Source: an uncultured Rhodospirillales bacterium (GTDB lineage: Bacteria > Pseudomonadota > Alphaproteobacteria > ATCC43930 > CGMCC-115725). From it: a stretch of DNA of 46,925 bases. Numbering within the stretch: position 1 is the first letter of the stretch; every line of letters begins with the position of its first letter. The position numbers were made by a program, and so were the translations under genes. Below the pieces are notes generated by a model. It ran no database searches and was not told where the DNA came from. It saw nothing but the letters and a program-made list of their open reading frames with translations. Positions 1 to 46,925 of the stretch are shown here, piece after piece. The DNA lies in contig CAIXXC010000322.1 of NCBI GenBank assembly GCA_903923205.1, forward strand, positions 1 through 46,925. The letters are read 5' to 3'.

Positions 1-17
1 AGGGTCTTGGCGCTCAT
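1..17 (-). CDS. Start of next operon gene (partial, unidentified)
   Basis: Only the first five codons (M-S-A-K-T) and part of a sixth are in the window. The ATG overlaps the TGA of the nitronate monooxygenase-like gene as ATGA, the usual arrangement for translational coupling. This suggests the minus-strand operon continues to the left. No function can be given. Confidence 0.45.
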
Positions 18-802
18 CCGGGAGTTCGAAGATAAAGATGGAGCATCCAACTGAAGGCCTCCTCGAGGCGTTGCGCTCCCCCGGCCGCGTCCTTATCTGC
101 ACCCACGAGAAGCCGGACGGCGACGCCCTCTATATTGGCCCTGACCACTAGGTCGCGGTAATGGTCGCTCACAAGGCTTTCACGCGCCGCGATGAACCGC
201 GTACCCATGTAAATCAGATCCGCACCTAGAAGCTGCGCAGCACGCAAGGTCCGACCGTCGGCGACACCGCCGGCCAGCACGATTGTCCCGGTGAAGAACT
301 TGCGGACTTCGCTGACAAAGGCGAATGCACTGAGCGAGCCTGTGTGGCCGCCCGCGCCCGAACAGACGAGCACGATGCCATCGGCCTTCGCGTCTGCGGC
401 GTGACGGGCCTGGCGCAGGGCGTTGACATCCGCGTAAACCTTGCCGCCGTAGCCGTGGACCACCGACATAATCTGCGCGGGCGAACCAAGCACGGTAATC
501 ACGACGTCCGGCTTGAAACGGGCTATAAGCGCGAGTTCCTCGGCGAGCCGTTCATAGCTTGGATGGACATTCAGGCTAAGAGCCCAGGGTCCAGGGCTGC
601 GACCAGCCGCCCGCTCCAGATCGAGGGTCGCGGTGATCTGCTCCAGCCAGGCTTCCAGATCGACGATGCTGCGCGCGTTTTGCGTCGGCAAGGAGCCCAT
701 AAGCCCGGCCTTGCAGGACGCAATCACCAATTCCGGCCCCGAGACCAGGAACATCGGCGCGACGATGACCGGCAGGACGAGATCGGCCTCAAAACCACTC
801 AT
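14..802 (-). CDS. Nitronate monooxygenase-like flavoprotein, short C-terminus
   Basis: A 262-residue TIM-barrel FMN protein of the nitronate monooxygenase / 2-nitropropane dioxygenase family. The N-terminus (LPVIVAPMFLVSG) and the FMN-phosphate region (LAGGVADGRTL, then GADLIYMGTRF near residues 205-215) are typical. Family members usually run to about 320 residues; this one loses recognisable similarity after VVRANIEG and stops about 60 residues early. The other two frames stop within a few codons there, so a simple frameshift does not rescue a tail. The start has a GGAGAG Shine-Dalgarno seven bases upstream, and the gene follows the ligase by 24 bases. In CoA-ester operons such proteins often act as enoyl-CoA-type or nitro/nitronate flavin oxidoreductases (IpdC of steroid catabolism belongs to this fold). 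The exact reaction here is unknown. Confidence 0.8.
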   Translation of the reverse strand: MSGFEADLVLPVIVAPMFLVSGPELVIASCKAGLMGSLPTQNARSIVDLEAWLEQITATLDLERAAGRSPGPWALSLNVHPSYERLAEELALIARFKPDVVITVLGSPAQIMSVVHGYGGKVYADVNALRQARHAADAKADGIVLVCSGAGGHTGSLSAFAFVSEVRKFFTGTIVLAGGVADGRTLRAAQLLGADLIYMGTRFIAARESLVSDHYRDLVVRANIEGVAVRLLVGADKDAAGGAQRLEEAFSWMLHLYLRTPG

Positions 803-826
803 ATATGTCTCTCCACGCGAGGGCGC

Positions 827-2380
827 TCAGCCGATTTTGCGATCACGCCCACTCCAGGCCTGTTCGCGGAGTTGGCGTTTCAGCACCTTGCCCGTCGGCG
901 ACACCGGCAGGGCTGCCGTCAATTCGACAACGCGCGGGATCTTGTAGCCGGCGATCAGTTCGCGGCAGTGCTGGATCAGTTCCTCAGGGCTAGCCTCGGC
1001 GCCGTCGCGAAGGATCACAAAGGCTTTGACGGTCTCGCCCCATTTCGGGTCGGGGATGCCGATCACGGCCGATTGCTTGACGGCGGGATGGCGATGCAGG
1101 GCCTGCTCGATCTCGGCGCAATAGATGTTCTCGCCGCCGGAGACGATCATGTCCTTGACGCGATCAACAACGTAGTAGAGCCCCTCTTCGTCGCAATAAC
1201 CGGCATCACCCGTGCGATACCAGCCCCGGCTCTTGACCTCGGCAGTCAGCGTCGGATTGCGCCAATAGCCCTTGAACAACGCAGGCGTCCGCGCGACGAG
1301 TTCGCCGATCTGGCCGACACCGAGTTCCTTGCCTTCCGGGTCGACGATCTTCACCTCGGTCAACGGCATCGGCCGACCGCAGGCGCGCAGCTTGTTCTCG
1401 TTATCAAGATCGTGCTCATGGGGGCGCAACAAGGTCAGCGCACCACCGGTTTCCGTCGCGCCGTAGAACTGCATAAAGTCGCAGCGCATCTCAACCAACG
1501 CCCGCTTGATCAGGTTGAGCCCAATGGGCGAACCGGCATACATGCACAGCCGCAGTGAGGAGAATTTCGTCGTCGCGCAATCAGGATGATCCAGCAACAT
1601 CTGGATCATCGCCGGCACGACAAGCATGATCGATGGCGCATGTTCGTTGATCGCACGCAAGACCACCCCCGGCTCGAACAGCGACAGGATCTCGATCCGA
1701 CTGCCGTTATAAAGCCCCTGAACGACGAGGCTTAGCCCCGCGAGGTGGAAGTTCGGCATGGTGAAGAGATAGACATCGTCCTCGGTCCATTTCAGTGCGG
1801 CTTCGAAATGTTCCGACATCCGCATCAGGCTGAAGCCGCCATGTGACAGCTCAACCCCCTTTGGAATACCGGTCGTCCCGGAGGTGTAGAGCTGGATCGC
1901 GGTATCGCAGCCGCAGATCGCCAGCTCGCGATCGATCAGATCGCCGCTTTCGACAAAGGCTTGATACTCATCGCCAAGCGAGATGGATCGGACCGTCGGC
2001 AGTTTCGATGTTTCGCTGCCCAGCCATAAGGCTGCGGTTACCGGTTCATAGATCATGACCTGAGGCTCAAGCAGCGAGGCGATGCTCTCAAGCTCAGGGG
2101 GGGCCAAGCGCCAGTTCAGGGGCACAAACGTCATGCCGGCCTTGGCAACACCGAACAATAATTCGAAATAGGCGATCGAATTATGGCCGAGATAGGCGAT
2201 GCGGCGCTCGCCAGGGCCGAGCGTATCGATCAACGCGTTGGCGACCTGGTTGGTTCGGCGGTCGAACTCTCTCCATGATACCGCGACATCGCCGTGACGC
2301 AGGGCAATCGCGTCGGGACGCCGACGGGCGTGGTAGCGCACAATGTCGCCGAGCGACTCGATTTCAGGATAGGCCCACAT
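827..2380 (-). CDS. Acyl-CoA synthetase (AMP-forming), alicyclic/fatty acid ligase
   Basis: A 517-residue cytoplasmic ANL-superfamily ligase that would activate a carboxylic acid to its CoA thioester via an acyl-adenylate. Visible motifs are the ATP-binding loop YTSGTTGIPKG (165-175), YGATETGG, the hinge region GWYRTGD followed by VDRVKDMIVSGGENIY, and the C-terminal PTGKVLKRQL with the adenylation-step lysine. Length is normal for FadD/AliA-like enzymes. ATG is preceded by a GAGG Shine-Dalgarno. It lies between the dienoyl-CoA reductase-type SDR (37 bases) and the nitronate monooxygenase-like gene. In an operon that also encodes BadH and BadI homologues it is the best candidate for the first step, in the role of AliA (cyclohexanecarboxylate-CoA ligase). 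Substrate specificity cannot be read from sequence. Confidence 0.88.
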   Translation of the reverse strand: MWAYPEIESLGDIVRYHARRRPDAIALRHGDVAVSWREFDRRTNQVANALIDTLGPGERRIAYLGHNSIAYFELLFGVAKAGMTFVPLNWRLAPPELESIASLLEPQVMIYEPVTAALWLGSETSKLPTVRSISLGDEYQAFVESGDLIDRELAICGCDTAIQLYTSGTTGIPKGVELSHGGFSLMRMSEHFEAALKWTEDDVYLFTMPNFHLAGLSLVVQGLYNGSRIEILSLFEPGVVLRAINEHAPSIMLVVPAMIQMLLDHPDCATTKFSSLRLCMYAGSPIGLNLIKRALVEMRCDFMQFYGATETGGALTLLRPHEHDLDNENKLRACGRPMPLTEVKIVDPEGKELGVGQIGELVARTPALFKGYWRNPTLTAEVKSRGWYRTGDAGYCDEEGLYYVVDRVKDMIVSGGENIYCAEIEQALHRHPAVKQSAVIGIPDPKWGETVKAFVILRDGAEASPEELIQHCRELIAGYKIPRVVELTAALPVSPTGKVLKRQLREQAWSGRDRKIG

Positions 2381-2416
2381 GGCTCGCCTCGATCATCACG
2401 GATAGTTGCGGATCAG

Positions 2417-3304
2417 CTAGACAGCGCGCTGCTTCTTCTCGGCCTCGGCAGAGGCCCTCAACTTCTCGCGCGTTTTCGCCCATTCCTCGGGCGTAATCTT
2501 GGAAAGAGATGCGAAGGTGCTGGGCGCGGCGAGGTGGTGACCGCCGTCAATGGCGATCGTCTGGCCGGTCAGGTAATCGCAGCCATCGCCCATCAGGAAG
2601 ATCATCAGGTTCTGCAACTCGGGGATCTTGCCGAAACGCCGAAGCGGAACCTCCTCGCTGGACGTGGCACCACTCGGGCTTTCGCCGACCGGATTCAGCT
2701 TTTCCCAGGCAGACTCGGTCGGGAACGGGCCGGGCGCGACCGCGTTGAGCCGGATACCCATCGGTCCCCATTCAACGGCGAGCGACATGGTCATCGCATG
2801 GATCGCCGTCTTCGCCATGGCCGAGGGCACCACATAGGCGGAACCGGTCCAGACCCAGGTCACAAGATTGCTGACCACCGAGCCGGGCAAGCCCGCTGCA
2901 AGCCAGCGCTTGCCGACGGCAAGCGTAACGTAGAACGAGCCGTCCATCACGGTCGACCGAATGGCCTCGTAGCCGCGCGGCGTCAGATCCTTGGTCGGCG
3001 CGATGAAATTCGCCGCCGCGTTGTTGACCAAACCGGTGAGCGGGCCATCCTTCCAGGCCGTCTCCACCATCTGTTCGACGCTTTCCGGGTCCCGGATATT
3101 GGCGGCGATCGGGATGACCCTGCCCCCGGTCTCCCGGGACAATTCCTCAGCGGTCTCGGTCAGAACGCCGAGGCGGCGACCGCAGATATAGACAACAGCG
3201 CCATGAGCGGCGAAACCGCGCGCGATTTCCTTACCAAGGCCGGTGCCGCCCCCGGTCAACAGGATGCGCTTACCCTGCAGTGCGGTGTTAAGAAATGGTC
3301 CCAC
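2417..3304 (-). CDS. SDR oxidoreductase, 2,4-dienoyl-CoA reductase type
   Basis: A 295-residue Rossmann-fold SDR. TGGGTGLG binds NADP(H), NNAAANF follows, and the active-site segment reads VVPSAMAK, so Ser sits where ordinary SDRs have the Tyr of YxxxK. That VVPSAxAK pattern, followed by AVEWG and APGPFPTE, is characteristic of mitochondrial-type 2,4-dienoyl-CoA reductase (DECR1), so this is family-typical and not a lost residue. The start is GTG with a strong GAGAGGGGG Shine-Dalgarno. It heads a SDR - ligase - monooxygenase group, with a 106-base gap after the acyl-CoA dehydrogenase that contains a candidate promoter. Likely role: reducing a dienoyl-CoA or a related unsaturated CoA ester formed during ring or side-chain oxidation. 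Confidence 0.85.
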   Translation of the reverse strand: MGPFLNTALQGKRILLTGGGTGLGKEIARGFAAHGAVVYICGRRLGVLTETAEELSRETGGRVIPIAANIRDPESVEQMVETAWKDGPLTGLVNNAAANFIAPTKDLTPRGYEAIRSTVMDGSFYVTLAVGKRWLAAGLPGSVVSNLVTWVWTGSAYVVPSAMAKTAIHAMTMSLAVEWGPMGIRLNAVAPGPFPTESAWEKLNPVGESPSGATSSEEVPLRRFGKIPELQNLMIFLMGDGCDYLTGQTIAIDGGHHLAAPSTFASLSKITPEEWAKTREKLRASAEAEKKQRAV

Positions 3305-3384
3305 GAGTCCCCCTCTCGGTAACGATCACGATTGCACTCCGCGCACAGTTTCGGTCGTTACGTTATTTTGTAAACTATTAGTCG

Positions 3385-3414
3385 ACAATAAAAAGCTGCT
3401 TATTGGCAAGTCAA
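3385..3414 (-). promoter_or_regulatory. Candidate promoter with overlapping palindromic operator
   Basis: Reading the minus strand, TTGACT (3414-3409) and TATTGT (3390-3385) are separated by 18 bases, a passable sigma-70 layout about 80 bases before the GTG of the SDR gene. An 18-base imperfect palindrome, AATAA-nn-AGCT-nn-TTATT (3387-3404), fills the spacer and touches the -10. This is where a repressor would act. The region is clearly AT-richer than its surroundings. It is a prediction by eye only. Confidence 0.35.
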
Positions 3415-4577
3415 GCGTCGCGGGCAGCGCGCTTGCCCGCGAAGAGGCTGCGACCGATGATCATCTTCATGACTTCGATCGAACCACCGGCGATCCGGAC
3501 GATCCGCGCGTCGGCGTAGGCGCGGGCTATCGGGTATTCCCACATATAACCCCAGCCACCGAACAGCTGCAGACACTCATCGACTGCCTTGCCGTGCTCG
3601 TCGCTGAGCCACATCTTCGCCATGGCGGCGTCCACCGCGTCGAGCTTGCCTTCCATGAACATCTCGATACAGCGATCGACGAACACCCGGCCAATCGTCG
3701 CCGCTGTCTTGACGTCAGCAAGCTTGAACTGGGTATTCTGGAAATCGGCGATCGTCTGGCCGAAAGCCTTGCGTTCAGCCGTATAATCGACCGTCCATTC
3801 GAGCACAGCCTCGATCACCGACGCCGAGCGGATTGCCTGGGCGAGGCGCTCCTGGGCGAGCTTGGTCATCATCAGCTTGAAGCCTTCGTTTTCGCCGCCC
3901 AACATATTGGTCGCCGGGACGCGAACCTCGTCAAAGAACAGCTCCGAGGTATCTTGTGCCTTAAGGCCGAGCTTTTCGAGATTGCGGCCACGCCGGAAAC
4001 CGGGGCGATCGGCCTCGACGATGAACAGGGTGATGCCCTTGGCACCGGCATTGGTGTCGGTCTTGGTCGCGAGCACGACAAAGTCGCAACTCTGGCCGTT
4101 CGAGATAAAAACCTTCTGGCCCGAGATCACATAGTCATCGTCATCGCGGACAGCACGGGTGCGGATCGCCTTGAGATCGCTGCCGGCGTGAGGCTCGGTC
4201 ATGCCCAGCGCGCCGATGGCTTCCCCTGTGACCATTTTCGGCAGCCATTTTTTCTTCTGCTCCTCGGTACCGAAGGAGCGAATATAGGTCGCGACCAGAT
4301 CGCAATGGATCAGAAAGCCGGGCCCGGTCGTGCCTGCTCGCGCCAACTCCTCGAACACGACGACATCGAAGAGATAATCGCAGCCAAGCCCGCCATATTC
4401 CTCGGGCACGGTGCAGCACAGCATGCCGGCCTCGCCCGCTTTCAGCCAGACATCGCGGGGAACTACGCCGTCATGTTCCCATTGCGCGTGGAACGGCACG
4501 ATCTCGGTCTCGATGAACCGGCGCACCGTATTGCGGAAAATCTCGTGCTCCTCGCGGAAAAGGCGACGTTCGATCAT
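3411..4577 (-). CDS. Acyl-CoA dehydrogenase (first of a tandem pair)
   Basis: A 388-residue FAD-dependent acyl-CoA dehydrogenase, full length. FAD/substrate motifs include GALGMTEPHAGSD and ISGQKVFISNG, then RKAFGQTIADFQ and QLFGGWGYMWEYP. Near the C-terminus the sequence is IAGGSIEVM, so Gly occupies the place of the medium-chain enzyme's catalytic Glu. Members with Gly there normally use a Glu on another helix, so activity is not excluded. It starts 12 bases after the second dehydrogenase and is presumably co-translated. In the pathway it would introduce the alpha,beta double bond in a ring or side-chain acyl-CoA (AliB/ChcB role). The tandem arrangement of two 388-residue dehydrogenases suggests either two substrates or a heteromeric enzyme as in steroid catabolism. 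Confidence 0.9.
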   Translation of the reverse strand: MIERRLFREEHEIFRNTVRRFIETEIVPFHAQWEHDGVVPRDVWLKAGEAGMLCCTVPEEYGGLGCDYLFDVVVFEELARAGTTGPGFLIHCDLVATYIRSFGTEEQKKKWLPKMVTGEAIGALGMTEPHAGSDLKAIRTRAVRDDDDYVISGQKVFISNGQSCDFVVLATKTDTNAGAKGITLFIVEADRPGFRRGRNLEKLGLKAQDTSELFFDEVRVPATNMLGGENEGFKLMMTKLAQERLAQAIRSASVIEAVLEWTVDYTAERKAFGQTIADFQNTQFKLADVKTAATIGRVFVDRCIEMFMEGKLDAVDAAMAKMWLSDEHGKAVDECLQLFGGWGYMWEYPIARAYADARIVRIAGGSIEVMKMIIGRSLFAGKRAARDA

Positions 4578-4589
4578 GGTTTGAGAGTC

Positions 4590-5756
4590 CTAGTAGGATT
4601 TCGGAAGGTCGAGGACCTTCTCGGCGATGTAGCAGGAAATCAGTTGCTCCGTGATCGGCGCGATCCGCGTGACCGTCACCTCTCGAAGCAAACGCTCGAC
4701 ATGGTATTCCTTGGCGTAACCGAAGCCGCCATGGGTCAGGATGGCCTGCATACAGGCGTCGAAGCCGGCCCGTGCGCCCAGGAACTTGCCGGCATTGGCC
4801 TCGGCGCCACAGGGGCGATGATTGTCATACAGCCAGGCCGCTTTCTGAACCATCAGCTCGGCTGATTCGAGCTGCATCCAGCGCTCGGCCAGCGGATGCT
4901 GGATGCTTTGGTTCTCGCCGATCTGGCGCCCGAAGACGACGCGATCCTTGGCGTACTGTACGGCGCGCTCCAGGGCGTCGCGGCCAATCGCGATGGCTTC
5001 GGTGCCGATCAGAACCCGCTCCGGGTTCAGGCTGTGGAGGATATAGCCAAAACCCTTTCCCTCCTCCCCGATCCGATCGGATTCGGGAATAAAGAGGTCA
5101 TCGATGAAGATCGCGTTCGAATCGACCGCCTTGCGTCCCATCTTCTCGATCTTGCGAACCTCGATCGCGGAACGGTCGAGATCGGCATAGAAAATCGTGA
5201 TGCCGTCGGTCGGTTTGCGGCAGTCTTCGAGCTTGGTTGTCCGCGTCAGCAGCATGACCTTGTTCGCGACCTGCGCCGTCGAGGTCCAGACCTTCTGTCC
5301 CGACACACGGTAGCCACCGGGCACCTTGGTCGCGAAAGTCTTGATCGCCGTCGTGTTCAATCCGGCATCCGGCTCGGTGAAGCCGAAGCAGCATTGATCC
5401 TCGCCGGAAATCAGGCGTGGGATCCAACGGGCTTTCTGCTCCGGCGTGCCGTAGACGACGACCGGATGCGGCCCGAACAGATTGATGTGGATGCAGGAAG
5501 CAGCCGCCATGCCGCCGCCATGACGAGCGACTTCGCTCATCATGATCATGGCTTCGGTCAAGCCGAGGCCGGAGCCGCCGTATTCCTCCGGCATGGTAAT
5601 GCCAAGCCAGCCGCCTTCAGCCATCGCCCGGTGGAATTCAAACGGAAACTTGCCGTCGGAATCGCGCTCCAGCCAATAATCGTCGGTGAAGGTCTTGACG
5701 ACGGCGCGCACGCCGTCGCGGATGGCCTCGTGGTCTTCGTTAATCGAAAAATCCAT
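4590..5756 (-). CDS. Acyl-CoA dehydrogenase (second of a tandem pair)
   Basis: Also 388 residues. It has CCFGFTEPDAGLNTT, VSGQKVWTSTA and RVVFGRQIGENQ, all standard acyl-CoA dehydrogenase segments. The C-terminal active-site loop reads TRIAPITEQLIS in place of the usual YxGTxxIQ, so the standard catalytic Glu is absent at that position. It is clearly divergent from its neighbour over the whole length and is not a recent duplicate. Start has GGGAGGA eight bases upstream of ATG. It follows the crotonase fusion by 68 bases. Probable role is FAD-linked desaturation of a CoA ester, either alone or as partner of the adjacent subunit. Which substrate each one takes cannot be told. Confidence 0.9.
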   Translation of the reverse strand: MDFSINEDHEAIRDGVRAVVKTFTDDYWLERDSDGKFPFEFHRAMAEGGWLGITMPEEYGGSGLGLTEAMIMMSEVARHGGGMAAASCIHINLFGPHPVVVYGTPEQKARWIPRLISGEDQCCFGFTEPDAGLNTTAIKTFATKVPGGYRVSGQKVWTSTAQVANKVMLLTRTTKLEDCRKPTDGITIFYADLDRSAIEVRKIEKMGRKAVDSNAIFIDDLFIPESDRIGEEGKGFGYILHSLNPERVLIGTEAIAIGRDALERAVQYAKDRVVFGRQIGENQSIQHPLAERWMQLESAELMVQKAAWLYDNHRPCGAEANAGKFLGARAGFDACMQAILTHGGFGYAKEYHVERLLREVTVTRIAPITEQLISCYIAEKVLDLPKSY

Positions 5757-5824
5757 CTTCGCGTTCCTCCCTGTCCGGTTTTCCTGACCTTAAAGCGCAA
5801 CTCGCCGAACCATTTGCCTTAAGA

Positions 5825-7309
5825 TTATGCTGCCTGAACACGCCCCGCCGTGATCGGGCCCCCGAGCGCAGCGGGGATGAACCCGGCGGTCACAGCCGCG
5901 ACATCAACCAGTTCCCCGTCCTGGACCAGACCATCGGCAACGGCGCGGGCTGCTTCCGCAATGACGGCCTGACGCGAGGCTTCGTCACCACCCGAATAGG
6001 CAGCGGCAAGATCGGCCAGAACAGAGCGCCCGCCCCTGGTGACGAGAGGCGTGCCGCGCATCTTGCGCGCCAGCGCCATTGCCAGAAGTGCTGCCTCTGG
6101 CGACTCATGCTCGACAACAATCTCTATCGCCCGGCCATTGGCAGAATTCGCGCAGACGTAAAGTCCGACCGCACAACCATGGGCAGAGGGGCTGTCGCCG
6201 GATGACCCGAGCAGGGCGATATCTTGGGCGGTGGCAGCGGCTGCCTTCGCCCCAGCGGCATAAAGCGTCGCCTCGGCGCCCTCCGCCACAATCTCGACAC
6301 GGCCGGATTTGAGCGCGCCCAAAGCCGCAGCGGACGCATCTCCCCGGACTGTCACCCGATCGACCGACAATTTACCGAGGGCATTGAAGCTGCGCTCGGC
6401 GCGGCGTCGGTCGATGAAAAGGGTACGAACCATGTTGCCGCAACCGGGATCGCGGATCAGATCGACAAAGCAATCCATTTCGCGGTTGGCTGCGGTCACG
6501 ATGTCCTGATCAAGACCGAGAACGAGGCATTTCAAGATGGCGTTCAGAGCCGGATTCCATCGCAGGTCTTCCGCGCTCAAGCCCGCTTGACGCGACAGGA
6601 TATCGAAAATAGCGGGATCGCCGAGATCGATCCCGGCCTTATCGACCATGAAACCAGGCTGGTCCCAACGGACTTTCGGTTCACCCAAAGCACGAGCCTG
6701 CTCAATCGCAACGGAAACCAACGTATCCGAAGGGGCGACCAGATCGGTAAGGCCGATGGCGACGGCGTCGGCAGCGCCGACGGAATCACCGTGCAGCAAC
6801 ATCGGCAGCGCCTTGGCGACACCGACCAGTCGCGGCAGACGCTGCGTCCCGCCGGCTCCGGGCAAAAGGCCGAGCTTGGCTTCGGGCAACCCTAGTTGAA
6901 CCCCCGGCGCGTCGGAAACGACCCGAAGATGACACCCAAGCGTCAGCTCGAGACCGCCGCCGAGTGCCAAGCCATTAATGGCAGCGACGTAAGGCTTCTT
7001 GGAGGTTTCGAGGCGACGAAACAGCCGCCCCAATCGGCCGCACAGATCGTGCAACTCTGCCTGATTTTGAGTCGTTGCCGCGCGGGTGAAGCCGAGGACC
7101 ATCTCTAGATCCGCACCCACCAGGAAGGTCGACTTGGCCGAGGTAATGACGACCCCTGTGATCTCCGGGTCCGCCGCGACCTGATCGACCAAGCGGTCGA
7201 CGGAGTCGATCAGCGATTCCGAGAACACATTCATCGGGCGACCCGGCATGTCAATGGTCGCCACGAGAATGCCGCTCGCCTCGCGCGAGGTCTTGATATT
7301 CTGGTCCAT
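5825..7309 (-). CDS. Enoyl-CoA hydratase fused to a degenerate 3-hydroxyacyl-CoA dehydrogenase half
   Basis: 494 residues. The first ~260 are a FadB/FadJ-type crotonase domain with both catalytic glutamates in place ([10 protein letters not shown] and LGLPEAKLG) and the [10 protein letters not shown] segment. What follows aligns with the dehydrogenase half of FadJ, but much of that domain (~200 residues in a 714-residue FadJ) is missing. At the expected NAD loop it reads [13 protein letters not shown] with no GxGxxG, and where FadJ has the catalytic-His segment LHFFSP it reads LYVCAN. Downstream, [12 protein letters not shown] and [10 protein letters not shown] still echo the family. Inference: the hydratase is active and the dehydrogenase half is vestigial. 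It could serve as BadK (cyclohexenecarboxyl-CoA hydratase), with BadH supplying the oxidation. Start chosen at ATG 7309 (GGCGGG eight bases upstream); GTG 7318 and ATG 7315 are alternatives. Confidence 0.82.
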
Positions 7310-7328
7310 AAGCATCACCCGCCGCAGC

Positions 7329-8126
7329 TTAACCAGCGAAGTCCTTGAACTTCGGCTTGCGCTTCTCGTTGAAGGCGCGCACGCCCTCTTTCGATTCTTC
7401 GCTCTGGTAGTAGTGCTTTACCGTCTGGATGCCGAGATAGCCGATCCCTCGGATGTTCTCGCTATCGGCATTGAAGGAGCGCTTGGCTATGGCGATGGCA
7501 GAGGGGCTCATCTGATTGATCTCTGACGTCCACTGATCAACCTCGGCGTCGAGTTGATCGTGCGGGACGACTTTATTGACGAGGCCCATCTCAAGCGCTT
7601 CCTTGGCCGTATAACGACGGCAAAGGAACCAGATTTCGCGGGCTTTCTTCTCGCCGACGACGCGCGCAAGATAGGCGGTGCCCCAACCCGGATCGACCGA
7701 GCCGACCTTCGGGCCGACCTGACCGAAGATCGCTTTCTCGGACGCGATGGTAAGGTCGCAGATGGTGGCAAAGACATTGCCGCCACCGATCGCATAGCCC
7801 TGGACACGGGCGATCGATACCTTGCGAAGATCGCGCAACGCTGACTGGCAATCCTCGATCGGCAGGCCGACCGTGCCGCGCGGGCCGTACAGACCATCCT
7901 CAGACAGATGAACCTTCTGGTCCCCGCCCGTGCAGAACGCCTTATCCCCGGCACCGCCAAGGACAACGGCATTGACCGAGCGTTCTTCATCCGCGCGCTT
8001 CAGCGCGTGAATCAGTTCTTCGACCGTCTGCAGCCGGAAGGCATTCATGACGTCGGGGCGATTGATCGTGATATGGACCGCGTTTTCGCGGAGGTCGTAG
8101 ATGATATCCTTGTATTCGCTGCTCAT
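7329..8126 (-). CDS. badI: 2-ketocyclohexanecarboxyl-CoA hydrolase (BadI-like)
   Basis: 265 residues of the crotonase superfamily, close to BadI of Rhodopseudomonas palustris over essentially the whole length. Shared segments include ITINRPDVMNAF, GDKAFCTGGDQ, RVQGYAIGGGNVFATICDL, FGQVGPKVGSVDPGWG, VVGEKKAREIW and EKRKPKF. BadI hydrolyses the ring of 2-ketocyclohexanecarboxyl-CoA to pimelyl-CoA. The related MenB does the reverse kind of C-C chemistry on a naphthoyl ester, and the GDQ/VDPG pattern here favours BadI. The start is ATG 8126 with GAGGA upstream; an in-frame ATG at 8141 lies within the badH stop region and has no better signal. It directly follows badH, so oxidation of the ring alcohol and ring opening are encoded as a coupled pair. 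The actual ring may carry substituents. Confidence 0.85.
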   Translation of the reverse strand: MSSEYKDIIYDLRENAVHITINRPDVMNAFRLQTVEELIHALKRADEERSVNAVVLGGAGDKAFCTGGDQKVHLSEDGLYGPRGTVGLPIEDCQSALRDLRKVSIARVQGYAIGGGNVFATICDLTIASEKAIFGQVGPKVGSVDPGWGTAYLARVVGEKKAREIWFLCRRYTAKEALEMGLVNKVVPHDQLDAEVDQWTSEINQMSPSAIAIAKRSFNADSENIRGIGYLGIQTVKHYYQSEESKEGVRAFNEKRKPKFKDFAG

Positions 8127-8137
8127 TTTATGGGTCC

Positions 8138-8905
8138 TCAACCGTGCATCGAGAGGCCACCGGAGACGCTGATCGTCTGGCCGGTGATGAACTTGGCGTC
8201 GTCGCTGGCAAAGAAAGCGACCATGCCGGGATAGTCTTCGGCCTCGCCGATGCGACCAAGCGGCACGCTGCGCGTCAGGCTGTCGCGGATCTTCTGGCCT
8301 TGCTCACCAGTCCCGGCGAATGCGTCCATCGCGGGGGTGTTGGTCGGACCGGGACAGATCGTGTTGACGAGGACACCGGCACGGGCGACTTCGCGGGCCA
8401 GGGCCTTGGCAAAGGCGATTGTGCCGCCCTTGCAGGCCGAATAGACAACCTCGCCCGTCGAGCCGACACGGCCGGCATCCGACGCGATGAAGATGACGCG
8501 GCCATCCTTGCGGCCAGCCATTCGGCCGGCGATCGCGTGAGTCATATGGATCGGCCCGTAGAGATTGATGTCGATGACCTTCTTCCAGAATTCCGGTGTC
8601 GTCGTGATAAACGAGGTAGGGCGATCCCAACCGGCGTTGTTGACAAGCACATGGACCGGGCCGACTTCGGCCTCGAAGGCATCGACGGCGGCTACAACGG
8701 CCGGATAATCGGTAATATCGACGACCTGGGCGACCGCGCGCCCGCCGGCATCACCGATTTCCTTGACAGTACCGGCGGCAGCCTCACCGTTCAGATCGAA
8801 GACACCAACGATCATGCCCTCGGCACCAAGGCGCAAGGCAATCGCCTTGCCGATCCCGCTTCCACCGCCCGTGACAACGGCCGAACGACCTACCAATCCA
8901 CGCAT
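8138..8905 (-). CDS. badH: 2-hydroxycyclohexanecarboxyl-CoA dehydrogenase (BadH-like SDR)
   Basis: A 255-residue classical SDR: TGGGSGIG (12-19), VFDLN acidic motif favouring NAD, NNAGW, ASDAGRVGS, catalytic YSACK, CPGPTNTP and the C-terminal SVSGGLSMHG. It closely matches BadH of R. palustris, including NNAGWD, SDAxRVGS and VSGGLxMxG, and it sits next to badI. The expected reaction is NAD-dependent oxidation of a 2-hydroxycycloalkane-carboxyl-CoA to the 2-keto ester, the substrate of BadI. Start chosen at ATG 8905, which has a strong GGAGGA nine bases upstream; a start at 8965 would add 20 residues lacking family similarity. It is the first gene of the minus-strand ring-cleavage operon. Confidence 0.87.
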   Translation of the reverse strand: MRGLVGRSAVVTGGGSGIGKAIALRLGAEGMIVGVFDLNGEAAAGTVKEIGDAGGRAVAQVVDITDYPAVVAAVDAFEAEVGPVHVLVNNAGWDRPTSFITTTPEFWKKVIDINLYGPIHMTHAIAGRMAGRKDGRVIFIASDAGRVGSTGEVVYSACKGGTIAFAKALAREVARAGVLVNTICPGPTNTPAMDAFAGTGEQGQKIRDSLTRSVPLGRIGEAEDYPGMVAFFASDDAKFITGQTISVSGGLSMHG

Positions 8906-9213
8906 CAGAATTCCTCCAACAGTTTCTTGCCGCTCAGGCCGGCCCAAGACCGCCCAACCGCGCACAGGAGAGTGGTTACCACCGCCTTTTATTTAAATCT
9001 ACTATAATTCGATGAAATTGCAAGACGACAAATTGATCGGACTGAATGCGCAATCAACGGCCTCGCCGGAACCAGTTACCGGATACTCGTCACCGTCAAG
9101 AGTGACCACTCGAACCGCCAAAGAAATCAGGGAACCTGGCCCAGAACGAAAAACGGCGGCACCCTCGCGGGTACCGCCGTTCGTCGATTGTAATTTAGAT
9201 AAGATCGAGCGTC
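8906..9213. other. Intergenic region: leader of the badH operon and terminator of the PEP-CTERM gene
   Basis: About 308 bases without a supported gene. The left part (8906-9015) is AT-rich and must hold the badH promoter on the minus strand. A TTGTCG/TATAGT pair with 19-base spacing near 9000-9030 is only a weak candidate. The right part holds the hairpin terminator of the secreted-protein gene. Open frames crossing it on the plus strand are antisense artefacts. Confidence 0.5.
9145..9182 (-). terminator. Rho-independent terminator of the PEP-CTERM-type gene
   Basis: On the minus strand a 13-base stem (AACGGCGGTACCC, with one mismatch) with a four-base loop is followed directly by TTTTTCGTTCT. 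It sits 32 bases beyond the stop codon of the secreted-protein gene. It isolates that gene from the badH operon downstream. Confidence 0.85.
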
Positions 9214-9897
9214 TTAGGCGACGACGCGACGACGACGCGCCAGCATACCAAGGCCGAACAGAGCGGTACCGAACAGTGGCAGCGCGCCCGGCAGCGGCAC
9301 GGCAGAGACCTTATCGAACTCGAACGAGTTACCGCCAGCCGTGTCGGAGAAGACAATGGAGCCAATATTGCCGGCGTCTGAGGTAATGTTGGCATAGACG
9401 CTGCCCTTGTCATACCAACTACCAGCCTGAAGATCGGTTAACGCCGCCTTGACGTCCGAGCCATTGAATTGGCCGAGAAGTGAGCCCGTACCATCCTTAC
9501 CGGAGTAGAGGCTCACCAGATTGCGGGTCGCCTCGGTATCCACTGAGCCCCAGAGAAACCCAACCTTGGTCGTTGGCTTACCAAGATCAAAGGTGATCTG
9601 ACCGCGGGTCGGCGCGTAGAAGTACTGGCTTGTCTCCTGTGCGCCACCCGTAAATGGCGCCGCAAACAGGCCGCTTGAGTTCCCCGTGGCGAGACCAGCG
9701 CCACCGGTGAACTGCGCGGTAGTGCCATCAGCGTAGGACAGGGATGGAAGCGATCCGGTGCCGTTGGTACCGTCGTAGACGGTGGAGCCCGCAGAGGGAC
9801 CGCCATCAAAACTTACAGAAAGAGTTGCAGCATGTGCGGTTCCGAACAAAGCGAGAACCGAAGTGGCGATAACGCCATAGGCAAGGGACTTCAACAT
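9214..9897 (-). CDS. Secreted protein with PEP-CTERM/VPLPA-type sorting signal
   Basis: 227 residues. It has an N-terminal signal peptide (hydrophobic VIATSVLALFG, probable cleavage after AHA), then a Gly/Ser/Thr-rich, low-charge, beta-type body of about 170 residues, and a C-terminal tail made of VPLPGALPLF, a hydrophobic segment and ARRRR. That tripartite end is the VPLPA/PEP-CTERM sorting signal recognised by exosortase-type systems in exopolysaccharide-producing bacteria. The catalytic function of the body, if any, is not recognisable. ATG 9897 has GAGGA eight bases upstream; the upstream TTG (9912) is less likely. It has its own terminator, and neither exosortase nor polysaccharide genes are nearby. 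It therefore looks like an isolated target gene inserted between two catabolic operons. Confidence 0.82.
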   Translation of the reverse strand: MLKSLAYGVIATSVLALFGTAHAATLSVSFDGGPSAGSTVYDGTNGTGSLPSLSYADGTTAQFTGGAGLATGNSSGLFAAPFTGGAQETSQYFYAPTRGQITFDLGKPTTKVGFLWGSVDTEATRNLVSLYSGKDGTGSLLGQFNGSDVKAALTDLQAGSWYDKGSVYANITSDAGNIGSIVFSDTAGGNSFEFDKVSAVPLPGALPLFGTALFGLGMLARRRRVVA

Positions 9898-10127
9898 AGG
9901 AAAAATCCTCAATAAAGGTTCGTATGCCTATCAGCCTGTTTTCCTTCTAGCAGGACCGAGTCCAAACCCAGAATTCCGACAAAGCAAGCATGTATCACCT
10001 ACCTACTAGATATTACAAATGATGTCAACAGTACCGGCTTTTTACCAGGATGCACTCTCGTAAAACGACGATTCGCACGCCCCTCCGCCACATCATCGCG
10101 AGGCCACGCGAGCGCTGTTTTCTCGGA

Positions 10128-11138
10128 TCAGGCCAACTTTATCAGTCTCTTACCCATGTTTTCGCCGCGATAAAGCCCGGCGATTGCATCTGGGCAGGAT
10201 TCTATACCGTCGAGAATTTCTTCGCGATAGCCAAGCCGTCCCTCTCGGACGAGACCGGCTAGTCTGGCCACAACATCGATATAACGATGCATGTGGTCGA
10301 ACAGGACAAAGCCTTGAACCATGAGACGCTTGGTCAGAATCGCACGCTCAAGCCTGGGACCCAACGGAGGTGGCTCCCAGACGGGTACCGACGCTGTGCC
10401 GCAGATCACGACGCGTGCATTGACGGCGAGGCAATTGACGACCGCGTCTGAGATCGCCCCGGCTGTGTTATCGAAATAAACGTTGGCCCCGCCCGGGCAG
10501 GCCGACTGAAGCGCGGGCAACAGAGGTGCCTCGGACTTGTAGTCAAGGGCGACATCATAGCCAAAGGCTGCTCGGCACAACGAGACTTTGTCCGGACCAC
10601 CCGCGATCCCAACGGTTCGTGCACCGGCAAGCTTCGCGAGTTGACCGACCGCTGAGCCGACTGACCCAGCTGCGGTCGACACCACGACGGTATCACCCGG
10701 TTTGGGCTGGCCGATATCCATCAATGCCAAATAGGCCGTTACCCCATTGATGCCGAGAATACCGAGACTGAGCGAGATCGGCAGGTCAATCTCCGCGATC
10801 TTGCGTACGATCGAGCTTCCATCGGATACCGCGTATTCCTGCCAGCCGAACCAGCCGATCACCCGGTCGCCGACGGCATAATCAGCATGTTTAGACGACA
10901 CGACCTCGCCCGCCGCCATGGCTCGCATGACCGCACCGATTGCCACGGGCTGGGAATAATTGGCAGCAGCATTGACCCATCCCCGCATCGCGGGTTCGAC
11001 CGACAGGTAGTGATTTCGGACGAGGAACTGTCCGTCCTTCAGGTCGGGGATATTCGCGTCTGACAGGGCGAAGTGCGACGCCTGCGGAATCCCTTCGGGC
11101 CGCGACACGAGGATTACCTGACGGTTACTGCCAATCAT
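10128..11138 (-). CDS. NADP-dependent MDR oxidoreductase (alkenal/curcumin reductase type)
   Basis: 336 residues of the zinc-free medium-chain dehydrogenase/reductase family, close to prostaglandin/leukotriene B4 reductases and YncB/CurA. Visible are NHYLSVEPAMRGW, AAGSVGSAVGQLAKLAGARTVGIAG (Rossmann loop), YFDNTAG, and a C-terminal ENMGKRLIKL. Such enzymes reduce the carbon-carbon double bond of alpha,beta-unsaturated carbonyl compounds with NADPH. It is the last gene of the operon HMGS-like - thiolase - MaoC - MDR, 60 bases after the MaoC gene. A role in reducing an enone or enoyl intermediate of the same pathway is the natural inference. Confidence 0.85.
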   Translation of the reverse strand: MIGSNRQVILVSRPEGIPQASHFALSDANIPDLKDGQFLVRNHYLSVEPAMRGWVNAAANYSQPVAIGAVMRAMAAGEVVSSKHADYAVGDRVIGWFGWQEYAVSDGSSIVRKIAEIDLPISLSLGILGINGVTAYLALMDIGQPKPGDTVVVSTAAGSVGSAVGQLAKLAGARTVGIAGGPDKVSLCRAAFGYDVALDYKSEAPLLPALQSACPGGANVYFDNTAGAISDAVVNCLAVNARVVICGTASVPVWEPPPLGPRLERAILTKRLMVQGFVLFDHMHRYIDVVARLAGLVREGRLGYREEILDGIESCPDAIAGLYRGENMGKRLIKLA

Positions 11139-11199
11139 GGACGCGGCCTTGAGCTCAAGGGTGATTTCTGGATTACCGACGGACTGATTTTCCGGCGGT

Positions 11200-11658
11200 T
11201 CAGGCAGCCGGGCGCTTCAGTTGCAGGCCGGAACGTTTGCACTCGGCGACGAGTTGGCCCTTCTGATTGAAGGCCCGGTGCTTGAAAGTGACAATGCCGG
11301 CGTTGGGGCGCGACTTGCTTGCACGCAGCTCAAGCACCTCGGTCTCGACTGAGACGGTATCGCCGTGGAACAGCGGTGTCGGGAAGCGAACCTCGTCCCA
11401 GCCAAGATTGGCAACAGCCGTCCCCAGCGTCGTATCGCCGACCGAAATTCCGACCATAAGGCCCAAGGTGAAGCAGGAGTTGACGATGCGCTGCCCGAAT
11501 TCGGTGTGCTCGCGGCAATATTCCTCGTCCAGATGCAACTGTGCGGGATTATGGGTGAGCGCGGTGAAGAAGACGTTGTCGGCTTCGGTCACGGTCCGGC
11601 GGATCGCGTGCTTGAATATCTGTCCGACCTGCAATTCGTCAAAATAAAGCCCGGCCAT
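11200..11658 (-). CDS. MaoC-family (R)-specific enoyl-CoA hydratase
   Basis: A 152-residue single hot-dog protein. The catalytic pattern is seen as [11 protein letters not shown] then [13 protein letters not shown], with the Asp and His expected for MaoC hydratases, and later [14 protein letters not shown]. It resembles the MaoC / mesaconyl-CoA hydratase branch. Expected reaction: reversible hydration of a trans-2-enoyl-CoA to an (R)-3-hydroxyacyl-CoA in the cytoplasm. It lies 23 bases after the thiolase. Together with the HSD17B4-type SDR encoded divergently it could supply an (R)-specific beta-oxidation branch next to the (S)-type crotonase of the first operon. Confidence 0.87.
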
Positions 11659-11681
11659 TTTATACTCCCGATTTTCTTGGT

Positions 11682-12881
11682 TCAGCCGTGTAAGCCGAAA
11701 ACGGAGATCGCAGCAATCCCCTGATAGGGCACGCCGCCAAGATTATGCGTCAGCGCCAGACTCGGCGAGGCAATTTGACGAGCGCCGGCACGGCCAAGCA
11801 ACTGATTATAACATTCATAAGCCATCCGCAGGCCCGAGGCCGCGACGGGATGACCGAAGCATTTCAAGCCGCCATCGATCTGGCAGGGCACCCCGCCATC
11901 GCGATCGAAGAACCCATCGAGCACATCATGGACTGCCCTGCCCTCGCCAGCCACGAACAGGTCCTCCATCGTTACCAGTTCGGTGATGGAGAAGCAGTCG
12001 TGAACCTCCATCATGCTGAGTTGCTTGCGCGGATCAGTGATACCGGCCTCGTGATAGGCCCGGGTCGCTGCCGTGCGGGTATTCCGCACGAAACTGCCAT
12101 CCCAGCTCGCCATGGTCGATTCGATACCGGAGCTGATTGAAAGCTGGATCGCCTTGATCGTCACCAGATCGCGTTTGCCCAGCGCCCGCGCGATTTCCGG
12201 CGTCGTCACAATCGCCGCCGCCGCCCCGTCGCTGACGCCGCAGCAGTCGAACAGGCCTAGCGGTTCCGCAATCATGGGCGCATTGAGAATAGTCTCGATC
12301 GAGACCTCCTTGCGCAGGTGTGCCTTTGGGCTGAGCGTGCCATTCTGATGGCTTTTCCAAGAGACGTGAGCCATCGCCCCTTTCAGATCATCACGGTTGA
12401 TCCCGTGCTTGGCGCGGTAGCCGCCCGCCAGTTGGGCAAAGCCTGCCGGGGCCGAGACCTGTGGCAGCCAGAGATCGTTCAGCGTCCCCTTATAGGGAAT
12501 CGGCAGACCGCCATAGCCCGTATCCTTCAGCTTCTCGACACCGACCGCAAGGGCGATGTCGACAGCACCACTAGCAACCGCATAGGCGGCACCCCGCAGG
12601 GTTTCCGTGCCGGTTGCACACATATTCTCGACGCGGCTGACCGGAATACCGTCGAGCCGGAGCGCGATCGAGGCCGGGATCGCCGAATTGCCGACATTGA
12701 CGCTGTCGAGCGCCGAGCCGAACCAGGCGGCGTCGATCTGCCCGCGTTCGATCCCCGCATCCTTCAAAGCCTCGTCAAAGGCTTCAGCGAGCAGTTCCTC
12801 GGTACCGACATCCCAGCGTTCGCCGAACCGGGCACAGCCCATGCCGAGGATAGCGACCTTGTCCTTGATTCCTGTGGCCAT
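11682..12881 (-). CDS. SCPx-type thiolase (acetyl-CoA acyltransferase family)
   Basis: 399 residues of the sterol-carrier-protein-x / lipid-transfer branch of thiolases. The acyl-accepting Cys is Cys88 in [10 protein letters not shown]. The segments MEVHDCFS and [14 protein letters not shown] carry the His-type catalytic residues of this branch. Such enzymes perform thiolytic or retro-aldol cleavage of bulky or branched 3-ketoacyl (or 3-hydroxyacyl) CoA esters. It is 11 bases downstream of the HMG-CoA-synthase-like/DUF35 gene. Thiolase plus DUF35 pairs often form a complex, as Ltp-type aldolases do with DUF35 partners in steroid side-chain breakdown. Start ATG with an ordinary upstream purine-rich site. 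Confidence 0.87.
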
Positions 12882-12892
12882 GATCCTGTCCT

Positions 12893-14335
12893 TCAGCTCG
12901 CGACCGGGGTCGCTTTCCAGAAATAGCGATTATACCCGCGCTGGCGATCACGCTCCTTGATGCGGAAGACCATGCTCAGCCTGACGCCAACCTCAAGCCC
13001 CTCGGGACCGACATCGACCATCTCCATCATCAGCCGGGCGCCGGAATCGAACTGGGCGAAGCCGACATAAAGCGGCGGTGCCGGGTAATACGAGAGCCAG
13101 TCCGCAGTGTAGGTCAGCACCGCCGCGGATTCCTCGGTCAATGGATGGTCGTCGAACTGCGCGGCCGGGGCGACGCAGGCGGGATTGACGCAATAGGCGA
13201 GCCGAGGAAACTGTACCGTGCCGCAAGCGCGACAGGTCCCGGCAACAAACCCCGCAAGCCTGTCAGCGACGCGATTCTGCGCGCTCAGGGAAGCCTTTTC
13301 GTTCTTCTCGCCACGCATGCCCCAGTCAGGCTTCACCTCACCATAGAAGGAAAGCATGCGCATATAGGAATCGGTGAGGATGCCGCTGCTTTTGGCAGCA
13401 TCGATACCGCCGCTCGGACGCCTCGCCAGAACCTCCTCGGTCACTTCCAGAATCAGGACATCGACGCCCTGGCCAAACCCGATCAGTAGAATTTTCTCAC
13501 CCGGTGTTGCCCGCTCCAGCGCATCCGCGAGCATCAGCAACCCATGGGCGCTGCCTGCGTGCCCGCACCAGTCGCCAAGATTATCGGCAACGATCCCGGC
13601 GAACCCGATGCGCTTGGCAATGGCCTCGGCAGCACCTCGAAACGGCGATGGCAGGATGAAATGGGCGATATCGGCGATACCAAGCCTGGCATTGCCGAGC
13701 GCGGACTGAACCACCTGGGGGATGAGCTTTGCATAGCCTTCCTCGCGGACCCAGCGCTCTTCCCAGAAATAGTCGTAATCGGAATCGGAATCGCGCAGGT
13801 GATCGGCGAACTGGCTGGTGCTGGCGGCGTGGCCAAGGAAGCGCGCGACAATGTTTTCCCGACCCAGCAGGAAGGCCGCAGCCCCCGCACCATAGCCCAA
13901 TTCCTGCGTGCTCGCCGGTTTGGCCTTCGGTCGCTCCGACCCGATCAAGAGGGTGCCTTCGTGACCGCCCGCAAGCGCCTGCGAAAGTCCGGATATCCCG
14001 GCCCGCTGCGAGCCCGCAAGATCGAGCGTGCTAAGGGCAGGAGACAATCCGAGTGCGGCCGCGACGACGGCACCATTTTGATAATCTGCATAGGGCAAGG
14101 TCGTGGATGCCAGCCAAACGCCACGAACTTCCGCCCGCGCGCTTCCAGGCAGGCAATCCCTGGCCGCCTCGACCGCCATCGTGATGGCGTCCTCGTCCCA
14201 ATTGCAAAACGCGCGGGTCCCCTTGCCCTGCGACTTCAATCCCGGGGCCATCCAGGCATTGGCAGCGGCAATGGCGGCGCGCTGCAACCGCAGGCGTGGT
14301 ACATAGGCACCATAGCGCGTAATTCCGAAACTCAT
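12893..14335 (-). CDS. HMG-CoA-synthase-like protein with C-terminal DUF35 zinc-ribbon/OB domain
   Basis: 480 residues. The N-terminal ~330 are a thiolase-fold protein of the HMG-CoA synthase/KAS III type (FGITRYGAYVPRLRL start; ASTTLPYADYQNGA; GDWCGHAGSAHGLL). The C-terminal ~130 form a DUF35 unit with four ribbon cysteines (CRACG and YCVNPAC) followed by an OB-like part. At the position of the nucleophilic Cys the sequence reads AGSQRAG, so Gln110 stands where family members have Cys (compare ACKAGT in archaeal enzymes). It is therefore unlikely to make an acyl-Cys intermediate. First gene of its operon, coupled to the SCPx thiolase by an 11-base gap. Probable role: scaffold or non-canonical (for instance decarboxylating or retro-aldol) partner of that thiolase. 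This is inference. Confidence 0.78.
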   Translation of the reverse strand: MSFGITRYGAYVPRLRLQRAAIAAANAWMAPGLKSQGKGTRAFCNWDEDAITMAVEAARDCLPGSARAEVRGVWLASTTLPYADYQNGAVVAAALGLSPALSTLDLAGSQRAGISGLSQALAGGHEGTLLIGSERPKAKPASTQELGYGAGAAAFLLGRENIVARFLGHAASTSQFADHLRDSDSDYDYFWEERWVREEGYAKLIPQVVQSALGNARLGIADIAHFILPSPFRGAAEAIAKRIGFAGIVADNLGDWCGHAGSAHGLLMLADALERATPGEKILLIGFGQGVDVLILEVTEEVLARRPSGGIDAAKSSGILTDSYMRMLSFYGEVKPDWGMRGEKNEKASLSAQNRVADRLAGFVAGTCRACGTVQFPRLAYCVNPACVAPAAQFDDHPLTEESAAVLTYTADWLSYYPAPPLYVGFAQFDSGARLMMEMVDVGPEGLEVGVRLSMVFRIKERDRQRGYNRYFWKATPVAS

Positions 14336-14589
14336 GCTGTTCGCTCTCTCCCAGGCGGCCAGGACCCGCTCGCTATTTTTATCGACCGATAGATGACTTT
14401 AATCAGATAATCGTCAGGCCGTCAAGCCCGCCGCAACATCACGCCCGGATCGACACCGAATTTCCAGGTTGAAGAAAGCACCACCAAAGAATATTATCGA
14501 TCACCAGTCGTCAAAATAAAAATTTGATAACAACAGCTCGCGCGCGCCATGCCGGACGGAGCAAGGGCCCCTCACAGACAGGATTTTTC
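14336..14589. promoter_or_regulatory. Divergent promoter region with inverted repeat TATCG-AC-CGATA
   Basis: This 254-base gap separates two divergent catabolic operons, so it must hold both promoters. The inverted repeat TATCG-AC-CGATA (14380-14391) is perfect in its 5-base arms and lies 45 bases from the HMGS-like start. It could be half of a TetR-family operator. The right part (14480-14530) is AT-rich (ATTATCGATCACC, then AAAATAAAAATTTGATAA). No regulator gene lies within the locus. Confidence 0.35.
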
Positions 14590-15528
14590 ATGACCGAAGC
14601 GTTCAACACGGCCTCGACAACGTTGCTCGACGGCAAGGTCGTCATTGTCACCGGCGCCGGTGGTGGTGTCGGCGAAGGCATTGCAAAGCTGGCGGCGAGT
14701 CGGGGCGCTCGCGTTGTCGTGAACGATCTTGGCGTTTCGCTTGGTGGCGATGGCGGCGATGCGAGCCCGGCCCGTCGCGTCGCCGACGAGATCGTGGCGG
14801 CAGGCGGCATTGCGATCCCGAGTTTTCGGACCATCTCGGAATGGGACAGCGCGCAGGGCATCATCCAGGATGCCCTTGACGCCTTTGGCCAGATCGATGT
14901 CGTCGTCAACAATGCTGGCATCCTGCGCGACGTATTGTTCCACAAGATGGAACCCAGCGACTGGGACCTCGTCCGGCACGTCAATCTCGATGGCTATTTC
15001 TACGTATCGCGCGCGGCAGCGCCCTATTTCCGTCAGCAGGCGAGCGGGGTCTATCTGCACATGACCTCGACGAGCGGGCTGGTCGGCAATCTCGCCCAAA
15101 CGAACTACGGCGCGGCCAAACTCGGTGTTGCCGGGTTGTCCCGCAACATCGCCATCGACATGGCGCGCTTCAACGTCCGCTCCAACTGCATCGCGCCGTT
15201 CGCTTTCACCCGCATGGTCAATTCGATCCCCGAGACCAACGAGCGCAATCGGAAACGCCAGGAGGTCAATCGCCGACTGGATCCGGCGAAGATTGCCAAT
15301 CTCGCGGTCGCTCTGATGTCTGAGGAGGCCAAGGATATCTCGGGCCAGATTTTCGGTTCACGCAACAACGAGATTTTCATCTTCAGCCAGCCACGCCCTG
15401 TCCGTACCGTTCACACTGCCGAAGGCTGGACTCCGGAATCTTGCCTCGAATCAGCACTGCCGGCCTTGCGCGCAAGCACCTATCCGCTCGACACCTCGGC
15501 GGACGTGTTCACATGGGATCCCATCTGA
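14590..15528 (+). CDS. HSD17B4-type SDR, (R)-3-hydroxyacyl-CoA dehydrogenase
   Basis: 312 residues. It resembles the dehydrogenase domain of peroxisomal multifunctional enzyme 2 (HSD17B4): TGAGGGVG (21-28), VVVNDLGVSLGGDG, NNAGILRD, TSTSGLVGN, catalytic YGAAK and IAPFAFTRM. The expected reaction is NAD-linked oxidation of (R)-3-hydroxyacyl-CoA to the 3-keto ester. ATG 14590 is used because the fold begins right after it; the upstream in-frame ATG at 14524 adds 22 residues of non-conserved sequence. First gene of the plus-strand operon SDR - CoA-transferase-like - BKACE - hydratase 2. With the hydratase-2 protein of the same operon it makes a split version of MFE-2. Confidence 0.87.
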   Translation: MTEAFNTASTTLLDGKVVIVTGAGGGVGEGIAKLAASRGARVVVNDLGVSLGGDGGDASPARRVADEIVAAGGIAIPSFRTISEWDSAQGIIQDALDAFGQIDVVVNNAGILRDVLFHKMEPSDWDLVRHVNLDGYFYVSRAAAPYFRQQASGVYLHMTSTSGLVGNLAQTNYGAAKLGVAGLSRNIAIDMARFNVRSNCIAPFAFTRMVNSIPETNERNRKRQEVNRRLDPAKIANLAVALMSEEAKDISGQIFGSRNNEIFIFSQPRPVRTVHTAEGWTPESCLESALPALRASTYPLDTSADVFTWDPI

Positions 15529-15567
15529 GCTAGGAGAGAGGGCCAAAGCTGACGAGGACGCCGGGTA

Positions 15568-16812
15568 ATGAGTTTTGCAGGTTTGACCGACCATTTCGGC
15601 CCCGAGGAAAGCATCTTCGTCAGCGGCTCAAGCGGAGAGCCAATTGGTTTGATGGAAGAGATCCTGGCTTCCGGGGAACAGGGCAAGGGTTGGGAAATTC
15701 TGACCAGCTTCGTCGCCGGCATCAATCCGCTCAAAATCGATGCCGAAAACCCTGGCCCCCGAGTGACGGGACTGTTCATGCAGCCGGGCGTTTCCGCTGC
15801 CCATGCCCTGGGGCGCTTTCGTCATCTGCCGCTGTCTTACAGCGGCTTCCTGCGCCATATCCGCGATCGCGCCAGGGTCGATACCTGTATCGTCCAGGTG
15901 GCTCCCCCCGATGCCCGGGGGCAATGCTCCCTGGGTCCGGCCGTTGAATTCGTCCCCGATATCATGGCCAAGGGCGGTCGCGTGATGGCCGTCATCAATC
16001 CAAATGTGCCCAGGATAGAACGGTCCCTCTCGTTACCCTATTCGGGCTTCGCGGCTATAATCGAGAGCGACGCGCCGATACGAATGCTTGCGAGTGGCGG
16101 CGACGGCGCCGAAGCGGGATTGATCGCCGATCATGTCGCGCCCTTCATTACCGATGGCGCGACCTTGCAGATCGGCATTGGCAAGGTCCCGACCGCGATC
16201 TTCGAACGCCTCCACGACCGTCGCGGCCTGAAACTGCGCTCCGGGTTGCTGTCGGATTCGGTGATCGATCTTGCCGCCTCAGGGGCGCTGGAGCCGGGGT
16301 CGACCATGCTGGGCTGCGTACTGGTCGGCTCGTCGGAATTCTACGCCTGGTGTACCCGCGAGCCGCGCCTTGCCGTCCGCAGCGTCAGCGAGAGCCATGA
16401 TATCGCCCATCTGCTGACAGTGCCGAATTTCGTCGCCATCAACTCGGCACTCGAAGTCGATCTGTTTGGCCAGTGCAATCTTGAGATCGTTGGCGGAAAG
16501 GCGCGCAGCGGTATCGGCGGCGCGCCCGATTTCGCGCTTGCTGGGCATCTGTCGGCCCACGGCCTGAGCGTGGTCGCCTTGCCGGCGGCGATCGGCGGCG
16601 ACAAGGCGTCGCGTATCGTGCCGAAACTATCTGACCCGTCGATCGTCTCTCTGCCGCGCAATGTCGCGGATATCATCGTCACCGAGCATGGCAGCGCCGA
16701 TCTGCGCGGCAAATCGGTGCACGAGCGGGCCGAAGCGCTGATCGCCATCGCGGCCCCGCCCTTTCGGGTGGCGCTATTGGAGGATTGGCGACGGATCTCT
16801 GCGCCCCTATAA
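15568..16812 (+). CDS. CoA-transferase family I (Cat2/4-hydroxybutyrate type) protein lacking the catalytic Glu
   Basis: 414 residues, full length for acetyl-CoA hydrolase / 4-hydroxybutyrate CoA-transferase proteins. Recognisable parts are ATLQIGIGKVP, GIGGAPDF, VALPAAIGGDKASRIVPKL, IIVTEHGSADLRGKS and HERAEALIAIA. The nucleophilic Glu of this family lies in a motif like LGIHSEMISDG (Cat2) or YTEVIQDG (AarC). Here the same stretch reads LKLRSGLLSDS, so Gly226 (codon 16243-16245) replaces it. Without Glu a glutamyl-CoA intermediate cannot form. IpdAB of steroid catabolism is a precedent: a CoA-transferase fold that lost transferase residues and hydrolyses a C-C bond in a ring. A similar non-transferase role is inferred here. 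It is 39 bases after the SDR and 37 before BKACE. Confidence 0.8.
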   Translation: MSFAGLTDHFGPEESIFVSGSSGEPIGLMEEILASGEQGKGWEILTSFVAGINPLKIDAENPGPRVTGLFMQPGVSAAHALGRFRHLPLSYSGFLRHIRDRARVDTCIVQVAPPDARGQCSLGPAVEFVPDIMAKGGRVMAVINPNVPRIERSLSLPYSGFAAIIESDAPIRMLASGGDGAEAGLIADHVAPFITDGATLQIGIGKVPTAIFERLHDRRGLKLRSGLLSDSVIDLAASGALEPGSTMLGCVLVGSSEFYAWCTREPRLAVRSVSESHDIAHLLTVPNFVAINSALEVDLFGQCNLEIVGGKARSGIGGAPDFALAGHLSAHGLSVVALPAAIGGDKASRIVPKLSDPSIVSLPRNVADIIVTEHGSADLRGKSVHERAEALIAIAAPPFRVALLEDWRRISAPL

Positions 16813-16849
16813 CAGTCGGCAACGACATAAACCCGAGCGAGGATTCACC

Positions 16850-17782
16850 ATGAAGCGGTCGAAGAAAGTTATCATCACCTGCGCGATTACCGGCTCCGTC
16901 CATACGCCGACGATGTCGCCGCATTTGCCGATCACGCCCGATGATATCGTCCGCGACTCCGTCGCCGCGGCGGAGGCCGGCGCTGCGATGATCCATCTTC
17001 ACGCCCGCAAGCCCGAGGACGGCCGCCCGACGCAAGATCCGAAGATGTACGAGCAGTTCCTGGGACGCATCAAGCAGCAGACCGGCGCGATTCTCAACAT
17101 CACCACCGGCGGTGGGCTTGGCATGTCCATCGAAGAACGCCTTGCCCCCGCCAAGCATTTCGCCCCTGAAGTTGCATCGATGAACATGGGGTCGATCAAC
17201 TTCAACATTTCCGGCTCCGCGGCCAAGATAGAGAAGTTCAAGTACGACTGGGAGCGGCCTTACCTGGAGAGCACCACCGAGTTCATCATGTCGAACACCT
17301 TCGGCCAGATGGAACGCGGCATGCGCGAGTTGGGTGGACAGGGCACGCGGTTCGAATTTGAGTGCTATGATCTCGGCCATCTCTACAATCTTGCCCATTT
17401 CGTCGACCGCAAGATCGTAGAGCCGCCTTTGTTCATCCAGTGCGTCTTCGGTGTCTTGGGCGGCATGGGCGCCGATCCGGAAAACCTGATCCACATGCGC
17501 ACCATGGCTGACAAGCTGTTCGGCGATGGCTACTACCTGTCCGTCCTCGCCGCCGGCCGCCACCAGATGCCGATGATCACGCAAAGCGCGCTGATCGGCG
17601 GCAATTGCCGCGTCGGCTTGGAGGACAGCCTCTATATCAGCAAGGGCACACTCGCAGAGTCCAACGCGCAGCAGGTCGCCAAGATCAAGCACATCCTTGA
17701 GCAATTGTCGCTTGAGGTCGCATCCCCCGATGAGGCGCGCGAAATGATCGCCACAAAGGGTGGCGGTAACGTCAATTTCTAG
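16850..17782 (+). CDS. Beta-keto acid cleavage enzyme (BKACE, Kce-like, DUF849)
   Basis: 310 residues with the signature of 3-keto-5-aminohexanoate cleavage enzyme: TCAITGS at the N-terminus, MIHLHAR with zinc-ligand histidines 49 and 51, TTGGGLGMS, MNMGSINF and the C-terminal CRVGLEDS providing the Glu ligand. BKACE enzymes condense a beta-keto acid with acetyl-CoA and split it to acetoacetate plus a new acyl-CoA. GAGGA lies eight bases before ATG. Its place after a CoA-transferase-family protein and before hydratase 2 suggests it removes two carbons from a free beta-keto acid intermediate of the pathway. The particular keto acid cannot be predicted from sequence. Confidence 0.9.
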   Translation: MKRSKKVIITCAITGSVHTPTMSPHLPITPDDIVRDSVAAAEAGAAMIHLHARKPEDGRPTQDPKMYEQFLGRIKQQTGAILNITTGGGLGMSIEERLAPAKHFAPEVASMNMGSINFNISGSAAKIEKFKYDWERPYLESTTEFIMSNTFGQMERGMRELGGQGTRFEFECYDLGHLYNLAHFVDRKIVEPPLFIQCVFGVLGGMGADPENLIHMRTMADKLFGDGYYLSVLAAGRHQMPMITQSALIGGNCRVGLEDSLYISKGTLAESNAQQVAKIKHILEQLSLEVASPDEAREMIATKGGGNVNF

Positions 17783-17825
17783 AACATCGCCAGTTTGCTG
17801 CGGGTGAACGGGAAAGGTTCGGCTT

Positions 17826-18668
17826 ATGAATCTCGATGAACTCCGGAACTACCCGTTCCCGGAGCGGACCCAGACCTACACGGAACGGGATACCATTCTC
17901 TACGCGCTCGGGCTCGGCTACGGTGCCGAGCCCGGCGACCCCCGCCATCTGCGCTTCATCCTGGAAGACAGGCTGCTGACGGTACCATCGCTTTGCAACG
18001 TGATCGCGCAACCCTTCATGTGGGTGAAGGAGCCGCGTTTCGAGCTGAATTGGATCAAGCTGCTACATGGCGAGCAAAGCTTCGAGGTCCACCATCCACT
18101 GCCGGCGGCCGGATCATTGATCAGCCGTTGCAGGGTGTTATCAGTCGAGGACAAGGGTGAAGGGCGCGGTGCCGTCATCCATTTTGAAAAGACCCTATAC
18201 GATCCCGCCAACACGCTGATGGCGACGATCCGCAGCGCCTATTTCTTGCGCGGCGATGGCGGCAAGGGAGGCTTTGGCGGACATCCAGCGCCCCCGGCAG
18301 CAATTCCGGAACGGGAACCAGACCGGGCAATCGCAATCGCAACCTTGCCGCAATCGGCACTGATCTATCGGCTGAGCGGTGACGTCAATCCCATCCACGC
18401 CGATCCAGAGGCCGCCCGGAAAGCTGGCTTTGAGCGTCCGATCCTGCATGGTCTTTGTACCCTGGGCGTCGCAACGCGGGCCGCGATCGAGGCCTATGCA
18501 GATGATGCGCCTGAGCGTCTCAGCGGCCTATCCCTTCGCTTCAGTCGCCCGGTCTATCCTGGCGAGACAATCGTCACCGAGTTCTTCGAGACCGGCGACA
18601 AAATTCAGTTTCGTGCCCGTGTCAGGGATGTCGTCGTCCTCGACAGGGGCACGATCCGTTTGAAATAG
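17826..18668 (+). CDS. Hydratase-2 type (double hot-dog) 3-hydroxyacyl-CoA dehydratase
   Basis: 280 residues. The C-terminal half has the hydratase-2 motif GDVNPIHADPEAA with catalytic Asp and His, followed by FERPILHGLCTLG. The N-terminal half is the related hot-dog lobe that forms the substrate pocket (RTQTYTERDTILYALGLGYG; VPSLCNVIAQPFMW). This matches the hydratase domain of peroxisomal MFE-2, which hydrates 2-enoyl-CoA to (R)-3-hydroxyacyl-CoA and accepts bulky and branched acyl chains. AAAGG upstream of ATG. Last gene of the plus-strand operon, ending with a weak hairpin terminator. It complements the HSD17B4-type SDR three genes upstream. Confidence 0.9.
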   Translation: MNLDELRNYPFPERTQTYTERDTILYALGLGYGAEPGDPRHLRFILEDRLLTVPSLCNVIAQPFMWVKEPRFELNWIKLLHGEQSFEVHHPLPAAGSLISRCRVLSVEDKGEGRGAVIHFEKTLYDPANTLMATIRSAYFLRGDGGKGGFGGHPAPPAAIPEREPDRAIAIATLPQSALIYRLSGDVNPIHADPEAARKAGFERPILHGLCTLGVATRAAIEAYADDAPERLSGLSLRFSRPVYPGETIVTEFFETGDKIQFRARVRDVVVLDRGTIRLK

Positions 18669-18688
18669 GCGATTCTAGCGCCTTTTTT
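18668..18688 (+). terminator. Weak hairpin plus T-run after the hydratase-2 gene
   Basis: GGCG and CGCC form a short stem around ATTCTAG, followed by six T residues. It begins at the last base of the hydratase stop codon and covers the stop codon of the convergent lyase gene. The stem is short, so termination may be partial. Confidence 0.45.
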
Positions 18689-19538
18689 CTGCCACATCGA
18701 GCATACGGCGTGCCGCCTTAAGGTGCGGCACGTCGAACATCTTGCCATCTATTGAGACCGAACCGGCACCGCTCTCAAACGCTGCAACCACGCGCTGCGC
18801 GAAGGCAATCTCCGTCGCGGTTGGGGTAAAGGCCTCGTTGATGATCGGGATCTGGTCGGGGTGGATCGCGATCTTGCCGGTAAAGCCATCGTACCGCGCC
18901 ATCTCCGCACTCTTGCGGCAGCCCTCCGGGTCCCGGAAATCAACGAAGACCGTATCCATGACAGCCACTTCCATGGCGTGGGCCGCGAACAGGCACTGGT
19001 TGCGCACCTGATGATAGGCCGGACGCCACGCGCCATCAGCCTGGCGTGGATCGCCCGCACCGATCGCCGAGCTCAGATCTTCCGCACCCCAGATCAGGCC
19101 GACTACGCGCTCCGGCCGCTTCGCCGCGAGACCAGGCATGTTCATGATGATCTGTGGCGTCTCCGTCGCAATCGCCAGGATCTTGATGGAACCCTCCACA
19201 AGACCGGCCATTGATTCGGCCATGCTCAGATAATTCTGGACCGTCTCTACATCCTGACGGTCGCGGATTTTCGGCAGGAGAATCCCTTTGGGTGCCACCT
19301 TGACGACGCAGGCGAGATCGCGAAGCAACTCGCCCGAGGTCAGGTCGTTAACACGGACCCATAGTTCCGACTCAGCGTTGTAGGTTTTGGCGAACTCGAT
19401 CAGCATCTCGCGACCGACGGCCTTGCGCGCGGGGAGCACGGCGTCTTCCAGATCAATGGCCAGTGCATCGGAGCCGGCCGCGACAGCCTTGACGAGCTTG
19501 CGCTCGCTGTCGGCCGGTACAAACAAGAGTGTCCGCAT
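18675..19538 (-). CDS. CitE-type HpcH/HpaI aldolase family CoA-ester lyase
   Basis: 287 residues of the citrate lyase beta / malyl-CoA lyase family: RTLLFVPADSERK, SDALAIDLEDAV, LWVRVND, IATETPQIIMN and GLIWGAEDLSSAIGA, which carry the Arg and the Mg-binding Glu and Asp expected of the family. Reactions in this family cleave or form 3-hydroxy-diacid CoA esters such as malyl-CoA, methylmalyl-CoA or citramalyl-CoA. It is encoded convergently with the hydratase-2 operon, six bases away. GAGGG precedes ATG. In this locus it may cleave a beta-hydroxy dicarboxylyl-CoA left after ring opening, which would deal with branch carbons that block beta-oxidation. That assignment is inference. Confidence 0.85.
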   Translation of the reverse strand: MRTLLFVPADSERKLVKAVAAGSDALAIDLEDAVLPARKAVGREMLIEFAKTYNAESELWVRVNDLTSGELLRDLACVVKVAPKGILLPKIRDRQDVETVQNYLSMAESMAGLVEGSIKILAIATETPQIIMNMPGLAAKRPERVVGLIWGAEDLSSAIGAGDPRQADGAWRPAYHQVRNQCLFAAHAMEVAVMDTVFVDFRDPEGCRKSAEMARYDGFTGKIAIHPDQIPIINEAFTPTATEIAFAQRVVAAFESGAGSVSIDGKMFDVPHLKAARRMLDVAEKRR

Positions 19539-19885
19539 TATTCCCTCGGAAATTATCTGGTTGTCAGTGCGGCGCCAGTATTACCCTCACCCGAGCGAGA
19601 GGGGTATGGGGTTCTTTCGCCGACACCGACGGAAGAAGTGGCGCGCGGTGGTTTGGAGAGCATTTCAACATTCCCGAGCGCAGAACGTCGAAAATGACCG
19701 GCTTCGCCCGCGCGCACTGTGGCTTCGGTATCCACGACGACGAATTTCGGCGTTCCTTCAATCGATTGCCGATTGAAACGCTTGCCCCACGGGACATCTT
19801 TGCCAGACAATGCAGGTGTGACGATCGGTACAGACGCGCGCCTGCGTCACGCTTAGGAAACGGACATGATCCTCGGGGCCAGGCA
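19539..19885. other. Divergent leader region between the lyase gene and divL
   Basis: 347 bases. It is open in the divL frame but shows no coding character: the translated sequence is Arg/Cys-rich and unlike any protein I know. It should contain promoters for both the CitE-type lyase (minus) and divL (plus). A well-spaced AGGAAACGG before ATG 19866 opens a 12-codon frame that runs over the divL start and stops at 19904. This could be a small leader peptide, or a sign that a one-base error hides a divL start there. Confidence 0.45.
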
Positions 19886-22213
19886 TTGCTCTTCCAAGGT
19901 CTAAGCATCGCCCTCGCCCTGGGGCTGCTGGTGCTGATGTCCGCGCTGACAAGGGCGCGGCGCCGGTACAAGGACGCCCGCGCTCAAGCCGTCTTGCTGA
20001 CAACCGTCGTCGGAACGGTTCCGGGTTGTTTTTATCAGATCCAAGGAGCCCAGGCACGGCGCGTCGATCGCACGCATGGCAGCAGCCTATGGCCGACGGA
20101 CCTGCATGATCTGATCGTGCACCTCGACCACACGGATGAGGTGGTATTGGAACATGCCATGCTGGCGCTCAGCCGCGATGGCCAAAGCTTTGCACTCCGC
20201 TTCCCATGCCGGTGGGGCCGAACGGATAACGAACCATCATTATTGCTCGATATCACTGGCAATCGTGTCACCCCGGCCCTTGATCGACTTCATCACGAGC
20301 GTGCGTCCACGATAGGCATTAGCAGCTGGATCGATCTCATCTGGGTATCGGATGTCTCGGATCGCGCTGCGGCCTCGGCCGAGAGCAGCAAGATGGCTGC
20401 GGAACTAAGGCGCTTGAAGACCACTGTAGACCATGTGCCACTGACGCTCTGGTGGCGCGATAGCGACCTGAAGATCATTGACCGAAACCGATCGGAGGCC
20501 GAGGTCCTGCCGCTCACCGTGCTGGCCGAACCTCTGGCGCGCGCGGCCGCCGCGGATGGCCCCGAAGCGGTCGAGCGTAAGATCGTGGCATCCCCCTTCA
20601 ACGCCAATTCCAGTATCGAACTGCGGGAAATCTCTTTGCTCGGTGGTGAGCTTCTTGGCATTGCCGTCGATCGCCGCGAAGTAGATGGCGTCCAGGCCGA
20701 GCTGGATCGTCTGATTTTGGGTCACCGGCAGGTTCTGGAAACTGTCAGCACGGCGATCGCGATCTTTGGCCCCGATACCCACCTGATGTTCTACAATTCG
20801 GCCTTCACGGTGCTCTGGGGGCTAGAGAGAGAGTACCTCAACACAGAACCGAGTCTCGCGAACCTGCTCGATACCCTGCGCGAGAACCGGACGTTGCCGG
20901 AATATGCGGACTATCGGCAGTTCAAGGCCGATCAGGCCGCGTTGGTTTCCACCCTCAAGTCCCCGCAACAGGAATTGATGCACCTGCCGGACGGCAGGAC
21001 CATCGACTGCAAGATCAGCCGTCATCCCTTCGGGGGCTTGACCTTCATTTATGATGACGTGACCGGCAGTCTCGACCTTGAGCGCTCCTACAACACGCTG
21101 ATCGCGGTGCAACGCGAGACGATCGATAATCTATTCGAGGGGATCGCAGTGTTCGGCAGTGATGGTCGCCTGACCCTCTGGAATCCTGCCTTTGCCGAGA
21201 CCTGGGGCGTCAGCGCGGAAGACCTTGAATCACGCCCCCATATCACCGCTCTGGTCGATCGGGCGCGCGCACTCTTCGACCTCGGCACAGGTTGGGACAG
21301 CGTCCGTAACGGATTGATCCTGCCGGTCACGTCTTATGCCGCCCATACCAGCCAGCTCGAACGCCGTGATGGCAGAGTATTCAAGGTCCATGGCGTCCCA
21401 CTACCGGACGGCAACATGCTGATGACCTACCAGGACACGACCGACTCATACCGCGTCCGGCGCGCGCTTGAGGACCGCTATGCGGCTCTCGAGGAGGCTG
21501 CCAAGCTCAAGAGCGAGTTCGTCGCCAATGTTTCCTATGAACTGCGGACGCCGCTTAACGCGATTATCGGCTTTGCTGAAATCCTCACCAACCAGTTTTT
21601 CGGAGCGCTGAACGAGCGCCAACTCGACTATAGTCATGGTATCCTGGATGGCTCACATCGGCTCCTTGCGCTGATCAACGACGTGCTTGATCTGGCGACG
21701 ATCGAAAGTGGCCGTATGGCGCTTGATATTGCGCCGATAGACGTCCACGCGATGCTGGCCGGAATATTGTCGCTGACGCGGGAGCGGATCGGGGCCTTGC
21801 CGATTGAGGTCGATTTCGACTGCCCGACAGATATCGGGATGATCGAGGGCGATGAGCGGAGGGTCCGTCAGGTCCTGTTCAACCTGATCTCCAATGCGCT
21901 GAAATTCACGCCTAAGACAGGCCTGATCTCGATCTCCGCCAAGAGAGTCGATGACGAGATCGGCATCACCATTGCCGATAACGGGATCGGTATCCCACGC
22001 GAGGATCAAAAGCGCGTTTTCGAGAAGTTCGAACGCAGCCGCAGCCGGGGCGAGCAGTCTGGACCGGGCCTTGGTCTACCCCTGGTCAAAAGCTTCGTCG
22101 AACTCCATGGCGGTCATATCGATCTCGTCTCAGACCCGGGCCAAGGTACCGCGATAACCTGCTGGCTCCCAATCAACCATCCGGCTGACGTCGAGGAAAT
22201 GCCCGAAAACTAA
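19886..22213 (+). CDS. divL: DivL-like tyrosine pseudo-histidine kinase, cell-cycle regulator
   Basis: From the TTG start the protein is 775 residues, close to Caulobacter DivL (769). There is an N-terminal membrane segment (GLSIALALGLLVLM), several PAS-like modules (FGPDTHLMFYNSAF; IAVFGSDGRLTLWNPAF), then a HisKA domain reading EFVANVSYELRTPLNAI. Tyr551 stands exactly where kinases have the phospho-accepting His, as Tyr550 does in DivL. The ATPase domain is intact: NLISNALKFTP, DNGIGIP, GPGLGLPLVKSF. DivL sits at the inner membrane, senses DivK and tunes the CckA-ChpT-CtrA relay. Longer starts at 19529 exist but add 119 residues with no protein-like character. The last codons and stop lie inside a terminator hairpin. 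The genomic island begins immediately after it. Confidence 0.87.
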   Translation: MLFQGLSIALALGLLVLMSALTRARRRYKDARAQAVLLTTVVGTVPGCFYQIQGAQARRVDRTHGSSLWPTDLHDLIVHLDHTDEVVLEHAMLALSRDGQSFALRFPCRWGRTDNEPSLLLDITGNRVTPALDRLHHERASTIGISSWIDLIWVSDVSDRAAASAESSKMAAELRRLKTTVDHVPLTLWWRDSDLKIIDRNRSEAEVLPLTVLAEPLARAAAADGPEAVERKIVASPFNANSSIELREISLLGGELLGIAVDRREVDGVQAELDRLILGHRQVLETVSTAIAIFGPDTHLMFYNSAFTVLWGLEREYLNTEPSLANLLDTLRENRTLPEYADYRQFKADQAALVSTLKSPQQELMHLPDGRTIDCKISRHPFGGLTFIYDDVTGSLDLERSYNTLIAVQRETIDNLFEGIAVFGSDGRLTLWNPAFAETWGVSAEDLESRPHITALVDRARALFDLGTGWDSVRNGLILPVTSYAAHTSQLERRDGRVFKVHGVPLPDGNMLMTYQDTTDSYRVRRALEDRYAALEEAAKLKSEFVANVSYELRTPLNAIIGFAEILTNQFFGALNERQLDYSHGILDGSHRLLALINDVLDLATIESGRMALDIAPIDVHAMLAGILSLTRERIGALPIEVDFDCPTDIGMIEGDERRVRQVLFNLISNALKFTPKTGLISISAKRVDDEIGITIADNGIGIPREDQKRVFEKFERSRSRGEQSGPGLGLPLVKSFVELHGGHIDLVSDPGQGTAITCWLPINHPADVEEMPEN

Positions 22214-22230
22214 GACTTTCGGGCTTTTTC
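22201..22230 (+). terminator. Rho-independent terminator of divL
   Basis: GCCCGAAA (22201-22208) pairs perfectly with TTTCGGGC (22217-22224) and is followed by TTTTTC. The left arm lies within the last codons of divL and the stop codon is in the loop. It also marks the left edge of the island. Confidence 0.85.
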
Positions 22231-22271
22231 ATTGACCCCGTGATTTCAGCGGGTTAGAGTGCCCGTAAGAT

Positions 22272-22841
22272 ATGACCGAAACGCACCCTCAAAATCGACG
22301 CCTTGGCTATGCCCGCGTCAGCACCTACGGCCAGACGCTCGACGCTCAGCTTGAGCAGTTGAAGACGGAGGGGTGCGCCAAGATTTACCGCGAGAAGGCG
22401 AGCGGGGCGAAAGCAGACCGCCGCGAGCTTCTGCGGATGTTGAAAGACCTGAGCCCCGGCGACGTGGTGACGGTGACGCGAATTGATCGCCTCGCCCGCT
22501 CGACCTTCGACCTCTTCGCGATCGTCAAGCAGATCGTGGACGCTGGCGGCCAGTTCCGATCGCTGGCCGAGCCTTGGGCGAACACATCCACCAGCACCGG
22601 CCGCCTGATGATCGCTGTGCTTGGCGGCATGGCAGACGTAGAGCGCGACCTTATCCGCACGCGCACCGCCGAGGGACGGAGCCGCGCCAAGGCGCGAGGG
22701 CAGCACATGGGCCGCCCCCCTGCTCTCACCCCTGACCAGCAGGCCGAGGCCAGGCAGCGCCGCGCCGAAGGTGCGACGCTCAAGGAGTTAGCGCAGAGCT
22801 ACAACGTCGGCCGGGCGACGATTTCGAGGCTGGCAGTATGA
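22272..22841 (+). CDS. Serine recombinase (resolvase/invertase family)
   Basis: 189 residues. The catalytic domain starts LGYARVSTYGQTLDAQ with the nucleophilic Ser, followed by DRLARSTFDLF and GGMADVERDLIRTRTAEG (the E-helix). After GRPPAL comes a short helix-turn-helix (LKELAQSYNVGRATISRL) that would bind the crossover site. Size and layout match Tn3-type resolvases and Hin-type invertases. The stop TGA overlaps the ATG of the following HEPN gene (ATGA), so translation is coupled. No transposase and no obvious inverted site were seen. It could be a remnant of the element that brought the island, or a working part of a resolvase-HEPN unit. Confidence 0.92.
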   Translation: MTETHPQNRRLGYARVSTYGQTLDAQLEQLKTEGCAKIYREKASGAKADRRELLRMLKDLSPGDVVTVTRIDRLARSTFDLFAIVKQIVDAGGQFRSLAEPWANTSTSTGRLMIAVLGGMADVERDLIRTRTAEGRSRAKARGQHMGRPPALTPDQQAEARQRRAEGATLKELAQSYNVGRATISRLAV

Positions 22842-23878
22842 GCATGACAGGAAATGCCGGCGGCGGAAATTCCGTGATGTGGATCGACGACGGCGAAAAA
22901 TACGGGCTTGTTGGCTTAAGCGTCAAAGTTGATGGGATCATCACACAGGGAAAGATTTCGTCCAACCTTTGGGTTTTGGCCGACACGGCGTTTGCTATTC
23001 CTTCAAATTGGCGAGACTGGCTCGGCAGCATCCGCGTAGGTGAGGTTCAAGACTGCAATTTAATCCTTCTCAGCAAACAGCCTTCTTCGACACCCGACAT
23101 TCTTGATGGTGAAAACAATAAGCTGAAGCAGCACGCTTGGAATTTCTATGTGGGGCTTTTGCTCGCGAGCAGATTTGCGCCCGCACATAGGCCGGTCATG
23201 CTGACGGGCGTTCGCCGTGACGGAGAAATCGATATCCGTCAGCAGCAGGATTTGGACTCCCCGATCCCTTGCATCTTCCGGCCGTATCCGGCGGTTCTGT
23301 CGGAGCATATCCACCTGGCGGCGCAGCTCGGGGAGAATCTTGGCGCATTGGCCACGGCACCACTGCCTGACGGGCATTGGCGTTTATTCCGTACCTTGCA
23401 CGTTTACACGGAATCGCGCACGACCGGCGAAATTGTTGACCGTCTCCACCAGTATAGTCGGTGCATCGACGGGTTGATCCTGCCTGACGCGGGCAAGACC
23501 AAACAGCAGTTCAAGAGCCGCACCGAACTCTTCATCGGTTCCCGGCATCACGACTTGATGGGCGAAATTTATGATGTGCGAAGCGCCGTCGAGCATCTTC
23601 ACGAGAACCGATATTTGGACGGCTTCGACCGTGAAACACGCCTCGATCTTCTGAGGAAGGAAGCTATTGTCGAGCACATCGCGCGGACGGCACTGGCGAG
23701 GATCATAGGCGACAGCGCCCTATGGCCGCATTTCGCGAACACGCCAGCCCTTGCAAAATTCTGGGCACTGCCAGCGGCCGAGCGGCAGAAAATTTGGGGC
23801 GCTCCGATCGATCCAATGGCAGCTATTGCGGACCTCGACCCAAAATATATTCATGACGGGCTTTTAGGTGCGCCATGA
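22838..23878 (+). CDS. HEPN-motif protein, ApeA-like, function unproven
   Basis: 346 residues with no signal peptide or membrane segment. The stretch IGSRHHDLMGEIYDVRSAVEHLHENRYL contains R248-SAVE-H253, an Rx4H motif as in HEPN ribonucleases. It lies in an IYDxRSxxxH context resembling the Apea-type HEPN domain of ApeA anti-phage proteins. The N-terminal ~200 residues resemble nothing I recognise with confidence. ATGA overlaps join it to the resolvase upstream and to the second HEPN gene downstream. Lower GC than the chromosome suggests transfer. A role in RNA cleavage during phage defence is plausible by association with restriction genes, but this is inference. Confidence 0.7.
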   Translation: MSMTGNAGGGNSVMWIDDGEKYGLVGLSVKVDGIITQGKISSNLWVLADTAFAIPSNWRDWLGSIRVGEVQDCNLILLSKQPSSTPDILDGENNKLKQHAWNFYVGLLLASRFAPAHRPVMLTGVRRDGEIDIRQQQDLDSPIPCIFRPYPAVLSEHIHLAAQLGENLGALATAPLPDGHWRLFRTLHVYTESRTTGEIVDRLHQYSRCIDGLILPDAGKTKQQFKSRTELFIGSRHHDLMGEIYDVRSAVEHLHENRYLDGFDRETRLDLLRKEAIVEHIARTALARIIGDSALWPHFANTPALAKFWALPAAERQKIWGAPIDPMAAIADLDPKYIHDGLLGAP

Positions 23879-24461
23879 ACGCTCATAATATGACCCACCG
23901 TGACCTCATGCGCCGTGTAGTTTTGCTTTGTTCGAGTTTCGCTCGGAACCTAGCTTTTTATCGCGTTGGGCAAGATGATGCCTTCAGGCGGTTGCTTTTG
24001 CCGTCGCATCCGGCGGCTTCATTTTGGCGGCAAGCGAACAGCAATTTTCTCGATGTTGCCGTTTTAGAGTGGTGCAAGCTTCTCGGCGACAAGAAAGGAA
24101 AGCACTATTGGAGCCGAGCGGCTTCCGATAGCTCCGCTTTTGAAAGCAGGCTCTTGACCACATTCAAATGTCACGGGCCAATTTTGACAAATACATCGCG
24201 GAAATGCGCGATTATCGGGACAAGTTTGTCGCCCATCTCGACCACGATCATACGATGCAAATTCCAATGCTCGACACTGCCCATGCGTCAGTGTCTTTCT
24301 ACCATGCTCACCTTGTGACCAATGAGGTTCAGCTAGGCGAGCTAGCCGGGTTTGGCGTCGATACCCCGGACAAATTCCGTCTGGGATATGAGCAGTGCGT
24401 TGCGGAGGCTAAGGCCACGCTGACCTACGCCCTCAACGAGCTCACGCCGCCCGCTCTTTGA
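23875..24461 (+). pseudogene. Second HEPN-type protein (AbiU2-like), interrupted by a -1 frameshift
   Basis: Two frames must be joined to read one protein of about 195 residues. The first (from ATG 23875) gives FLDVAVLEWCKLLGDKKGKHYW and runs well to LLTTFK. The second frame takes over at 24168 with SRANFDKYIAEMRDYRDKFVAHLDHD and continues to TGA 24461. The -1 change falls in CAAATG around 24166-24168. The joined protein has R115-DKFVA-H121, an Rx5H HEPN motif in the RDKFVAHLD context of AbiU2-like HEPN proteins. The site is not a standard slippery heptamer, so a one-base deletion (real or a sequencing error) is more likely than programmed frameshifting. It overlaps the first HEPN gene by ATGA, and its 3-prime end overlaps the methyltransferase gene by 20 bases. 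Confidence 0.68.
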
Positions 24462-26022
24462 ACATTTCGCCCTGGGATGGCGGGCGATGTTCGGCTTCTG
24501 GCAGCAGAGCGGCGATAGCTTCGGCCGGCACGTTGGCAAGCTCTTTCGGTTCCATTTTGTAGAGGCCGCCACCATAAACGCGCCCTTCGCCGAGCAAGGT
24601 TGCCGCGTCGATTCCGCTCAGAAATTCCCACACCTTGCGGCCGAGTGCGTGATCAGCCGCGAGTGCCCTTGCAAGCTCTGGCTTCGGATAAAGCAGCAGA
24701 TACACGTTGGCGGCCGTTGCCTGTGACCGGTTCAGGATGAACCGGAAAGGCTTCTCTCGCTTCGCCAGGTTGCGGCCCATATAGGTGCAGATGAAGGGTG
24801 CGGCCGGCCGGTTCTCTTGCGCATACCAGGGCGTGCGACGGCTACACAGGTAGGTTTCCGCGACCGTGGCTTTCCCGGTTTGGAGATAGGCCCACAGCGC
24901 CGGATGGCGTGCTTCAACCTCGCCTTCCGGCAAGCGGCAATCGAGGATGAACAATTGCCGCGCCAGCTTTGGCGTCCCGTCGGGATCTGCCTCGATGATA
25001 TCGGTTTCGAGATACCGGGGGCCGGGCAGAATCGGCTTGAAGAACTTCATCGGTAGGCCATGCGCGGCGATTTGCTCCCGCGTCATGATGAAAAAGCTGT
25101 TGTCGCCTGTTGCCAGGCCCCGCTTGATGTCGAAAAAGTCCGCGAGGCGCAGCCCTTCCGTTATGGCGCGCACGCCGTCTGCGGCGAGGCTGGTCCACTT
25201 GGCAGCACCTTGCAGAGCAGACAGCGGCACCATGCGCGAGAGCTTCGGTTTCGCCAGTGTGCCGCCATACGAGAATTCGACCTGATGCTCGGCCGGGGCT
25301 TTCCGTTTGCGGAACCACACCACGGCCGAGGACACGAGAGCGTCGCCGAATTGCAGTTCGCTCGGATCGAAGCGGTGAATGCGGACGAGCTCGACCTGGT
25401 TGAGCAGATACCGCTTCACCGGCACCCCGTAATTGACATCCATGAACTCGCTCGGGATCAGCCAGCCGGCTAAGCCGTCCGGCTCCATCCATGCGTGCGA
25501 GAGGCCGAGGAAATAACAGTAGAGGCCAGCCAGGCCCGCCATCTGGACCCCGCTTGCGGCAGCAGTTGCCGCGAGAAGGCGGCTCTTGGCCTCCTTGTCC
25601 ATGTGGTGGTGGCGCACATAGGGCGGGTTGCAGATGACGAGATTATAGCCCTTCCCCTCCGTTGGAGGCGTCGCCGTCGTGAAGTCGCCGAGCCGCATAT
25701 CGAGCGGGTGATCGTGCCAGAGCTTGCGCGCAGGCTTCCCATAGTGCGGATCGATTTCAAAGCCGGCGGCGGCTTCGATCCGCCCCTCGTCAAACTCCCG
25801 GAGGAGCGCTGCGTAGAAGGAGCCGGTGCCGATCGCCGGATCGAGGAAGCGCACAGGAGCACCCTGAGGCATTAGCTCGCGTGCGTAGGCGAGCACGTCT
25901 GACGCAAGGCCGGTCGGGGTGGCGAACTGTCCGAGCTTGTTCCGCTCTTTTGCTGTTTTCGCAGCATCGAGCTCGCTTTGCAGGGAAAGGCGACGATCTT
26001 CGAGGGGGGTGACGGCGTCCAT
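24442..26022 (-). CDS. DNA N6-adenine methyltransferase of a XamI-type restriction system
   Basis: 526 residues. QFATPTGLA opens the catalytic domain, motif I is DPAIGTGSF (binds S-adenosylmethionine) and motif IV is NPPYVRHHH, the NPPY hallmark of amino-methyltransferases acting on adenine. The C-terminal ~300 residues form the target recognition part (GLATGDNSFFIMT region). It starts three bases after the restriction endonuclease stop, so the two are co-transcribed, with the endonuclease first. If the partner is a XamI isoschizomer the target is GTCGAC, and the enzyme would methylate the adenine to protect the host. Such sites are frequent in this window, so protection would be essential. 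Confidence 0.88.
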   Translation of the reverse strand: MDAVTPLEDRRLSLQSELDAAKTAKERNKLGQFATPTGLASDVLAYARELMPQGAPVRFLDPAIGTGSFYAALLREFDEGRIEAAAGFEIDPHYGKPARKLWHDHPLDMRLGDFTTATPPTEGKGYNLVICNPPYVRHHHMDKEAKSRLLAATAAASGVQMAGLAGLYCYFLGLSHAWMEPDGLAGWLIPSEFMDVNYGVPVKRYLLNQVELVRIHRFDPSELQFGDALVSSAVVWFRKRKAPAEHQVEFSYGGTLAKPKLSRMVPLSALQGAAKWTSLAADGVRAITEGLRLADFFDIKRGLATGDNSFFIMTREQIAAHGLPMKFFKPILPGPRYLETDIIEADPDGTPKLARQLFILDCRLPEGEVEARHPALWAYLQTGKATVAETYLCSRRTPWYAQENRPAAPFICTYMGRNLAKREKPFRFILNRSQATAANVYLLLYPKPELARALAADHALGRKVWEFLSGIDAATLLGEGRVYGGGLYKMEPKELANVPAEAIAALLPEAEHRPPSQGEMFKERAA

Positions 26023-26025
26023 GGT

Positions 26026-26979
26026 TCAGAGCCCAAATTTGGCGAGATCATCGATGCGATGCTCCCACACCCAATCAATCATTTCGCCAGCCTCGTATCC
26101 GAGATAGCCGCTGTCGAAATATCCGCAGAGGAACAAGATGAATTGCACGCCATTCGGGAATGTATGGCGAAGCTGATTGATCTTTTGCGCTTCCTCTTTC
26201 CGTCGCTTGTTCGTGTTTGTGAAATCCCCGGCGGACTTCGCTTCGATCATGAACGGCAACTCGCCCGGCTTCGCCGTCAGCGGCATGACCGCTGTGTCGA
26301 TCGGGATGTTGATGGTGTTGACGCCACCTTCGACGTTGACCGGCACGTTGAGTCGGAAGCTGTAGGTGCCAGGCGGCATCGCGTTGTATTTGACGCCCTC
26401 GTGAAGTCGCGTGTAGCCCCGCGCTTCCAGCCAGGCCGCGATGGCTGCAAGCTGGCGCTTCTCTTGCGCGTTGCGGATGATCGGATTGGCGACCGCGCCG
26501 CAGAGGCGATCGGCGACGATCGTGGCCGCGCGGTGGACTTCGACTTCCGTGGCGGCCCGAAGCGGTTGGAGCCATACGAAGATATCGGGATCGGCCATCT
26601 TTTCGATGATGGTGCCGATTTTCTCAAGGTCAGCTTGCAGGGCGGACGGTGCCATGCGCGGCGGGAGCGTGCCTTCCTCCATGCAGCCGACGAGATTCTT
26701 CGACACACCGGCCAGACCAACCAGGCGGTCGACCGCAATCGGCGGGCAGGTCGACATGCGCAATGTCGGCAGCACGCCAGGATGTTCGCGGAGGAGCTTC
26801 GCCTTCACATCGCTCAGGTTGGCGGTTTTGTGGAGCGTCTCTTCAACGGCCTTCGTCGTCTTGATCCGCGTGTCGCGGTAGGCAACGGGCGCGAAGGTCA
26901 TGAACCAGTCGTTGTACATATCGACCGACTGCGCAATATCGGCCTTCCAAAGCTGGGGCTGGTTCAAATTAACTGGCAC
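26026..26979 (-). CDS. XamI-family type II restriction endonuclease
   Basis: 317 residues from the GTG start. Segments LWKADIAQSVDMYNDWF, LPTLRMSTCPPIAVDRLVGL, DRLCGAVANPIIRNAQEKRQ and FILFLCGYFDSGYLGYEAGE match what I know of the XamI endonuclease family (recognition GTCGAC). The nuclease core is probably NIPIDTAV followed by MIEAKSAGDFTNTNKRRKEE, an Asp ... Glu-x-Lys arrangement of the PD-(D/E)xK fold. GTG 26979 overlaps the end of the regulator gene by 11 bases. A longer start at 27024 would overlap it by 56 and add non-conserved sequence. The order regulator - endonuclease - methyltransferase implies that timing of expression is controlled, most likely by the small upstream protein. Confidence 0.82.
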   Translation of the reverse strand: MPVNLNQPQLWKADIAQSVDMYNDWFMTFAPVAYRDTRIKTTKAVEETLHKTANLSDVKAKLLREHPGVLPTLRMSTCPPIAVDRLVGLAGVSKNLVGCMEEGTLPPRMAPSALQADLEKIGTIIEKMADPDIFVWLQPLRAATEVEVHRAATIVADRLCGAVANPIIRNAQEKRQLAAIAAWLEARGYTRLHEGVKYNAMPPGTYSFRLNVPVNVEGGVNTINIPIDTAVMPLTAKPGELPFMIEAKSAGDFTNTNKRRKEEAQKINQLRHTFPNGVQFILFLCGYFDSGYLGYEAGEMIDWVWEHRIDDLAKFGL

Positions 26980-27157
26980 GTTTTGACTCTCGATAAAGTT
27001 CCCACATCTCAGCCAGCAGGCCATTCAGAGGAATTTGACGCCGCGCCGCCTCAACCTTGATCGCCTTGGCGATAGGTTTCGGCATCCGGAAACCGATGAT
27101 TTGAGATTCACCCGTCTCTGTCCGTCGTGTCGTCTTCTTCTCTTTCAGTTCGCCCAT
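26969..27157 (-). CDS. Small ribbon-helix-helix-like protein, candidate controller of the restriction operon
   Basis: 62 residues from ATG 27157. After a charged N-terminus (MGELKEKKTTRR) comes IIGFRMPKPIAKAIKVEAARRQIPLNGLLAEMWELY, a strand followed by two helices as in CopG/Arc-type DNA-binding proteins. ATG 27157 is chosen because AGGGG lies eight bases upstream; an upstream ATG at 27190 would translate the two GTCGAC boxes and lacks that signal. It is the first gene of the operon and overlaps the endonuclease start. It probably acts as the regulator or anti-toxin-like partner of the restriction enzyme. The fold assignment is by pattern only. Confidence 0.62.
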   Translation of the reverse strand: MGELKEKKTTRRTETGESQIIGFRMPKPIAKAIKVEAARRQIPLNGLLAEMWELYRESKRAS

Positions 27158-27172
27158 GCGAATCGCCCCTAC

Positions 27173-27186
27173 GTCGACGTGTCGAC
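27173..27186. promoter_or_regulatory. Twin GTCGAC sites in the restriction-modification leader
   Basis: GTCGAC occurs at 27173-27178 and again at 27181-27186, two bases apart, 16 bases upstream of the regulator start. GTCGAC is the recognition sequence of XamI, the family this restriction enzyme belongs to. Binding or methylation here by the operon's own proteins could adjust transcription. Single copies occur elsewhere, so it is the pairing and the position that are notable. Confidence 0.5.
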
Positions 27187-27384
27187 TCATCCTAGGCGAA
27201 TTGGGTTGAATCTCAAAGGCCGGGCTTTCAGGTGTTCATCGAGAATTCCTCGCACTTGGCGCGTCCCACGAAGTGGCGGGCCAGGCTCTAGGTACACCCC
27301 GAGCCGTGAAGAACGTCGCGGCCCATAAACCAAGACTTCCATATCACGGCTGGCTGATCAGGATCACGAATATCGCAGAGGTGT

Positions 27385-28395
27385 CTAAACTGGCACACCG
27401 CGCGTCGTCGAATGCTCGAAGTGCAGGGCTTCACCCGGATGGACGAAGGCGAAGGCGGCATGGGCGGCCTGCGCGGCTTCGGCGAAGCCGGTCAGGATCA
27501 GCTTGAGCTTATGGGGATAGCTGGCGACGTCTCCAATCGCGAAAATCCCCGGGACAGCGGTCGCGCCTGTTGTCGGCTCGATCGGGATTTGGTTGCGCTC
27601 GAGATTGAGCCCCCAATCGGCTATCGGTCCAAGTTCGGTTGAAAGGCCGAAGAACGGCAACAATATGTCCGCACCAAGGACCCGTTCGACACCATCAAGA
27701 TCTCTGACGACGACCTGTTCAAGCTTCCCCGCTTCGCCTCGCAGTGCGTGAAGCTGATAGGGTGTGACCAACTCGATAGCCCCCTCGGCGACCAATTGCT
27801 GGAGGCGGGCGGCACTTTCCGGCGCGGCACGAAACTTCGGCCGGCGATGCACAACCATGACCTTGGCAGCAACCGGGGCGAGCGAGAGCGCCCAATCGAC
27901 GGCCGAATCGCCACCACCCGCGATCACGATTCGCTGATCGCGGAACGCCTCACGGCGGCTGACGAGATAGAAGACGCTTTTCCCTTCGAAGTCCTCGATC
28001 CCGTCGAGCGGCGGTCGGTTGGGGCCGAAGGCCCCGGCCCCGGCCGCAATAATCACGGCTCGGGCGACGACAACGGTGCCGCGCGCGGTCTCAACACGAA
28101 AACGGCCGTCCTCAAGGCGGGTCAAACCGGTCGTTTGTTCGCCCAGATGGTATTGCGGGTTGAACGGGCCGGCTTGCTCGGCTAGGTGACGAACCAGATC
28201 CAGGGCTTCGACGGCGGGGAAGCCTGGCACGTCATAGATCGGCTTTTCCGGATAAAGCGCCGCGCACTGCCCGCCGAGCTCGCTCAAGGCGTCAATGACG
28301 TGGCACTTCATTCGCAGCATGCCGCATTGGAACACGGCGAAGAGGCCTACGGGCCCCGCCCCTATAATGGCGATATCGGTTTCTTGGATGGTCAT
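27385..28395 (-). CDS. Ferredoxin/flavodoxin-NADP reductase (YumC/thioredoxin-reductase-like type)
   Basis: 336 residues. FAD loop IIGAGPVGLFA, GGQCAALYPEKPIYDVPGFP, NADPH loop IAGGGDSAVDWAL and the FAD contact AIGDVASYP. There is no redox-active CxxC, which distinguishes it from thioredoxin reductase and fits the ferredoxin-NADP reductases of the YumC family. It would pass electrons between NADPH and ferredoxin or flavodoxin in the cytoplasm. ATG 28395 starts the fold immediately; an earlier in-frame start at 28452 adds 19 unlikely residues. It is the first chromosomal gene on the right of the island and ends about 230 bases from the regulator start. Confidence 0.9.
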   Translation of the reverse strand: MTIQETDIAIIGAGPVGLFAVFQCGMLRMKCHVIDALSELGGQCAALYPEKPIYDVPGFPAVEALDLVRHLAEQAGPFNPQYHLGEQTTGLTRLEDGRFRVETARGTVVVARAVIIAAGAGAFGPNRPPLDGIEDFEGKSVFYLVSRREAFRDQRIVIAGGGDSAVDWALSLAPVAAKVMVVHRRPKFRAAPESAARLQQLVAEGAIELVTPYQLHALRGEAGKLEQVVVRDLDGVERVLGADILLPFFGLSTELGPIADWGLNLERNQIPIEPTTGATAVPGIFAIGDVASYPHKLKLILTGFAEAAQAAHAAFAFVHPGEALHFEHSTTRGVPV

Positions 28396-28597
28396 GTCTA
28401 TCGCCGCATCGTCTCTCAATGGCCGCACCGCAGAGTTCGCAATGCCGCGCAACCGTACAAGCTTACAGGCTGTGATCCAAGCATTGCGCTGTTATCAATG
28501 CGACCTTTGCAGCACCATCTGGCGCTGCAGTGCGGGAGCACTTATGGTGCCCCGCCGCGACCCTAAACGGCCGCCTTGCCCCCAGTCCTGATGAGTC

Positions 28598-29590
28598 TTG
28601 TCCGTGTCCCTGAAATCACTGCCACTCGATGGCTTTCTTGTCTCCCTCATCGCTGCTGTAGCACTGGCCGCGATCTGGCCGACGCCGGGGATCAGCGGCG
28701 GCGTCCTCCATGTCGATTGGGTGAGCAGCTACGGCATCGCCGTCGTCTTCCTGCTTTACGGCTTGACCCTGTCACCTGAGAAGATGTGGGCGGGCATGGT
28801 GCATTGGCGCCTTCATATGGCTGTTCAGTTGGGTACTTTCGTGCTGTTTCCCGCTGTGATTTTGGCGATAGGCCCGCTTGCCGCGCCCCATCTCCCAGCT
28901 CCGACCTGGACCGGATTCTTCTACCTCGCAGTCCTGCCTTCTACCGTGTCGTCTTCTGTCGCCATGACATCATTGGCCCGCGGCAATATCCCGGCGGCGA
29001 TTTTCAACGCGAGCCTGTCCAGCATAATCGGCGTGTTCATCACCCCGTTGATGATGGCCTGGTATATCCACAGCAGTGGCGGCACCATGCCGCTTGGCCA
29101 TGTCCTGCAGAAGGTCATGCTGCTGGTGCTGTTGCCGATCATCATTGGTCAGGCATTCCATCGCCCCCTGCTCTCCTGGACCGCGCGCCACCTGAAGCGG
29201 ATCAAGCTCGCCGATCGCGCGGTCATCATTGTTATCGTCTATAATTCGTTTTGCGACTCGATCACCGGGGGTGTCTGGTCAACGCGGGATATCGGCCTGC
29301 TGGCGGGTATAGCGATCGGCGTCATCGCCCTGTTCTTCCTCGTCTATGGCCTGATGCATATCCCATGCGCCGTGCTCGGCTTCAATCGCGAGGACCGCAT
29401 CGCCTGCCTCTTCTGCGCGTCAAAAAAGTCGCTCGCCACCGGCGTGCCCCTGGCACGAATCATCTTCGGTGCGACCCCGGCGCTGGGCCAGATCATCGTG
29501 CCGCTGATCCTGTTTCATTTCTTCCAGCTGGTGATCGTCAGCGTCATCGCCGCTCGCTTTGCCCGTGATCCGATCGCAACAAAGGCATAA
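28598..29590 (+). CDS. SBF-type (bile acid:sodium symporter family) membrane transporter
   Basis: 330 residues with nine or ten hydrophobic segments spread over the full length, for example GFLVSLIAAVALAAIW, IAVVFLLYGLTLS and LLAGIAIGVIALFFLVYGL. The segments TVSSSVAMTSLARGN and CASKKSLATGVPLA are typical of the SBF-like/YfeH branch of the BASS family, which lie in the inner membrane and move organic anions with sodium. The start is TTG 28598 or GTG 28604; neither has a good Shine-Dalgarno. The substrate is unknown. Family membership does not show bile acid transport, and the catabolic locus is 9 kb away. Confidence 0.85.
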   Translation: MSVSLKSLPLDGFLVSLIAAVALAAIWPTPGISGGVLHVDWVSSYGIAVVFLLYGLTLSPEKMWAGMVHWRLHMAVQLGTFVLFPAVILAIGPLAAPHLPAPTWTGFFYLAVLPSTVSSSVAMTSLARGNIPAAIFNASLSSIIGVFITPLMMAWYIHSSGGTMPLGHVLQKVMLLVLLPIIIGQAFHRPLLSWTARHLKRIKLADRAVIIVIVYNSFCDSITGGVWSTRDIGLLAGIAIGVIALFFLVYGLMHIPCAVLGFNREDRIACLFCASKKSLATGVPLARIIFGATPALGQIIVPLILFHFFQLVIVSVIAARFARDPIATKA

Positions 29591-29723
29591 GCTGCGATCA
29601 CCCAATCCCCTCAATGATCGTCGGCCCCATTGCACGCCACCCATGCGCGCCTCAATAATGGGCGGCCGCCTCATACTTCTGGATGTGGTGCTTCCATCGC
29701 ACCGCATGTAATGTCCCCACCAT

Positions 29724-29736
29724 GTTGCGTTGCAAC
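29724..29736. promoter_or_regulatory. Inverted repeat GTTGC-gtt-GCAAC upstream of malate synthase
   Basis: A perfect 5-base inverted repeat with a 3-base spacer, ending 33 bases before the glcB start codon. It may be a regulator half-site controlling glyoxylate metabolism, but it is short and could be chance. Confidence 0.25.
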
Positions 29737-29769
29737 CGTATCTTTTCCTGACGACCGAGGTTCCCAGCG

Positions 29770-31944
29770 ATGTCCCACTACACCGACCGAAGCGGCTTGC
29801 GTATCGATAATCGCCTGATTGCCTTCATTGAAGGCGAAGCCCTGCCGGGCACCGGAATCGATAAGGCAGCCTTCTGGAACGGTACCGCCGCCCTTCTTAG
29901 GGACCTCGTCCCTGTCAACCGCGCCCTGCTGGCCAAGCGCGACGCCCTCCAGGCCAAGATCGACGGCTGGCACAAGGCGCGCGCCGGCAAACCGCACGAT
30001 GCTGTCGCCTACAAGGCCTTCCTTGTCGAGATCGGTTACCTCTTGCCCGAGGGCGAGGATTTCGCCATCGGCACCACGAATGTCGATTTGGAGGTCGGCG
30101 GGCTCGCCGGACCGCAACTGGTCGTGCCAGTCAATAATCGCCGCTACGCCCTCAACGCCGCCAACGCGCGGTGGGGTAGCCTTTATGACGCCTTTTACGG
30201 CACAGACGCGCTACCGGAAGATGACGGCGCGACCCGCGGCGGCGGCTTCAATCCGGTGCGCGGCGCCAAGGTCATCGCCGCAGCCCGCGCCTTTCTAGAC
30301 AAGGCTGTCCCCCTCGCCAAGGGCTCTCACGCTGACGCCATCGGCTATCGCGTCGCCTTCGGCGTGCTCACGGTATCGCTTGCCAATGGCAGCGATACCG
30401 GCCTGAAGGACCCGACACAATTCGCGGGCTACCTCGGCGAGGAAGCCGTGCCGTTGCTGGTACTGCTGGTCAATCATGGGCTTCATATCGAGCTTCGCTT
30501 CGACCGCAACCATCCGATCGGCAAGACCGACAAAGCGGGAATCGCAGATGTCGTACTCGAATCGGCGCTGACCACGATCATGGATTGCGAGGATTCGGTC
30601 GCCGCTGTCGATGCGGAAGACAAGGTCGAGGTCTATCGCAACTGGCTCGGCCTGATGCGCGGCGATCTCACCGCCAGCTTCCCCAAGGGCGGCAAGACAG
30701 TCGAACGGGCCTTGAACCCGGACCGGAGCTACAGCGCCCCCGCAGGCGGCACGATCACCTTGCCTGGGCGCAGCCTGATGTTTGTCCGCAACGTCGGCCA
30801 TCTGATGACCAATGATGCGATCCTGCTGCCCGATGGCGGCGAGATCCCGGAAGGCATCATGGACGGGATCGTGACCTCACTGATCGCACTGCACGACTTG
30901 AAGCGGCTGGGTCGCTTCCGCAACAGCCGCGCCGGCTCGGTCTATATCGTCAAGCCGAAGATGCACGGACCCGAAGAAGTGGGCTTCGCCGATACCCTGT
31001 TTTCCAGGATCGAGGATCTTCTCTGCCTCAGCCGCAACACGCTGAAGATCGGGGTCATGGACGAGGAGCGCCGCACCACGGTCAATCTCAAGGAATGCGT
31101 GCGCGCTGCCAAGGACCGGATCGTGTTCATCAACACAGGCTTCCTCGACCGGACGGGCGACGAAATCCATACTTCGATGCATGCCGGTGCCATGATCCGC
31201 AAGGGCGATGTCCGCAATTCAACCTGGATCAAGGCCTACGAGGATTGGAACGTGGATATCGGCCTCGCCGCCGGGTTCCGGGGGCGGGCTCAGATTGGCA
31301 AGGGCATGTGGGCCATGCCAGACCTGATGGCGGCGATGTTGACGACGAAGGTCGCGCATCCCCGGGCGGGCGCCAATACCGCCTGGGTCCCCTCGCCGAC
31401 GGCAGCGACCCTTCACGCGCTGCATTATCATGAAGTTGATGTGGCCGCCCGCCAGTTGGAGCTGCTGTCGCGCCCACGCGCCAGCCTGGACGATATCCTG
31501 ACCATTCCGCTCAGCACCGGGCAGAACTGGTCGCCTGACGAGATCAGGCAGGAGTTGGAGAACAACGTCCAGGGCATCCTGGGTTACGTCGTGCGCTGGA
31601 TCGATCAGGGTGTCGGCTGTTCCAAGGTGCCTGATATCCATGACATCGGGCTGATGGAAGACCGGGCGACGTTGCGCATCTCCAGCCAACACATTGCCAA
31701 CTGGCTGGTTCATGGCGTCACCACGGCGGAAGAGGTGATGGCGGTGTTCAAGCGGATGGCGGTTGTTGTCGATCAGCAGAACGAGGGCGACCCGCTCTAC
31801 ACCGCGATGGTACCTAATTTGGACAACTGCATCGCCTTCGAGGCCGCCTGCGATCTGGTGTTCAAGGGGGTGGAACAGCCGAGCGGCTATACGGAGCCTC
31901 TCCTCCACGCCCATCGCCGTCGGGTCAAGAAGGCGAAGGCCTGA
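29770..31944 (+). CDS. glcB: Malate synthase G
   Basis: 724 residues, the usual size of the G isoform. Clear segments include [69 protein letters not shown] and [21 protein letters not shown], covering the acetyl-CoA and glyoxylate sites of the TIM barrel and the catalytic C-terminal domain. It condenses glyoxylate with acetyl-CoA to malate, the second step of the glyoxylate bypass, which is needed to live on acetyl-CoA from the kind of catabolism encoded in region 1. GAGG lies nine bases before ATG. A shared hairpin terminator follows. Confidence 0.97.
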
Positions 31945-31984
31945 AATAGAAAAGCCCTCCCCCTGCCATGCGGGGAGAGGGCTT
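31945..31984. terminator. Bidirectional hairpin between glcB and the peroxiredoxin gene
   Basis: AAGCCCTCCCCC and GGGGAGAGGGCTT pair with one bulge around TGCCAT. On the minus strand the stem is followed by TTTCTATTTC, so it serves best as the terminator of the peroxiredoxin gene, and more weakly for glcB. Confidence 0.7.
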
Positions 31985-31996
31985 CGTCTTGACGAT

Positions 31997-32479
31997 TTAA
32001 AGGGCGGCGAGAACGGCTTCCGCGGTCGAGGCCTCGAACCCCATGCCTTCCTCGACGCCGAGCCAGGTGACGACGCCATTCTTGGCGATCAGGGCATAGC
32101 GCTGCGAACGCACGCCGAGGCCACGCTCGGTCAGGTCCAGAACCAGATCAACCGCCTTGGTGAAGTCGGCACTGCCGTCCGCCACAAGGGTGACCTTGTC
32201 GCCGACCTTCTGGTCCTTGCCCCAGGCATCCATGACGAACACGTCGTTGACCGAAAGGCAGAGAATGGCATCGACGCCCTTCGCCTTGAGCGCATCCGCG
32301 TGAGCAACAAAGCCCGGCAGGTGCTTGGCTGAGCAGGTCGGGGTGAAGGCGCCGGGAAGGGCGAACAGCGCCACCGTCTTGCCGGCGAAGAATTCCGCCG
32401 TATCAAGCGCGCGCGGGCCTTCCGCGGTGGGGATCGTCAGCGTGAGGGCGGGAATCTTGTCGCCAACCTTGATGCTCAT
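31997..32479 (-). CDS. Peroxiredoxin, Prx5/AhpE-like redoxin
   Basis: 160 residues of the Prx5 branch: KVGDKIPALTL at the N-terminus, then ALFALPGAFTPTCSAKHLPGF with peroxidatic Cys49 preceded by the conserved P-x3-T pattern, and CLSVNDVFVMDAW. It would reduce hydrogen and alkyl peroxides in the cytoplasm using glutathione or thioredoxin. Cys84 (in DAILCLSVND) lies at a conserved place of this family but is not a clear resolving Cys. It has its own terminator and is probably monocistronic. Confidence 0.93.
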   Translation of the reverse strand: MSIKVGDKIPALTLTIPTAEGPRALDTAEFFAGKTVALFALPGAFTPTCSAKHLPGFVAHADALKAKGVDAILCLSVNDVFVMDAWGKDQKVGDKVTLVADGSADFTKAVDLVLDLTERGLGVRSQRYALIAKNGVVTWLGVEEGMGFEASTAEAVLAAL

Positions 32480-32594
32480 AAGTTCTCTCCGAGGGGGGGT
32501 AGGGTAAGTTTCTGAAGACGATATTCAACTGGGGTAAAGCTGCGCCCAAGTCAAGTTGCGAGTTAGAGTCGTTCCATTCTGGCGGCCATAGCGC

Positions 32595-33218
32595 TCACGT
32601 CGGCCGTGGCATCTCGAAAAGGGCGTCGGGTCGGATTTCGACGTAATCACCCATGCGGCCCGCGCGCAGGATCGGGTGCGGTTGCGCGGTTTGATAGACG
32701 CCATCGAGCAGCAGGCCGGGGTCGATGTGAACGGCGACGACTTCGCCCAGAACCAGCCAGCTTTCGACCTTTTCGCCATCGGCGCGCTGCAACTGGATCA
32801 ACTGCGTCAGCCTGCATTCGAAATTGACCGGGCTTTCCAGCACGCGCGGCGGCTTGACGAGGCGGCTCGGCACCGGGGTGAGGCCCGCCAGGCTGAACTC
32901 ATCGACCTGTGGGCCGACGGTCGAGGCGGTCGCGTTCATTGCATCGCGCAGCGCAAATGTCGCAAGGTTCCAGACGAATTCGCCGGTCTCGGCGATATTG
33001 GCGACGGTGTCCTTCCAGCCGATGCTGGAAAAGCCGATCACAGGCGGCACATAGTTGAACGCGTTGAAAAAGCTGTAGGGTGCCAGATTGCGCCCCCCGG
33101 TCCTGTTTTCCGACGCGATCCAGCCGATCGGGCGCGGTCCGATGATGGCGTTGAAAGGATCGTGACGCAGGCCGTGGCCCCTGGCTGGCTCGTAATAATG
33201 CGCGCGGTCGTCGGCCAT
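32595..33218 (-). CDS. Flavin reductase-like FMN-binding protein
   Basis: 207 residues of the flavoprotein/flavin reductase family (split-barrel fold, related to DIM6/NTAB proteins). The signature N-terminal half reads DPFNAIIGPRPIGWIAS, then LAPYSFFNAFNYVPPVIGFSS and KDTVANIAETGEFVWNLA. It binds FMN and is expected to use NAD(P)H to reduce flavin or a small substrate, often supplying a partner oxygenase. No obvious partner is adjacent. It lies 19 bases after the DsbD-type gene, so the two are probably co-transcribed. Confidence 0.88.
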   Translation of the reverse strand: MADDRAHYYEPARGHGLRHDPFNAIIGPRPIGWIASENRTGGRNLAPYSFFNAFNYVPPVIGFSSIGWKDTVANIAETGEFVWNLATFALRDAMNATASTVGPQVDEFSLAGLTPVPSRLVKPPRVLESPVNFECRLTQLIQLQRADGEKVESWLVLGEVVAVHIDPGLLLDGVYQTAQPHPILRAGRMGDYVEIRPDALFEMPRPT

Positions 33219-33237
33219 CGAAATCTCTCCTTGGGCG

Positions 33238-35364
33238 TTAGGGCGTCCGGTTCACGGCGGCGGCGCGGTCGAGCGCCCTCGTGACCGCATCGGGGGTAAT
33301 GATCTCCGGCAGGGCTTCACCCTGAGGCAAGCCCGGACCGTAAACCACATAGAGCGGAATGCCATAGCGCTGATACGTGCTCAAGAGCTTGGTGATACGC
33401 GGGTCGGGCCGGGTCCAGTCCGCGCGCATGGCGACCACGCCGGACCGGATCAGGCGGGGATAGACCGGAGCCTTGTCCAGCACCGCCAGTTCATTGGCCT
33501 TGCAGGTCAGGCACCAATCGGCAGTGGCGTCGACAAAGACGACATGACCCGCCGCAACCTCTACCGGAATCCGGTCGGGATCGAAGCTCTGCCAGATACC
33601 ATCATGGGCGGCGGTCTTCACCGTCAGTGCCGGTGCGAGCGAGACGGCCGCAAGCGGCATCGCCAGGAACAACAGCGCGGCGACGCTCGACGACGCCACG
33701 CCGCGCGGTACCGCTATCATCACAAGCACCGCACCTCCGGCCAGAGCCGCCACCGAAATGGCCGCAACCTGCCCGGCCTCCCCGGAGACCACCGTGATCA
33801 GCCAAACCGAAGTCGCCAGCAAGGGCAGTCCGAGCAAGCGGCGCAAGGTCAGCATCCAGTGGCCGGGACGCGGCAGATAGCGGCTGAGCCACGGCATCGC
33901 CGCCAGCAACAGATAGGGGCTGGCAAGACCCAGGCCGAGGCAGAAAAACACCGCGAAGATATCGCCGATACTACCGGCCAGACCAAACCCCACCGCCGTG
34001 CCCAGAAACGGTGCCGAACAGGGCGTCGCCATCACCGTCGCCAGCACGCCGGTGACAAAGCTGCCGGCAAGGGAGTGATGGCCGGGCGGGCGCGGCGTAC
34101 GGCCCGACAGCGCCGCCGCCAGCGCCGACGGCAGGGGAATTTCAAACAGGCCAAAGAGATTGGCGGCAAAACCAGTGGTGACGGCGGCAAGACCGGCGAG
34201 GAACACCGGCTGCTGAAATTGAATCCCCCAGCCGATCGCCATACCCGCCACCTTGGCCGCCGCCAGCAGCACCGCAAGCCCCAGGAATGACGCGATGATC
34301 CCCGCAGCAGTGGCCAGAAAGCCCGCCCGCCAGCGCGCGGCAGAGGCCTCGCTCAACCCCACGACGGCCAGAACCTTGATCGACAGCACCGGCAGGACGC
34401 AGGGCATGAAATTAAGGATGAAGCCACCAAGCAGTGCCGTCACCAGGATCGCGAGGCCGAAGGACGGCGATGGCATGGCCGCGACATGCGGCGGCGTCAC
34501 CTGCAGGCTCACGCTCACCGCGCGTGGCGGATCGACCAATGTCACAATCGCTGAATGGCCAAGCAGCTTCGCCAGATCGAGCCCGGCGACCGCCGCGACC
34601 GGCATATGCAGGATCGTCGTCCCGCCCGGGCCAGGCACAAGGCCGGGCCGCAGCGGCACGCCCATCTCCAAACCCTCGACCATGATATCGGGAGCAACCA
34701 GGGGCGGCTCTGCGGTGACAGTTATATCGAGATACCCCGTCTTGCCGATCCCGCCCGCCGCCAGCGCCGTTATCGCGATCCCGCCTGCCGCCTGTCCCGG
34801 CTTTGCGCGCAGCGGCACGCGGGCTTCGGCGCGATCGAGCAACTCGCGCCAGGGTCGCGTTGCACCGTCGCCAGGGACCGGCGGCAGATCAAGGCTCAGC
34901 CGCGCCTCATTCGGCAGGCAGACCTGACGGCAGACAAGATAATCGACCAGAGCCGCCAGATGAACCGCCACGCCGGGCCGCGTCACCTGCGCGGTCATCG
35001 GCAGGATCAGTTCATCCTCATAGCCGAAACTTTCGAATCCCTGGAGCGAATACCGGGCCGGCGCCGGCCAATCGATCCCCGCGACCGCGACATTTTGACT
35101 GCCGGACCAGTCGATCGTTGCCGGCAACCCGGCATCGCCGGGCGAGCGCCAATAGGTCTTCCAACCCGGCTGCAGGCGGAATTGCAGGCCAAGCCGCAGC
35201 GCCCCATCGGCGCCTCTATCAGCAATAAGCCGCACCGAGGCCTGCTTTCCCATGGACCAATCGGTGCTGAGGCCATCGGCGGCAACAGCGCGGGAACACA
35301 GGCATGAGGCCAGCACGGCGACAAGCACGACAAGGCGGCAAATACGAAGCAGGGAAACCAACAT
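33238..35364 (-). CDS. DsbD-type thiol:disulfide reductase (ScsB-like)
   Basis: 708 residues from ATG 35364 (an earlier ATG at 35388 has a poorer ribosome site). A signal peptide (VVLVAVLASCLC) leads into a periplasmic N-terminal domain of ~270 residues. Next come eight or so membrane helices of the CcdA type with the redox cysteines in FMPCVLPVLSIK and ATPCSAPFLGTAVGF. A C-terminal thioredoxin-like domain has DATADWCLTCKANE, the CxxC motif. Such proteins carry electrons from cytoplasmic thioredoxin across the inner membrane to periplasmic thiol proteins. The large N-terminal domain with VCLPNE-type cysteines resembles the ScsB branch. The partner in the periplasm is unknown. Confidence 0.88.
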   Translation of the reverse strand: MLVSLLRICRLVVLVAVLASCLCSRAVAADGLSTDWSMGKQASVRLIADRGADGALRLGLQFRLQPGWKTYWRSPGDAGLPATIDWSGSQNVAVAGIDWPAPARYSLQGFESFGYEDELILPMTAQVTRPGVAVHLAALVDYLVCRQVCLPNEARLSLDLPPVPGDGATRPWRELLDRAEARVPLRAKPGQAAGGIAITALAAGGIGKTGYLDITVTAEPPLVAPDIMVEGLEMGVPLRPGLVPGPGGTTILHMPVAAVAGLDLAKLLGHSAIVTLVDPPRAVSVSLQVTPPHVAAMPSPSFGLAILVTALLGGFILNFMPCVLPVLSIKVLAVVGLSEASAARWRAGFLATAAGIIASFLGLAVLLAAAKVAGMAIGWGIQFQQPVFLAGLAAVTTGFAANLFGLFEIPLPSALAAALSGRTPRPPGHHSLAGSFVTGVLATVMATPCSAPFLGTAVGFGLAGSIGDIFAVFFCLGLGLASPYLLLAAMPWLSRYLPRPGHWMLTLRRLLGLPLLATSVWLITVVSGEAGQVAAISVAALAGGAVLVMIAVPRGVASSSVAALLFLAMPLAAVSLAPALTVKTAAHDGIWQSFDPDRIPVEVAAGHVVFVDATADWCLTCKANELAVLDKAPVYPRLIRSGVVAMRADWTRPDPRITKLLSTYQRYGIPLYVVYGPGLPQGEALPEIITPDAVTRALDRAAAVNRTP

Positions 35365-35425
35365 CAGCCTAGAACTAGCACATGCCATCTTGCGGGGAAG
35401 CCATAGTCATTCTATCTGTCGAAAT

Positions 35426-36037
35426 ATGGGCCGACATATTCCACCATCAACCGGACTTGGAACCGCCTCGGTGGCACCGGGGTCCGGCTATCTTCCCGGC
35501 CAGTTCCTCATCGCCATGCCGCATATGCAGGATGTCCGCTTCCAGCGCAGCGTAATCTATCTCTGTGCCCATACCGCCGAGGGCGCGATGGGACTGATCA
35601 TCAACAAGGCGCTCGATTCCCTGACGGTGCCCGAATTGATGGAGCATCTCAAAATCCCGGTCGAGGTCGATCTGAAGCCGACCAAGATCCATTTCGGCGG
35701 CCCGGTTGAGACCTCACGCGGGTTCGTGCTGCACAGCTGCGATTATGTCGAGCAGGCGACCCTGGTCGTCGGCAACGAGTTGGCCCTGACGGCGACCATC
35801 GATGTGCTGAAGGCGATCGGCCGCAACGCCGGGCCGCGCCAGAGCCTGATGACGCTCGGCTATGCCGAATGGAGCGCCGGTCAGCTCGATGCCGAGCTTC
35901 AAGCCAATGTCTGGCTGCATGGCCCGGCCGACGACTCGATCATCTTCGACCTCTACAACGACAGCAAATGGGAACGCGCGCTCAGCCGTCTCGGCGTCAG
36001 CGTCAGCATGCTGTCGAGCGAAGCCGGGCACGCTTGA
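35426..36037 (+). CDS. YqgE/AlgH family protein (DUF179)
   Basis: 203 residues from ATG 35426. Characteristic segments are GYLPGQFLIAMPHMQDVRFQRSVIYLC, EGAMGLIINK, LKPTKIHFGGPVE and GYAEWSAGQLDAELQ. The family is widespread and structurally known, but its biochemical role is not settled (AlgH has been linked to alginate regulation). The upstream open frame from 35252 runs antisense to the DsbD-type gene and is not part of it. The stop TGA overlaps the TTG start of the second BKACE gene. Confidence 0.9.
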   Translation: MGRHIPPSTGLGTASVAPGSGYLPGQFLIAMPHMQDVRFQRSVIYLCAHTAEGAMGLIINKALDSLTVPELMEHLKIPVEVDLKPTKIHFGGPVETSRGFVLHSCDYVEQATLVVGNELALTATIDVLKAIGRNAGPRQSLMTLGYAEWSAGQLDAELQANVWLHGPADDSIIFDLYNDSKWERALSRLGVSVSMLSSEAGHA

Positions 36038-36918
36038 GCGGCGGCAGCGGCTCTCCCGCCCCGGCCGCCTCCTCGCCCGCGATCATCGTCGAGGCCGCAC
36101 TCAACGGCCCTTGGGGTCCCACAAAGCAGCCGGGCATCCCCTACAGGATCAAGGACATCATCGCCGAGGGCGTGGCCTGCGCGAAGGCGGGGGCCGCCGT
36201 CATCCATATCCATCCCTATGACGAGGTGACGGCGCGGCAGAGCGACCAATTCGACACCTATCGCGCCCTTATCGAGGGCATCCGAGAGCGCATCGACGTT
36301 ATCGTCTACCCAAGCGCACCCTTCGGCGAGGCGGATACCGGCGACCGCTTCGCCGTGACCGAGCAACTCGCCCGCTGCGGCCTGATCGAATGGGCGACGG
36401 TCGACCCCGGCTCGGTCAACATTGCCCGCGCCGCAGAACTGGATTCGGGCGGCGACGGCTTCGTCTATACCAACAGCGTCGCAACAATCAGGTCCGGTCT
36501 CACAATCGCGGCAAAATACGGCTTTCGCCCCGCCTATGCCTACTACGAACCGGGCTTCGTGCGCACCGGCGCGCGGCTGCACCGGCAATACGCGGCAGCC
36601 CCGGTGCCGATCTACCGATTGATGTTTTCAGACGACTTCACCTTCGGCTTCCCGCCCGGCGAGGCCGCGCTCGCCGCCTATAAAACCCTGCTCGACATGG
36701 AAGCCCCCGCCGCCCCGGTGATGATCAGCGGCCTCGGCGTCGACATCGCCCCGCTGATCCCCCGTGCCGTCGCCTATGGCTGGCATATCCGCGTGGGCCT
36801 CGAAGACGCGCCGCTGGGCTGCGGGGCAACCAATTTGGGCCTGGTGGAACAGGCGGTCGCGCGGATTACGGCAGCGGGTGGGACGATTGCGGGGGTGGAT
36901 TGGGTGCGGGGGGCGTAA
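36034..36918 (+). CDS. Second BKACE-family protein (DUF849), divergent
   Basis: 294 residues if started at TTG 36034, which overlaps the YqgE stop as TTGA. There is no ATG between there and the first conserved segment (PAIIVEAALNG). AVIHIHPYD keeps the HxH zinc ligands (His58, His60), but the usual Ala-Arg after them is replaced. RVGLEDAPLG keeps the Glu-Asp pair. It is quite different from the BKACE at 16850 and so probably acts on another beta-keto acid. Acetoacetate, the common product of BKACE, could be activated by the 3-oxoacid CoA-transferase encoded convergently next door. That link is inference from neighbourhood. Confidence 0.82.
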   Translation: MSGGSGSPAPAASSPAIIVEAALNGPWGPTKQPGIPYRIKDIIAEGVACAKAGAAVIHIHPYDEVTARQSDQFDTYRALIEGIRERIDVIVYPSAPFGEADTGDRFAVTEQLARCGLIEWATVDPGSVNIARAAELDSGGDGFVYTNSVATIRSGLTIAAKYGFRPAYAYYEPGFVRTGARLHRQYAAAPVPIYRLMFSDDFTFGFPPGEAALAAYKTLLDMEAPAAPVMISGLGVDIAPLIPRAVAYGWHIRVGLEDAPLGCGATNLGLVEQAVARITAAGGTIAGVDWVRGA

Positions 36919-36935
36919 GGGAGCGATCGGCTCCC
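36919..36935. terminator. GC-rich hairpin between convergent genes
   Basis: GGGAGC and GCTCCC form a perfect 6-base stem over the loop GATCG, in the 20-base gap between the second BKACE and the CoA-transferase subunit B. There is no T-run, so it may be only a weak or factor-dependent terminator. Confidence 0.35.
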
Positions 36936-36938
36936 CCC

Positions 36939-37574
36939 TCACCTCACCCGCAACGGTGCGCCCGTGACCGATTGCAGGTAATCGAACGTCACGCCGTCCG
37001 CCATCTCCTCGACGATCAGCCCGTCATTGATCGTGATGGTTGCCAGATCGGTGAAGATCCGCGTCACCACGCCCGCCGCCGTCAGGGGATAGGTGCAGGT
37101 ATCGAGGATGCGCGGTGCGCCGGTGCGGGTGACATGTTCCATCAGCGCCCAGACTTCGCGGGCCCCGGCGGCGAGATCCATTGCGCCGCCCACGGCGGGG
37201 GCTTTGTTGTCGCCGAGCGTCGCCCAATTGGCGAGATCGCCCCGGCTTGAGACCTGGAACGCGCCGAGCAGCGCGTAGTCGAGATGGCCGCCGCGAATCA
37301 TCAGGAAGGCGTCGTTGTGGTGAAAGATCGCCCCGCCTTTCAGCAAGGTGACCGGGGTCTTGCCGGCGTTGATCATTTCGGGATCGAAATTGCTTTCATC
37401 CGGCGCGGGGCCAAGGCCGAGCAGGCCGTTTTCGCTGTGGAAGATGATCTCGCGGTCCGGCGGGATGTAATTCGCCACCAAGGTCGGCAGGCCGATGCCG
37501 AGGTTGACATAGGCCCCGTCGGGCAGCAGCCGGGCGGCGCGGCGCGCGATGGCGTTGCGGAGATCCTCAGTCAT
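36939..37574 (-). CDS. 3-oxoacid CoA-transferase subunit B
   Basis: 211 residues. VNLGIGLPTLVANYIP, then FHSENGLLGLGP with the catalytic Glu in SENG intact, KGGAIFHHNDAFLMIRGGHLD and GDLANWATLGD identify the beta subunit of class I CoA-transferases (succinyl-CoA:3-ketoacid or 3-oxoadipate). It transfers CoA to a 3-oxo acid through a glutamyl-CoA intermediate. Its ATG overlaps the end of subunit A by eight bases. A longer frame upstream of 37574 is a shadow of subunit A. Confidence 0.92.
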   Translation of the reverse strand: MTEDLRNAIARRAARLLPDGAYVNLGIGLPTLVANYIPPDREIIFHSENGLLGLGPAPDESNFDPEMINAGKTPVTLLKGGAIFHHNDAFLMIRGGHLDYALLGAFQVSSRGDLANWATLGDNKAPAVGGAMDLAAGAREVWALMEHVTRTGAPRILDTCTYPLTAAGVVTRIFTDLATITINDGLIVEEMADGVTFDYLQSVTGAPLRVR

Positions 37575-38235
37575 GGTTTTCGCTCCAGACGCGATCGACA
37601 AAGATACCCGGCGTGACAATATGCTCGGGATTGAGATCGCCGAGCGGCACCACGCGCGCCACCTCGGCGATGGTGAGCCTGCCCGCAGGCGCCATGACGG
37701 GGCCGAAATTGCGCGCCGAGGCATGATAGACAAGATTGCCCCAGCGATCGGCGCTATGGGCGCGGATGAAGGCCACATCGGCGTGGATCGGCTGTTCCAG
37801 CAGATAGGTCTGGCCGTCGATCTCCCGCGTTTCCTTGCCTTCCGCCAGCGCCGTGCCCACCCCGGTGCGGACATAGAACCCGCCGACCCCCGCCCCGCCC
37901 GCACGAATCCGCTCGCTCAAGGTGCCCTGCGGCACCAGTTCGAGTTCCAGTTCCCCCCGGGCGTAGACCTCCTCAAACCAGATGGAGCCCGCCGAGCGCG
38001 GGTAGGAGCAGACGATCTTGCGCACCGCCCCCTCGCGCAGCAGCGCCGCGATCCCGGCATCGCCGATCCCGGCATTGTTGGTAACGATGGTCAGGTTGCG
38101 GGTACCCCGGCGCAGCAACGCGCCCAAAAGCAGGTTGGGCGTGCCAATCTCGCCGAAGCCGCCCACCAGGACGGTGGCACCATCCTCGATCCCGTCGATC
38201 GCGGCGTCGAGCGTGGGGACGATCTTGTTGATCAT
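37567..38235 (-). CDS. 3-oxoacid CoA-transferase subunit A
   Basis: 222 residues, the alpha subunit: MINKIVPTLDAAIDGIEDGATVLVGGFGEIGTPNLL, then LTIVTNNAGIGDAGIA, GGAGVGGFYVRTGVGT and IRAHSADRWGNLVYHASARNFGPVMA. Sequence and size fit PcaI/ScoA. It cannot be told from sequence whether the substrate is 3-oxoadipate or acetoacetate. The absence of other beta-ketoadipate genes and the neighbouring BKACE favour acetoacetate. Start ATG. Confidence 0.92.
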   Translation of the reverse strand: MINKIVPTLDAAIDGIEDGATVLVGGFGEIGTPNLLLGALLRRGTRNLTIVTNNAGIGDAGIAALLREGAVRKIVCSYPRSAGSIWFEEVYARGELELELVPQGTLSERIRAGGAGVGGFYVRTGVGTALAEGKETREIDGQTYLLEQPIHADVAFIRAHSADRWGNLVYHASARNFGPVMAPAGRLTIAEVARVVPLGDLNPEHIVTPGIFVDRVWSENHD

Positions 38236-38365
38236 GACGTGCGGGCGCCTTTCGGGGTCTTATGGGGCTCGTCAGGCCGCAGGGGAAATTGCGGTGTCCC
38301 CTTTTTGTCATTATTCGCGCGCGATGGCGAGATCAAGGCTGTCTCTTCATGGCGATTGACTGCCG

Positions 38366-38400
38366 ACTAAAAGAAAAGCGGACCCTGATCGGGGTCCGCT
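38366..38400 (-). terminator. Terminator of the small Ala/Ser-rich protein gene
   Basis: A perfect 9-base stem AGCGGACCC / GGGTCCGCT with a six-base loop is followed on the minus strand by TTTTCTTTTAG. It is about 75 bases beyond the stop of the 79-residue gene and separates it from the CoA-transferase genes. Confidence 0.85.
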
Positions 38401-38475
38401 TGCCGTCATTCCTGAGACCTACCCGAAAGCCCGATATGGCGCTGCGCCGATCAGTCCGGGTGGTTGCCAGCTGTG

Positions 38476-38715
38476 TTAGACCAAAATGTTCACCGAACCG
38501 GAACCCGGCGTCGTCGCGGCGGCGGAAGTCGCCGCAGCCGTTGCGGTGGGCGTGGCCCTGCCACCGTTCTGCTGTTCGGAACGCTTGGTCGCCGAGGATT
38601 CAGCGGCTTCAACCGCCGCCGAGTCGCCGTCGGAGGCTACTTTAGGGGTAGCAGCGGCGGAATTCTGGATCGACGGGGAATAGCTGGTGCTGGCGCCGAT
38701 CGCGGAGATACTCAT
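38476..38715 (-). CDS. Small Ala/Ser/Thr-rich protein of unknown function
   Basis: 79 residues, strongly biased to Ala, Ser and Thr, with no cysteine, no membrane segment and no signal peptide. The N-terminus MSISAIGASTSYSP is the only distinctive part. It is probably intrinsically disordered. I do not recognise a family. Reality is supported by AAAGGA eight bases before ATG and by its own strong terminator downstream, so it looks like a small monocistronic, perhaps highly expressed, gene. Confidence 0.65.
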   Translation of the reverse strand: MSISAIGASTSYSPSIQNSAAATPKVASDGDSAAVEAAESSATKRSEQQNGGRATPTATAAATSAAATTPGSGSVNILV

Positions 38716-38866
38716 GAGACAATCCTTTCAAAGGAAAAAACCTGCCGCCTTTAAAGCGACGTTGGCTGCTCATTACGTCCTGGAAAACTGGAACGCGACG
38801 TTACAGCTACGCCTCAATCCTTACGAAATCCTGACAAGCCGGGTAATAACGCGAGGTGTAGGAGAT

Positions 38867-39529
38867 TTATCGCGGCCCGCGCGGATCGTCGCGCAGGATC
38901 GCGAACACCAGATGATCGCGCCAGGCTCCGTTGATTTTGAGCAGGCCACGGGCCTCACCTTCGTGTTGGAACCCCGCCTTTGTCAGCAAACTGTGGCTGC
39001 GGGTGTTCTCTTCGAGGCAGGCGGCTTCGACCCGGTGCAGGCCGAGCTTGTAGAAGGCGAAGTCGAGCACCAGCGGCACGGCTTCACGCATATAGCCCTG
39101 ACCAGCGAAGGGCTCGCCCATCCAATAACCCATCACGGCAGAATCGGCGACGCCGCGCTGCACGTTATTGAGCGCGATGCCGCCGACAAGCTGCGGGCGA
39201 TCATCCCTGCTGAAAACCATGAAGCTGTAGCCTTCGTCGCGCTCCCAATCGGCGGCGTATTGCTTCAGGCGGCGCCGATAGGCCGGACGGGAAAGCGCGT
39301 CGAGCGTCCAACTGGGCTCCCAAGGCTGGAGAAACCGCCAGGAGCGCGCGCGCAGGCGGCTCCATTCGTGCCAGTCCGCCACGCGCGGGGAGCGCACAAA
39401 TACGCGCTTGCCGGGTAGCTCCAGCGGCGGCGGTGCCGAGGTGAAGAAATCGCGCAGCCAGTCCAGGCCCGCGCCGCGATCCTGGGGATCGGGGGTCTCA
39501 GGCGCGAAGGCGTGCGACGATCCGGTCAT
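38867..39529 (-). CDS. GNAT N-acetyltransferase, RimJ-like
   Basis: 220 residues from ATG 39529, which lies 32 bases inside the 3-prime end of the protease gene. RVFVRSPRVADWHEW, then GGIALNNVQRG, GYWMGEPFAGQGYMREAVPLVLDFAF (acetyl-CoA loop Q-G-x-x-R-E) and RVEAACLEENTRSHSLLTKAGFQHEG are typical of the RimJ/RimL branch that acetylates N-terminal amino groups of ribosomal or other proteins. It is the last gene of the threonine synthase - M16 protease - acetyltransferase group and is translationally linked with the protease. Its real target is unknown. Confidence 0.9.
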   Translation of the reverse strand: MTGSSHAFAPETPDPQDRGAGLDWLRDFFTSAPPPLELPGKRVFVRSPRVADWHEWSRLRARSWRFLQPWEPSWTLDALSRPAYRRRLKQYAADWERDEGYSFMVFSRDDRPQLVGGIALNNVQRGVADSAVMGYWMGEPFAGQGYMREAVPLVLDFAFYKLGLHRVEAACLEENTRSHSLLTKAGFQHEGEARGLLKINGAWRDHLVFAILRDDPRGPR

Positions 39530-40757
39530 AGCTGTCGATCCGGCCGATCGGGCCAAGGGCGGCGAAGCTGGGCGTCGTCGTCAAAATGCGCCGTGCCATC
39601 GCTGTCACGCCGTCGCGGGTGACCGCATCGATCTGGCCGACGATCTCGGCGGTATCGAAGGGGCGACCAAAGATCGAGAGGTAATTGGCGTTGTGCTCGG
39701 ATCGCGCGGATGTGCTCTCAAGTCCCATCAGCAGGCTCGCCTTCAACTGTGCGCGGGCGCGGGCAACCTCGGCCTCGGTGATGCTGTCGAGGCTGCGCAG
39801 GATTTCATCGCACAAGACTGGGATCAACTCGGCCACCTCGTCCTCGCCCGTGCCGGCATAGACGCCGAAGATGCCGCTGTCGTCGAAGGCCGACAGGAAG
39901 GAATAGACCGAATAGACCAGCCCCCGCTTCTCGCGGATCTCCTGGAACAGGCGAGACGACATGCCGCCGCCAAGGATCGCCGAAAAGGCGGACGCCGCGT
40001 GGTAATCGGGGTCGGCATGGGTGATGGCCGGGAAGCCCAGCACGATATGGACCTGCTCCAGATCCTTCTCTTCGCGGAAATCGCCGCCCTGATAGCGCGC
40101 CGGTTCGACCTCGCGGATCGCATGGGCGGGCAGGCTGTCGAAGGCGCGGGCGGCCAGATCAACCAGATGGCCGTGATCGATCGCACCGGCTGCCGAGACG
40201 ATCATGCGGTCGGCGGAATAATGGCTGCGCATATATCCCGAGATCGCATCGCGCGGCACCGTGCGGATGATATCGCTCTCGCCCAGCACGGGCCGTCCCA
40301 TCGCCTGATCCGGGTAGGCGACGGCCTGGAACTGGTCAAAGATGACATCATCGGGCGTGTCCAGCGCCTGACCGATCTCCTGCAGGATCACGGTGCGCTC
40401 TCGTTCAAGCTCGGCCGGGTCGAAGCTAGAATGCTGCAGGATATCGGACAGGATATCGACGCCGAGCGCGACATCTTCCTTAAGAACCTTGGCGTAATAG
40501 GCGGTATTCTCCCGCGAGGTATAGGCGTTGAGATGACCGCCGACATTCTCGATCGCCTCGGCAATCGCGCGGGCGTCGCGGCGCTCGGTACCCTTGAAGG
40601 CCATGTGTTCAAGCAGATGGGCAACGCCGTTCAGCGCCTTTGGCTCGTGGCGGGTGCCGACATCGACCCAAACGCCAAGGGAGACGGTATCCACCGCCGC
40701 CATGTGGTCGGTAACGATCTGCAGGCCATTGTCGAGGCGGGTAATTTGAGGACTCAT
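39498..40757 (-). CDS. M16 family zinc metalloprotease (processing-peptidase-like)
   Basis: 419 residues from ATG 40757. The inverted zinc motif HLLEH (47-51) is followed by FKGTERRDARAIAEAIENVGGHLNAYTSRENTAYY, which supplies the third ligand Glu. A second, inactive lobe follows (GGGMSSRLFQEIREKRGLVYSVYSF). This is the alphaproteobacterial homologue of the mitochondrial processing peptidase beta subunit, and would degrade or trim peptides in the cytoplasm. The start at 40832 would run into the threonine synthase end and add a 25-residue shadow. It lies 19 bases after threonine synthase. Confidence 0.95.
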   Translation of the reverse strand: MSPQITRLDNGLQIVTDHMAAVDTVSLGVWVDVGTRHEPKALNGVAHLLEHMAFKGTERRDARAIAEAIENVGGHLNAYTSRENTAYYAKVLKEDVALGVDILSDILQHSSFDPAELERERTVILQEIGQALDTPDDVIFDQFQAVAYPDQAMGRPVLGESDIIRTVPRDAISGYMRSHYSADRMIVSAAGAIDHGHLVDLAARAFDSLPAHAIREVEPARYQGGDFREEKDLEQVHIVLGFPAITHADPDYHAASAFSAILGGGMSSRLFQEIREKRGLVYSVYSFLSAFDDSGIFGVYAGTGEDEVAELIPVLCDEILRSLDSITEAEVARARAQLKASLLMGLESTSARSEHNANYLSIFGRPFDTAEIVGQIDAVTRDGVTAMARRILTTTPSFAALGPIGRIDSYDRIVARLRA

Positions 40758-40776
40758 GTCGTCTCGGTTCCTTGGA

Positions 40777-42186
40777 TCAAACGGCTCTGCGGGCGCGCGC
40801 CGAGACGAAGGCACGCACGGCATCGAGATCATTGGGCAGGGGATTGATACGCTCAGGTCGGCTCATCAGATCGGCGAGCCCGGCGGGCAGCGGCGGATGG
40901 ATGCCGGTCACGGCTTCGACCACCTCGGGAAATTTCGCCGCATGGGCACAGGCAAGGGCGACATGGGGGAACGCAGGATCACCCTTGCACGCCCTCATGG
41001 CGGCAACCGCGACAGCGCTGTGGGGGTCGATCAGGGCGCCGGTCGCCCGATAATGCGAAGCGATCGTGGCCCGCGTCATCGCGTCGTCGACCCGGAAGGA
41101 TCTGAAGCCCTCGCGTGCCGCCTGCCAGGCATGGGAATCAGCGGGCAGCGCGCCGTTGGCACGAAAGCCGTTCATCGCGGCGGCCAGTGCATCGCCGTCG
41201 CGCGCCAGCAGATCGAAATAGAGCCGCTCGAAATTGCTTGAGACCTGGATATCCATGCTCGGGCTCAGGCTTGGCTCGACTGCGGCAATCCGCATCTCGC
41301 CGCTTTCGATGAAGCGGTGCAGGATATCGTTGCGGTTGGTGCCGATGATCAGATCGCGGATCGGCAGCCCCATGCGCCGGGCGACATGGCCGGCGTAGAC
41401 ATTGCCGAAATTGCCGGTCGGCACCGCAAACGAGACCGGGATATCGGGTGCGCCGAGAGAGACCGCCGTCGCGAAGTAATAGACAACCTGAGCCGCGATT
41501 CGCGCCCAGTTAATGGAATTGACCGCAGATAGCCCATAGCCCTCGCGGAAGGCGACATCAGCAAACAGCGCCTTCACCAAATCCTGGCAATCGTCAAAGC
41601 TGCCATCAATCGCGATGGTATGGGCATTAGCGGCGTTGACCGTCGTCATCTGCCGCCGCTGAACCTCGGACGGCCTGCCGGCGGGGTAGAGGATGAAGAT
41701 ATCGACATTGGCGCGGTCGCGACAGGCTTCGATCGCCGCCGAGCCGGTATCGCCCGAAGTCGCACCGACGATGGTGACACGACGCCCGCGCCGGGTCAGG
41801 ATCGCGTCGAACAATCGGCCAAGAACCTGAAGCGCATAATCCTTGAATGCCAGCGTGGGCCCATGGAACAGCTCAAGCAGCCATTCGCCGGCACCAATCT
41901 GCTGCAGCGGGGCAACGGCGGAATGGCTGAAACCGGCATAGGCATCGTCAAGCAGCGCCCTTAACTCGGTCGCGCTCAGGGCTTCGCCGACAAAGGGTGC
42001 CATCACTGCGGCCGCGACCTCGGCATAGGGTCGCCCCCGCATCGCCCGGATGGTGGCGGGCGAGAAACTTGGCCAGACGTCCGGCACGTAAAGCCCGCCA
42101 TCGGGGGCGAGACCCGCGAGCAGGACATCCTCGAAGTTCAGAAATTTCCGGCTCCCGGCCGGCGAACGCGTGCTCAGATAACGCAA
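40777..42186 (-). CDS. thrC: Threonine synthase
   Basis: 469 residues, the long (class II, yeast/E. coli-like) type: MRYLSTRSPAG, FHGPTLAFKDYALQ with the PLP-binding Lys115, GATSGDTGSAAIEACR, NSINWARIAAQVVYYF and FAVPTGNFGNVYAGH. It converts O-phosphohomoserine to threonine. It is the first gene of an operon with the M16 protease and the acetyltransferase, an order common in alphaproteobacteria. A 156-base divergent gap separates it from the cyclic-nucleotide-binding protein. Confidence 0.97.
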   Translation of the reverse strand: MRYLSTRSPAGSRKFLNFEDVLLAGLAPDGGLYVPDVWPSFSPATIRAMRGRPYAEVAAAVMAPFVGEALSATELRALLDDAYAGFSHSAVAPLQQIGAGEWLLELFHGPTLAFKDYALQVLGRLFDAILTRRGRRVTIVGATSGDTGSAAIEACRDRANVDIFILYPAGRPSEVQRRQMTTVNAANAHTIAIDGSFDDCQDLVKALFADVAFREGYGLSAVNSINWARIAAQVVYYFATAVSLGAPDIPVSFAVPTGNFGNVYAGHVARRMGLPIRDLIIGTNRNDILHRFIESGEMRIAAVEPSLSPSMDIQVSSNFERLYFDLLARDGDALAAAMNGFRANGALPADSHAWQAAREGFRSFRVDDAMTRATIASHYRATGALIDPHSAVAVAAMRACKGDPAFPHVALACAHAAKFPEVVEAVTGIHPPLPAGLADLMSRPERINPLPNDLDAVRAFVSARARRAV

Positions 42187-42342
42187 GTTGGCAAGTCCGC
42201 TTGGTCAATGGCAAATGATAGGCCGCACCCTATCGTCGCTGTGCCGCCGGAGCAACCATCGAGACGCGATGGCAGAGGCTCAATACCGGGTGCGATAGCG
42301 AGATAGTCAGAAAATTCAGTTGCAAGCGGCAGCGGGGGCGCG

Positions 42343-42762
42343 ATGATAGGGCTCCAAGGATGCGTGGATGCCGGAATGGTTAAATTCCTGAACCGAAAGG
42401 TCTATTATGGTGGCGACCTGATCTTTCAGGAAGGCGCGCAAGGGGACTGCGCCTATCTGATCGAGCGGGGATCGGTCCGGATTTCGAAACGAACCCGCGA
42501 TGGCGACGTCGAACTCGGTATCTTAGGGCCTGGCGCGATCTTTGGAGAGATGGCGCTGATAGACGACTCTCCGCGCATGGCTTCCGCCGTTGCCGCCGAA
42601 GAAACGGTACTCACCTTCGTTAATCACGCCATGTTCGAAAAGAAAATGGAGGGCGTCGATCCCTTTATCCGCGCCCTCATTCACATTCTCGTGCGCTATG
42701 TGCGGAGCATGGGGGAGAAGGTTCGCCGACTATCCGACCACAATTTCGATCCGATGCCCTGA
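42343..42762 (+). CDS. Stand-alone cyclic nucleotide-binding domain protein
   Basis: 139 residues. Nearly the whole protein is one cNMP-binding beta-barrel: VYYGGDLIFQEGAQGDCAYLIERGSVRIS, then IFGEMALIDDSPRMASAVA, which holds the Glu and Arg that bind the cyclic phosphate. No helix-turn-helix, kinase or channel domain follows; the remaining ~35 residues look helical. It could be a regulatory subunit acting through protein contacts. Two starts are possible (42343 and 42376); the first has a G-rich stretch just upstream. Confidence 0.85.
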   Translation: MIGLQGCVDAGMVKFLNRKVYYGGDLIFQEGAQGDCAYLIERGSVRISKRTRDGDVELGILGPGAIFGEMALIDDSPRMASAVAAEETVLTFVNHAMFEKKMEGVDPFIRALIHILVRYVRSMGEKVRRLSDHNFDPMP

Positions 42763-43183
42763 TCGAAATTAACACGGATCTCAACCCACCGCTGCAGTCG
42801 GACGTTCACGGAGCAGTTACAAAACAACAGGCGCGCGTCGCCTGGAAGTGAGGCCAATCTGCAGTGATGTGCTTCTTCAAATCATTTCCGAGAGACAACG
42901 GACAACAGGGACCAAGCAGTAATCGAATCTTCTACATACCTACTGAATATAACGAGAATTTTATCCAGGAATACCGAAAATACTTGAGTAACGAAGATCA
43001 GACATGACGGATTCGTGAAATATTTTTCATGGCATGATTGTATAGCACCTCTGGCCGGGAAAATCAGTTATGAGATGCGTGACAGCGCTCGACGCGTATG
43101 CTTAAACCCGGTCTCAAGCTGGGGGTTGCATGGGCTTCTATCGCTCCCACTCAAGATTTGCGAAACCGCCTCAAGGAACCATC
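42763..43183. other. AT-rich intergenic region upstream of ppiC
   Basis: 421 bases with no convincing gene. The middle (42890-43070) is the AT-richest stretch of the right half of the window and probably contains the ppiC promoter. A 40-codon frame from ATG 42867 has no recognisable sequence or Shine-Dalgarno and I do not call it. No stem-loop with a T-run was seen after the cNMP gene. Confidence 0.5.
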
Positions 43184-44053
43184 ATGGCTCGCGTTATTTC
43201 TTCCCGCAGACTGATCGCCCCGTTTCTCGCATCGACCGCAATAGCCTTGGTTTCGGCGTTGCCGAATGCGCAGGCTGCGACCTCATCGGGCGACCCGGTG
43301 GTCGCCCAGATCAATGGCAAGTCCTATCACCGCACGGATCTCGCGCCGATCCTCCAGCGCCTGCAGCAGCAGAACCAGCAGCTTCAGGGCATGACCGTCG
43401 ATGACCCGAACATCTACCCACAGCTGGTGCAGCAACTCGTGACCGGCGTTCTCGTGGTCGATGCCGCGGAAAAGGCCAAGCTTGACCGGGATGCCACGTT
43501 CAAGAAGCGGATGAGTGAATTGCGCTCGACGATGCTCGAGAACTATTACGCCGAAACCGTCATCACGCACGCCGCGACCCCTGCCGCCGAAAAGGCGCTC
43601 TACGACAGGAAGGTCGCCAAGAACGACGTGCCGCTCGAAGTACATGCCCGCCACATCCTGCTCGGCACGGAGCAGGAGGCGAAGGCCGTGATCGACCAGC
43701 TCGACAAGGGTGGCGATTTCGCCAAGCTCGCTCATGACAAGAGTCTCGACACCAACAGCGATGGTGGCGACCTGAAATGGTTTACCGCTCAGCAGATACT
43801 GCCGGAACTGTCGCAGGCAGCCTTCGGCCTGAAGAAGGGCGAGTACACCAAGACGCCGGTGCACACCAAGTTCGGCTTCCACGTTGTTCAGGTTCTCGAC
43901 ACCCGCCCGGCGCCGCTGGACGATCTGCGTAACCAACTCGGCGGCGAGATCGCGCGCGACGCGATCCGCAACAAGGTCGGCGAGTTGAAAAGCGCCGCCA
44001 AGGTCACCCTGTACGGCCTCGACGGCAAGGCAATAGCGACGCCTGCCCAGTAA
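43184..44053 (+). CDS. Periplasmic parvulin-type peptidyl-prolyl isomerase (PpiC/SurA-like)
   Basis: 289 residues from ATG 43184 (AAGGA seven bases upstream). A signal peptide (LIAPFLASTAIALVSALPNAQA) is followed by a SurA-like N-terminal helical chaperone part rich in Gln. The parvulin domain contains EVHARHILLGTEQEA, LDTNSDGGDLKWF and TKFGFHVVQVLD. It should assist folding of outer-membrane and periplasmic proteins. The frame opens earlier (43130), but the added residues precede the Shine-Dalgarno. It is followed by argJ after 79 bases, an order common in alphaproteobacteria. Confidence 0.93.
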   Translation: MARVISSRRLIAPFLASTAIALVSALPNAQAATSSGDPVVAQINGKSYHRTDLAPILQRLQQQNQQLQGMTVDDPNIYPQLVQQLVTGVLVVDAAEKAKLDRDATFKKRMSELRSTMLENYYAETVITHAATPAAEKALYDRKVAKNDVPLEVHARHILLGTEQEAKAVIDQLDKGGDFAKLAHDKSLDTNSDGGDLKWFTAQQILPELSQAAFGLKKGEYTKTPVHTKFGFHVVQVLDTRPAPLDDLRNQLGGEIARDAIRNKVGELKSAAKVTLYGLDGKAIATPAQ

Positions 44054-44132
44054 AGCCAAAGCGGTCGCGATCCCGGACATCAACTCCGGGATCGCGATGC
44101 ATCAGTAACCGCACGAACGACGAGCAAGCCCG

Positions 44133-45377
44133 ATGTCGGCCAGCACTCCTCCCGCGATTTCGCCTCTCGCTCCCGCTTCTTTTCCCAGCTTGCCGAATAT
44201 TGCTGGTGTCCGGCTTGGCGCGGTCGCAGCGGGAATTCGATATCGCGGTCGCCACGATCTGATGGCAGCGGTGCTCGACCCGGGAACAACGATCGCCGGC
44301 GTTTTCACGCGCTCCAAAGCGCCGGGCGCACCGATCGTCTGGTGCCGTGAAATCCTGCACACCGGGACCGCCCGTGCAATCATCGTCAATTCCGGCAATG
44401 CCAATGTTTTCACCGGCAAGGTCGGGCGCGCCGCTGTGGTCGATACCGCAGCCCGCGTCGCCTCTGTCCTCGGCTGCGCTTCGGATCAAGTCTACATCTC
44501 CTCAACCGGCGTTATTGGCGAAATCCTGCCTGTCGACCGCGTGTTGAGTGCCGTGCCTGACCTCATCGCCTCGGTTTCAGCCGAAGGTTGGACGACGGCA
44601 GCCCGGGCGATCATGACCACCGACACCTTCCCCAAAGGCGCAACCCGGACGGCCAGGATCGACGGCATCACCGTCACGATCAATGGGTTTGCCAAAGGCT
44701 CGGGCATGATTGCCCCCGATATGGCAACAATGCTCGGCTATGTCTTCACCGATGCAGCGCTTGCAGCTCCGGTGCTTCAGTCACTTCTGCGCGCGGGTTC
44801 GGAAAGATCATTCAACGCGATCACCGTCGACAGCGACACGTCGACCAGCGACACCGTCTTGCTCGCCGCCACCGGCAAGGCCGGCAATGCCCCGATCACA
44901 CGGCCCAACGATCCGCGCCTGCGCGATTTTCGCCGCAAGCTGGATAGCCTCCTGCTCGATCTTGCCCAACAGGTCGTCCGCGATGGCGAGGGCGCCGAGA
45001 AATTCGTCGAGATTCGCGTCACCGGCGCTAAATCGATCCGCGCCGCCCGCAAGATCGGCATGACCATCGGCAATTCGCCCCTGGTCAAGACGGCGCTCGC
45101 GGCAAGCGACGCCAATTGGGGACGCATCGTCGCAGCGGTCGGCCGCAGCGGTGAGGAAGTCGATCGGGATCGCTTGACGGTAAAGATCGGCGGCGTCGTG
45201 ATTGCGACAGAGGGCGGACTGGTCCCGGGCTATGACGAAACGCCCGTCGCGGCCCATATGCGCGGCCGCGAAATCCTCATCGAGGTCGATATCGGCATCG
45301 GGCGCGGCAAATCCACGGTTTGGACCTGTGACCTCACCCACCGCTACATCGATATCAACGGCAGCTATCGGAGCTGA
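44133..45377 (+). CDS. argJ: Bifunctional glutamate N-acetyltransferase / amino-acid acetyltransferase
   Basis: 414 residues. The self-cleavage site is seen in KGSGMIAPDMATML, where Thr199 becomes the nucleophile after autoproteolysis into alpha and beta chains. Other family segments are NSGNANVFTG, STGVIGEILP, TTDTFPKGA, AITVDSDTSTSDTV and SDANWGRI. It recycles the acetyl group from N-acetylornithine to glutamate in arginine biosynthesis. Start is ATG. The mutT gene begins six bases after its stop codon, so the two are co-transcribed. Confidence 0.97.
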   Translation: MSASTPPAISPLAPASFPSLPNIAGVRLGAVAAGIRYRGRHDLMAAVLDPGTTIAGVFTRSKAPGAPIVWCREILHTGTARAIIVNSGNANVFTGKVGRAAVVDTAARVASVLGCASDQVYISSTGVIGEILPVDRVLSAVPDLIASVSAEGWTTAARAIMTTDTFPKGATRTARIDGITVTINGFAKGSGMIAPDMATMLGYVFTDAALAAPVLQSLLRAGSERSFNAITVDSDTSTSDTVLLAATGKAGNAPITRPNDPRLRDFRRKLDSLLLDLAQQVVRDGEGAEKFVEIRVTGAKSIRAARKIGMTIGNSPLVKTALAASDANWGRIVAAVGRSGEEVDRDRLTVKIGGVVIATEGGLVPGYDETPVAAHMRGREILIEVDIGIGRGKSTVWTCDLTHRYIDINGSYRS

Positions 45378-45382
45378 AGGGC

Positions 45383-45781
45383 TTGAAACTTGTCCTCGTG
45401 GTCGCCGTGGCCCTGGTCGATACGGATGGCAGGGTTTTGCTGGCCCAACGCCCGCCGGGTCGATCAATGGCAGGTCTATGGGAATTCCCCGGCGGCAAGG
45501 TGGAAGCCGAGGAATCCCCCGAAATTGCGCTTATCCGCGAGTTGCACGAAGAACTGGCGATCGACGTCAAGGCGAGTTGCCTCGCGCCACTGACCTTCGC
45601 CAGCCATGCCTATGATGATTTCCATTTGTTGATGCCGCTTTATGTCTGCCGGCGCTGGAACGGCATCGTAACGGCGCGGGAAGGCCAGCAACTCGCCTGG
45701 GTGCTGCCCAACCGACTTGCCGATTATCCCATGCCTGCCGCCGATAAACCGCTGATTCCCATGTTGCTTGATCTGCTCTGA
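45383..45781 (+). CDS. mutT: 8-oxo-dGTP diphosphatase, MutT type
   Basis: 132 residues, a single Nudix domain. VVAVALVDTDGRVLLAQRPPG is followed by the Nudix box GGKVEAEESPEIALIRELHEEL, which carries all the Gly, Arg and Glu residues needed for metal binding. It removes oxidised dGTP (8-oxo-dGTP) from the nucleotide pool and so prevents mutations. The start is TTG 45383, directly after argJ, with GGAG nine bases upstream. It ends about 55 bases from the convergent methyltransferase. Confidence 0.94.
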   Translation: MKLVLVVAVALVDTDGRVLLAQRPPGRSMAGLWEFPGGKVEAEESPEIALIRELHEELAIDVKASCLAPLTFASHAYDDFHLLMPLYVCRRWNGIVTAREGQQLAWVLPNRLADYPMPAADKPLIPMLLDLL

Positions 45782-45835
45782 CGATCAGGACAGTCGAACG
45801 GGGCTGTCGGGTGGCTCGACGCTGAAACTGCTCAC

Positions 45836-46714
45836 CTAATCGGATGACGACGTCTTCAATGCCTCAGCCAAAGAGATCTTGCCGCTGCCGGGTTTAAGCG
45901 GCCTCTGCTGACTTTCATGCGGCGCCCAGCCTGTCAGGGTCAGCAGCTGGAAACTTGCCGTAATGCGCCCCTCGGCATCGCCGTGGCGCTCGCGATAGAT
46001 TGCCGCTGCACGCAACAAGGTCGCGCGTGGCGTGAAACTGCGGCGGCGATCTTTGATAGCGTTGGTTTCACCCATCGCCCGGAGATCGCGGATCAACGCG
46101 AACATATCGGGATAGGTGACGGTCAGGATATCGCTATCCACCACAGGAAGGCCCAACCCCGCACGCTGCAGCAGCCCGCCCGCATCACGGACATCGGTGA
46201 AGGGCGAAACGCGCGGACTGGCGCCCGAAAGCGTCTCGATCTCTGCCTGCATCAGCGCGGCACGTAACTCCTTCAACGTCTCGCCACCCCACATCGCCGC
46301 CAGCAACAGGCCATCAGGCTTCAGGATATGGCGAATCTGCAGGAGGCTTCCTGGCAAATCATTGACCCAGTGCAGTGTCAACGGCGCGATCACGAGATCG
46401 ACCGAATGCGCGGCAAAGGGAAGCATCTCCTCGTCGCAGACCACACCACCGGCCCGCGCGGCAAAGGTATAGGCAAGATCGGCGCCGACTACCTGTGCTG
46501 GATGGCCAGCGTCTGCCAGAATGGTCGAGAGTTCGCCATCGCCACAACCAAGATCGAGGGCAACCGGGAAGCGCCGTTTGATATCATCCAGCCGATCCAC
46601 CAGCCGCAGCCGCGCCTCGTGCACAAGAAACCGGCCATCACGGGGCATAGCCGCTGCGCGATGGCGATGTGTGCGCACGGCGGCGCGGTCGAAGATCATG
46701 ATCTCGCTCGTCAT
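45836..46714 (-). CDS. BioC/NDUFAF5-like SAM-dependent methyltransferase
   Basis: 292 residues from ATG 46714. IFDRAAVRTHRHRAA leads into VALDLGCGDGELS (motif I, SAM binding), VCDEEMLPFAAHSVDLVIAPLTLHWVNDLPG and HILKPDGLLLAAMWGGETL. This is the class shared by BioC and mitochondrial NDUFAF5 homologues, common in alphaproteobacteria. The substrate is not known. A GTG-started form from 46858 would add 48 residues covering the promoter of the divergent hydrolase, and I do not accept it. Confidence 0.87.
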   Translation of the reverse strand: MTSEIMIFDRAAVRTHRHRAAAMPRDGRFLVHEARLRLVDRLDDIKRRFPVALDLGCGDGELSTILADAGHPAQVVGADLAYTFAARAGGVVCDEEMLPFAAHSVDLVIAPLTLHWVNDLPGSLLQIRHILKPDGLLLAAMWGGETLKELRAALMQAEIETLSGASPRVSPFTDVRDAGGLLQRAGLGLPVVDSDILTVTYPDMFALIRDLRAMGETNAIKDRRRSFTPRATLLRAAAIYRERHGDAEGRITASFQLLTLTGWAPHESQQRPLKPGSGKISLAEALKTSSSD

Positions 46715-46858
46715 GGCCTGGAGTATGTCTGAAACGGCATCCTTGTGCCAATCCGACGAGACCATGCTCGCCATGCGCATCAGAACTTCATCGGACTGGA
46801 CGCTCTCCCAAATCTCAGGCAACGTCGCCGCAAAATCATCAATCGGGAGGATCAACAC

Positions 46859-46925
46859 ATGCGTCGCGATATCGAATTCAACGCAGATGGCGTTACCCTG
46901 CGCGGCTGGTTCTACACCCCGGACA
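46859..46925 (+). CDS. Alpha/beta hydrolase, N-terminus only (partial)
   Basis: 22 codons are present: RRDIEFNADGVTLRGWFYTP. That is the beginning typical of dienelactone-hydrolase or acetylxylan-esterase-like alpha/beta hydrolases. GGGAGG lies nine bases upstream of ATG 46859. The gene runs off the right end of the window, so its catalytic residues cannot be seen. Confidence 0.65.
   Translation, partial: MRRDIEFNADGVTLRGWFYTPD

Follow-up and report, generated by a model that had tools for sequence, protein, structure and literature searches.

Glycine and histidine in place of the catalytic glutamate and its asparagine partner in a branch of CoA-transferase-fold proteins: candidate intramolecular CoA transferases of alicyclic compound degradation

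The stretch of DNA analysed here (the window, 46,925 nucleotides) comes from an uncultured Rhodospirillales bacterium and carries the following catabolic genes, assigned by family scan unless another basis is given.

827-2380, minus strand: acyl-CoA ligase
2417-3304, minus strand: 2,4-dienoyl-CoA reductase-like SDR
3411-4577 and 4590-5756, minus strand: two acyl-CoA dehydrogenases
5825-7318, minus strand: crotonase/FadJ-type protein
7329-8141, minus strand: BadI-like 2-ketocyclohexanecarboxyl-CoA hydrolase, ring opening (TIGR03210, 416 bits, cut-off 467.6)
8138-8965, minus strand: BadH-like 2-hydroxycyclohexanecarboxyl-CoA dehydrogenase (TIGR03206, 314 bits, cut-off 431)
10128-11138, minus strand: CurA-like alkene reductase (NF058644, 348 bits, under the cut-off of 440)
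11200-11658, minus strand: MaoC hydratase, RipB/mesaconyl-CoA hydratase-like
11682-12881, minus strand: thiolase of the Thiolase_C_1 type (NF004810, 652 bits, cut-off 403)
12893-14335, minus strand: HMGS-like (PhlA-like) protein with a ChsH2-like OB domain as fusion partner
14590-15528, plus strand: SDR oxidoreductase, directly upstream of the CoA-transferase-like gene
15568-16812, plus strand: Glu-less Cat1/4-hydroxybutyrate (4HB)-type CoA-transferase-fold protein, 414 aa (ORF call, PF13336, PDB matches)
16850-17782, plus strand: beta-keto acid cleavage enzyme (BKACE), directly downstream (PF05853, 350 bits; NF053538, 508 bits, cut-off 430)
17826-18668, plus strand: MaoC/MFE-2 hydratase 2
18675-19538, minus strand: CitE-like CoA-ester lyase (PF03328; citE/RipC-like, under cut-off)

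Judged by this gene content, the CoA-transferase-like gene sits in a BadH/BadI-type cluster for the predicted degradation of alicyclic, monoterpene-like compounds. A preliminary description of the locus had placed it in an operon with BKACE, hydratase 2 and an SDR, and an acyl-CoA catabolic cluster is confirmed. Both the BadH-like and the BadI-like protein fall short of their curated cut-offs, which would be no surprise if their substrates are substituted rings. The solved relatives closest to the HMGS-like/OB fusion include PhlA of the DAPG acyltransferase complex, and the adjoining thiolase retains the motif NMCATG; together the two look like a C-C cleaving module of the PhlACB type. The region of the fusion that corresponds to the HMGS nucleophile contains no Cys, and no Cys is conserved there across the 23 HMGS-like relatives read, two of which (L055 and L079) have one each at differing places. 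The closest solved structure to the BKACE is 3e02, deposited as an uncharacterised DUF849 protein. This BKACE passes the NF053538 equivalog, which stands for 3,5-dioxohexanoate, yet its context is not that of phloroglucinol degradation, and the equivalog may be too broad. A phloroglucinol pathway is disfavoured by the BadH/BadI and beta-oxidation neighbours, and no phloroglucinol genes were found among the families scanned.

The reading frame at 15568-16812 is intact and encodes 414 amino acids, with a score of 142.9 bits for the C-terminal domain family PF13336, and its top matches in the PDB by phmmer are 4HB CoA-transferases. Superposition of an AlphaFold2 model (mean pLDDT 96.1, pTM 0.93) gives a Z score of 47.1 with 3gk7 and of 49.4 with 2oas, in the latter case covering 412 residues at an rmsd of 2.2. 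On this model, the protein has the predicted Cat1/4HB CoA-transferase fold. The 4HB CoA-transferases 2oas, 3gk7 (AbfT), 3eh7 and 3d3u share the full-length fold (Z 44-49), the CoA-binding GxG and GGxxDF motifs and the PF13336 domain with the window protein; they differ in possessing a Glu nucleophile and an Asn where the window protein has Gly and His, and the window protein differs in its acyl-CoA catabolic gene context. The matches listed in the VIA list were class I relatives only (4HB, AarC-type, citrate lyase alpha, malonate decarboxylase alpha and SCOT-type), and the absence of an IpdAB row among those matches excludes nothing.

The residues on which the following comparison turns are these, all on the plus strand.

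16243-16245: codon GGG of Gly226, which aligns with the nucleophilic Glu (AarC Glu294)
16396-16398: codon of His277, which aligns with the Asn that positions the Glu (AarC Asn347); role of Asn347 from PMC4876117
16516-16521: codons of Gly317-Gly318, the external oxyanion hole, with Gly318 equivalent to AarC Gly388 and retained, counted on the alignment; role from PMC4876117
16684-16686: codon of Glu373, equivalent to AarC Glu435, from alignments

The preliminary description held that this gene encodes a CoA-transferase fold without the catalytic Glu, carrying RSGLLSDS at the active site, and proposed an alignment with characterised enzymes as the check. The reading frame, its coordinates and the motif agree with the ORF list and a codon check, and the superpositions on 2oas and 3gk7 bear out the fold. 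In the phmmer alignments, Gly226, within LRSGLLSDS, lies opposite the Glu of HTELFSD (2oas), HTEMISD (9vag), HTEMFSD (3eh7) and HSEMISD (3gk7) with no local gap, and every alignment printed sets RSGLLSDS on H[TS]E[LM][IF][ST]D. Residues counted on the printed alignment, with the AarC-type relative L170 as a bridge, connect column 226 to AarC Glu294 and column 277 to Asn347. The further claim that the residues flanking the Glu are kept was correct in part, in that the usual His is Arg224 here. The change at the Glu site was also rightly identified; a second change, of Asn to His277 and 51 residues downstream, was overlooked.

The substitution is widespread. Gly occupies position 226 in nearly all of the first set of alphaproteobacterial relatives, and in 80 of 80 loci recovered by a scan of genome contigs that used a four-sequence profile and search patterns from which the motif was absent. 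An alignment of 174 relatives, combining the scan loci with a draw of 398 Pseudomonadota genomes, has Gly in 118, Glu in 54 and Asp in 2 at this column, a ratio that mixes a targeted scan with a wider sample and is therefore no census. Chance or a sequencing error at Gly226 is ruled out by the 118 relatives that have Gly in common. The Glu-less Gly proteins, as these alignments indicate, are a large and hitherto unstudied bacterial branch rather than a one-off. A nucleophile shifted to another position was considered and rejected, since the only conserved acid specific to the Gly set is E24 (89%), and position 306 is Glu or Asp in both sets.

Column-by-column comparison of the Gly and Glu proteins revealed column 277 as the next most different conserved position. 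His is found there in 116 of the 118 Gly proteins and in none of the 56 Glu/Asp proteins; Asn is found in 52 of the latter and in only 1 of the former. In AarC, the succinyl-CoA:acetate CoA-transferase, the carboxamide of Asn347 has two tasks: it stabilises the internal oxyanion, and it polarises Glu294 and sets its orientation (PMC4876117). Because this Asn polarises and positions the Glu, and because Gly226 and His277 go together, the nucleophile and its partner changed together. The sole Gly proteins without His, L033 with Tyr and L019 with Asn, are natural test cases for this coupling. While both Glu294 and Asn347 of AarC are substituted in the window protein, the superfamily fold and the equivalents of Gly388 and Glu435 are present, and the CoA side is unchanged throughout the Gly set (the GxG loop, GGxxDF with an invariant Gly318, and Glu373). 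Glu373 is invariant in Gly and Glu proteins alike and is thus no replacement nucleophile.

Close gene pairs across the Gly set have dN/dS values of 0.10-0.26, and purifying selection of this order suggests that its members are working proteins. The number of origins is less clear. A quick tree of the 174 rows has one change between Gly and Glu (support 82); a more careful tree, built from 71 rows after the trait columns had been taken out, has three changes, and none of 200 bootstrap trees has one, while a single Gly clade, when forced, is not rejected by the AU test (p 0.49). The AarC-type outgroup has Glu and Asn, making Glu the likely ancestral state. Either a single switch was followed by later complexity or the Gly/His pair may have been gained more than once; if the two or three separate changes in the tree are real, then the pair would have arisen repeatedly as a unit.

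Genes of the window cluster recur around the relatives, with identities of up to 83% for the thiolase, up to 81% for the BadI-like protein and up to about 80% for the dehydrogenases. The neighbourhoods of Gly and Glu proteins differ: an acyl-CoA dehydrogenase is nearby in 42 of 76 Gly loci and in none of 16 Glu loci, a separate CoA activator (AMP ligase or family III CoA-transferase) in 39 as against 2, CitE together with MaoC in 18 as against none, and an HMGS-like gene in 25 as against none. This last gene is missing from the other 51 Gly loci, BKACE is missing from most, and 18 of the 76 contain no acyl-CoA gene of those searched for, some contigs being short. At one locus of the deeper Gly group the gene lies in an operon like that of the window. 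In annotated plasmid records, Methylobacterium has a compact set of MaoC, CoA-ester lyase, the CoA-transferase-like gene and BKACE, and similar sets occur in Diaphorobacter, Azoarcus KH32C and Novosphingobium. On a Rhodococcus plasmid (L208), a related protein lies in an operon with an adenylate-forming ligase, a thiolase, a Zn-ribbon OB protein and family III CoA transferases; on gene content, the cluster context may reach the Actinomycetota.

Two published studies of terpene degradation describe CoA-transferase-like genes without a role. The mrc genes of Castellaniella defragrans, with the BadH/BadI-like MrcD and MrcE, are part of a monoterpene island that also encodes a hypothetical protein (CDM25298), an acetyl-CoA acetyltransferase (CDM25299), an acetyl-CoA hydrolase/transferase (CDM25300) given no role there, and two ETF genes (PMC4109377). 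The C. defragrans locus recovered here (L083) has the order HMGS-like, thiolase, Gly-type protein, ETF, which is the gene order of CDM25298-CDM25302, with CDM25300 as the homologue of the window protein. A 2025 study of limonene proposes conversion of 5-isopropenylpimeloyl-CoA to 3-isopropenylglutaryl-CoA and cleavage of 3-hydroxy-3-isopropenylglutaryl-CoA, and reports LrcI, an expressed CoA transferase without a role, from an equivalent operon (PMC12583861). Most likely, the window protein would relocate CoA between the two ends of a diacid in pathways that degrade cyclic compounds, plant terpenes among them.

The nearest precedent is ThnP (N47_E41340) of anaerobic naphthalene degradation, a member of the Cat1 subgroup in which Gly238 replaces the Glu, and for which intramolecular CoA transfer within one dicarboxylic acid has been measured; an internal anhydride is one mechanism offered by its authors (PMC11659651). 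In the thn pathway, ring hydrolysis precedes the CoA transfer by ThnP, whose product is a substituted glutaryl-CoA; an acyl-CoA dehydrogenase, a hydratase that forms a tertiary alcohol, a lyase and a thiolase follow (PMC12016498). The window cluster encodes the same kinds of step, and the ThnP operon, like the surroundings of the window gene, has acyl-CoA dehydrogenases, hydratases, a lyase and thiolases. The comparison, made through the published description, joins two class I Cat1-subgroup proteins with Gly for Glu that differ in organism and in substrate. ThnP is 46% identical to a P. gingivalis CoA-transferase (PMC11659651), so it may belong to another branch and the Glu-to-Gly change may be convergent. 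Moreover, the suggested acid E269 of ThnP falls near Cys250 of the window protein, where the clade mostly has Gly (a correspondence counted from published numbers only), and ThnP and the Gly clade may therefore differ. A family III-fold intramolecular CoA transferase is alike in the proposed type of reaction, although its fold is unrelated to that of the window protein. In its own pathway, too, the steps that come next belong to a hydratase and a CitE-like lyase.

From the ThnP precedent and the correspondence between the thn pathway and the window cluster, the window protein is proposed, at about even odds, to be a Cat1-fold intramolecular CoA transferase in which a second carboxylate of the substrate itself replaces the lost Glu and is held by His277. 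The coupled change to Gly226 and His277, the differing neighbourhoods of Gly and Glu loci, the homologues in monoterpene degraders and the dN/dS values are further arguments in its favour. As substrate we infer a 1,4- or 1,5-dicarboxylic acid that arises once the ring has been opened and carries CoA on one carboxyl; a 3-substituted glutaryl-CoA, 3-isopropenylglutaryl-CoA for instance, would fit. The ester would bind in the manner of ordinary CoA-transferases: the retained external oxyanion hole (Gly318) would receive the thioester oxygen, and the free carboxylate would fill the room left at Gly226 by the missing Glu side chain. There His277, in place of the Glu-positioning Asn, would hold or polarise this carboxylate, whose attack on the thioester would yield a cyclic anhydride; the CoA thiolate would then re-attack the other carbonyl. 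In this direction CoA would end on the other carboxyl group with neither an external donor nor an external acceptor, and acyl-CoA dehydrogenase, hydratase and C-C lyase could then act. Against a CoA shift, a pathway through 3-isopropenylglutaryl-CoA can be drawn without one, and the Gly loci devoid of acyl-CoA genes or of the HMGS-like gene also count against the proposal. Since IpdAB and AibA/AibB show that the same fold minus its Glu can run other reactions, even odds are the most that this proposal merits.

The preliminary description suggested a C-C bond hydrolase or retro-Claisen enzyme and cited IpdAB, an apt precedent: in this enzyme, which also has the class I CoA-transferase fold, Gly57beta occupies the place of the Glu, transferase activity is lacking and the ring of COCHEA-CoA is opened (PMC5380842). 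An IpdAB-like reaction would have a beta-diketone or water in the vacated pocket of the window protein, with the nearly invariant His277 as a possible base. However, IpdAB is a two-subunit enzyme of the GCT type that acts in steroid ring opening, in contrast to the single 414-aa chain of 4HB type in the window. The cluster already encodes a BadI-like ring-opening hydrolase as well as the PhlACB-like module, BKACE and the CitE-like lyase, so that the need for one more C-C hydrolase is not obvious. With ThnP as the nearer precedent, this reading gives up its leading place; it is possible but unlikely, and second best to intramolecular CoA transfer. Decarboxylation of a 3-substituted glutaconyl-CoA, a compound that the inferred pathway includes, would have its model in AibA/AibB, a CoA-transferase-fold enzyme that acts on 3-methylglutaconyl-CoA with Cys56B in place of the lost Glu (PMC7756340). 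AibA/AibB resembles the window protein in its class I fold and the loss of the Glu but belongs to the GCT branch and has Cys rather than Gly, and the gene set of hydratase, lyase and BKACE points to hydration and C-C cleavage; we regard a decarboxylase as improbable.

The remaining alternatives concern the fate of the thioester. His277 might activate water and free the acid, for instance a beta-keto acid for the adjoining BKACE, which takes such acids in free form; the AarC-N347A variant indicates that water can fill the site once the active-site polar group is gone, and relatives are annotated as acetyl-CoA hydrolase/transferase. Yet hydrolysis would be wasteful where the cluster already spends a ligase, most Gly loci are without BKACE, and ThnP alone, with the same substitution, caused no observable mass change of the CoA ester and is thus no hydrolase, all of which makes a thioesterase rather unlikely. 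The retained CoA-binding and external oxyanion features, and conserved acids in the Gly set (E24, and E306 at 93%), would allow an ordinary intermolecular CoA transferase with another residue as nucleophile. We think this improbable too, since AarC-E294A is described as inactive, E373 is common to the Glu proteins and 306 is acidic in both sets, so that neither is a new nucleophile, and separate activating enzymes are present. Loss of the nucleophile could finally mean a non-catalytic pseudoenzyme or a sensor of CoA esters, but the purifying selection and the precise, clade-wide second change to His argue for an active site that has been altered yet kept, and this reading is very improbable.

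If intramolecular CoA transfer is the correct reading, a large class I branch would have exchanged Glu/Asn for Gly/His and left the chemistry to a second carboxylate of the substrate, as a general CoA-shift step for diacids in alicyclic and terpenoid degradation; in this general form we hold the idea tentatively, at somewhat less than even odds. Because ThnP already exemplifies this kind of enzyme, the Gly clade would be a clade-sized variant with a diagnostic second residue and not a new category. Proteins of the branch are annotated as acetyl-CoA hydrolases/transferases, though that activity is probably absent from the majority, and the two-residue signature of Gly226 and His277 would permit immediate re-annotation of genomes. 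A candidate role would also be at hand for genes left without one in limonene and monoterpene degradation (the CDM25300 type, and perhaps LrcI). The branch would furthermore offer many natural cases in which to test how a substrate can provide the nucleophile in place of the enzyme.

Beyond the CitE-like gene lies a large histidine-kinase-like reading frame (19529-22213, plus strand), which could be a sensor of the cluster. At the edge of the catabolic cluster are a XamI-type restriction endonuclease and an Eco57I-like methylase (24442-27024, minus strand), with a resolvase-like gene (22272-22841) close by.

Follow-up and report, generated by a model that had tools for sequence, protein, structure and literature searches.

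A split resolvase site suggests integration of a 5.1-kb cassette carrying HEPN-like and restriction-modification genes in a Rhodospirillales bacterium

Introduction

Why should the gene of a DNA recombinase overlap the gene of a putative ribonuclease? This question is raised by a locus of an uncultured Rhodospirillales bacterium, in which a resolvase gene runs directly into the gene of a 346-residue protein with an Rx4H motif, here called HEPN-A. A second HEPN-like gene (gene 3) and a restriction-modification (R-M) operon follow. An earlier note on this DNA proposed that the recombinase and two RNases are made together as a dedicated anti-phage or plasmid-stability unit. We analyzed the whole stretch of 46,925 nucleotides available for the locus (contig CAIXXC010000322.1, in the following termed the window) and compared its genes and their surroundings with those of relatives in genomes, plasmids and viral contigs.

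The resolvase gene and its plasmid relatives

The resolvase gene (22272–22841, plus strand) encodes a protein of 189 aa that combines a catalytic domain (Pfam Resolvase, PF00239, 136.7 bits) with a C-terminal HTH_7 domain (PF02796, 34.5 bits). This composition in less than about 220 aa is that of a small serine recombinase of the resolvase/invertase type, and the protein carries the motif Y-A-R-V-S17. The second feature expected of such a recombinase, an upstream recombination site common to its relatives, is present as well, though split in the window. The resolvase is predicted to carry out strand exchange at the upstream site. A large serine integrase, which would be expected to comprise about 450–700 aa with recombinase and zinc-ribbon domains, was considered and rejected in view of the length of 189 aa and the HTH_7 C-terminus.

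The nearest relatives are encoded on alphaproteobacterial plasmids, with modules found in Acidisoma, Bradyrhizobium, Rhizobium, Shinella and Xanthobacter and identities to the window protein of at most 84%. In most of the plasmid modules examined the next gene codes for a WGR-domain protein, overlapping the resolvase gene in several cases and lying shortly downstream in others. Several modules adjoin replication or partition genes. Four plasmids share the upstream site of the window including CAAGACTTTTG. Whereas the plasmid site is continuous and mostly followed by the WGR-domain gene, the window shows a split site followed by the HEPN-A gene, and no WGR gene remnants were found 3’ of the window resolvase. 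A search of 336 further genomes of the class detected no additional chromosomal copy of the resolvase at E 1e-60 or better, nor was one found in viral contigs. The Bradyrhizobium plasmid pBs1S1c (NZ_CP088286.1, locus L064, 22168 bp) turned out to be a head-to-tail repeat of 11,084 bp containing its genes twice, so that the record shows a resolvase plasmid left as a dimer or else results from faulty assembly.

Boundaries of the block and the split recombination site

The resolvase, HEPN-A, gene 3 and the XamI-type R-M genes lie together between a histidine kinase gene ending at 22213 and a gene for an NAD oxidoreductase ending at 27385, which are 5.2 kb apart. Five genomes from four other genera of the family have these two genes as convergent neighbors at a distance of 9–327 bp. 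Removal of the block would bring them to about 50 bp from each other, inside the range observed in the relatives. In the one further genome available for this genus the NAD oxidoreductase gene has another neighbor, and no closer empty site was found. The block ends are marked by direct repeats of AAGACTT at 22212 and 27332. This heptamer occurs three times in the 46.9 kb: the only two copies on the plus strand are those at the block ends, the third lies on the other strand. Synteny, direct repeats and the split site described below together delimit an integrated cassette of 5,120 bp including one repeat copy (22212–27331), to which no strand is assigned. A Tn3-family transposon, which would be expected to have a tnpA transposase and terminal inverted repeats flanked by a 5-bp target duplication, was rejected as an explanation, since no transposase is found among the ORFs of the block and the 7-bp direct repeats coincide with the split recombination site.

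DNA similarity to the plasmid modules extends past the start of the resolvase gene back to position 22212 in three plasmids and to 22204 in the fourth, defining a shared upstream site of about 60 bp. Position 22212 is the best match within the window to the 63-nt site of the four plasmids (43–48 of 63 positions identical, next best 31–32). To the left of this stretch all four plasmids carry a further arm of the site, which ends in TCAAGACTT. Left of 22212 in the window this arm is replaced by kinase coding sequence, and the left junction (22202–22274, plus strand), as defined by the site match, is composed of a chromosomal half-site (22202–22211), AAGACTT and the right part of the resolvase site. 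The left arm of the site was found at the opposite end of the block: the right junction (27322–27338, plus strand) contains CCCATAAACCAAGACTT, the best of 93,818 17-mers. In comparison to the four pooled plasmid arms it agrees in 56 of 68 letters, the next best position reaching 48; fourth place is taken by the kinase half-site at 22202. When searched before pooling, the plasmid left arm also matched best at 27322, with a single tie. Joining the block ends rebuilds a plasmid-like site; the putative palindrome center is weak (7–9 of 14).

A promoter-like sequence, TTGACC-17-TAGAGT (22232–22260, plus strand), is located in the site, with 11 bp between it and the start of the resolvase gene. It is weak by itself, and the region of the site matching it is conserved upstream of the plasmid resolvases. 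The left junction can additionally be read as a kinase gene terminator of the intrinsic type (22201–22224, GCCCGAAAACTAAGACTTTCGGGC-TTTTT) with an 8-bp stem and a stability of -12.8 kcal/mol, half of it chromosomal and half derived from the cassette. A search of positions 19000–29000 against Rfam returned nothing.

The repeats of the site are in direct orientation, predicting excision and integration, and no inverted site pair was found. The suggestion made earlier that an invertase controls expression at this locus does not agree with this arrangement. Since the site is split, the repeats are direct and the flanking genes are adjacent in related genomes, we propose site-specific integration of a circle. 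We hold it at roughly two chances in three that the block is a non-replicative cassette of 5.1 kb, formerly circular, integrated by means of its resolvase and carrying HEPN-A as a stand-alone RNase.

Two other origins of the block were weighed. A plasmid fragment might have been inserted by illegitimate or homologous recombination, the resolvase being a passenger and the AAGACTT copies coincidental. That the block contains no replication gene, that the repeat comprises just 7 bp and that this is the single case found, neither the 336 further genomes of the class nor the viral contigs that were searched having yielded a second integrated copy, would all fit such an event. It leaves unexplained, however, why the far end bears the left arm of the resolvase’s own site, and the near end begins where homology to the plasmid site begins, a point at which random breakage is unlikely to have split it. 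We regard this origin as unlikely. Alternatively, the resolvase might serve multimer resolution only and might be, together with the R-M genes, the relic of an integrated plasmid, with HEPN-A as a later and unrelated arrival. The closest homologues are indeed plasmid resolvases, several of them near replication or partition genes, and base composition differs between the resolvase (66% GC) and HEPN-A (55.4%); gene 3 has 53.0% and the window 61.3%. The lower GC content that the earlier note had attributed to all three genes is thus confined to HEPN-A and gene 3. A plasmid relic is nevertheless quite improbable given that the block is devoid of rep and par genes, that one and the same site defines both ends and that HEPN-A lies inside them.

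HEPN-A, a rare HEPN-like protein

The HEPN-A gene (22838–23878, plus strand) starts within the resolvase gene in an ATGA overlap, confirming this part of the initial description. Its product of 346 aa contains the motif R248-S-A-V-E-H253. Ten relatives with 38–75% identity to the window protein were collected from four genome contigs, a Bradyrhizobium plasmid, one further genome of the class and four viral contigs. In an alignment of the window protein with nine of them (A4, 10 sequences) R248, S249, V251, E252 and H253 are invariant, and the same five residues remain so when the fourth viral sequence is added (A5). A chance occurrence of the Rx4H motif, which had been considered, is unlikely with this conservation. 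Conserved Rx4-6H with a polar residue after the arginine corresponds to the HEPN motif; the residue in this position is typically N, D or H (PMC3710099), but S in HEPN-A.

Structure prediction with AlphaFold2 placed R248–H253 in a helix (235–254) of a helical C-terminal region, with a pLDDT of 86 and a pTM of 0.87. A first model based on five close sequences had reached a pLDDT of 53, which rose to 86 upon addition of the distant relatives from viral contigs. Foldseek comparison of the model with the PDB and with viral models yielded nothing significant; among HEPN structures 2hsb came closest, with a TM-score of 0.49 at a probability of 0.41, below significance. Neither did the sequence profile match the PDB significantly. 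The window protein has no match in Pfam, NCBIfam or PADLOC, none of the 10 members matched a HEPN Pfam model, although weak matches such as MauJ appear in some relatives, and no match was detected in annotated phage records. Profile-profile comparison of HEPN-A with gene 3 revealed no similarity. Assignment as ApeA was rejected because the ApeA N-terminal domain and the Apea_HEPN Pfam models are absent. HEPN-A likely belongs to the HEPN superfamily.

We inspected the neighborhoods of the relatives within a few kb of each match, by eye and mostly from unannotated ORF lists, counting the very similar viral sequences L056 and L057 once, which leaves nine independent relatives. One is part of a plasmid island together with AbiEii, CBASS, AbiV and HEPN/Toprim genes. 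Others adjoin AbiEii-like, tyrosine-integrase-like or mobile-element genes, and the remaining ones have viral-contig genes or plain chromosomal genes as neighbors. The invariant Rx4H motif in the C-terminal helical region and these defense and mobile-element contexts make an RNase defense gene a reasonable reading, HEPN-A most likely being a stand-alone abortive-infection RNase as predicted from sequence. The earlier expectation of anti-phage RNases can be retained to this extent, but not for gene 3, whose frame is broken.

Two relatives are directly followed, on their own strand, by the gene of a conserved protein of 178 aa (L005:9060-9596 and L006:11009-11545). It has no Pfam match, one copy is annotated as ‘methionyl-tRNA formyltransferase-like’, and an IEVKS stretch resembles a PD-(D/E)XK nuclease. 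HEPN-A and this protein may represent a possible two-gene variant. Three relatives (L056–L058) stop less than 20 bases short of the terminus of a predicted viral contig, pointing either to a location of the gene at the edges of prophages or to trimming of the contigs where genes end.

Gene 3 is interrupted by a frameshift

Downstream of HEPN-A we noticed an AbiU2-like HEPN gene with a frameshift (gene 3, 23875–24461, plus strand), delimited by the alignment of its relatives and a HEPN_AbiU2 score of 15.0 bits. Its N-terminal part (23875–24318, 147 aa) overlaps HEPN-A in a second ATGA, as described before. This overlap joins HEPN-A to a remnant without the motif RDKFVAH, however, as the motif is encoded in the C-terminal part (24168–24461, 97 aa) in another frame. 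Each of the five relatives examined is encoded by one continuous ORF of 185–190 aa, located on plasmids of Burkholderia, Cupriavidus and Paraburkholderia or, in one case, in a genome belonging to the class of the window. A relative of 189 aa spans both pieces, aligning with residues 10–78 in frame 1 and with residues 99–180 in frame 3, and the frame breaks between the positions aligned to its residues 78 and 99. Because the relatives are intact and one of them aligns across two successive frames of the window, we consider gene 3 broken. The interruption reflects either a real mutation or decay, or an error in the draft assembly of 541 contigs. In the HEPN_AbiU2 model the C-terminal part scores 15.0 bits and the intact relatives 20.1–21.4 bits at a cut-off of 26.8. 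Gene 3 was not accepted as AbiU2, as the Pfam score is under the gathering threshold and the reading frame through Rx4-6H is not intact.

A functional defense or plasmid-stability unit of resolvase, HEPN-A and gene 3, whose co-transcription would be predicted from the two successive ATGA overlaps on one strand behind a promoter-like site, is very improbable and largely refuted by co-occurrence data, as a serine recombinase adjoins none of the nine HEPN-A relatives, neither HEPN-A nor a serine recombinase was found beside the five gene 3 relatives examined, the close plasmid resolvases have other neighbors and gene 3 is frameshifted. The earlier note had itself named the case in which homologues never occur beside a serine recombinase as evidence against a conserved coupling, and for HEPN-A this is the situation encountered (0 of 9). 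We read the ATGA overlap of resolvase and HEPN-A as the place where a mobility gene meets its cargo, and not as the sign of a conserved association.

The restriction-modification pair

The adjacent R-M operon was correctly recognized before. It consists of a XamI-family restriction endonuclease (26026–27024, minus strand; PF09572, 377 bits; PADLOC REase_II, 358 bits from residue 18) and an Eco57I-class DNA methyltransferase (24442–26022, minus strand; PF07669, 47.8 bits; PADLOC MTase_II, 491 bits). With endonuclease and methylase adjacent on one strand the pair represents a XamI type II R-M system. The true start of the endonuclease is probably a GTG near 26973. An ORF of 62 aa (26969–27157, minus strand; MGELKEKK...MWELYRESKRAS) lies upstream of the endonuclease gene and overlaps its start. 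Inspection of the translation by eye suggests that it possibly encodes a ribbon-helix-helix regulator, which may control the R-M operon.

The same order, a XamI endonuclease and then a methylase of the Eco57I class or N-6 type, is found on several plasmids. Four of these plasmid loci were examined and have no serine recombinase nearby, whereas in the window the R-M pair lies in the cassette and is oriented convergently to the HEPN genes. HEPN domains have been reported in association with R-M systems, and ApeA, AbiU2 and other HEPN defense proteins share with the window the Rx4-6H motif and the location of HEPN genes within or beside R-M operons (PMC3710099). They differ in that HEPN-A matches no HEPN Pfam model and gene 3 is below cut-off and frameshifted.

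Discussion

How could such a block have arisen? According to the integration model the circle would once have carried the resolvase gene with its site, HEPN-A, the AbiU2-like gene and the XamI-type R-M operon. Acting as integrase, the resolvase would have recombined the site of the circle with a pseudo-site located in the chromosome where the histidine kinase gene has its 3’ end, and the reverse reaction could excise the cassette. The resolvase is thus probably the mover of the cassette and not a partner of the RNase. Since HEPN-A lies downstream on the same strand and the site contains a promoter-like sequence, both genes are probably co-transcribed from within the site, and binding of the resolvase may repress both. 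HEPN-A would act as a metal-independent RNase with the Rx4H dyad, halting translation or growth after phage infection, and the R-M pair would provide an independent defense.

Two known systems resemble parts of this scheme. The integrase of the filamentous phage phiRSM is a resolvase-like serine recombinase that targets a tRNA-Ser gene, with phage and host sites sharing a 13-bp identity (PMC4471427). The use of such an enzyme as integrase, as proposed here, and the short site identity are shared with the window. In phiRSM, however, the element is a phage with a tRNA-Ser target and demonstrated activity, while the window contains defense cargo, a target at the end of a kinase gene and a plasmid-type resolvase whose activity is inferred. 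In Res-hunting insertions and the resolution systems of SGI1 (PMC12217951) breakpoints are also found at the res site upstream of a resolvase gene. There an integron gene cluster enters the res site, whereas the block described here has no transposase and contains the resolvase gene itself. In the literature searched we found no report of a cassette of this type. It is tempting to extend the model to a whole class of small non-replicative defense cassettes, for which plasmid-type resolvases and their res sites would be full integration and excision modules, with the adjoining cargo transcribed from a promoter in the site and its expression governed by resolvase binding and integration state; at present we consider this generalization doubtful.

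HEPN-A constitutes a rare HEPN-like family that reaches no threshold in Pfam, NCBIfam or PADLOC and occurs in phage contigs and one plasmid defense island. For the locus as a whole, the data suggest that a plasmid multimer-resolution module serves as integrase as well, acting on a pseudo-site in the chromosome. This suggests a route by which R-M and HEPN defense genes may move without a transposase, a tyrosine integrase or a large serine integrase. A block whose two ends each bear one part of a res site would be a simple signature of such movement that can be searched for in all genomes.
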